A stretch of DNA of 34,375 nucleotides from an uncultured Eubacteriales bacterium (GTDB lineage Bacteria; Bacillota; Clostridia; Christensenellales; CAG-138). This document shows, in pieces, positions 1-34,375 of the stretch. Both the position numbers and the translations under genes were made by a program. The stretch covers positions 1 through 34,375 of the forward strand of contig CADAPG010000008.1 in the NCBI GenBank assembly GCA_902789675.1, read 5' to 3'. The notes under the pieces were generated by a model. That model was not told the origin of the DNA, did not search any database, and saw only the letters and a list, made by a program, of their open reading frames with translations. How positions within the stretch are numbered: position 1 is the stretch's first letter; each line of letters opens with the position of its first letter.

Positions 1-1037
1 TACGGAATCTTCTTCGAATGTCCGGGACAGAACTCCTGTATCTAGATACGCCTGCGCATGCTGCGATCGACGAAGCCGTGAAGCTATGCCGACAGACCGG
101 AAAACAAGACTGCTGCGGACTAGTGAACGCCGTTCTGCGTCGGCTGGACCGCGAGCGCGACGCCCTTCCCCCGTTGCCTTCGAATCCTATTGAGCGGTTT
201 TCGATTCGTTACGGCGTTCCGGCGTTTCTGATTTCCGAATGGATCACTGAATACGGCGATGCGGAGACGGAAGCACTGTTGTCCCAGAAGCCTCTCGGCA
301 CAGTCGTACATGCACAGTATCCGTTCACGACGGACATGCTGAAAGCGGCTTTGCCGGTATCGTCTGAATACTGTCGTCTCGATCCGAACGGACTTCGGCT
401 TGCGGAGGGATTCGACTTTGCGCATGATCCGCTCTTTCTTGATGGCAAGCTTGCCATACAGGGCGAAGGCGCGATGCTGATTTGCCGCGCGCTCGGCGAT
501 GTGCATCATAAAAAGATTCTCGATGCTTGCGCCGCACCCGGCGGAAAATCCGCATATCTTGCTTCGCTGTCGGAAAATACGGCACAGATCACTGCATGGG
601 AACTGCATCCGCATCGAAAAGATCTGATGGACAAAACGTTTGCCCGACTTGGCGTAACCGCCGAAACCTGTTGTCGCGACGCCGCGGTGTATGATCCGCG
701 TTATGAAGGTCAGTTCGACGCCGTACTGCTGGATGTTCCCTGCAGCGGTTTCGGTCTTTTATCCGAAAAGCCCGATGTCCGTCTGCATAAATCGGAATCG
801 GATATTGATGCTTTGGTAAAAACGCAGGATGCGATCCTGAACGCCTGTTCCCGGTATGTGCGCAGCAGCGGCGTACTCGTTTATGCGACCTGTACGATTG
901 TGAAGCGTGAAAACGGTGAGCGTATAGAAGCGTTTTTATTGAATCATCCGGAATTCACACCGGAAGAACAACGGCAGCTTCTGCCAACGCGTGACGGAAC
1001 AGACGGATTTTATTATGCAAGATTGAGAAGGAGCTGA
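1..1037 (+). CDS. rsmB: 16S rRNA (cytosine-C5) methyltransferase RsmB, 5' end cut by window
   Basis: This is the C-terminal part of RsmB, which methylates C967 (E. coli numbering) of 16S rRNA using S-adenosylmethionine. The frame is open from base 3 to the left edge, so the ATG at 18 is internal: the residues around it (LLYLDTPAHAAIDEAV) match the end of the NusB-like RNA-binding domain that precedes the catalytic domain. The SAM-binding motif DACAAPGGK, the motif DVPCSGFG and the catalytic-cysteine motif YATCTI follow in the expected order. The gene ends 4 bases before rlmN and heads the visible part of the rRNA-modification/kinase operon. Identity is secure; only the N-terminus is missing. 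Confidence 0.93.
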   Translation, partial: RNLLRMSGTELLYLDTPAHAAIDEAVKLCRQTGKQDCCGLVNAVLRRLDRERDALPPLPSNPIERFSIRYGVPAFLISEWITEYGDAETEALLSQKPLGTVVHAQYPFTTDMLKAALPVSSEYCRLDPNGLRLAEGFDFAHDPLFLDGKLAIQGEGAMLICRALGDVHHKKILDACAAPGGKSAYLASLSENTAQITAWELHPHRKDLMDKTFARLGVTAETCCRDAAVYDPRYEGQFDAVLLDVPCSGFGLLSEKPDVRLHKSESDIDALVKTQDAILNACSRYVRSSGVLVYATCTIVKRENGERIEAFLLNHPEFTPEEQRQLLPTRDGTDGFYYARLRRS

Positions 1038-1041
1038 AACG

Positions 1042-2085
1042 ATGTATTGGATGGACATGACCGAAACAGAGATTGCCGACGCTGTCGGTTCTTTCGGTGT
1101 TCCGAAATTCCGCATCGGTCAGGTTCAGAACTGGCTTTATAAAGGCGTGCGTCCGCAGGAGATGACAAACCTTCCGAAGGATCTGCGGGACAAGCTTGCT
1201 ACGATCCCGTTCGGCGGCGCGCGTATTTTCGATAAACGTGTCTCTCCGAAAGACGGTACGATCAAGTATCTGTTCGAACTGGAAGACGGGAATCTGGTGG
1301 AAGGCGTGCTGATGCGGTATTCGTACGGAAACACGGTCTGTCTTTCGACCCAGGTCGGCTGCAATATGGGCTGTAAATTCTGCGCAAGTACGCTCGAAGG
1401 CTGCGTCCGTTCTCTCCGCCACGGCGAAATGCTCTCCTTTATCGCAGAGATTGAGCGTGATGAACCGCCCGCGGAAGGAAAACCGCGTACGGTAACGAAC
1501 ATTGTCCTGATGGGCAGCGGAGAGCCGTTCGATAATTACGATAACGTCGTGATGTTCCTGAAGCGGGTAACGAGCGAAAAAGGTCCGAACATCAGTGCGC
1601 GGAACATTTCCCTTTCCACCTGCGGGATCGTTCCGAAAATCTATCGTCTGATCGACGACGCCCCGCACATAACGCTCTCTGTTTCACTGCATGCGCACAG
1701 CAATGAAGTGCGCAGCGAGCTGATGCCGATCAACAAGGCCTATCCGATCGAACAGGTTCTGGAAGCTGCGAAGGCGTATTCCGAGCGAACCGGTCGCCGT
1801 GTTGTTTTCGAATACGCATTGATCGGTGGAAAGAATGATTCCGAAGCGGACGCCAAAGCGCTCGCTGCAAGGCTGAAGGGAATGCTTTGTCACGTCAATC
1901 TGATTCCGCTCAACCCGGTTAAAGAACGCGGGCTGGACGGTGTAACAAGAACTTATGCGCATCAATTCCGGGAATGGCTGGAATCCATGCATATCTCTGC
2001 GACGGTTCGTCGTGAAATGGGCGCCGATATCGAAGGCGCATGCGGACAATTACGAAGGAGGGTTCTCAATGAGATTCGCGGGTAA
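1042..2085 (+). CDS. rlmN: Dual-specificity rRNA/tRNA adenine-C2 methyltransferase RlmN
   Basis: This radical-SAM enzyme methylates C2 of A2503 in 23S rRNA and, in studied species, A37 of some tRNAs. The 347-residue length is normal. The radical-SAM motif CxxxCxxC is at C107, C111 and C114. The two further cysteines of the ping-pong mechanism are visible: C100, seven residues before the cluster motif as in E. coli C118, and C334 in GACGQL, matching the methyl-carrying C355. GSGEPFDN is the SAM-binding GGEP-type segment. A ribosome binding site (AAGGAG) lies about 10 bases before the ATG. It follows rsmB closely and its 3' end overlaps the phosphatase gene by 17 bases. Confidence 0.96.
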   Translation: MYWMDMTETEIADAVGSFGVPKFRIGQVQNWLYKGVRPQEMTNLPKDLRDKLATIPFGGARIFDKRVSPKDGTIKYLFELEDGNLVEGVLMRYSYGNTVCLSTQVGCNMGCKFCASTLEGCVRSLRHGEMLSFIAEIERDEPPAEGKPRTVTNIVLMGSGEPFDNYDNVVMFLKRVTSEKGPNISARNISLSTCGIVPKIYRLIDDAPHITLSVSLHAHSNEVRSELMPINKAYPIEQVLEAAKAYSERTGRRVVFEYALIGGKNDSEADAKALAARLKGMLCHVNLIPLNPVKERGLDGVTRTYAHQFREWLESMHISATVRREMGADIEGACGQLRRRVLNEIRG

Positions 2086-2791
2086 AACGGAAACCGGTCT
2101 CAGACCGCAGAATGAAGACTGTTATTTGCTGATGCACACCGATACGTTGGACGCCGTTGCCGTATCGGACGGAATGGGCGGTCATCAGGCGGGCGAAGTT
2201 GCAAGCAAGCTGGCTGTGGACACCCTCAGAGAAATGCTGCTGAGCAATCATGCAGACGCCGAAGCAGCTCTATCCTCCGCTTTTGTCGAAGCAAACAACG
2301 CCGTACACAGCCGAGCTTCTCAGTTCGATGAAATGTACGGCATGGGGTGTACGCTTGTTGCTGCAATCCTGCGAGACGACGAATTCATAGCTGCAAATAT
2401 CGGCGATTCCCGTCTCTACCATTTTGACGGTGAATCGATGCATCAGATTACACACGATCATTCCTTTGTGGCGGAGCTTGTTCGTCGCGGTGCAATTACT
2501 GCCGAAGAAGCAAAAACGCATCCGCGCCGCAATCTGATCACGCGGGCGATCGGCACCGAAAAGCGTGTGCCTGCAGATATTTTTTCCTGCGAATGGAAAC
2601 GCGACGATATGCTCCTGCTCTGCTCGGATGGTTTGTGCGGCGTACTGGATGACAGCGAGATGGCAATGTATCTTCAGAATTGTACCGATCTGGATGCGGC
2701 CTGCGCCGCGTTGATCGAACGCGCTATTGCAGCAGGCAGCCGTGACAATATCACCGTTGTTTTGGTGAAAAACGACGGAGGCAACGAATGA
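2069..2791 (+). CDS. prpC: PP2C-family protein serine/threonine phosphatase (PrpC/Stp type)
   Basis: This is a 240-residue, soluble, metal-dependent phosphatase that dephosphorylates targets of the adjacent kinase. PP2C motifs occur in order: RPQNED (12-17), SDGMGGH with metal ligand D34, NIGDSR (110-115), CSDGL with D187, and SRDNITVV with D226. I chose the ATG at 2069 because AGGAGG lies about 8 bases before it and because family members begin with this type of segment (MxxAxxTxxGxxRxxNED). A longer in-frame start at 1955 would add 38 residues that only read rlmN in another frame. The gene overlaps rlmN by 17 bases and shares ATGA with the kinase gene, so phosphatase and kinase are probably translationally coupled. 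Confidence 0.93.
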   Translation: MRFAGKTETGLRPQNEDCYLLMHTDTLDAVAVSDGMGGHQAGEVASKLAVDTLREMLLSNHADAEAALSSAFVEANNAVHSRASQFDEMYGMGCTLVAAILRDDEFIAANIGDSRLYHFDGESMHQITHDHSFVAELVRRGAITAEEAKTHPRRNLITRAIGTEKRVPADIFSCEWKRDDMLLLCSDGLCGVLDDSEMAMYLQNCTDLDAACAALIERAIAAGSRDNITVVLVKNDGGNE

Positions 2792-4602
2792 TAGGAACGA
2801 TCCTCGACCGTAAATACCGGATCGTTGAGCTGATCGGCAGCGGCGGAATGGCGCACGTCTATAAGGCGATCAACATGAGCAATCGCCGTTACGTCGCAAT
2901 CAAGATGCTCAAAGAGGAATTCCGTGAGGATGCGGAATTCCTGCGCCGTTTTACACGCGAAGCGAACGCGATCCTTGCACTTTCTCACGAGAATATTGTT
3001 CGCGCTTACGGAGCGGGCACGCATAACGGCATGCCGTACCTTGTTATGGAGTACGTTGAGGGACGTACGTTAAAGGATCTGATTGAAAAGAACGGCGCTT
3101 TGCCGGTCCGTACCGCGATCGGTATCACCTGCCAGATCCTTGACGCGCTTTCCGCAGCGCATCAGCATGGGATCATTCACCGTGACGTCAAGCCTCAGAA
3201 CGTGATCGTTACGGACAAAGGCCGCATAAAGCTTGCTGACTTCGGGATCGCACGCGAAGCAAAGGCCTCAACCGTCACTTTTTCCGGTCAGAAAGTGCTT
3301 GGCTCTGTCCATTATATCTCGCCAGAGCAGGCTAAAGGCGTGATTGCAACAGAGCAAAGCGATCTATACTCCGTCGGTGTTTGCCTGTATGAAATGCTGA
3401 CCGGGACCGTTCCGTTTGAAGCGGATTCCACCGTCAGCGTTGCTCTGATGCATTTGCAGGAAAAGCCGGTGCCGCCGATCGAGCTTGTACCGGACCTTCC
3501 GAAGTCTCTGAACGACATCGTACTGAAATCGCTCGAAAAAGCGCCGGAAAACCGTTACGCCACCGCTCGCGCTATGCGTTCGGATCTTGTTCGATCTTTA
3601 TCCGATCCGAACGGTACGTTTGTCAACGATCTTGATGAAAACGGGCAGAAGGATACGCATCGTCCATCCATCTATGTTCTGATCGCCATGTGTGTCTTTT
3701 TGCCGATTCTGCTGATCGGAATCTTTGTTTTGATTTATGCGACATCCTGCAGAAGCGAAGTACAACCGATAACGGAAGATGAAAACACTGAACATGTTCC
3801 GATCGTCGAAACAACCTATTCGGAGATAACTCCGGCACCGACCGAGATTACAGTCACAAGTGAAAAAGTCCCGAACCTTCTCGGATATTCGCTTGACGAT
3901 ACTTTGCGCATTCTGTATACGGAATACGGCTTCACAAATCTGATCGTTGAATTTACAGATCAGGTACAGGAAGGTACGCAGGTCAATACGGTAGTATCTA
4001 TTTCCGCGTCCGACGGCATTAACGCGATTCTGTATGAGCAGGCAGAGATTACACCGTCTCCCACTGCACCGGATTTCACTGTTTCCCCCACGCCGGAAGA
4101 TACGCCCGAGCCGACAACAGCAGCCACTTCTACCTCTGATTCCGAAACCGTTGTTGCAGAAACGACTGCCGTACCGGAGGAGGATAGTGTTTCCTATGCA
4201 GAGACCCCCTCTACGATCTATACCATCGAGGCATCGGACGTAACGCCTTCACCGGAACCGTCGCACATGCCTTCCCGTTCCGATATTGCCTTCGCAACCG
4301 ATACGCCGATTCGTCTGAAGATCTATCGGAAATCTCTCGGCTCTTATAAGGCCGATATTTCCTTTACGCTCTCTCTTGAAAACGATGAACCCGTCAATCT
4401 TGTAGAGATCGGCTATGAAACGGTGAATTTTGAAGATATCCCGTTCCGCGTGATTCTGCGTTCGCAGCAGCTTCAGAAGCAATCAACCGAAATAACGGTT
4501 ACCGCAACGGTCCGCAGTCACGAACCTGTGACAAGAACTCTGAACTTATACGTCAACGGTGAAGTCCGATCTTCGCCGCAGACGATCACATTTGCCAAAT
4601 GA
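2788..4602 (+). CDS. prkC: Membrane PASTA-domain serine/threonine kinase (PrkC/PknB type)
   Basis: This 604-residue kinase is expected to sense cell-wall fragments outside the cell and phosphorylate division and wall enzymes inside. The kinase domain spans about residues 9-270: glycine loop GSGGMAHV (17-24), Lys39, catalytic HRDVKPQN (131-138) and DFG (151-153). One transmembrane helix lies at about 295-318. Outside is a single recognisable PASTA repeat (about 359-408, starting VPNLLGYS), then a Thr/Pro/Glu-rich stalk (about 420-500) and a C-terminal beta-rich domain (about 505-604) that I cannot name. Relatives usually carry several PASTA repeats. Start and stop overlap both neighbours by 4 bases (ATGA), as in the conserved phosphatase-kinase-rsgA order. 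Confidence 0.94.
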   Translation: MIGTILDRKYRIVELIGSGGMAHVYKAINMSNRRYVAIKMLKEEFREDAEFLRRFTREANAILALSHENIVRAYGAGTHNGMPYLVMEYVEGRTLKDLIEKNGALPVRTAIGITCQILDALSAAHQHGIIHRDVKPQNVIVTDKGRIKLADFGIAREAKASTVTFSGQKVLGSVHYISPEQAKGVIATEQSDLYSVGVCLYEMLTGTVPFEADSTVSVALMHLQEKPVPPIELVPDLPKSLNDIVLKSLEKAPENRYATARAMRSDLVRSLSDPNGTFVNDLDENGQKDTHRPSIYVLIAMCVFLPILLIGIFVLIYATSCRSEVQPITEDENTEHVPIVETTYSEITPAPTEITVTSEKVPNLLGYSLDDTLRILYTEYGFTNLIVEFTDQVQEGTQVNTVVSISASDGINAILYEQAEITPSPTAPDFTVSPTPEDTPEPTTAATSTSDSETVVAETTAVPEEDSVSYAETPSTIYTIEASDVTPSPEPSHMPSRSDIAFATDTPIRLKIYRKSLGSYKADISFTLSLENDEPVNLVEIGYETVNFEDIPFRVILRSQQLQKQSTEITVTATVRSHEPVTRTLNLYVNGEVRSSPQTITFAK

Positions 4603-5474
4603 CGGAACCGGGATTACTGATAAAAGGGATCGGAAGCTTCTATGAAGTTCTGACGGAGAACGGAGAGCTTGTAACGAGCAAGGCGCGCGGTACGTTCCGA
4701 CGAAACGGACTTGTGCCGACAGTCGGTGACCATGTTCTGATCGAGCGAAAAGAACAAGGCTATGCGCAGCTGTGCGAGATTCTTCCTCGCAGGAATCTGC
4801 TCGTTCGCCCTCCTGTCGCAAATGTCGATCAGCTGATGATTGTCGTCTCTGCCTCCGTTCCCGCGCCGGATTGGCTCCTTGTCGATCGTATGATCATTGC
4901 TGCAAAGCGCATGTGCATCAATCCCATTCCGGTCTTAAACAAAACAGACTGCGCCGATCAGACGATCCTTCAAGCATTTCTTGCGGATTATAAAATGTTC
5001 GATACGCTGTTGGTAAGCGCTCGGACAGGCGAAGGAATGAATTCGCTGCAGGCGCGTCTCAAAGGAAAAGTAACCTGTTTCGCAGGACAGTCTGCAGTGG
5101 GAAAGTCTTCACTGCTCAACGCTTTGATTCCTGATCTCTGCCTTGAAACCGGAGATCTTTCTCGGAAAACAGAACGCGGAAAACACACGACACGTCATGC
5201 TGAGCTGTGGCCATACGAGAGCGGTGCTGTACTTGATACACCGGGATTTTCCATGTTTGAGACCGATTGTCTTGAACAGAACGAACTGAATGAATGCTAT
5301 CCGGAGTTTTCGCTTGCCGATCCGTGTCGTTTTCCGGGATGTATGCATCTGTCAGAACCCGATTGCGGGGTCAAGCCTTTGCTTGCGTCCGGAACGCTGT
5401 CAGAAGGACGTTATGAACGATATCGTGAGATTGCTTTGGATTATCAACTAAGGAGGAAGCACAGATATGATTAA
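4599..5474 (+). CDS. rsgA: Ribosome small-subunit-dependent GTPase RsgA
   Basis: RsgA is a circularly permuted GTPase that acts late in 30S subunit maturation. The permuted order is visible: G4 NKTD (114-117) comes before G1 GQSAVGKSS (163-171) and G3 DTPG (213-216). An N-terminal OB-fold (about 1-70) precedes the GTPase domain, and a C-terminal zinc knuckle has C243, C248, H250 and C256. The length of 291 residues is normal. Its ATG overlaps the stop of the kinase gene, and its last 8 bases overlap rpe. This matches the usual prkC-rsgA-rpe order of Firmicutes. Confidence 0.96.
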   Translation: MTEPGLLIKGIGSFYEVLTENGELVTSKARGTFRRNGLVPTVGDHVLIERKEQGYAQLCEILPRRNLLVRPPVANVDQLMIVVSASVPAPDWLLVDRMIIAAKRMCINPIPVLNKTDCADQTILQAFLADYKMFDTLLVSARTGEGMNSLQARLKGKVTCFAGQSAVGKSSLLNALIPDLCLETGDLSRKTERGKHTTRHAELWPYESGAVLDTPGFSMFETDCLEQNELNECYPEFSLADPCRFPGCMHLSEPDCGVKPLLASGTLSEGRYERYREIALDYQLRRKHRYD

Positions 5475-6114
5475 AATTGCTCCGTCGATCCTCTCTGCAA
5501 ACTTTGCCGCTATGGGCGATGCAGTTCTTCATCTCAAAGAGCAGGGCGCCGATTGGATCCATTTCGACGTGATGGACGGAAATTTCGTGCCGAATATCAC
5601 GTTCGGTCCGGATATGTGTAAAGCGCTGCGACCGCTTACCGACCTTCCGATCGACGTGCACCTGATGGTCGAACATCCTTCCGATTGGATCGAACCGTTC
5701 CGCAAAGCAGGCGCCGATATACTGACCATTCATGTAGAATCATCGGAGCGGCATCTGCATCGCGCGTTGCAGGCGATCCATGCTGCGGGCATGCAAGCTG
5801 GCGTCGTTCTGAATCCGGCTACGCCGATCAGTGCCTGTATGTATCTGCTCCCGGAGTGCGATCTGGTTTTGCTTATGAGTGTAAACCCGGGATTCGGCGG
5901 ACAATCCTTTATTCCGGAGACCTTGAGCAAGATCCGTCAGCTTCGTGCCGAAATCGGAATGCGGAATCTGAATACTTTGATCGAAGTCGACGGCGGCGTA
6001 AACCCGATTACTGCAAAACAGTGTATCGAAGCCGGTGCTGATGTGCTTGTCGCCGGAAGCGCTGTATTCAAAGCGCCGGATCCCACCGAAATGATACGGC
6101 TTTTGAGAGGATAA
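5467..6114 (+). CDS. rpe: Ribulose-phosphate 3-epimerase
   Basis: Rpe interconverts ribulose 5-phosphate and xylulose 5-phosphate in the pentose phosphate pathway. The 215-residue TIM barrel has the family signatures: APSILSANF near the start, HFDVMDG with metal ligands H32 and D34, HLMVEHP, MSVNPGFGGQ in the phosphate-binding loop region, and EVDGGV with the second catalytic Asp. AAGGAGG about 10 bases before the ATG sits inside the end of rsgA. It is the last gene of the operon and is followed directly by a hairpin terminator. A thiamine pyrophosphokinase gene often follows here in relatives but is absent. Confidence 0.96.
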   Translation: MIKIAPSILSANFAAMGDAVLHLKEQGADWIHFDVMDGNFVPNITFGPDMCKALRPLTDLPIDVHLMVEHPSDWIEPFRKAGADILTIHVESSERHLHRALQAIHAAGMQAGVVLNPATPISACMYLLPECDLVLLMSVNPGFGGQSFIPETLSKIRQLRAEIGMRNLNTLIEVDGGVNPITAKQCIEAGADVLVAGSAVFKAPDPTEMIRLLRG

Positions 6115-6120
6115 AACTAA

Positions 6121-6152
6121 AGCGCGATTGCAGAAATGCAATCGCGCTTTTT
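6121..6152 (+). terminator. Rho-independent terminator after rpe, probably bidirectional
   Basis: A perfect 12-bp stem (6121-6132 with 6137-6148) closes a GAAA tetraloop and is followed by a run of five T (6148-6152). It lies 6 bases after the rpe stop. On the opposite strand the same hairpin is followed by a T-rich stretch, so it can also terminate the convergent ArsR-family gene ending at 6157. Confidence 0.93.
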
Positions 6153-6156
6153 GTTG

Positions 6157-6741
6157 TTACATATTGATATCCTCGTAATGATCATTATCCGGATGCGGAT
6201 TCACAGTGTAGATACCGTTGTTTCGCTGCATCCATCCCATTCCGATAAATCCCCGCCGGACCGTGCAGTAATCTGCATGGATCCGCGCAATGATCTCGTT
6301 GACTTCCTTCTCCGTATAAGTTCGTCCGCCTTCAAAGTTTGAAAAAATCTCCCGATAAACGATAATCCTTTTTTTCAGCTGTGCAGGCATTTGTTCGCAA
6401 ATACCGTTCGGCATGAAGCTTTTCAGCACCTTGCGTCGATATTGTTCTTCCCGGAGCGCTTCAGCTGTTTCTCCCCCGTCCTTTTCAAGGATCAATTCTT
6501 CAAGGGTATGACGGAATATATCGCGACGAACAGAATAGATCGTATAATACTGTTCACGGCGCGAATCCACAAGGCCTGCCTGCTGCAGCTTTTTCATGTG
6601 GAATGAAACGGTGGCAGCCGAAAGGTTTAATCGTTCCGACAGAAGTTCAACGTAGCAATCCTTTTCGTATAGTGCGCGAAGGATCCTTATACGCGTTTCA
6701 TCCGCCACCGTCTTCAGTAGGCATAATGTCTCATGCTCCAT
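6157..6741 (-). CDS. ArsR-family transcriptional regulator with C-terminal DUF2087 domain
   Basis: This 194-residue protein has an ArsR-type winged helix in its first 75 residues (VADETRIRILRAL, then the recognition helix around SAATVSFHMKKL) and a C-terminal DUF2087 domain (about 118-182; typical GRTYTEKEVNEI and RRGFIGMGWMQR segments). The helix region carries one cysteine (C29) and no CxC metal motif, so a metal sensor role is not supported. The ATG at 6741 has GGGAG about 10 bases upstream; a longer reading to 6855 only overlaps the neighbour in another frame. The first 11 bases overlap the upstream small gene, implying coupling. The signal it senses is unknown. Confidence 0.82.
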   Translation of the reverse strand: MEHETLCLLKTVADETRIRILRALYEKDCYVELLSERLNLSAATVSFHMKKLQQAGLVDSRREQYYTIYSVRRDIFRHTLEELILEKDGGETAEALREEQYRRKVLKSFMPNGICEQMPAQLKKRIIVYREIFSNFEGGRTYTEKEVNEIIARIHADYCTVRRGFIGMGWMQRNNGIYTVNPHPDNDHYEDINM

Positions 6742-7069
6742 TGTCTTCAATCTCCCGCAACCGATCGAGCGCAAACTGAACGGTGATCGCTTTTTGTTCT
6801 GCTCTGTCGGCAGCATCATAGTCGCCAAGTTTGTGCTGACGCTCCGATTCTTCATTGAAAGAATCGATCAGCGTTTCAAGCGCTTTCGGTTTCTTCCCTT
6901 CATGTTCCACACGACCGAGCACCTTCAGCATATCGCCGAGCATGCTTGCTTTCATCAGATGGATTGATTTTAATCGCTCATTTCCGCATGCGCTCGCTTC
7001 TGCGGCAAGCGCGGTTTCTTCCTGTGCTGCTTCGTCCAACGCGGCATTATACTGTTCCAAAATACACAA
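6731..7069 (-). CDS. Small helical protein of unknown function upstream of the ArsR regulator
   Basis: I do not recognise this 112-residue protein. It is almost entirely predicted helix, rich in Ala, Glu and Lys, with the layout of an antiparallel helical bundle or coiled coil. It has no signal peptide or membrane segment and two cysteines near the N-terminus (C2, C28). The start is TTG at 7069, supported by AAAGGAGG 8 bases upstream; no ATG fits. It is cotranscribed with and overlaps the ArsR/DUF2087 gene, so it could be a partner or effector of that regulator. This link is inferred from position only. Confidence 0.68.
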   Translation of the reverse strand: MCILEQYNAALDEAAQEETALAAEASACGNERLKSIHLMKASMLGDMLKVLGRVEHEGKKPKALETLIDSFNEESERQHKLGDYDAADRAEQKAITVQFALDRLREIEDNGA

Positions 7070-7094
7070 AACAGACGCCTCCTTTCATTTCGAT

Positions 7095-7136
7095 ATTTAT
7101 CAAAATAAATTTAGCATCTGTTTCGATGAATGTCAA
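7095..7136 (-). promoter_or_regulatory. Promoter of the small-protein/ArsR operon with a possible operator
   Basis: On the minus strand a perfect -35 box TTGACA (7131-7136) is separated by 17 bases from TAAATT (7108-7113), a 4 of 6 match to the -10 consensus. Overlapping and just downstream of the -10 box is an inverted repeat ATTTAT-CAAA-ATAAAT (7095-7110), a plausible binding site for the ArsR-family product. The 7-base TTTCGAT also occurs twice here (7088-7094, 7121-7127). The operator role is inferred. Confidence 0.55.
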
Positions 7137-7144
7137 TATAGAAT

Positions 7145-9001
7145 TTAGTTGAAGTCGACGATCACTTCATTAAAGTTTTTATTTCGTCCGTAATTGACTG
7201 CCCACGGAGAGCTGCTCCAACCGGTAGCCGTCGGGGCGAACGGAGTTGTAAAGTTCTTAACTTTATTGTACTCAAACTCCTTTGCAAGTTCGATCGCCAG
7301 AGTCTGGACCTCTGCAAGTTTGCTCAGATAAGATTGACCTACGGAATTCAAAGAATTGCTGCTGCCGTTTCTTGCTTTCTTTGCCTGCTTATCCGCTTCC
7401 TTATGCAGCGAGTTCAACTCGCTGACACAAGTCTTATACCGCTCAAAGAGATCTCGCTGCTCTTGCGTATACTTGCGCGTTTTGCCGTCCGATTCAAACA
7501 TGATCCTGAAACCTTGATATCCTATCGAACGGGCGGAATCCGAATCCCCTCCGTCATCAGGCGGATCGGTCGGAGCAGGCGGCTGCGTGGGCGGGTCGGT
7601 CGGCGGAGGCGTCGGCGGATCGGTCGGAGGCGGGGTCGTCGGATCGGTCGGCGGAGGCGTATCCGGGTCCGTCGGCGATTCTGTCGGCGTATTCGTCGGT
7701 TCATCGGAAGGCGACGGCGAAGACGTATCTTCCGGGAGCTTATTATCCTCGTCGATCAGCTTTTGCACATATTTTGTAAGAGGATCAAGCATATCCTTAT
7801 ACTTATCGTAAAGCATATCGCACCAACGATAACGCGCATATGACAGTGTATACTGACCGTATCGCTTTGCACTTACGTTATAGACTTTTTTGATGATATC
7901 GACTCGGTTTGACTGATCGGTAAAGCAGAAATTCCACTGAAACAGCGAGTGTGAAGATCCGCTCATGGAATACATGCCGATGTTTTCCGGATCTAAATTG
8001 TAAGCAAACGCAGCCAGTGCAGCTGTCTGACCAAACGTACAGTTCGTAAATAAATCTCCATCAAACGTGTCGATGATCTCGGGAATCTGTGTAATCAGCT
8101 GATCTGCTTTCATTTGCTTGAACAAAGCGATCAGCATACGCTTCTGGCGGTTCACACGGTTTGAATCACCCTGTTCGTTTGCCGGAAGACCGTTCTGCGC
8201 CTTTCTGACGCGGCAATAATCAAGGAATCCCTGTCCGTTAACATGCTGCATGCCCTTTTCATACGAACGTCCCTGGATCTTGAAGCTGATGTCCATATCG
8301 TATTCCAATCCGCCGCACAGATCCACAAGATCCTTGAGCGAAGTCATGGTCACAGCATAATAGTAATCGACGTCAATTCCTCCGAGCATCCATTCCGCTG
8401 CGTCACAGACCTTTTCAAGTCCCTGTGGATTCACGGTCCCGTCATCGTTATACAGTCCGCCGCCGCAATTCAGTGAAGCGTTCAGCTTGTAAATTCCTTT
8501 CACGTCCGGAATATTCGCATAGGTATCACGCGGGAGCGAGATCAGATCGGCGCGGTTCTCCTCGAAATTAACAGCCAGAACGATCATTACGTCCGAATGC
8601 CATTCCTTTTTTCCGCTCCATGTCTCACGTTCCGTGGAATAGTCAACACCGATCAAAAGGATATTGACAATATCCTTCATCATGGATGTATCTGCCTTTT
8701 CCATCAATTCTTTATACGGATCAATCGGAACCTCGGTCGGTTCAGGCGTAGGTGCCTCCGTATTCTCTGGTTCGGAAGTAGGCGCGGATTCGGGTTCCTC
8801 CGTTGTAATAACGATAAGGTTCGGATCCGTCGTAGGAGCAGGCGTTTCCCGTCCCTCACCGGTACGATTCCGAGAGCTACATGAACCGTTTCGGAAAGCA
8901 GATCCGCTTCCCAGAGAATTAAACAGCAATGCCGCGGCAACGCCCAACGCAATTGCAGAAATCGCGATCGATATAAAAAGAATGATCCTTTTCTTATTCA
9001 T
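7145..9001 (-). CDS. LytR-CpsA-Psr (LCP) family envelope protein with Pro/Thr stalk and C-terminal extension
   Basis: LCP enzymes transfer undecaprenyl-linked glycopolymers to peptidoglycan on the outer face of the membrane. This 618-residue protein has an N-terminal membrane anchor (about 5-28), a Thr/Pro/Glu-rich spacer (about 50-93) and the LCP domain (about 112-400), with NILLIGVDYS, D137 in HSDVMIVL, SLPRDTY (155-161) and the arginine-rich segment around NRVNRQKR (281-288). A Pro/Thr/Asp repeat stalk (about 427-484) and an unassigned, mostly helical domain (about 490-618) follow. That tail makes it much longer than usual family members. GAAAGGA precedes the ATG by about 8 bases. It is divergent from the glycosyltransferase operon. 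Confidence 0.9.
   Translation of the reverse strand: MNKKRIILFISIAISAIALGVAAALLFNSLGSGSAFRNGSCSSRNRTGEGRETPAPTTDPNLIVITTEEPESAPTSEPENTEAPTPEPTEVPIDPYKELMEKADTSMMKDIVNILLIGVDYSTERETWSGKKEWHSDVMIVLAVNFEENRADLISLPRDTYANIPDVKGIYKLNASLNCGGGLYNDDGTVNPQGLEKVCDAAEWMLGGIDVDYYYAVTMTSLKDLVDLCGGLEYDMDISFKIQGRSYEKGMQHVNGQGFLDYCRVRKAQNGLPANEQGDSNRVNRQKRMLIALFKQMKADQLITQIPEIIDTFDGDLFTNCTFGQTAALAAFAYNLDPENIGMYSMSGSSHSLFQWNFCFTDQSNRVDIIKKVYNVSAKRYGQYTLSYARYRWCDMLYDKYKDMLDPLTKYVQKLIDEDNKLPEDTSSPSPSDEPTNTPTESPTDPDTPPPTDPTTPPPTDPPTPPPTDPPTQPPAPTDPPDDGGDSDSARSIGYQGFRIMFESDGKTRKYTQEQRDLFERYKTCVSELNSLHKEADKQAKKARNGSSNSLNSVGQSYLSKLAEVQTLAIELAKEFEYNKVKNFTTPFAPTATGWSSSPWAVNYGRNKNFNEVIVDFN
7577..7660 (-). repeat. 24-base coding repeats encoding TPPPTDPx units
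   Basis: Within the LCP gene, codons 448-475 read as about three and a half imperfect copies of an 8-residue unit (TPPPTDPT, TPPPTDPP, TPPPTDPP, TQPPAPTD). Unit length is 24 bases, so copy-number changes by slippage or recombination would keep the reading frame and alter only stalk length. Confidence 0.75.
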
Positions 9002-9010
9002 ATCAATAAT

Positions 9011-9050
9011 CCTTTCGGAAATCCTTTATTATATTGTACACTCTTTGTTG
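9011..9050 (-). promoter_or_regulatory. Candidate promoter of the LCP gene
   Basis: On the minus strand a perfect TATAAT (9028-9033) lies about 27 bases before the LCP start codon. The -35 region at 17-base spacing (TTCTTA) is weak. The 229-base gap to the glycosyltransferase start is AT-rich and holds the two divergent promoters; I see nothing else in it. Confidence 0.5.
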
Positions 9051-9193
9051 TAAGAATTCCATTGAAAACAGTATTCGTTACGAACATTTTACAAAAACGA
9101 CGCAAATAATGATTTACAAACGAAAACAGTACTCTCTTTTTGAAATCTCTGAGAAATTCGTCAAAAATATTGCTTTTTATTTCTGTAAAACTG

Positions 9194-9202
9194 TGATATA
9201 AT
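9194..9202 (+). promoter_or_regulatory. Extended -10 promoter of the glycosyltransferase operon
   Basis: TGATATAAT at 9194-9202 is a perfect extended -10 element (TGnTATAAT), 28 bases before the ATG at 9231. No good -35 box is seen at normal spacing, which extended -10 promoters can tolerate. AGGAGG follows shortly before the start codon. Confidence 0.6.
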
Positions 9203-9230
9203 GTAAACTGATATTTTAGGAGGTTAGCGC

Positions 9231-10397
9231 ATGATCGTTGTTATACCTGCGTATGAACCGGATGAAAAGCTTCTGGGCGTACTCAAAGACTTTACAGAAC
9301 AGACATCATTTCCTATTGTCGTCGTGAACGACGGCAGCAGTGAAAACTGCATTCCGATCTTTGAAGCGGTGTGTGCGTTTGAGCGGGTCACCCTTCTCAC
9401 ACACGAGGTGAACAAAGGCAAAGGCGCTGCATTGAAAACCGCTTTTGCATATATTGCAGAGCAATTTCCGGCTTCCGAAGGGATTCTGACCGTTGATGCA
9501 GACGGTCAGCATTTGATGCCGGATTGTATGAATGTGTGTTCCGCCTACGAAGAACATCCCGACGTTCTGATTACGGGATCCCGTCGTTTTAAAGGAAAGG
9601 TCCCGATCCGCAGCCGTATCGGAAACAGTATCACACGCGGTGTTTTCCGGCTGACAACCGGAAAGCGGGTTTACGATACCCAGACCGGGCTCAGAGCCTT
9701 CAGCGTCAGTCGTGTTTCCGAAATGCTTTCGTTGCATGGAGATCGTTATGAATATGAGATCCATCAGCTGCTGCATTGCTGTACCAAAGGTACGGGCGTT
9801 TATGAAGTACCGATCGAAACAGTGTATATCGATGATAACAGTTCTTCCCATTTCGATACGCTGCGAGATTCCGCTAAAATCTATAAAGTCATCTTTAAAT
9901 TCCTCGGTCCGACGTTTCTGAAGTTTATGTCGACGTCTTTTGTGAGCTTTCTGATCGACTTTCTCAGCTTCTGTCTGATCTTCTACGGGACAGTCGCCAT
10001 ATTCGGCGGATTTCATGTGGCAAAGGAAATGTTCTCTTTTCAGCGTGAAGTCTCTCAGAAATGGTCTGAAACGCTGCTTGCCCTGAATCCGATCATCTTT
10101 GTAGGAGGCGGATCCGTGCTTCGCATGGTATCGCTGGTTTTGGCAAGAGTTATTTCCGGCTTCTGCAATTATCTGCTGAACCGTCGATTCGTATTTGACG
10201 GTTCACGCCACGAACGAAATCTGCTGAAATATGCGCTTTCGGCGATTTTTGTCTTGCTTCTGAACTGGCTGTTCATCGAATTGTTTACGCGTGCCGGCAT
10301 ACCTGCATGGCTTGCCAATATTCTTTCTCAGTTGATCTGCTATCCGGTTTCCTTTATGCTGCAGCGCACATTTGTGTTCCGTGGTAAAAACCAGTGA
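9231..10397 (+). CDS. GT2 glycosyltransferase fused to a GtrA membrane domain
   Basis: The 388-residue protein joins a dolichol-phosphate-mannose-synthase-like GT2 domain (about 1-210; VVIPAYEP at the start, VVNDGSS, and the metal-binding TVDADGQH with the DxD-type motif at 89-91) to a GtrA domain (about 229-384, four hydrophobic helices). GT2 enzymes of this group load a sugar onto polyprenyl phosphate, and GtrA domains are thought to help flip such lipid-linked sugars. The GtrA part has an extra polar loop of about 45 residues (about 255-298) after the first helix. AGGAGG sits 8 bases before the ATG. It heads an operon with the phosphodiester glycosidase; the sugar is unknown. Confidence 0.88.
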   Translation: MIVVIPAYEPDEKLLGVLKDFTEQTSFPIVVVNDGSSENCIPIFEAVCAFERVTLLTHEVNKGKGAALKTAFAYIAEQFPASEGILTVDADGQHLMPDCMNVCSAYEEHPDVLITGSRRFKGKVPIRSRIGNSITRGVFRLTTGKRVYDTQTGLRAFSVSRVSEMLSLHGDRYEYEIHQLLHCCTKGTGVYEVPIETVYIDDNSSSHFDTLRDSAKIYKVIFKFLGPTFLKFMSTSFVSFLIDFLSFCLIFYGTVAIFGGFHVAKEMFSFQREVSQKWSETLLALNPIIFVGGGSVLRMVSLVLARVISGFCNYLLNRRFVFDGSRHERNLLKYALSAIFVLLLNWLFIELFTRAGIPAWLANILSQLICYPVSFMLQRTFVFRGKNQ

Positions 10398-10406
10398 TCA
10401 AAGACT

Positions 10407-11783
10407 ATGTCGGAAAGGAAAGCTGTTCTCTCAAATAAAACACTGACGGCGATTCGTTTGATCGCCGTCATTCTTCTGAACCTCGGGATCGTGTTTTCCG
10501 CGGTCTATATTCTGTTCCACCTGCTGGATTACTATAATCCGCACGGCTTTATTTCGCATAACATGCGCTGGCTTCCGATCGCGATCCCGGTATTGTTTGT
10601 TTTGTCCGTTCTTCTGTACGATTTATTGTTGATCGTCGGCGCATTCCGAAAGCATTATTTTCATAAAAGCAGAATGCTGTTTATCATCCTTTGCGATGTG
10701 ATTCTGTTTTGCGCGCTATCTTTGACTATGTATTTAAAAACATGTACGACTTCCCTTGCAGAACACAACGCAATCGAAGAATATCGCCTTCCGACGCCCG
10801 TTCCCACCGAAAGCCCGACGTATTTGCCCGCTCCCGGATTTGACGACGGAACGACGCCGACAATCGAAACGCAGGATCCCGAATTATCATCCGATGCACC
10901 GGTATCGACGCCTGCACCCGTCATTCCTTTGGACAGCAAATTCCCGGAAAAGTACTCCGACACCCCGTCTGTTCAGACTTATGACAAGTCCAACGTCGTC
11001 GAAACGCTTTCAGACGGTACACAGAAGGCTTTGATTTACTCCTACAGCGGGAAAAATGCCGCTGTAGATATCTATCACTATAAAAAGGGAAAACTTGAAT
11101 ATCAGCTTGCGGATATCTATGTTCGCGATATTAATTGCTTTACGACCAATTTCAGCCTGTCCTTCAGGAGAAACGTAAAGACGCAGGTCTATGCCTCGCA
11201 GATCAACGCGATCGTTTCCGTGAACGGAGATAACTTTAATTCCGGAAAGATCGAAGACGGCATCATTATCCGAAACGGTGCACAGCTGTATCCGAAGGAT
11301 GGTTCGCGTCAAACAAGGTTCTCCCGAGACCTTTGTGTTCTGTACAGCGACGGGACCATGCAGGTTTATGACTGCGTCACGGATCGCATCGACTATGACG
11401 AGATCATCGGACGCTATCCGCGTCAGGCGTTCTATTTCGGTCCGAAGCTTCTGAACGACGACGGAACCGCAAAAACGAAATTCAACTCCAACCTGGGAAA
11501 GATCAATCCTCGTACGGCTCTCGGCTATTATGAACCGGGTCATTACGCTTTGGTCGTCGTCCTCGGCACGCGTGAAATGATCGATTACGGCGGAAGGAAT
11601 CGCGGCAACGGAAAATCTCCCGGAATGACGCTGATCGAGTTGTCTGCTTTATGCGAACAATTGGAGTTTACGATGGCATACAATCTCGACGGCGGCGGTT
11701 CCTCCAGCATGGTATGGAACAAAACCGTATTCGGACATAACGATCGGACACACAGCGACATCCTTGCCGTTGTGGATCACTGA
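10407..11783 (+). CDS. Membrane-anchored phosphodiester glycosidase (NAGPA domain)
   Basis: NAGPA-domain enzymes cleave sugar phosphodiesters such as GlcNAc-1-phospho linkages. This 458-residue protein has three predicted transmembrane helices (about 14-38, 54-78 and 88-110), a Thr/Pro-rich extracellular stalk (about 128-180) and a C-terminal catalytic domain (about 200-458) with SVNGDNF (271-277), NPRTALGYY (367-375) and YNLDGGGSSSM (425-435), which are family signatures. The start codon follows the glycosyltransferase stop by 9 bases and has only a weak ribosome binding site, suggesting reinitiation. The neighbours point to processing of a lipid-linked or wall-linked glycopolymer, which is an inference. 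Confidence 0.87.
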   Translation: MSERKAVLSNKTLTAIRLIAVILLNLGIVFSAVYILFHLLDYYNPHGFISHNMRWLPIAIPVLFVLSVLLYDLLLIVGAFRKHYFHKSRMLFIILCDVILFCALSLTMYLKTCTTSLAEHNAIEEYRLPTPVPTESPTYLPAPGFDDGTTPTIETQDPELSSDAPVSTPAPVIPLDSKFPEKYSDTPSVQTYDKSNVVETLSDGTQKALIYSYSGKNAAVDIYHYKKGKLEYQLADIYVRDINCFTTNFSLSFRRNVKTQVYASQINAIVSVNGDNFNSGKIEDGIIIRNGAQLYPKDGSRQTRFSRDLCVLYSDGTMQVYDCVTDRIDYDEIIGRYPRQAFYFGPKLLNDDGTAKTKFNSNLGKINPRTALGYYEPGHYALVVVLGTREMIDYGGRNRGNGKSPGMTLIELSALCEQLEFTMAYNLDGGGSSSMVWNKTVFGHNDRTHSDILAVVDH

Positions 11784-11795
11784 AGGAGGCGCGCT

Positions 11796-12167
11796 ATGAA
11801 GAAAAGAATTCGTTCGGCAGCGTTCATACTGGCGCATGTCGGTCTGCTTCTTTCGATCGTTTATTTGATATTCTGTCTTGTCTGCAACGTCAAGGCACAG
11901 AATGCTGCCGATTCACCAAACGAAAAAGATCTGTATCTTTCGCAAGCGATCGGCGAGTATGATTTTTCTGTCTATACCGTGGGAAGAGCGCTTTCCGACA
12001 GCAATGATCCGGCAAAGGAGAATCTCTTCATTACGCTCGATCTGATTATCCCGATCCTCTTCCTGGTATCCGGCGTATTGCTGCAAATCGCTGTTGTGCA
12101 CAAAAAACGTAAACACCCGGCTTTGCCTCAGCAAAAGCCTTCGCAATCTATCAATCACAGGAGGTAA
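11796..12167 (+). CDS. Small two-helix membrane protein of unknown function
   Basis: I do not recognise this 123-residue protein. It has a transmembrane helix at about 8-30, an extracytoplasmic segment of about 50 residues, a second helix at about 82-101 and a basic cytoplasmic tail rich in Lys, Arg and Gln. The positive N- and C-termini suggest both ends are inside. AAGGAGG lies 7 bases before the ATG, and the gene sits between the NAGPA protein and the aminopeptidase with gaps of 12 and 2 bases, so it is surely translated as part of this operon. Confidence 0.75.
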   Translation: MKKRIRSAAFILAHVGLLLSIVYLIFCLVCNVKAQNAADSPNEKDLYLSQAIGEYDFSVYTVGRALSDSNDPAKENLFITLDLIIPILFLVSGVLLQIAVVHKKRKHPALPQQKPSQSINHRR

Positions 12168-12169
12168 GT

Positions 12170-13480
12170 ATGATTCGTTCCGATCTTGACCGTACCAATG
12201 CGCTGCTTGATTTCATCGAGCATTCCCCCGTCTGTTTCGCCGCCGTATGCGAAGCGCAGAAAATGCTGGAATCCAATGGCTATTCCCGTCTCTCCTTTCA
12301 GGATGTATGGGATCTTACACCCGGCGGAAAGTATTACATCACGCGAAACGGTTCTTCCCTGATCGCATTTTGCGTTCCGCAGGATGCGCAGCCCGGCTTT
12401 ATGATCGCCGCGAGCCACAGCGATTCGCCGTGCTTCAAGCTGAAAACAAACAGCGAAGTCATGATGGCGGATCGTTATCTGAAGCTGAACACCGAAGGTT
12501 ACGGCGGCATGATCATTTCGAGCTGGTTTGACCGTCCGCTTTCCCTTGCGGGACGTGCGATCGTAAAGAACGGTTCTGCGTTCGAAACGCGGGTCGTGAC
12601 GTTTGACCGCGATCTTTGTCTGATCCCGAACGTCTGCATCCATTTCAACCGCGAGATCAACAATGGTTATAAATACAACAAGGCGGTCGATACGCTTCCC
12701 CTGCTCTCCAATACCAAAGAGCCCGGAATGGTGAAAAAACTGGTTGCGGAACGTCTCGGCGTGGAACCGGACGCAATCGTCTCTATGGATCTTTATGTCA
12801 TAAACCGTACGCGCGGTTCCGTCTTCGGTGCAGATGATGCATTTTTCTGTGCGCCGCGCATCGACGACCTGCAGTGTGCCTATACGACGCTTGCCGGTTT
12901 GTTGGAAGCGGAAGCGCCGAAAGCGATTCCCGTCTATGCCCTGTTTGACAATGAAGAAGTAGGCAGCGAGACGAAGCAAGGCGCAGCGAGTATGTTCCTG
13001 TACGACGTGCTGACCCGCGTTGCTGCGTTCTATGGACATACGCTTTCCGAAATGCTTCCCGCATCCTTGATGCTCTCGTGCGACAACGGACACGCGCTGC
13101 ATCCGAACCATCCGGAGCTCAGCGACGCAAAGAACGCGCCTCATCTGAACGGCGGCGTCGTGATCAAGCACAACGCAAACCAGCGCTATGCGACCGACGC
13201 GCTTTCCGAAGCATTGTTTGCCGAGATCTGCGCGCGTGCCGATGTTCCCGTTCAGCACTTTGCGAATCGCAGCGACATTGCGGGCGGCGGAACCCTGGGC
13301 AGCATCAGCAACACGCGCGTTTCGATGAAGACTGTCGATATCGGGCTTGCGCAGCTTGCCATGCATTCCGCAGTTGAGACCGGCGGTATCAAAGATACGG
13401 ATTATATGGTCCGCGCAGTCAAGGCATTCTACGAAAGCGCACTGCAGATCAAGGACGACGGCGCGATCGTACTGGCATAA
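12170..13480 (+). CDS. M18-family zinc aminopeptidase
   Basis: This 436-residue cytosolic metallopeptidase belongs to the aspartyl-aminopeptidase family (M18), which removes N-terminal residues, often acidic ones, from peptides using two zinc ions. Ligands and catalytic residues are visible: H83 in ASHSDSP, D232 in PRIDDLQ, E262 and E263 in FDNEEVGS, D305 in SCDNGH, and H399 near the C-terminus. SDIAGGGTLGS (368-378) is also typical. AGGAGG is 7 bases before the ATG. It ends the operon and is followed by a terminator. Its biochemical link to the envelope genes upstream is not evident. Confidence 0.94.
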   Translation: MIRSDLDRTNALLDFIEHSPVCFAAVCEAQKMLESNGYSRLSFQDVWDLTPGGKYYITRNGSSLIAFCVPQDAQPGFMIAASHSDSPCFKLKTNSEVMMADRYLKLNTEGYGGMIISSWFDRPLSLAGRAIVKNGSAFETRVVTFDRDLCLIPNVCIHFNREINNGYKYNKAVDTLPLLSNTKEPGMVKKLVAERLGVEPDAIVSMDLYVINRTRGSVFGADDAFFCAPRIDDLQCAYTTLAGLLEAEAPKAIPVYALFDNEEVGSETKQGAASMFLYDVLTRVAAFYGHTLSEMLPASLMLSCDNGHALHPNHPELSDAKNAPHLNGGVVIKHNANQRYATDALSEALFAEICARADVPVQHFANRSDIAGGGTLGSISNTRVSMKTVDIGLAQLAMHSAVETGGIKDTDYMVRAVKAFYESALQIKDDGAIVLA

Positions 13481-13498
13481 TTCGTCAAAAAGAAATGA

Positions 13499-13524
13499 AG
13501 CGGGAAGCTCGTCTTCCCGCTTTT
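13499..13524 (+). terminator. Terminator after the M18 aminopeptidase gene
   Basis: A perfect 9-bp stem (13499-13507 with 13513-13521) with loop CTCGT is followed by four T. It lies between convergent genes; the stop codon of the minus-strand dehydrogenase (13523) overlaps its T-run, so the hairpin may serve both strands, though the minus-side T-tract is poor. Confidence 0.85.
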
Positions 13525-14320
13525 ATCGTGCTTTCAGTATTTTTCGAATTGCAAACAGTTTCAAACGCTTCGGAAGTATTCCGTAAAGGAGAAGCAGCGG
13601 ATTTCGGTTCAGAGAATACGCAAAACGCGGATGCCCGGCATTCAGTATCTTCTTGACCTTCTCTGCGACCTTTTCCGGCGAAACAGCTTTTGCTTCAACC
13701 GCATTCGTCACCCGCAGAAACGCTGATGCAACGTCCGGATAATGCTCTGTTCGGGCAGTAAAAGATCTGATGCTATTGACTGATCCGCCCAAAAGCTGCG
13801 TTTGAACCGCACCCGGACGGATGACGGAAACATGCATGCCCAAGAGCTGCAGCTCCATTGCAAGCGAAAACGCATACCTGTCGAGCGTCCCTTTTGTGAT
13901 ACCGTATAGGCCCGTGAACGGGAGCGGATCAAGATCCGCAAGCTCGCTTGTGATAAGCACGATCCGCGCTTTATCTTTGAGAAGCGGCAGAAACGTCCGA
14001 ATCACGCGGTACGCGCCGAACACATTGATTTCAAAGATACGGCGCATCCTTTCTTCGTCGATCTCAACGAGCGAATCCGCATCGTAGATCCCCGCCATAT
14101 ACACGATCGCGTCAAGCGTATCCGTCAGTGCTTTCACCGATTTAAACGATGCTGTAACGGCGTCCGGATCTGTCAGGTCCGCAATGATCGGTGCAACGCT
14201 CTCCGACAACTTTGCTCCTGGTCGATCGAGGCCGAGCACACGTACCCCATCATCTGAAAGCATACGGGCGCAGGCGGTTCCCATTCCCCCGCCTGCGCCG
14301 ATCAATAAAACCGTTTTCAT
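13523..14320 (-). CDS. Short-chain dehydrogenase/reductase (SDR)
   Basis: This 265-residue NAD(P)-dependent oxidoreductase has the Rossmann motif GAGGGMG (8-14), an acidic residue D32 after the second strand that suggests NAD(H) preference, N99, and the catalytic set S125, Y139 and K143 (YGITK). The substrate cannot be told from sequence. The ATG at 14320 overlaps the trpS stop by 1 base (TAATG), and family members begin directly with the first strand as here; a start at 14353 would add 11 residues inside trpS. No clear ribosome binding site is seen, so coupling to trpS is likely. Confidence 0.87.
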   Translation of the reverse strand: MKTVLLIGAGGGMGTACARMLSDDGVRVLGLDRPGAKLSESVAPIIADLTDPDAVTASFKSVKALTDTLDAIVYMAGIYDADSLVEIDEERMRRIFEINVFGAYRVIRTFLPLLKDKARIVLITSELADLDPLPFTGLYGITKGTLDRYAFSLAMELQLLGMHVSVIRPGAVQTQLLGGSVNSIRSFTARTEHYPDVASAFLRVTNAVEAKAVSPEKVAEKVKKILNAGHPRFAYSLNRNPLLLLYGILPKRLKLFAIRKILKAR

Positions 14321-15429
14321 TATTGTTTTGCCGCTCTTAAGAGCGCTTCCCATTCCTTTACGATTGCGCGATCGTCGAAGTAGTTGATGCGCATTGCGGC
14401 ACGGACGCGGGCAAGCGTCTCGTTCGTGATCTCGACTGCTTTCTTCGTGCCTTCAAGCAATACATCATAGACCGCATCGATATCCGCTTCCCACTTCGCG
14501 CGTTCCGTACGGATCGGCGCAAGCTCGGATTCGAGAACGTTGATCAGAAACTTTTTGCAGGTTCCGTCGCCCAATCCGCCGCGCATATAGTGTGCTTTCA
14601 TTTCATCGAGATTCGCATAATCGGGAAGGAACTCCGCAAAGTGTGCGTCGGTCGAAAGCGCATCGAGATAGGTGAACACGACGTTCCCTTCGATGTGACC
14701 GGGATCTTCGATGCGCAGATGCTGCGGATCCGTGAACATCTTGCCGTTTACCTGCTTTTTGACCGTCTTTGCATCATCGGACAGATAGATGCAGTTCCCG
14801 AGCGATTTCGACATCTTCGCTTTGCCGTCGACACCGGGAAGCCGCCGCTGCGTTTCGTTTTCCGGAATCAGCGCCTTCGGGAACACAAGCGTTTCACCAT
14901 AGATACGGTTGAACTTCTCAACGATCTCACGCGTCTGTTCGATCATCGGGAGCTGATCCTCGCCGACCGGAACAACGGTTGCATTGAACGCCGTAATGTC
15001 CGCCGCCTGCGACACCGGATAGCTGAAGAATCCCGCGGGAAGTCCTTCGTCCGCGAAGCCGCGCATCTGGATCTCAGCTTTGACGGTCGGATTTCTGGAA
15101 AGCCGCGCGGTTGTGACGAGATTCATGTAATAGAACGTCAGCGCATGCAGCGCCGGCAGTGCGGACTGGATGCAGATCGTCGACTTATTCGGATCGATAC
15201 CAACCGAAAGATAGTCCAGTGCAACCTGCACGATGTTGTCGCGGATCTTTGCCGGATTGTCCGCATTGTCGGTCAGCGCCTGATCGTCCGCGATCAGAAT
15301 GTTGATCGCGTCGAACTTGCCGGAATTCTGCAGCTCCACGCGGCGCTTCAGCGAGCCGACGTAATGTCCGAGGTGCAGCCTGCCGGTCGGACGGTCGCCT
15401 GTGAGAATGATATTTTGGTCTTTATTCAT
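14320..15429 (-). CDS. trpS: Tryptophanyl-tRNA synthetase
   Basis: TrpS charges tRNA-Trp. The 369-residue class I synthetase has the HIGH-type motif HLGH (19-22) within [11 protein letters not shown], and KMSKS (205-209) within [16 protein letters not shown] near the start and VGEDQ (155-159) are typical. GAGG lies shortly before the ATG. It follows rpoD by 11 bases, which is an uncommon neighbour: in many Firmicutes trmK follows the sigma factor gene. No T-box leader is visible because there is no room upstream, so expression probably follows the dnaG-rpoD transcript. Confidence 0.95.
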
Positions 15430-15440
15430 ACCTGCCTCGA

Positions 15441-16967
15441 TTATTCAAGGAAATCCTTGAGTTTCTTGCTTCTGGACGGATGGCGGAGTTTGCGCAGTGC
15501 TTTCGCCTCGATCTGACGGATGCGTTCACGCGTGACGTTGAACTCCTTCCCGACTTCCTCAAGCGTTCTCGCTTTGCCGTCGTCGAGACCGTAACGCAAA
15601 CGCAGTACCTTCGCTTCACGCGGGGTCAGCGTATTCAGGACTTCTACAAGCTGTTCTTTGAGCAGTGCAACTGCAACGGCGTCCGCAGGTGCGGGTGCAT
15701 CGTCGTCGGGAATGAAATCGCCCAGATGCGAATCATCCTCTTCCCCGATCGGTGTTTCCAGCGAAACCGGCTCCTGTGCGATTTTCAGGATCTCACGGAC
15801 CTTATCCTCCGAGATTCCCATCTCCTTTGCAATCTCATCGGGACGCGGATCTCTGCCGAGCTCCTGTACGAGCTGACGGTTGACGCGAATCAGCTTGTTG
15901 ATCGTTTCGACCATGTGAACAGGGATACGGATCGTACGAGCCTGATCGGCGATCGCGCGGGTGATCGCCTGACGGATCCACCACGTTGCATACGTCGAGA
16001 ACTTGTATCCCTTGCGGTAGTCGAATTTTTCAACCGCCTTGATGAGACCCAGATTGCCTTCCTGAATCAAATCGAGGAACAGCATGCCGCGACCGACATA
16101 ACGTTTTGCAATCGAAACGACAAGACGCAGGTTCGCTTCCGCGAGCTGATGCTTTGCGTCCAGATCGCCGTCCGCCATGCGCTGCGCGATCTCGATCTCC
16201 TGTTCTGCGTTCAGAAGCGGAACCTTGCCGATCTCTTTGAGATACATACGGACCGGATCGTCAATGTTGATGCCCTCGGTCGATGCAAGAACGGTCTCGA
16301 TCTGCGCGATCTCCTCGTTGATATCTTCAGGAACTTCGACTTCCTCAACGATATCGATGTTCAACTCTTCGAATTCGCCGTAGAGCTTGTCCATCTGATC
16401 CGCGTCGACGCCGATCTCGTTCAACGTATCCATGACCTCATTGAACGTCAGGATGCCCTTTTGCTTGCCGCTTTCCAGCAATTCGCGAATCCTCTGTTCC
16501 GCGTTGACGGGTTTCGGTTCGTCCTCATCATCGGAATCGGATTCTTCTTTCTCGGGTTCCTCTGCAGGCTTCTCCGCCTTCTTCTTGCTCTTTGATGCCT
16601 TCTTCGGTTTTTCCGGGATCGGCTCCGGCATTTCTGCAACCGTTTCGATCTCAACGGGTTCTTCTGCCGGTTCCGTCTTTACTTCCGGTTCCGTAGCCGG
16701 CTCCTGCGCTGCGGTCGGTTCTTCTGCCGGAGCAGGTTCGACCTTCTTCGCCTTTGCAGGCTTCTTCGGCTTTTCCGGAACAACTTCAGTCGCTTCTGCA
16801 GCAAGAGGTTCAGTCGCCTGCTCGGATTCTGCCTGTACTTGTTTTTTCGGCTTTGACGCACGCTTTTTTACAGGCTTCTCCGTTGCTTCGACCGGCGTTT
16901 CCGTCGTTTCTTTGACTTCTTCCTGCGCCGTCTTCTTCGTTTTCTTGGTGGTTTTTGTTTCTTCCAT
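15441..16967 (-). CDS. rpoD: Housekeeping RNA polymerase sigma factor RpoD (SigA) with long N-terminal extension
   Basis: This is the primary sigma factor. Conserved regions are intact: 1.1 (about 155-215), 1.2 from [12 protein letters not shown] (236), 2 with [16 protein letters not shown] segment ([11 protein letters not shown], 273-283) and [10 protein letters not shown] (326-335), 3, and 4.2 with [18 protein letters not shown] (478-495). The first 150 residues are low complexity, rich in Lys, Glu, Ala and Pro with repeated PxKPKK(A/P)xK blocks, making it 508 residues against roughly 370 for typical Firmicute SigA. AAGGAG sits before the ATG at 16967, directly at the start of the extension, so the long form is probably made. 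It follows dnaG by 11 bases. Confidence 0.96.
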
Positions 16968-16978
16968 GTCCCGTCTCC

Positions 16979-18736
16979 TTATTTATTTGCCCTGATACGG
17001 TCGGTAATCTCTTTTAAAACAGCGTTCCGTTCTTCCGCTGTTAAGTCCGATTTATTTAATCTCGCTTGCAGTTCGGCAATCTCATCCGATGCATTTTCTT
17101 TCTGCATTTTGCGAATGCAGTCGTCTGCCGTTTCAGCAGCATTTTCGATCGCATCCTCTTCCCGCAAAACTGCCGAAGCAATCTCCGCGTCTTTATCCGG
17201 AAGCTCACCGATGTACTTTGCGAGCACAAAGGCTGATCCCTGTTCGCAGATGGCTTTGAACATATTGCGATATACCTTGTTGCGAAACAGTTCTTCCGCC
17301 CCGGCATTCTTTACGCTCTCAACCGCTTTTCGCTCATGCAGACAGGCAAGCACCAGCGTGCGTTCCGTTATATCGCGCGGATCCTCATCCGTTTCGATCC
17401 GTCTGCGGAATCCGCCGCGAACGGTTCCTCTGCCCTCTCCCGTCTGTATTCCGCCGCTTCTCAAGCCCTGCGCCTGCAACGCTTCCAGTGCGTATCCGGT
17501 CTTTTTTGCGATCAGCTTATAGTATCGTTCCTGTTCAATCGGCTGCAATCCCGCAACAAACGCGCATGCCGCCTTGGCATATCGTTCACGTCCGTTTTCG
17601 TCGTTCAGGTCATAGCCCTTTGCCATCGCTTCCAGCTTGAACGCATTGAGCGAAAGCGCATTTTCCTTCAGACGATCAAAGCCTTCCTTGCCGTAGATCT
17701 GTACGTATTCATCCGGATCAAGATCGTCCGGGAACGTAATGACCCGAACTTCAAGGCCTTCATTTTTGAGAATGTCCAGTCCGCGGACCGTTGCATTCTG
17801 TCCGGCTGCGTCGCCGTCGTACGCAATGTAAACCTTCTCCACATAGCGTTTCAGAAGTCTCGCCTGCTGCTGTGTCAGCGCCGTTCCGAGACTGGCGACC
17901 GCGTTTTTGACTCCGGCTTTGTAGAGCCCGATCACATCCATATAGCCCTCGACCATAATGAGATCGTCGAGCTTTTCGTTTTTGTGCAGGTACAGTCCGT
18001 AAAGATTGTTCCGTTTGTTATAGACCGGCGTATCGCCCGTATTGATGTATTTCGGCTTCTCGTCGCCCATCACGCGCGCACCGAAGCCGAGCACCTGTCC
18101 GTTCACACCGAGGATTGGGAAGATCAACCGTCCGCGAAACGCGTCATATACCGTATTGCGGTCATTGTTGTGAACCAGAAGTCCTGCATCAACAAGTTCC
18201 TTTTCGGAATAGCCCTTCCCTTTCAGCAGCTTCAGCAGTGAATCCCAGGTGTTCGGCGCATACCCGATGCCGAATCTGGTCACGATCTCGGAATTCAATC
18301 CGCGCTTTGCCGCATACGCCTGTGCATCCTTACCGATCTCCGGATCCAGAAAGCACTTGCAAAAATACCGCGCTGCCTCCGTATTTGCCTCGATCATGCG
18401 TTTCTTGTATGCGCGCTGACGCTGCATTTCGCGGTCGTTGATCTCATTCGGCAGCTCCATACCGACTCGGTTGGCTAAGCTTTGGACCGCTTCGTAGAAC
18501 GTCAGCCGTTCCATGTCCATTACAAATTGAATGACTGTGCCGCCTGCATGGCAGCCGAAACAGTAAAACAACTGTTTATCCGGTGAAACGGAGAATGACG
18601 GCGTCTTTTCACCGTGCAGCGGGCAGCACGCCCAAAGCTTTCTGCCCTTCGGCTTCAATTCGACATAATCCGATACGACCGAAACGATATCGTTTTTGTG
18701 CAGCAGTTCATCCAGCCATGCGCTCGGGAATGCCAT
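16979..18736 (-). CDS. dnaG: DNA primase
   Basis: DnaG makes RNA primers at the replication fork. The N-terminal CHC2 zinc finger has C38, H41, C59 and C62; the catalytic TOPRIM domain has E263 in MVEGYMD and D307 and D309 in YDGDAAG. A C-terminal helical region for helicase binding follows, and the 585-residue length is usual. I chose the ATG at 18736 because AAGGAG lies 8 bases upstream and the family begins this way (F-LxxxNDIVxVV); an upstream ATG at 18796 overlaps dgt and lacks such a site. The dgt-dnaG-rpoD order is conserved in Clostridia. Confidence 0.96.
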
Positions 18737-18773
18737 CGTACTTCTCCTTTCTCCGAGATTTGTACAGTATCGT

Positions 18774-19781
18774 TCAGCTCCAGCTCTTCGGAACAAACAG
18801 GTGCTCGTATGTGCTGATCGCGTAGGTATCGCTCATGCCGGCAATGAAATCGGCAACCGCGCGTTCCTTACCCTCTTCCGCGAGCGTCTTCTGATACTCC
18901 TGATCCAAGAGCTCCGGATGTGCAAAGTAGTATTCATACAGCGCGCGAACAACGCCTTTCGCCTTTCCCTCTTCGCTTTTGGCAACAGGGTTGAAATACA
19001 CCCGTTCGAACATGAATTTGCGAAGGACCTTGAACTCCTCTGCGAATTCGGGTGAGAAACGGATCTCCGGACTGTCAATGCTGTTCTCGATCACGTTGAT
19101 GATCAGGCTGTTAATGCGCTTGGAATGTGTCGGTCCGAACAGTTCGATACAGGAGCGCGGAAGATCCTCTTCCGTCAATACGCCCGCTCGCATGGCGTCG
19201 TCGATGTCATGGTTGATGTATGCGATTCGATCCGCAAGGGAAACGACCTTTCCCTCTACCGTCGCCGGATGCCCGCTGCTTGTGTGATTCACGATGCCGT
19301 CGCGGACTTCCCATGTGAGGTTCAGTCCCTTGCCGTCATATTCGAGCTTTTCCACAACACGCAGGCTCTGCACATTGTGTTTGAAGCCGCCTGGTAAAAG
19401 ATCGTTCAGCACTTCCTCCCCTGCATGACCGAACGGCGTATGACCGAGATCGTGTCCCATTGCGATCGCCTCCGCAAGGTCTTCGTTCAGCCGCAGCGCC
19501 CGCGCAATCGTCCGGGCAATCTGCGTGACCTCAAGCGTATGCGTCAGCCGCGTGCGATAATGGTCGCCCTTCGGCGCAAGGAACACCTGCGTTTTATGCT
19601 TCAATCTGCGAAAGGACTTGCTGTGCAGAATGCGGTCGCGATCCCGCACGAACTCTGTCCTCACCGGACAAAGCGGCATCGGAACTTCACGTCCGCGCGT
19701 ATTGACCGAAAGCATCGCAAGCGGAGACAGCATCTGCTTCTCCCATTCCTCACGCATTTTTCGGACCGATCCTTCCTCCAT
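18774..19781 (-). CDS. dgt: dGTP triphosphohydrolase-like HD-domain protein
   Basis: This 336-residue HD-domain enzyme hydrolyses deoxynucleoside triphosphates to nucleoside plus triphosphate, helping control dNTP pools. Metal ligands are visible: H81 in RTRLTHTLEV, H110-D111 in GHDLGHTPFGHAGE, and Asp in SLADRIAY. SFRRLKHKTQVF is a family signature. The ATG at 19781 has GGAGG 5 bases upstream; ATG at 19757 is a possible alternative, and the reading can be extended to 19871 only through AT-rich intergenic sequence. It lies 37 bases before dnaG and is probably the first gene of that operon. Confidence 0.93.
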   Translation of the reverse strand: MEEGSVRKMREEWEKQMLSPLAMLSVNTRGREVPMPLCPVRTEFVRDRDRILHSKSFRRLKHKTQVFLAPKGDHYRTRLTHTLEVTQIARTIARALRLNEDLAEAIAMGHDLGHTPFGHAGEEVLNDLLPGGFKHNVQSLRVVEKLEYDGKGLNLTWEVRDGIVNHTSSGHPATVEGKVVSLADRIAYINHDIDDAMRAGVLTEEDLPRSCIELFGPTHSKRINSLIINVIENSIDSPEIRFSPEFAEEFKVLRKFMFERVYFNPVAKSEEGKAKGVVRALYEYYFAHPELLDQEYQKTLAEEGKERAVADFIAGMSDTYAISTYEHLFVPKSWS

Positions 19782-19808
19782 ATGTTCCTCCGCGAAAAGT
19801 ATTCTATA

Positions 19809-19838
19809 ATTATATACGCCAAAACTCCAAAAAATCCT
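19809..19838 (-). promoter_or_regulatory. Possible promoter of the dgt-dnaG-rpoD operon
   Basis: On the minus strand TATAAT (19809-19814) lies 27 bases before the dgt start in very AT-rich DNA. No convincing -35 box is found at 16-18 base spacing, so this is tentative. The remaining gap holds only the hydrogenase-operon terminator. Confidence 0.35.
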
Positions 19839-19890
19839 TTTTTTCTTTTGAAAATAATAGAATGAATTCAAATACGGAAATTTGGCACAG

Positions 19891-19917
19891 CAAAAGGCGG
19901 GAGATCGCTCTCCCGCC
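19891..19917 (-). terminator. Terminator of the hydrogenase operon
   Basis: On the minus strand a perfect 9-bp GC-rich stem (19896-19904 with 19909-19917) closes a GCGA tetraloop and is followed by TTTTG. It lies 16 bases after the hydA stop and upstream of dgt, separating the two minus-strand operons. Confidence 0.9.
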
Positions 19918-19933
19918 CTCTGTGTCGTTTGGA

Positions 19934-21676
19934 TTACTTGTACAGACCGCGCTCGGTGTAGTGCGTATGCAGAAGCTCGTGCGCCTTGTGGCTGTTCGGC
20001 TCGCCGAGGTAGTCACGATAGAGCGCCTGGACTTCGGGATTCTCATGGCTCTTGCGAAGCGGCATGTTGTCGTCCTCGCCATAGAGCGCTGCAGCGCGCT
20101 TTGCGCGGAGATCCACGAAGTTCCGGATAGCACCGGGCTGGATCGGCTGACCGCCGCCGTTGACGCAGCCGCCGGGGCACGCCATGACTTCGACGAACTC
20201 ATACTGCTTCTCGCCGCTCTTGATCATGTCAAGGAGCTTCGAAGCATTCTCGAGACCGCTGGTGACAGCAACGCGGACCTTGACGCCGTTGAGATCGTAT
20301 TCGGCTTCCTTGATCGCCGCGGTGCCGCGGACGTCATGGAATTCGACCTTCTCAAGTGTCTTGCCGGTGACGACTTCGTACGCAGTACGCAGAGCAGCTT
20401 CCATAACGCCGCCGGTTGCGCCGAAGATGTGACCTGCGCCGGAAGCAACGCCCAGCATCGGATCGCAAACCTCGTCGGGGAGATCCGCGAACTTGATGCC
20501 CGCACGACGAATCATGCGCGCAAGTTCACGCGTGGTGAGCGATACGTCGACGTCGGGTCTGCCGTCCTGACCGAGTTCGGGACGCTGCACCTCGAACTTC
20601 TTCGCGGTGCACGGCATGATGGAGACGACGAAGATCTTCTTCGGGTCGATGCCCATCTTCTCGGCATAGTAGGACTTGACAAGTGCGCCGAACATGCCTT
20701 GCGGCGATTTGCAGCTGGACAGATTCGGAATGAATTCCGGATAGTAGTGCTCGCAGAACTTGATCCAGCCGGGGCTGCAGCTCGTGATCAGCGGGAGCTT
20801 GCCGCCCTTGGTCAGACGACCGATGAGCTCTGTGCCTTCCTCCATGATCGTGACGTCAGCCGCGTTGTCGACGTCGAACACCTTATCGAAGCCGAGGCGG
20901 CGGAGCGCAGCGATCATCTTGCCTTCGACGTTCGTGCCGATCGGCATGTCGAATTCTTCGCCGAGCTGTGCACGGACAGACGGTGCGGGACCGACGACCA
21001 CATGCATTTCGGGATCGGAAAGCGCTTTCCAGACCTTCTCGGTATCGTCACGTTCGGTGAGCGCGCCGGTCGGGCAGACGCTGATGCACTGACCGCAGTT
21101 GACGCAGGACGTGGTTGCGAGCGGCAGATCGAACGCGCTTGCAATGTGGGTCTTGAAACCACGCTCGTTTGCACCGATGACGTTGCAGTGCTGATTGTAC
21201 TTGCAGACAGCAACGCAGCGACGGCAAAGGATGCACTTCGAGTTGTCGCGGATGAGGTGGATCGCGGAATCGTCGATGTCCGGCTCGGTGGGTGCGCCGT
21301 CGAACTTATGCGCATCGCAGCCGTATTCCTGAGAGAGTGCCTGCAGTTCGCACTTGCCGCTTCTGACGCAGCTCAGGCAGTCCATACGGTGGTTCGAAAG
21401 CATCAGCTCGAGGGTCATCTTGCGGGATGCACGGAGCGCGGGCGTATTCGTCTGCACTTCCATACCTTCGGCGACCTGCATCAAGCACGCGACGGGGTTA
21501 GAGCGCGCGCCTTTGACTTCGACAACGCACATACGGCATGCGCCGATTGCGTTGATGTTCTTCATGTAGCAAAGGGTCGGAATACGGATGCCGGCAAGCT
21601 CCGCCGCTTCCAGAATCGTGGAATTTGCGGGGACTTCGATCTCCATTCCGTTGATTTTCATTTTAACTGTATCCAT
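19934..21676 (-). CDS. hydA: NADH-dependent [FeFe] hydrogenase catalytic subunit (HydA/HndD type)
   Basis: This 580-residue subunit reduces protons to H2, or the reverse, at an H-cluster. Domains in order: N-terminal [2Fe-2S] (C36, C47, C50, C64); His-ligated cluster (H96, C100, C103, C109); two [4Fe-4S] clusters (C148, C151, C154, C158; C191, C194, C197, C201); then the H-cluster domain with motif L1 TSCSPGW (298-304), L2 MPCTAKK (C356) and L3 ACPGGC (C500, C504). L1 has Ser in place of the second Cys of the textbook TSCCPGW. AAGGAGGG precedes the ATG. With HydB and HydC it should form an NAD-linked, possibly ferredoxin-bifurcating complex. It is the last gene of the operon. Confidence 0.95.
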   Translation of the reverse strand: MDTVKMKINGMEIEVPANSTILEAAELAGIRIPTLCYMKNINAIGACRMCVVEVKGARSNPVACLMQVAEGMEVQTNTPALRASRKMTLELMLSNHRMDCLSCVRSGKCELQALSQEYGCDAHKFDGAPTEPDIDDSAIHLIRDNSKCILCRRCVAVCKYNQHCNVIGANERGFKTHIASAFDLPLATTSCVNCGQCISVCPTGALTERDDTEKVWKALSDPEMHVVVGPAPSVRAQLGEEFDMPIGTNVEGKMIAALRRLGFDKVFDVDNAADVTIMEEGTELIGRLTKGGKLPLITSCSPGWIKFCEHYYPEFIPNLSSCKSPQGMFGALVKSYYAEKMGIDPKKIFVVSIMPCTAKKFEVQRPELGQDGRPDVDVSLTTRELARMIRRAGIKFADLPDEVCDPMLGVASGAGHIFGATGGVMEAALRTAYEVVTGKTLEKVEFHDVRGTAAIKEAEYDLNGVKVRVAVTSGLENASKLLDMIKSGEKQYEFVEVMACPGGCVNGGGQPIQPGAIRNFVDLRAKRAAALYGEDDNMPLRKSHENPEVQALYRDYLGEPNSHKAHELLHTHYTERGLYK

Positions 21677-21687
21677 GGTCGCCCTCC

Positions 21688-23481
21688 TTATTTCTTGATG
21701 ATGGCCGAGAACTTACAGCCTTCCATACAGGCGCCGCACTTAATGCACTTCGACTGGTCGATGACATGCGGTTCCTTGACCTTGCCTGTAATCGCTCCTG
21801 CGGGGCACTTGCGTGCGCAGAGCGTGCAGCCGCGGCACTTGTCGGGCTGGATCTCATAGTGCATGAGATTCTTGCAGACGCCCGCCGGGCAGCGCTTTTC
21901 GACGACATGCGCTTCATACTCGTCGCGGAAATACTTCAGCGTACTGAGAACCGGGTTCGGAGCCGTCTGACCGAGTGCGCACATTGCGTTCGCCTTGATG
22001 TATTTGCAGAGCTCTTCCATCTTGTCGAGGTCTTCAAGCGTGCCGTTGCCGGATGTGATCTTGTCGAGCATCTCGAGAAGACGTCTTGTGCCGATGCGGC
22101 ACGGCGTGCACTTGCCGCAGCTCTCGTCGACCGTGAAGTCGAGGAAGAAGCGGGCGACGTCGACCATACAGGTCGTTTCGTCCATGACGATCATACCGCC
22201 GGAACCCATCATGGCGCCGATCTTGGTCAGATTGTCATAGTCGATCGGGAGATCCAGGAACTCTGCCGGGATGCAGCCGCCGGACGGACCGCCGGTCTGA
22301 ACTGCCTTGAACTTCTTGCCGTTCGGGATACCGCCGCCGATGTCATAGATGATCTCGCGGAGCGTCGTGCCCATCGGGATCTCAACAAGACCGGTGTTGA
22401 CGATCTTGCCGCCGAGTGCGAAGACCTTGGTGCCCTTGCTGCGCTCGGTACCCATGGAAGCGAACCACTCTGCACCCTTCAGGATGATCTGCGGGATGTT
22501 CGCAAGCGTTTCGACGTTGTTGATGATGGTCGGCTGACCGAACAGACCCTTGTTCGCCGGGAACGGGGGCTTGTTTCTCGGCTCGCCGCGGTTGCCCTCG
22601 ATGGAGGTCAGAAGCGCGGTTTCTTCGCCGCAGACGAACGCGCCTGCGCCGAGACGTACTTCGATATCGAAATCGAAACCGGTGCCGAAGATATCCTTGC
22701 CGAGCAGGTTGTATTCACGTGCCTGTCCGATTGCAATCTCCAAACGCTTGACCGCGATCGGGTACTCTGCACGGACGTAGATGAAGCCCTTGTTTGCGCC
22801 GATCGCATAGCCGGCGATCGCCATTGCTTCGAGAACCGCGTGCGGGTCGCCTTCGAGAACGGAACGGTCCATGAACGCGCCGGGGTCGCCCTCGTCCGCG
22901 TTGCAGACGACGTACTTTTGCGGGACCTTATTTCTTGCTGCGAAGTCCCACTTCATGCCTGTCGGGAAGCCTGCGCCGCCTCTGCCGCGAAGACCGGAGT
23001 CCTTCATGACCTGAATGACTTCTTCCGGCGTCATTTCGGTAAGGACTTTGCCGAGTGCGGCATAGCCGTCCATCGCGATATACTCGTCGATCTGTTCCGG
23101 GTTGATGACGCCGCAGTTGCGAAGCGCAACACGCATCTGCGTCTTGTAGAAGCCCGTTTCCTGCAGAGACGGAACCTCGACCTTTTCCTCGCCTTCGGTC
23201 TCGCGATATACGAGACGATCGACGACACGGCCCTTCAGGAGATGTTCCGAAACGATCTCGGGAACATCCTCGAGCTTTACGCGGCTGTAGAACGTGCCCT
23301 CCGGGTACACGATCATAACCGGGCCCAATGCGCAAAGGCCGAAGCAGCCTGTGCGTACGACCTTGATTTCATCTGCAAGGCCGTTCAATGCGATCTGTTC
23401 TTCCAGTGCATCAGCGATTTTGACGCTGCCGGAAGAGGTACACCCCGTACCGCCGCAAATCAAAACATGCGTACGAATCAT
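21688..23481 (-). CDS. hydB: NAD-linked hydrogenase flavin subunit (HydB, NuoF-like)
   Basis: This 597-residue subunit carries FMN and the NAD(H) site and passes electrons to HydA. Domains in order: N-terminal thioredoxin-like [2Fe-2S] (C9, C14, C46, C50); NuoF core with FMN/NADH motif GRGGAGFPTG (166-175) and CNADEGDPGAF (193-203); SLBB region; [4Fe-4S] N3-type motif ESCGKCTPC (C455, C458, C461) with C501; and a C-terminal tandem [4Fe-4S] ferredoxin (C549, C552, C555, C559; C579, C582, C585, C589). Two extra cysteines (C531, C536) precede the ferredoxin part. The full set matches electron-bifurcating HydB proteins. GGAGG is 8 bases before the ATG. Confidence 0.95.
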   Translation of the reverse strand: MIRTHVLICGGTGCTSSGSVKIADALEEQIALNGLADEIKVVRTGCFGLCALGPVMIVYPEGTFYSRVKLEDVPEIVSEHLLKGRVVDRLVYRETEGEEKVEVPSLQETGFYKTQMRVALRNCGVINPEQIDEYIAMDGYAALGKVLTEMTPEEVIQVMKDSGLRGRGGAGFPTGMKWDFAARNKVPQKYVVCNADEGDPGAFMDRSVLEGDPHAVLEAMAIAGYAIGANKGFIYVRAEYPIAVKRLEIAIGQAREYNLLGKDIFGTGFDFDIEVRLGAGAFVCGEETALLTSIEGNRGEPRNKPPFPANKGLFGQPTIINNVETLANIPQIILKGAEWFASMGTERSKGTKVFALGGKIVNTGLVEIPMGTTLREIIYDIGGGIPNGKKFKAVQTGGPSGGCIPAEFLDLPIDYDNLTKIGAMMGSGGMIVMDETTCMVDVARFFLDFTVDESCGKCTPCRIGTRRLLEMLDKITSGNGTLEDLDKMEELCKYIKANAMCALGQTAPNPVLSTLKYFRDEYEAHVVEKRCPAGVCKNLMHYEIQPDKCRGCTLCARKCPAGAITGKVKEPHVIDQSKCIKCGACMEGCKFSAIIKK

Positions 23482-23496
23482 TCTGTATTTCCTCCG

Positions 23497-23868
23497 TTAA
23501 CCTTCCACCGCACCGATGGTATATTTTGTGACGGGCTTGCCCCCGACCAAATGCTCTTTGATGATTTCGGGAACCATTTCGGGCTTGACCTTGACATAGG
23601 TCACACGTTCCTTATCCCCTTCAAAAACCTCAACGATCGGCTCAAAGCGGCACATGCCGATACAACCGGTCTGCGTGACGGTCACGCGGTCACCGAGATT
23701 CTGTTCCGCAACCTGTTCCACAAAGGCGTTCAGAACGGGGCGTGCACCGGCCGCAATACCGCAGGTCGCCATACCGACGACAACACGGATCTCACCGGTT
23801 CCTTCCCGCAGCGCAACTTTGTTTTTCATTCTGTCACGAATCTGTGCAAGTTCTGCCAATGTTTTCAT
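23497..23868 (-). CDS. Thioredoxin-like [2Fe-2S] ferredoxin subunit (HndB type)
   Basis: This 123-residue protein resembles HndB of NADP-reducing hydrogenases: a helical start, then a thioredoxin-like ferredoxin fold with VVGMATCGIAAGA (31-43) and TGCIGMC (67-73). Only three candidate cluster cysteines are visible (C36, C69, C73); the position of the second cysteine in the standard CxxxxC pair is Gly41. I believe this form is common in HndB proteins, but whether it binds a cluster is uncertain. AAAGGA lies before the ATG. It sits between the second ATPase gene and hydB, 15 bases before hydB, so an electron-transfer or assembly role in the complex is likely. Confidence 0.87.
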   Translation of the reverse strand: MKTLAELAQIRDRMKNKVALREGTGEIRVVVGMATCGIAAGARPVLNAFVEQVAEQNLGDRVTVTQTGCIGMCRFEPIVEVFEGDKERVTYVKVKPEMVPEIIKEHLVGGKPVTKYTIGAVEG

Positions 23869-23902
23869 GTGTTTGATCCTTTCATTTCAATTATTTTAAT
23901 TA

Positions 23903-24460
23903 TCATGAAGCCTCAGAAGCATACTGCTCCGTCAGCATATCCCGGATCCAAGCGAGGACTTCGTATTCGTCAAGCGGTACGTCGTCCCCGAGTACCTGCC
24001 GGATCTCGCGCGTGTCGAGCTCGACTGTGCGATCCGGCAAAGTATGCCTGAAAAGAAAATCCGTTTTGGCGCTTCCGCGTATCAGCAGCGTGATCGTGGA
24101 AACCACGTCGCCGAGCGGTGTAAAGTCAAGGTGCGTTTTATCGAATGTCGCCGATATTTCCGTTCCGCAATGCTCCGGATCGACCGAACGTTCCGTTGAA
24201 GTGATCGAAAGCGTCCCCCCCGTCTGCTCCGCGGCAAGCTTCAGCAGCGGAATTCCCATGCCGACCTTGCGTGTGGTGCGCGTAGTTGAGAACGGATCGA
24301 CGACTGTTTTCAGGAAATCTTCCGACATCCCGTATCCATTGTCCCGGATCGTGAGCTTCAGAGAAGTGTCCGTCTCGTCAAGCAGAATCTCGATCAGCGA
24401 CGCTTCCGCACGGATCGAGTTCTGCGCGATATCGAGAATGTTCAGACTGAGCTCCTTCAC
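23903..24460 (-). CDS. Stand-alone GHKL (histidine-kinase-like) ATPase of the hydrogenase operon
   Basis: This 185-residue protein is a HATPase_c domain with N box DIAQNSIRA (N14), G1 DNGYG (40-44) and G2 GMGIP (67-71). There is no dimerisation/phosphoacceptor His domain, sensor domain or membrane segment; about 60 further residues follow the ATPase core. The start is GTG at 24460, sharing GTGA with the stop of the PHP gene and preceded by GGGAGG; a longer reading to 24727 is only PHP coding DNA in another frame. Genes like this accompany [FeFe] hydrogenases in other Clostridia. A regulatory role is inferred, and the partner is unknown. Confidence 0.85.
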   Translation of the reverse strand: MKELSLNILDIAQNSIRAEASLIEILLDETDTSLKLTIRDNGYGMSEDFLKTVVDPFSTTRTTRKVGMGIPLLKLAAEQTGGTLSITSTERSVDPEHCGTEISATFDKTHLDFTPLGDVVSTITLLIRGSAKTDFLFRHTLPDRTVELDTREIRQVLGDDVPLDEYEVLAWIRDMLTEQYASEAS

Positions 24461-25176
24461 AGCGTTCCCTCCCGCAGTTTGCAAAACAGTGCATGCCGTA
24501 CAGTATCCGGATCGGTCGCATCGGTATCCAGCGTCAGCGTTCCGCCTGCTTCTCCGATTTCCCAAAGCCGGTGTGCGTCCGAACAGACCACGATCGTTCT
24601 TCCCTCTGCAAGCTGCGCGTTCTCGCGATCCCGCAACTCTGCGATTCGGAAAACAGGTTCCGGCGGAAACGAACCGAGCACGGCGAGCAATCCGTTCGCG
24701 TCGCGGTCGATGTGCGCCGGCCAACATACGCCGTTGTACGCCTTGACCAGGTCGGCTGCCGAGGAAAGATCCAGATCCGTCGCGACAGGCAGAAAATACG
24801 GATCCTCTCCGATCTTTTCGTCCCGTTCGTTCAGGATCGGCTGTTCGCCGAAGATCTCAACGCGGTTTTTGATCTTCATCCGATGTTCTTTGACCTCCTG
24901 TCCGAAAGCGAGCGCTTCCGAAAGCGTTTCAAAGATGCATAGCAGATGAATATCCTCCGCCGTGGTCAGCTCCATACCTGCGATCGGCACGATCCCGTAT
25001 TCCCCGCATGCCGCGAAAAACGCAGGACAGTTGTCGACCGTATTATGGTCGGTCAGCGCAACGATGCCGAGTCCGTTCAGATGCGCCATCCCCGCAATGT
25101 TGCAGGGCGTCATATCCATGTCTCCGCAGGGAGACAGGCATGAATGCAGATGCAGATCGTATGAAACCGTCCTCAT
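24457..25176 (-). CDS. PHP-domain metal-dependent phosphoesterase
   Basis: The 239-residue protein is a PHP-domain hydrolase with metal-binding motifs DLHLHS (7-12), TDHNT (42-46), E69 in GMELTT, H77, H155 and SDAH (199-202). These are the residues of the trinuclear metal site in PHP phosphatases. The substrate is unknown; nucleotides or phosphorylated metabolites are possible. Its ATG overlaps the stop of the DRTGG gene by 4 bases, and its stop overlaps the GHKL ATPase start, so all three are coupled. Position in a hydrogenase operon suggests removal of a signal or of a phosphate used in regulation, which is a hypothesis. Confidence 0.86.
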   Translation of the reverse strand: MRTVSYDLHLHSCLSPCGDMDMTPCNIAGMAHLNGLGIVALTDHNTVDNCPAFFAACGEYGIVPIAGMELTTAEDIHLLCIFETLSEALAFGQEVKEHRMKIKNRVEIFGEQPILNERDEKIGEDPYFLPVATDLDLSSAADLVKAYNGVCWPAHIDRDANGLLAVLGSFPPEPVFRIAELRDRENAQLAEGRTIVVCSDAHRLWEIGEAGGTLTLDTDATDPDTVRHALFCKLREGTL

Positions 25177-25502
25177 CTGAGCAATGCGCCGACTTCGACG
25201 CAGACCTCAAATGTGGATTTCTCGGTGAGCAGCAGGTTCAGTCCGTGCGTTCTCGCCGCTTTCACGGCGTTCTCGTCCGGACGAACGCCTTCCGAAAAAA
25301 CGATGCAGGCGCAGTCCGTCAGCTGTCCGACCGCGGCAACATTCACGTTTGACATGATCGTTACCCAGCAATCGCCGCTTTCGGCGCGTCCCATGACCCA
25401 GCTCAGAAGATCCCCTGCATATCCGCCGGTGATCTCACGATCGCCTTCGGACAGCAGAAAAGGTTCATAACCGGTTTTTTCGATCAGATCGTTTACCGTC
25501 AT
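25173..25502 (-). CDS. DRTGG-domain protein, second copy
   Basis: This 109-residue protein is a single DRTGG domain, recognisable from ITGGYAGDLLSWVMG, the central hydrophobic strands around NVAAVGQLTDCACIVF, and the C-terminal LLLTEKSTFE segment. The DRTGG domain is found near CBS domains and in phosphotransacetylase-like proteins and is suspected to bind a regulatory ligand. I chose ATG 25502 because its paralogue at 27235 begins in the same way (MTxxxI); a GTG at 25514 overlapping the upstream stop (GTGA) is a good alternative. It couples the HydS-type gene to the PHP gene. Confidence 0.8.
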   Translation of the reverse strand: MTVNDLIEKTGYEPFLLSEGDREITGGYAGDLLSWVMGRAESGDCWVTIMSNVNVAAVGQLTDCACIVFSEGVRPDENAVKAARTHGLNLLLTEKSTFEVCVEVGALLR

Positions 25503-25510
25503 ACGCTTTC

Positions 25511-26794
25511 TCACTTTCCGTCATCGCGTTCCAGTTCTCTGAGAAGCTCGCGCATCCGAATCACACAATCGTCCAGCTTGGATTCGCCCCGCACAACGTC
25601 CTCCGCATGCGCGCGGCAGGTCGGTGCGCCGCAGGAACCGCAATCCATGCCGGGCAGGAGCTTATAGATCCGTTCGATCTCCGCCATCATACGGAACGAA
25701 TGCAGACGATCGACGCCGAGAATCTCCGCCGAGCTGTACTCGCCCGGTTCAACGGTCATGACGTCGTTCGGAATCGGTTCATCCTCCGCGAGAATGACAT
25801 GGTTCTGTGCAACCGGCATATACCGCTGCAGCGCACGGATTCGTACGCGTGCGATATACGGGTTCTCAACAGCCATGACGCCGCCGACACAGCCGCCGGG
25901 ACACGCATTCATTTCGACGAATTTCAGATCCGGGAAATGTCCCATCTCGATATCGTCAAGTACGCGAATGATATTCTCGATGCCGTCCGCCGCAAGATAA
26001 TGATCGTTCATCAGCGCGCTTGCTTCGCCGCCGGATGACGACCAGCTCAAGCCGATCATGCCCGATTCCGAAGTCACATCCGGGATCTTCGCGCGATCCA
26101 TTTTGGACAGGACACGGAAATAAATATCGCTCATGGAGACGATATAATCCACGTAGCACTCCTTGTCCGAAGGCGTGTTCTTGACCCAGCTGACTTTTGC
26201 GGGACACGGCGAGATAAATACCGTCTTTACATCCTCCGGTTTCAGCTCGGGATGCTGTTTCAGCGCCCGCTCCTTTGCGAGCTTTCCCGCGACTTCGATC
26301 GGCGGAGAGATCGGTACCATCTTGTTTCGCAAAGACGGAAACCGCAGCGAAATCAGCCTGACGACGACCGGACAGGCCGTACTGATGAACGGCGCGTGCG
26401 ACATACCCATGCGTTTCATATAGGTGCGGGTATAGTCTGTGACAAGTTCCGCTGCTTTCGCGACCTCGAACACGTCGTTGAAGCCGAGATTGATCAGTCC
26501 CTGCAGCAAATAATCCGTATCGTCCAGATTGGCAAACTGCCCGAACAGCGACGGCGCGGGAAGCGCGATCAGGTACTTCGAGTGATCGATTGAATCCCAT
26601 TCGTCAAAGTTGGCGCGTTTTGCCTTGTACGGACAGTGGCGGATGCACTCGCCGCAGTCGATGCAGAGGTTCGGATTGATACAAGCCTTGCCGTCGCGGA
26701 TGCGGATCGCCTGCGTGGGGCAGCGGCGCAAGCAGGTGGTACACCCCTTGCACTTGGTCGCATCTAATGAAACGGAATGCTTGTATACGATCAT
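25511..26794 (-). CDS. HydS-type protein: ferredoxin, [FeFe] hydrogenase-like domain and C-terminal [4Fe-4S] domain
   Basis: This 427-residue protein starts with a two-cluster ferredoxin domain (C15, C18, C21, C25; C44, C47, C50, C54), followed by a shortened H-cluster domain with all four ligand positions: STACP (C141), SPCPAK (C197) and NACPGGC (C298, C302). The residue before C141 is Ala140, where active hydrogenases have the proton-transfer cysteine. This is a hallmark of sensory HydS proteins. A C-terminal Fe-S domain has C385, C388, C393 and C410 (MDCGSCGAPTC). No PAS or kinase domain is fused. TAAGGAGG before the ATG overlaps the stop of the preceding ATPase gene. A sensory role is inferred from family and context. 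Confidence 0.88.
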   Translation of the reverse strand: MIVYKHSVSLDATKCKGCTTCLRRCPTQAIRIRDGKACINPNLCIDCGECIRHCPYKAKRANFDEWDSIDHSKYLIALPAPSLFGQFANLDDTDYLLQGLINLGFNDVFEVAKAAELVTDYTRTYMKRMGMSHAPFISTACPVVVRLISLRFPSLRNKMVPISPPIEVAGKLAKERALKQHPELKPEDVKTVFISPCPAKVSWVKNTPSDKECYVDYIVSMSDIYFRVLSKMDRAKIPDVTSESGMIGLSWSSSGGEASALMNDHYLAADGIENIIRVLDDIEMGHFPDLKFVEMNACPGGCVGGVMAVENPYIARVRIRALQRYMPVAQNHVILAEDEPIPNDVMTVEPGEYSSAEILGVDRLHSFRMMAEIERIYKLLPGMDCGSCGAPTCRAHAEDVVRGESKLDDCVIRMRELLRELERDDGK

Positions 26795-26803
26795 GGTTCC
26801 TCC

Positions 26804-27238
26804 TTATGCCGATCTGAATTTCATCTCGATCGTCGTGCCGACGCCGACGACGGAATCGATCTTGAGTTCATCCGAGTAGCGTTTCATGTTCGGCAGACCC
26901 ATGCCTGCGCCGAAACCCAGCGAACGAATGTTGTCCGGAGCGGTCGAATACCCTTCCTGCATCGCAAGATTGACGTCTTTGATGCCGGGGCCGACATCCT
27001 TCAGTACCACCGTAACGCAATCGGGTGTAACGTACACATCCGCATCCCCGCCTTTGGCGTGAATGACCATGTTGATCTCGCCCTCGTACATCGCAACGGA
27101 AATTCTGCGGATCAGATCGGGATGATATCCCATCTGCCGCAGCATCCTTTTGACCTGCACGGATGCTTCGCCGGCGGAAGTAAAGTTGTTTCCGTCCACA
27201 TCATAGTGAAAATGAAGTGCGCCGTTATCTTCCGTCAT
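26804..27238 (-). CDS. RsbW-like stand-alone GHKL ATPase
   Basis: This 144-residue protein is a small ATP-binding domain like anti-sigma-factor kinases: N box with E52 and N56 (AMYEGEINMVIH), G1 DVGPGI (81-86) and G2 GFGAGMGLPNM (108-118). It lacks a phosphoacceptor His and any sensor domain. Its ATG overlaps the stop of the first DRTGG gene by 4 bases, and its stop is 9 bases before the HydS-type gene. RsbW relatives phosphorylate a serine on a STAS-domain antagonist; no such protein is encoded here, so its target, if any, must be elsewhere or be one of its neighbours. Confidence 0.84.
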   Translation of the reverse strand: MTEDNGALHFHYDVDGNNFTSAGEASVQVKRMLRQMGYHPDLIRRISVAMYEGEINMVIHAKGGDADVYVTPDCVTVVLKDVGPGIKDVNLAMQEGYSTAPDNIRSLGFGAGMGLPNMKRYSDELKIDSVVGVGTTIEMKFRSA

Positions 27239-27573
27239 CGTCCCAAACCGCCTTCGTATAGTTTTCCGCTTGCCTCATACATGGTCAATTGTGTTTCTAG
27301 CAATGCGATGTGATTCTCGGCAGCCAGACGTTTGATCTCCTCCGTTGCGGTCTTTCCGCGAACAATGATGATGCAGCGCATGTCCTGCATATGCGCCGTG
27401 CGTACGATCTGAGGGTTCAAAAGACCTGTCAGAAGTACATCACGGTTTTCTGCAAAGGCAAGCACGTCGCTCATCATATCGCTGCCGAAAGCACCGGTCA
27501 TTTCTTCATCGATCTGATCGGGCTCGGCGTAAACTGCGGCGTTGATTCGTTCGGCGATCTCCCGGATAGTCAT
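27235..27573 (-). CDS. DRTGG-domain protein, first copy
   Basis: The 112-residue protein is a single DRTGG domain (GAFGSDMMSDVLAFA, then NPQIVRTAHMQDMRCIIIV and a C-terminal LLETQLTMYEASGKLY segment). It is a diverged paralogue of the copy at 25173. AAAGGA lies before the ATG. It follows hydC by 16 bases and overlaps the RsbW-like ATPase gene by 4 bases, so a DRTGG-ATPase pair is made together. Ligand and function are unknown. Confidence 0.8.
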   Translation of the reverse strand: MTIREIAERINAAVYAEPDQIDEEMTGAFGSDMMSDVLAFAENRDVLLTGLLNPQIVRTAHMQDMRCIIIVRGKTATEEIKRLAAENHIALLETQLTMYEASGKLYEGGLGR

Positions 27574-27589
27574 GCTCGTTTCCTTTCGA

Positions 27590-28087
27590 TTATGCGCGGT
27601 ATTTTTCCAAAATGCCCTTGACGTCCGCAGGAATCAGTCTTCCGAATACGTCGTCGTCAATCATCATAACCGGAGCAAGACCGCAGCAGCCGAGGCAGCG
27701 GGTTGCTTCGAGCGTAAACTTGCCGTCATTGGTCGTATGTCCGGCTTTGATGCCGAGCTGACGTTCGAGTTCCGCAAGAATATCTGCGGAGCCTTTTACG
27801 TAGCATGCGGTACCGAGACAGACACGGATCAGATGTTCGCCCTTCGGTTCAAGCGTGAACCACGAATAGAACGTGGAAACGCCATACACCTGTTCAAGCG
27901 ATACGCCGAGGCCTTCGGCGACCATCGTCTGCACTTCGATCGGCAAATAACCGTAGATCTCCTGCGCCTTCTGGAGCACAGGCATCATTGCATCGCTGTG
28001 GCCCTTGTGCTGTGCAATGACTTCTTTCAGTTTGGCTTCCTGCTCGGGCGTTCCCCGAAACGGGATTTCGGTGATTTTGTTCGTCAT
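27590..28087 (-). CDS. hydC: NAD-linked hydrogenase [2Fe-2S] subunit (HydC, NuoE-like)
   Basis: This 165-residue subunit corresponds to the 24-kDa (NuoE) subunit of complex I and carries one [2Fe-2S] cluster next to the flavin of HydB. Cluster ligands are C90 and C95 (CLGTAC) and C131 and C135 (CLGCC). The N-terminal helical part (LQKAQEIYGYLP, 38-49) and GVSTFYSWF are typical. AAGGAGG lies 5 bases before the ATG. It is the first gene of the operon, separated from hydB and hydA by the six regulatory-type genes and the HndB-like ferredoxin. Confidence 0.94.
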   Translation of the reverse strand: MTNKITEIPFRGTPEQEAKLKEVIAQHKGHSDAMMPVLQKAQEIYGYLPIEVQTMVAEGLGVSLEQVYGVSTFYSWFTLEPKGEHLIRVCLGTACYVKGSADILAELERQLGIKAGHTTNDGKFTLEATRCLGCCGLAPVMMIDDDVFGRLIPADVKGILEKYRA

Positions 28088-28125
28088 ACATCCTCCTTAA
28101 AAGATGAGATTATTGACCATCGAAT

Positions 28126-28154
28126 ATTATAACACACAGATTGTGCAATTTCCA
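28126..28154 (-). promoter_or_regulatory. Promoter of the hydrogenase operon
   Basis: On the minus strand TATAAT (28126-28131) is preceded by TGT, giving a perfect extended -10 element, 38 bases before the hydC start. The hexamer at 17-base spacing (TGGAAA, 28149-28154) is a weak -35 match. The 236-base gap to the SH3b gene is very AT-rich; I see no clear operator or riboswitch in it. Confidence 0.6.
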
Positions 28155-28323
28155 TATCTTTTTGCAACAACTTTTTCTATATTTTTACCGTATTTGGCTT
28201 CAGTCACAAAAATTCCGCAAAAATTTAGCAAAAAAATTGTGTTTGCATACTTTCCTTTTTCAGAAGAATCGTGTATGATATATGTACGGAAAGGTTCCAT
28301 TAATTATAGGAAGGGGAATTACA

Positions 28324-29250
28324 ATGGCAAAACTGAAATTCAAACCCACTCCTGCCGGTATTCTGTTCTTATCGGCAATCGGTGTTCTGCTTATCGCGAT
28401 CATCATTCTGACGGTCGTCGGCATTTCTCGCTGCAAGAAAACCAATCCTGTAGATGTTCCCGAAAAGACAGCCAACGGAACGCCGGAAGAGAGTCTTGAA
28501 CCCGAATTCTCGTTCTTACCTCTTTCGACGCCGGATGAGAATACGCCGGATCCGAATACCTCGGCAGATCCGAACGCCTCGGCTGACCCGAATAATACCG
28601 CTAATCCGAATACTTCCGCAGATCCGAATGCGTCTGCGCAGGCAGGCACCTCCGGAGGTCCCGGTCCGATCGTGATCACCACGCCCGGCACTGCACAGAC
28701 CTCTGCCGCTCCGAATGCAAGCGCAACGCCTTCTCCGAGCCCGAAGTATTATACTGCTCCTACGAGCCATATGAAGAATCACGCGCAGAAGGGTCACGTG
28801 ACAGCGGACGGCGTCAATATGCGCAAAACACCCAACGCAAAGACCGGTACTATTGTGAAATCCAAGATCGCAAAGAACACCGCGCTCACGCTCTATGTTG
28901 AACAAGAGGGTTGGTGGTTCGTAAAGTGCGGCGACAAATACGGATACATCAAAAAGGACTATGTCGCAAAAGGCGCCGCGCCGAAGACTCCCGCTCCCAC
29001 TAAGATTCCCATCAAGGAAGGCGAAGCAAGAGGAAAGGTCAGAGCTTCTGTGATCGCTCTTCGCAAGAGCCCGGACGAAAGCTCCGATTGCATCAAGCAG
29101 TATTACAGCGGCGAACAACTTGTCATTTACTTCTACGTACATGACAGCGCCGGAAGAAAATGGTACAATGTCAAGACCAGCGACGGCAAAAAAGGCTATA
29201 TGTTCGCTGCATACGTGACGATTACGGAGGGAACAGTCGGAGCCAGTTAA
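28324..29250 (+). CDS. Membrane-anchored protein with two bacterial SH3 domains
   Basis: The 308-residue protein has one N-terminal transmembrane helix (about 11-35), a low-complexity Asn/Ala/Ser/Pro-rich stalk (about 45-150) and two SH3b domains outside (about 155-216, with GVNMRKTPNAKTG and GYIKKDYV; about 236-300, with VIALRKSPDESS and GYMFAAYV). SH3b domains usually bind cell-wall material. No catalytic domain is attached. The ATG at 28324 is chosen for the AGGAAGGGG site 7 bases upstream; an ATG at 28282 has none. A TATGAT-like -10 around 28274 is possible but weak. It is monocistronic, ending in a terminator. Confidence 0.85.
   Translation: MAKLKFKPTPAGILFLSAIGVLLIAIIILTVVGISRCKKTNPVDVPEKTANGTPEESLEPEFSFLPLSTPDENTPDPNTSADPNASADPNNTANPNTSADPNASAQAGTSGGPGPIVITTPGTAQTSAAPNASATPSPSPKYYTAPTSHMKNHAQKGHVTADGVNMRKTPNAKTGTIVKSKIAKNTALTLYVEQEGWWFVKCGDKYGYIKKDYVAKGAAPKTPAPTKIPIKEGEARGKVRASVIALRKSPDESSDCIKQYYSGEQLVIYFYVHDSAGRKWYNVKTSDGKKGYMFAAYVTITEGTVGAS
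28549..28638 (+). repeat. Five 18-base coding repeats encoding DPNxSA units
   Basis: Codons 76-105 of the SH3b protein read DPNTSA, DPNASA, DPNNTA, NPNTSA, DPNASA. Five imperfect 18-base units in tandem encode part of the extracellular stalk; gain or loss of a unit would keep the frame. Confidence 0.85.
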
Positions 29251-29271
29251 GCACATTGTCATTGAATAAAT

Positions 29272-29303
29272 ACAGACCCGCGATCAATCGCGGGTCTGTT
29301 TAT
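29272..29303 (+). terminator. Terminator between the SH3b gene and the lipase-like gene
   Basis: A perfect 11-bp stem (29272-29282 with 29289-29299), loop ATCAAT, is followed by TTATTTG and more T. It lies 21 bases after the SH3b stop. The minus-strand side is also followed by a T-rich stretch, so it likely serves the convergent operon ending at 29316. Confidence 0.88.
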
Positions 29304-29315
29304 TTGTTTTTATGA

Positions 29316-30137
29316 TCAAAAGCCTCTGTTTTTGAGATCGTGTACCAGTTCAACGTAGAAGTCCGTGATGTCCCGCACGCCCTTCCCCGTCTTCCCGGAA
29401 AACGGAGAACGTCGCAGATCAATCTCGTCAAGATGCGAAATACCGCGTCGGGTATTGCCGCTGATCTCTATACACCGTTCTCCCCATGAAGCCGATTCTA
29501 CAGAGACCAATCCGTCATTTGGTCCTTCGATGCGATTCAGCACAAAACATGCCGTGGAGAGATTGATATCCGAAAACGGATGCTTCATCACACCTGCGAC
29601 GCTTTGATAGAACACTCCCGGGACGTCTGGATTCTCCGCATTGAATTTCTCCATGTAGGAAACGGAGAAGCTCTCGCACACACGTTTAAAATCCGGCTTC
29701 TTGTCTCCAACCAAACGGATCCAGTTATCAACTGCCGCTCCTGCGATCGAAAACACAAACCGCGGCGCACGCAGGAATTTCGTAAAGGTTTTTGAACCGC
29801 GATTCGGCGTACTGATCGTTGTAAGACTTGCGATCTTATCTCCGTATCCGAGCGATGAAGCCGCCATGCGCGCTTCCAGACCGCCTTTCGAATGTGCGAG
29901 AATGTTGACCTTCTCTGCGCCGGTTTCCGAAAGGATCGCGTCGATCCGCTCACAAAGCGCGTGCGCGTTTGTTTCGGTGCTCGCCCAGCAATCCTGCTCG
30001 CCGAAAAATACCGTTGCTCCGTGCCCGCGCAGAACATTCGGGATCCGTCCCCAATATACAGGGATCTTCAGGTCCCGGAATCCGGTCCCGTGGACCAGCA
30101 GCAGCGGATATTTGGTTTTACAGACGATATGATCCAT
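29316..30137 (-). CDS. Alpha/beta-hydrolase, lipase-like
   Basis: This 273-residue hydrolase resembles bacterial triacylglycerol lipases. It has the oxyanion-hole motif LLVHGTG (13-19), the nucleophile elbow AHSKGG with S83, and a likely acid/base pair D208 (GPNDGLV) and H235 (ISHLDEID). The elbow starts with Ala where most lipases have Gly. No signal peptide or membrane helix is seen, so it should be cytosolic. The ATG at 30137 is 2 bases after the flavodoxin-like gene and is preceded by no strong ribosome site; a longer reading to 30350 is only that neighbour in another frame. The substrate is unknown. Confidence 0.84.
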   Translation of the reverse strand: MDHIVCKTKYPLLLVHGTGFRDLKIPVYWGRIPNVLRGHGATVFFGEQDCWASTETNAHALCERIDAILSETGAEKVNILAHSKGGLEARMAASSLGYGDKIASLTTISTPNRGSKTFTKFLRAPRFVFSIAGAAVDNWIRLVGDKKPDFKRVCESFSVSYMEKFNAENPDVPGVFYQSVAGVMKHPFSDINLSTACFVLNRIEGPNDGLVSVESASWGERCIEISGNTRRGISHLDEIDLRRSPFSGKTGKGVRDITDFYVELVHDLKNRGF

Positions 30138-30139
30138 GT

Positions 30140-30586
30140 TCACAGATCGGAAAGCCGACCGAGCGTCTCCGGATTCTTCTTCGGTTCCTTCAAATGGATG
30201 ATCGCAGCATCGGGTATGATCGTGCGAATCTGCTGCTCCGCTTTTGCTGCTTCGCCGCTGCCGGAATACAGGACAAACGTGACCTGTTTCCCTTTCAGAT
30301 CCGTTTCCTTCAAGACGGTGTTGATCGGGCAGGAAAGACGTCCGTTCCATACCGGAGAGCCGATCACGATTTCGTCGAAGGCGGAAACATCCGTATTGTA
30401 ATTCTTCAGGGGTTCACAATACCTGCGTCCGGCGTTGAACCCGCACTGCATGATCTGAAAAAAGAACTTCTTGGGCGGTTTCTTCGACGGTTCAACCTTG
30501 CGGATCTCGTAACCTTTTTCTTTGAGGTATGCGGCAACCGCGTCGCCGTTTCCGGAAAGGCTGTAATAGATGAACAGTTTTGCCAT
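30140..30586 (-). CDS. Flavodoxin-like protein
   Basis: The 148-residue protein has a flavodoxin fold: first strand LFIYYSLSGNGD (4-15) with the phosphate-binding loop for FMN, then IVIGSPVWNGRLSCPI in the second FMN loop and VTFVLYSGSG in the third. It probably binds FMN and transfers electrons, or acts as a small NAD(P)H-dependent flavoprotein. AGGAGG lies 8 bases before the ATG at 30586; an in-frame ATG at 30604 would overlap the previous gene and lacks a site. Its role among three hydrolase genes is unclear. Confidence 0.84.
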   Translation of the reverse strand: MAKLFIYYSLSGNGDAVAAYLKEKGYEIRKVEPSKKPPKKFFFQIMQCGFNAGRRYCEPLKNYNTDVSAFDEIVIGSPVWNGRLSCPINTVLKETDLKGKQVTFVLYSGSGEAAKAEQQIRTIIPDAAIIHLKEPKKNPETLGRLSDL

Positions 30587-30600
30587 AACAAGATCCTCCT

Positions 30601-31692
30601 TCATTTTAATATGAAATGCATTTCGACCGGGTTGTGATCGGAGTACGCAAAATCCGTGTCGATGACGTTCGCATCGAGGACCTCGATGTTGTCGGTCACC
30701 ATAAATCCGTCAAGCGTCAGCCGGTACCTTCCTTCAAGCGGCGTACCGTCCGCATTGCGCCAGCTTGCGACCGGGTTCGATTCGTCGACCGGCCGGATCA
30801 GCGTAACATTCGTTCCCCGAAACATCTCTTCGGGAATGGACTGCGCCCACGTGTATTCGACGTCGGGTTTGCCGAAATACACGGAGGAATCTTCGAGCAC
30901 GTCCTTGTTGAAATCGCCGCCCGCGATGCAGTAATTGCCCTTTTCGTACTCGCTCTGCATATCCGCGATCAGAAGCGTGAGCTGTTCCGTCGCGATCGTG
31001 CCGTCGGACGTATATGCGGACAGATGCAGGTTATAGAGCACGAGCTCCGCACCGTTTTGAAGCGCGATGCGGTTCCTGCTGTAGCACCGGTCGAGGTCGA
31101 GGAGCTTGGTAAGCCCGCTTTCAATCGGGAGTTCCACGCGCTCGGCCGAAACGATCGGCGCCTCCGAGAACGTCATCAGCCCTGCTCTCGCAACGCCCGA
31201 CGGCTGCGTGATCGGATAGAACAGAAACGGCGAATCATAGTTCTGCGCAAAGGTGTATGTCATCCACCCGATCGCCTCGGTCAGATACGGACGTTCGTCT
31301 ACATGATAGCTTCTCGTCGAGTCGATGTCGATCTCCTGGATGAGCAGCAAGTCCGCGTCCTGGTTCTTTAAAAAGTCTGCAATGTTTCTGAGGTTTTTGA
31401 CCAGCCGTTCCTTCGACCATGCCCACGCGCGGTCGCCGCCGTCCATAAAGAATCCGAAATCGGGCTCGTATGCGCCGAAACCGATGTTGTAGGATACGAC
31501 CTTGTATTCCGTTCCCGTTTCCAGCGTGCCGGACGTCGTTCCCTCGACCGGAATCGGCTGATCGCCGATGCGGTGGAAGCTGATGAGCACGTACGCAACG
31601 TAGCCGACCAGCAGAAGGATCAGCGCAAGCAGAATGATCCCGATGATCTTCAAAGCCTTTTTCAACGGCTTTTTTGAGGCTTCTTTTTTCAT
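30601..31692 (-). CDS. Membrane-anchored endonuclease/exonuclease/phosphatase (EEP) family protein
   Basis: The 363-residue protein has one N-terminal transmembrane helix (about 15-37) and an EEP domain (about 63-363), the fold of DNase I, inositol phosphatases and sphingomyelinases. Catalytic motifs: N69 in VVSYNIGFG, E120 in LIQEIDID, N221 and H223 in YNLHLSA, D260 and N262 in AGGDFN, D352 and H353 in SDHNP. The topology places the catalytic domain outside the cell, which favours a phospholipid or other extracellular phosphoester over DNA repair. GGAGAG lies before the ATG. It is the second gene after the PLC-like gene. Confidence 0.86.
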   Translation of the reverse strand: MKKEASKKPLKKALKIIGIILLALILLLVGYVAYVLISFHRIGDQPIPVEGTTSGTLETGTEYKVVSYNIGFGAYEPDFGFFMDGGDRAWAWSKERLVKNLRNIADFLKNQDADLLLIQEIDIDSTRSYHVDERPYLTEAIGWMTYTFAQNYDSPFLFYPITQPSGVARAGLMTFSEAPIVSAERVELPIESGLTKLLDLDRCYSRNRIALQNGAELVLYNLHLSAYTSDGTIATEQLTLLIADMQSEYEKGNYCIAGGDFNKDVLEDSSVYFGKPDVEYTWAQSIPEEMFRGTNVTLIRPVDESNPVASWRNADGTPLEGRYRLTLDGFMVTDNIEVLDANVIDTDFAYSDHNPVEMHFILK

Positions 31693-31718
31693 GATATGAT
31701 CTCTCCGTTTTGTATCTT

Positions 31719-32723
31719 TTATCGGTTGAAGTTCGTCTCATAGATGCGCGCGGCGATCGCAGGCGAGCCGAAGTCCACGACGATCCAGCCGTTCAGCGGA
31801 TCGGAAAGCCCCATCAGCTCCGGATTCAACGTTTTGGCGAGGCTGTACAGATGTCCGAATGCGCCGCTGCCTTTGGTGGACAGGAAGCTGATCGAAAGGT
31901 GCGTCTCATCCGCTTGCGCGACTTCAAGTCCTTTCCGGAAGGCGTTCAGCTTGTCCGGTGCGTCGTATTCGTAACGGTCCTGAACGATCAATGTATATGT
32001 ACCGTTAAGATGCGAGGCAGCATTTTGTGTAACGTCATCATGCCCGTTCTGCGTTTGCCAGTAGCACGGGAGTCCGACGGTCGGGACCGGCATAGAATCG
32101 TCCTCATAGTGACGCGTCAGAACGATCTTTCCGCGTGCTTCACCGACCGTAGGTATGCAGTCGGTCAGAAGCCATGCATCCGGATTCTGTTCAATATAAG
32201 CAGATAACAATGTTTCAAACTCGGCAGGCGTTTCGCTCCCGTACTCCTGCTTGACTGCAAATACGATCGTTTCCGTCGGATGCGCTTTCAAAAACGCATA
32301 GCAATCGGACAATACATCGTCGAGATACAGGGATGCAGCCCACGGCCAGCCGGACTTGGTGCAATTTGTGAACCCGTGCATCAGTTTCAGTTTGTCGCTG
32401 TTTGCTGCAAGGCGGATATCCAGATATCGGAAGCCTGCGTCGAGCTGTTCCGCGATCGTCAGCGACTGACATCTTGTGATATAAGCAAGCTGAACACTCC
32501 GCGTCGCGGCATCGTGCGTACCCGGTAAAACGACTTCCGAAAGCTGCATGCCGTCGTCAAGTCTCCCCATCCAATCGCCCGATCCTGCAACAGCGGTTTT
32601 ATCAACGGTTTCCAACGCCGGAATGACATACATCATAACGCCGAAGATAAGAACGATCAGCGTAGGAACGATCCACAAAATATGCAGGAGACGCTTCGCT
32701 TTTCCCGATTTTTTGGTTTCCAT
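31719..32723 (-). CDS. Membrane-anchored PI-PLC-like phosphodiesterase
   Basis: The 334-residue protein has an N-terminal transmembrane helix (about 12-36) and a phosphatidylinositol-specific phospholipase C X-type domain (about 50-320). The two histidines of the acid/base pair are H70 (LPGTHDAAT) and H116 (LMHGF); FRYLDIR (98-104) is typical. Bacterial enzymes of this type cleave phosphatidylinositol without calcium, but many homologues have other or unknown substrates. GGAGG lies 8 bases before the ATG at 32723; an ATG at 32738 is further from a usable site. It is the first gene of the four-gene operon. Confidence 0.86.
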   Translation of the reverse strand: METKKSGKAKRLLHILWIVPTLIVLIFGVMMYVIPALETVDKTAVAGSGDWMGRLDDGMQLSEVVLPGTHDAATRSVQLAYITRCQSLTIAEQLDAGFRYLDIRLAANSDKLKLMHGFTNCTKSGWPWAASLYLDDVLSDCYAFLKAHPTETIVFAVKQEYGSETPAEFETLLSAYIEQNPDAWLLTDCIPTVGEARGKIVLTRHYEDDSMPVPTVGLPCYWQTQNGHDDVTQNAASHLNGTYTLIVQDRYEYDAPDKLNAFRKGLEVAQADETHLSISFLSTKGSGAFGHLYSLAKTLNPELMGLSDPLNGWIVVDFGSPAIAARIYETNFNR

Positions 32724-32752
32724 TCGGCAGACCTCCAAATGATTGTTGAGAA

Positions 32753-32781
32753 ATTATACCATATACGGAAAATGTCTGCAA
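32753..32781 (-). promoter_or_regulatory. Promoter of the PLC/EEP/flavodoxin/lipase operon
   Basis: On the minus strand TTGCAG (32776-32781) is 17 bases from TATAAT (32753-32758), and TGG precedes the -10 to give an extended element. It lies 30 bases before the PLC-like start codon and diverges from the ruvC promoter. Confidence 0.78.
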
Positions 32782-32848
32782 CAATTATTCTGTTTCTTAT
32801 AATCATTTAAAGCCGATTATTTCGCCTTTTCTTTTTTTCTCGGATTTC

Positions 32849-32877
32849 TTGCATCGGTGCATCCGGTATGATATAAT
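32849..32877 (+). promoter_or_regulatory. Promoter of the ruvCAB operon
   Basis: TTGCAT (32849-32854) and TATAAT (32872-32877) are 17 bases apart, and TGA before the -10 makes it an extended element. It lies 29 bases before the ruvC start. Confidence 0.8.
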
Positions 32878-32906
32878 AAATTGCAAATTTATGTGGAGGT
32901 ACGGCT

Positions 32907-33404
32907 TTGCGCATTTTGGGGATTGATCCGGGCTATGCGATCATGGGCTACGGCGTCGTGGAAAAAAACGGACAGTCGATCAAGCCGATCGATTTCGGCG
33001 TTGTGGAAACGGATAAACAGCTCCCTTTCCCGGAAAGATTGGAACGTTTGTATCTCGGAACGCGTCAGCTTTGCGAGCTTTATCATCCAGATATGGCAGC
33101 ATTCGAGGAGCTGTTTTTCTACCACAATATCACCACCGCCATCGCAGTCGGTTCCGGCCGCGGCGTTTCTCTTCTCGGTGTGCAGCAATGCGGGATCCCG
33201 ATGTATGAATTCACACCGATGGAGATCAAGCAATCCGTCTGCGGCAACGGTCATGCCGACAAAAAGCAGGTACAGCAGATGATCCGTGTTTTACTCGGAC
33301 TTAAATCCGATCCGAAACCGGATGACGCTGCAGACGCTTTGGCCGCCGCGCTGTGTCTCGCGTTTCACGCAGGTCCTGCGCAGGAAGAATACCGGATCAA
33401 ATAG
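32907..33404 (+). CDS. ruvC: Holliday junction resolvase RuvC
   Basis: RuvC cuts Holliday junctions during recombination repair. The four acidic catalytic residues are visible: D7 in LGIDPG, E67 in AAFEELF, and D140 and D143 in PDDAADALA. The length of 165 residues is normal. The start codon is TTG at 32907, supported by GGAGG 7 bases upstream and by the family start (MRILGIDPG); no ATG fits. It leads the ruvCAB operon, 9 bases before ruvA. Confidence 0.96.
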   Translation: MRILGIDPGYAIMGYGVVEKNGQSIKPIDFGVVETDKQLPFPERLERLYLGTRQLCELYHPDMAAFEELFFYHNITTAIAVGSGRGVSLLGVQQCGIPMYEFTPMEIKQSVCGNGHADKKQVQQMIRVLLGLKSDPKPDDAADALAAALCLAFHAGPAQEEYRIK

Positions 33405-33413
33405 GAGATAACC

Positions 33414-34010
33414 ATGTACGCATATATTAAGGGAATCGTTGATGAAACGGGAGCGGACCGTGCCGTGATCGAAGCCGCGGGCGTTGGCTATGAACTGTTC
33501 TGCAGTTCGATGACACTGAAAGCGCTGACGGTCGGCGAACAGGCAAAGCTTTTCACGCATCTGCATCTTGCTGAAGGCGTACAGGCGCTTTACGGGTTTG
33601 CGGATCCGGAGGAACGCGAAATGTTCCGGAAGCTGCTGAACGTTTCGCGCATCGGTCCGAAGGTTGCGCTGTCCGTGCTTTCAACGATGACACCCTCTGA
33701 TGTGCGTGCCGCGATCGTGACCGACAATCCCGCGGCGTTTGACCGGGTTGCCGGCATGGGCCGCAAAACGGCGCAGCGCGTGATCCTGGAGCTCGGCGAG
33801 TCGATCCGTCAGGAGTCCGTCGGGATGGCTCCCGCCAAGCAGGAAAGCGCGAAGCCTTCCCTGCCGACACTGCAGAGCGAAGCGGTCGCTGCGCTGACGT
33901 CGCTCGGGTACGACGGACTGACCGCGTCCCGCGCCGTCGCAAAGATCAAGGAAGCCGACAGTGTGGAAGAACTGATTACCAAAGCTTTGAGAAGCATGGC
34001 AAAGGGGTAA
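33414..34010 (+). CDS. ruvA: Holliday junction branch migration complex subunit RuvA
   Basis: RuvA binds the four-way junction and loads RuvB. The 198-residue protein has the N-terminal OB-fold (about 1-63), two helix-hairpin-helix motifs (LLNVSRIGPKVALSVLS and VAGMGRKTAQRVILEL) and a C-terminal RuvB-contacting domain (SEAVAALTSLGYDGLTASRAV). AGGAGAT lies before the ATG. It is followed by ruvB after 3 bases. Confidence 0.96.
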   Translation: MYAYIKGIVDETGADRAVIEAAGVGYELFCSSMTLKALTVGEQAKLFTHLHLAEGVQALYGFADPEEREMFRKLLNVSRIGPKVALSVLSTMTPSDVRAAIVTDNPAAFDRVAGMGRKTAQRVILELGESIRQESVGMAPAKQESAKPSLPTLQSEAVAALTSLGYDGLTASRAVAKIKEADSVEELITKALRSMAKG

Positions 34011-34013
34011 AGC

Positions 34014-34375
34014 ATGCAGGACGACAGACTGATCTCCTCCTCCCTGCAGGAAGAGGACGCAAAAAACGAATACAGCATCCGCCCGCATTTTCTGTCCGAA
34101 TACATCGGTCAGGAGAGCGTCAAGGAGCATATGCAGATCTATATCGCAGCGGCGAAAGCCCGCGGAGAATCACTGGACCACGCTTTGCTGTACGGACCTC
34201 CGGGACTCGGCAAAACGACGCTTGCAGGTATCATCGCAAACGAAATGGGCGTAAGTCTGCGCGTGACCAGCGGACCCGCGATCACACATGCGGGCGATCT
34301 TGCGGCGCTTCTGACCAACCTCAGTCCCGGGGACGTACTGTTCATCGATGAGATCCATCGGCTGAATCCGAACGT
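34014..34375 (+). CDS. ruvB: Holliday junction branch migration ATPase RuvB, 3' end cut by window
   Basis: The first 120 codons of RuvB are present. This AAA+ motor pulls DNA through the RuvA-junction complex. Visible motifs: [11 protein letters not shown] (23-33), Walker [10 protein letters not shown] (61-69), [10 protein letters not shown] (86-95) and Walker B FIDEIHRL (110-117). The ATG at 34014 starts 3 bases after the ruvA stop, with AAAGGGG upstream inside ruvA. The reading frame runs off the right edge. Confidence 0.95.

Follow-up and report, generated by a model that had tools for sequence, protein, structure and literature searches.

A conserved five-gene cassette around a putatively sensory [FeFe] hydrogenase in Clostridia

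Five consecutive genes found inside a hydrogenase operon of an uncultured Eubacteriales bacterium, DRTGG1, GHKL1, HydS, DRTGG2 and PHP, are well supported as one functional unit, which is widespread in Clostridia and probably reports the H2 or redox state to the cell. The genes are located on the minus strand of a 34,375-nucleotide stretch of DNA (contig CADAPG010000008.1), hereafter the window. The original prediction had described a six-gene module at this site; the sixth gene, GHKL2, is instead a member of the hydC, hndB, hydB and hydA group and the apparent counterpart of Acetobacterium woodii HydE.

All six ORFs were confirmed at the predicted place, with hydC on one side and hndB on the other. 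hydC (27590 to 28087) encodes a NuoE-type [2Fe-2S] subunit (PF01257, 6e-54), and hndB (23497 to 23868) an HndB or A. woodii HydD-type thioredoxin-fold protein (PF01257, 8e-6). They are followed by hydB (21688 to 23481), encoding the NADH/FMN subunit (PF01512, PF10589), and hydA (19934 to 21676), encoding the catalytic [FeFe] hydrogenase (NF040763, 897 bits against a cut-off of 765). All of these genes are encoded on the minus strand. The genes between 28087 and 19934 are uniformly codirectional, with gaps of no more than 34 bases, and a promoter-like site lies upstream of hydC at 28154 to 28126. Terminator-like sites in the hyd region did not exceed their frequency in shuffled sequence. In keeping with the prediction that most junctions overlap by about 4 bases, such overlaps are certain at DRTGG1/GHKL1, DRTGG2/PHP and PHP/GHKL2, while one at HydS/DRTGG2 exists only if DRTGG2 begins at the GTG at 25514, its most likely start being the ATG at 25502, on which homologues agree. 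The GHKL1/HydS junction is a 9-base gap. GHKL2 starts at the GTG at 24460, the listed 274-aa ORF being over-long.

To establish how the genes are distributed, an even sample of 196 genomes from the class of the window (Clostridia) was used. A group D HydS orthologue was carried by 99 of the 196 genomes, group D sequences (E ≤1e-77) being clearly split from longer homologues of PAS-type size (E 1e-39 or weaker). Across 100 loci, comprising the window and the 99 retrieved HydS loci, the order DRTGG1-GHKL1-HydS-DRTGG2-PHP was contiguous and invariant in 87. The exceptions are mostly contig ends, with few real ones; in one of these, HydS and DRTGG2 are separated by a 4-kb insertion of sugar-metabolism genes. 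A further 80 loci from a named-genome collection of 85 thousand species, mostly from metagenome-assembled genomes of ruminant-gut Clostridia with some from Atopobiaceae, repeated the order with one rearranged exception. No fusion of cassette members was identified in the 100 annotated Clostridia loci, which agrees with the prediction that the parts are separate proteins.

The cassette genes are also gained and lost together. Among the 196 genomes, HydS and GHKL1 co-occurred in 97, with HydS alone in two and GHKL1 alone in one (99 versus 98 carriers); the sole genome with only GHKL1 ends at a contig edge exactly where HydS would be expected. HydS and PHP were found together in 96 genomes, HydS without PHP in three and PHP without HydS in none, and one complete genome (G037) does not carry PHP. 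Fisher's exact test gave p values of approximately 1e-52 for the co-occurrence of cassette genes, a figure inflated by the relatedness of the genomes. Better evidence comes from block gain and loss within genera: in five genera, one species has HydS and GHKL1 and another lacks both, and PHP follows the same pattern except in G037. The proposed co-occurrence of the parts thus goes far beyond chance; GHKL2, the sixth gene, is also found where the cassette is not. Covariation analysis (MI-APC, 129 to 176 paired sequences) placed no cassette pair above a clade-permuted null, and the highest scores were those of HndB pairs. Outside the Bacillota, the six-gene set was identified in a Parabacteroides distasonis record (Bacteroidota), in which hydABC is not adjacent; its HydS is only 29% identical, with every H-cluster cysteine in place.

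GHKL2 (23903 to 24460, minus strand; 185 aa) consists of a histidine-kinase-type ATPase domain (HATPase_c, PF02518, 2e-12), without a phosphoacceptor domain, and a conserved C-terminal extension. Class-wide, its usual order is HydC-GHKL2-HndB-HydB-HydA, and it was present in nine of the 196 genomes with no detected HydS. The A. woodii HydE protein (Awo_c27000) resembles the ATP-binding domains of histidine kinases, is absent from the active, purified enzyme and may, it was proposed, take part in assembly or signalling (PMC3315566). GHKL2 matches it in this description and as a gene of the hydABCDE operon, the window differing from A. woodii in that the cassette lies between hydC and the HydE counterpart.

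Insertion inside the hydrogenase operon, as originally described, is true of the window and its nearer relatives, where the cassette separates hydC from GHKL2, but elsewhere the cassette more often precedes hydC, the commonest order across the class being [cassette]-HydC-GHKL2-HndB-HydB-HydA. Other positions include before, after or facing away from the hyd operon, before rnf (seven loci) or pyrimidine genes (eight loci), and alone. Overall, the cassette is near hydABC in about two-thirds of loci and away from it in about one-fifth. Cassette-bearing genomes nearly always encode GHKL2 (97/99) and HydA (94/99), whereas HydA was found without the cassette in 73 of the 196 genomes; dependence thus runs from the cassette to the hydrogenase.

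HydS (25511 to 26794, minus strand; 427 aa; PF02906, Fer4, PF04060) has two N-terminal [4Fe-4S] motifs, an H-domain (Fe_hyd_lg_C, 7e-32) and a C-terminal [4Fe-4S] motif with the pattern Cx2Cx4Cx16C; a Pfam search detected no PAS domain. All 16 cluster cysteines surveyed in 180 homologues are conserved, with C141, C197, C298 and C302, those from C15 to C54, and C385, C388, C393 and C410 each kept in 177 to 180 sequences. Residue equivalence with CpI was assigned by eye from the motifs. On this basis the position of C299, the proton-relay cysteine of CpI, is Ala in 161/180 HydS sequences, and that of M353 is Ser or Thr in 179/180, sensory-type substitutions like those described in TamHydS (PMC8163306). 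In the window protein, Ala140, Ser195 and Asn296 replace CpI C299, M353 and M497. Changes at the C299 and M353 positions reduce the activity of ordinary [FeFe] hydrogenases (PMC10055695). These motifs fit assignment of HydS to the putatively sensory group D (M2e) [FeFe] hydrogenases, the class of TamHydS. An IMG/VR scan with HydS returned no match, and PADLOC gave no credible defence-system match.

GHKL1 (26804 to 27238, minus strand; 144 aa) matches HATPase_c_2, with the anti-sigma F factor as its best named family (TIGR01925, 8e-16) and a PDB match to SpoIIAB at 4e-12. Glu52 and Asn56, which form the SpoIIAB E-x3-N motif, are invariant in 176/176 sequences, as are Asp81, Gly83, Gly85, Gly110 and Gly112 of the DxGPG and GxGxG boxes. 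By sequence, GHKL1 is an intact member of the SpoIIAB/RsbW/RsbT ATPases and a putative kinase. The earlier label of RsbW-like is corrected here, the protein being of SpoIIAB/RsbT type rather than specifically of RsbW type. Its nearest plasmid-borne relatives outside the cassette are a gene of a stressosome-like STAS-STAS-ATPase operon of Phaeobacter and SpoIIAB; membership of RsbT rather than SpoIIAB was considered and set aside, as the two score about equally and could not be told apart. Across the 100 loci, the 8 kb around HydS contain no recurrent STAS, sigma-factor, PP2C or response-regulator gene, and GHKL1 is accordingly not accompanied by the linked STAS substrate or sigma factor of a switch kinase. 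A group C sensor operon with a PP2C gene is present elsewhere in the same genome as the window; this PP2C was examined as the missing phosphatase and rejected, its association with the cassette not being significant (34/99 versus 21/97, p = 0.057). Pfam and NCBIfam searches of the six proteins detected no HisKA or receiver domain, and the window operon has no response-regulator gene; as predicted, both the phosphoacceptor His domain and the response regulator of a two-component system are absent.

The two remaining small proteins are paralogues (hhalign, 1e-23). DRTGG1 (27235 to 27573, minus strand; 112 aa; PF07085, 5e-7), the first gene of the cassette, has Ser35 in 173/173 and Asp32 in 172/173 sequences. 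DRTGG2 (25173 to 25502, minus strand; 109 aa) scores below the Pfam cut-off for DRTGG (8e-4) and has invariant Asp31, Ser34, Thr48 and Asn54. Its AF2 model (pLDDT 97.7) was matched by Foldseek to 2ioj with a TM score of 0.83, resembling the DRTGG domains of AF1212 and of the CBS-pyrophosphatase (3l2b/3l31), followed by the HPr kinase N-domain. A STAS-like fold for DRTGG2 was rejected, as the significant Foldseek matches were DRTGG domains. Both proteins have an Asp-x-x-Ser motif at a helix start that varies little or not at all and is an attractive candidate for a phospho-acceptor or ligand site. Ordinary DRTGG domains can carry Ser or Thr near the same position, so the motif Ser need not be a phosphosite.

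The PHP phosphoesterase (24457 to 25176, minus strand; 239 aa; PF02811, 2e-9) contains all four metal-binding motifs of the family, and the ligands His9, His11, Asp43, His44, Glu69, His77, His155, Asp200 and His202 are kept in 167 to 168 of 168 sequences. Its fold relatives are EndoQ, RNase AM and TM0559, together with 2yb1 containing AMP, that is, nucleic-acid or nucleotide phosphoesterases. The conserved residues support the input, ATP-binding and phosphoesterase parts that had been predicted, with a group D signature in HydS and intact kinase-type and phosphoesterase-type active sites.

The simplest reading that uses all of the invariant sites, and the most likely one, is a soluble relay sensing H2 or redox state around the group D hydrogenase and acting as a single five-gene unit, to which we give about an even chance of being correct. 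The H2 or redox state would set the state of the H-cluster and the shape of HydS, which would in turn gate GHKL1, a serine/threonine switch kinase, either directly or through the DRTGG pair. DRTGG1 and DRTGG2 would be its partners in the switch, serving as adaptors that either hold a ligand or become phosphorylated, and PHP would reset the system by taking off a phosphate or nucleotide ligand. The output may be directed to the NADH- and ferredoxin-linked HydABC and GHKL2 (HydE), possibly to Rnf in some lineages, and could reach HydABC by way of GHKL2 or of some factor not linked to the cassette. We infer the H2 sensing, the kinase activity, the DRTGG role, the PHP substrate and the output; the last is a guess, because no target, STAS, sigma, PP2C or response-regulator gene is linked. 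The C-terminal cluster of TamHydS is not reduced by H2 (PMC13104023), which counts against the signalling route proposed for HydS. Also counted against the relay were the non-adjacency of hydABC in many loci, the absence of PHP from G037, the covariation scores that stayed within the null and the Ser or Thr of ordinary DRTGG domains near the motif Ser.

A rather unlikely alternative involves no protein phosphorylation: an adenine nucleotide, or a signal related to one, would be bound by the DRTGG pair and degraded or trimmed by PHP, HydS would provide the redox input, and GHKL1 and GHKL2 would be binders dependent on ATP state rather than kinases. The nucleotide and nucleic-acid phosphoesterases among the PHP relatives favour this reading, as do the location of DRTGG domains in the nucleotide-regulated part of CBS-pyrophosphatases and, in the model, the placement of the invariant polar residues Ser34, Thr48 and Asn54 of DRTGG2 at strand ends and helix starts. 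In CBS-pyrophosphatases, however, the nucleotide is bound by the CBS domains, and the Glu of SpoIIAB-type kinases, which would be unneeded for binding alone, is kept in every GHKL1 sequence. It is unlikely, too, that the cassette is specifically a partner-switching H2 relay, in which the DRTGG pair would replace STAS proteins as the substrates of a SpoIIAB/RsbT-type kinase, PHP would replace the PP2C phosphatase and an [FeFe] hydrogenase would be the sensor; if true, this would be bacterial signalling of a kind distinct from both two-component systems and stressosomes.

Improbably, the cassette could serve in the assembly, activation or repair of HydABC, with the ATPases as chaperones and HydS as an electron donor or cluster checker. 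Its proximity to hydABC in most loci and the role in assembly or signalling proposed for HydE (PMC3315566) are consistent with this, but 73 genomes encode HydA of the same family without the cassette, which itself also occurs next to rnf or pyr genes or on its own. It is more doubtful that GHKL1 is an anti-sigma factor with a transcriptional output that depends on a sigma factor encoded elsewhere, after the model of SpoIIAB/SigF: its best named family argues for this, yet the Phaeobacter stressosome-type gene is equally close, and there is no recurrent sigma or STAS neighbour, unlike in spoIIAA-spoIIAB-sigF. In a last and highly improbable reading, HydS would be an accessory hydrogenase with a catalytic role, and its neighbours would be passengers that share a conserved operon with it but are otherwise unrelated. 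TamHydS did work as a hydrogenase in vitro (PMC8163306), but HydS has a sensory-type active site and the genes co-occur obligately, being gained and lost as a block in different genera, even where hydABC lies elsewhere.

The sensory label has been attached to group D hydrogenases for more than 10 years on weak grounds, namely nearby kinases and an absent proton relay; Carere et al. (2012) classed the group as sensory from its proximity to bifurcating hydrogenases and protein kinases, with reference to previous work (PMC3561251). The same paper lists a group D gene, Cthe_0335, in C. thermocellum (PMC3561251). Block inheritance of the five genes points to the likely relay, made up of a kinase-type ATPase, a pair of paralogous adaptors and a phosphoesterase, and makes the question of how sensor connects to output testable with a few small soluble proteins. 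The cassette is present in about half of the Clostridia genomes sampled, and the relatives of the window are mostly rumen and gut species, from environments where methane formation and fermentation yield depend on how H2 is handled.

Although sensors of this class are known, the unit of five genes, the obligate way in which it is inherited and its DRTGG/PHP/kinase make-up appear undescribed in the non-subscription literature. Among non-subscription papers, none linking DRTGG to a HydS or hydrogenase system was found, the sole match for DRTGG and hydrogenase being unrelated. HydS is like TamHydS of Thermoanaerobacter mathranii in having two N-terminal and one C-terminal [4Fe-4S] clusters and an H-domain with no PAS domain (PMC8163306, PMC13104023), in missing the proton-relay residues of group A and in being adjacent to a gene for a histidine-kinase-like ATPase (PMC8163306); the passage concerned names only this flanking ATPase and an AraC regulator, with no DRTGG pair or PHP (PMC8163306). 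A matching gene set is present in the Halanaerobium hydrogeniformans operon Halsa_1862-1871, listed as hydA, hydB, ferredoxin-like, kinase, NuoE, PHP, hydrogenase-like, Fe-S, anti-sigma/Ser-Thr kinase and ORF (PMC4237134). There the cassette precedes hydC, and the listing covers one organism without functional analysis and with DRTGG unrecognised (PMC4237134). The group C (M2f) proteins HydS of Ruminococcus albus and HfsB of Thermoanaerobacterium likewise place a putative H2 sensor beside another hydrogenase and phosphorylation machinery, but differ in having a C-terminal extension or PAS domain and a SpoIIE/PP2C phosphatase gene, with no DRTGG/GHKL1/PHP set (PMC11837493). Finally, GHKL1 shares its fold, E-x3-N motif and ATP-binding boxes with SpoIIAB and the RsbT kinases of stressosomes, whereas the cassette, unlike the SpoIIAB and RsbT systems, contains no STAS partner or sigma gene and has the DRTGG proteins in their place.

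Among the 100 Clostridia loci in which neighborhoods of the five-gene cassette (DRTGG1-GHKL1-HydS-DRTGG2-PHP) were compared, an rnf operon was found downstream of the cassette in approximately seven, including L084, L104, and L121. At L084, the gene for the ATPase GHKL2 lies between the cassette and the rnf operon. These rnf-adjacent loci hint at a cassette target that is wider than HydABC and related to ferredoxin/NADH. A further eight loci, L101 and L107 among them, carry pyrimidine genes downstream of the cassette; these were assigned by eye as pyrK/pyrD/pyrE-like and include, by the same assignment, an Fe-S/FAD electron-transfer subunit. At L044 and L050, which come from two genomes of the same family, HydS and DRTGG2 are approximately 4 kb apart, with the interval at L044 containing genes assigned by eye as a DeoR-type regulator, as an aldolase, and as sugar-kinase-like.

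All six genes (the cassette and GHKL2) were identified in Parabacteroides distasonis (L245, 8632 to 12403), where GHKL1 shares 51% identity with the window protein and HydS just 29%. The plasmid label of this record is doubtful, as gyrA is also present on it.

In the window, HydA (19934 to 21676) matched NCBIfam NF040763 (NADH-dependent, group A6) at 897 bits, above the cutoff. Adjoining genes on the minus strand (30140 to 32738) encode one protein of the PI-PLC-X type, one of the endonuclease/exonuclease/phosphatase family, and one that is flavodoxin-like. A second HydS, of 559 aa and group C-type, is encoded on another contig of the window's own genome (L134, contig C105), accompanied by a SpoIIE/PP2C phosphatase and an additional multi-cluster [FeFe] hydrogenase (802 to 5467); thus, putative H2-sensor types of both kinds, group C and the group D of the window HydS, coexist in this genome.
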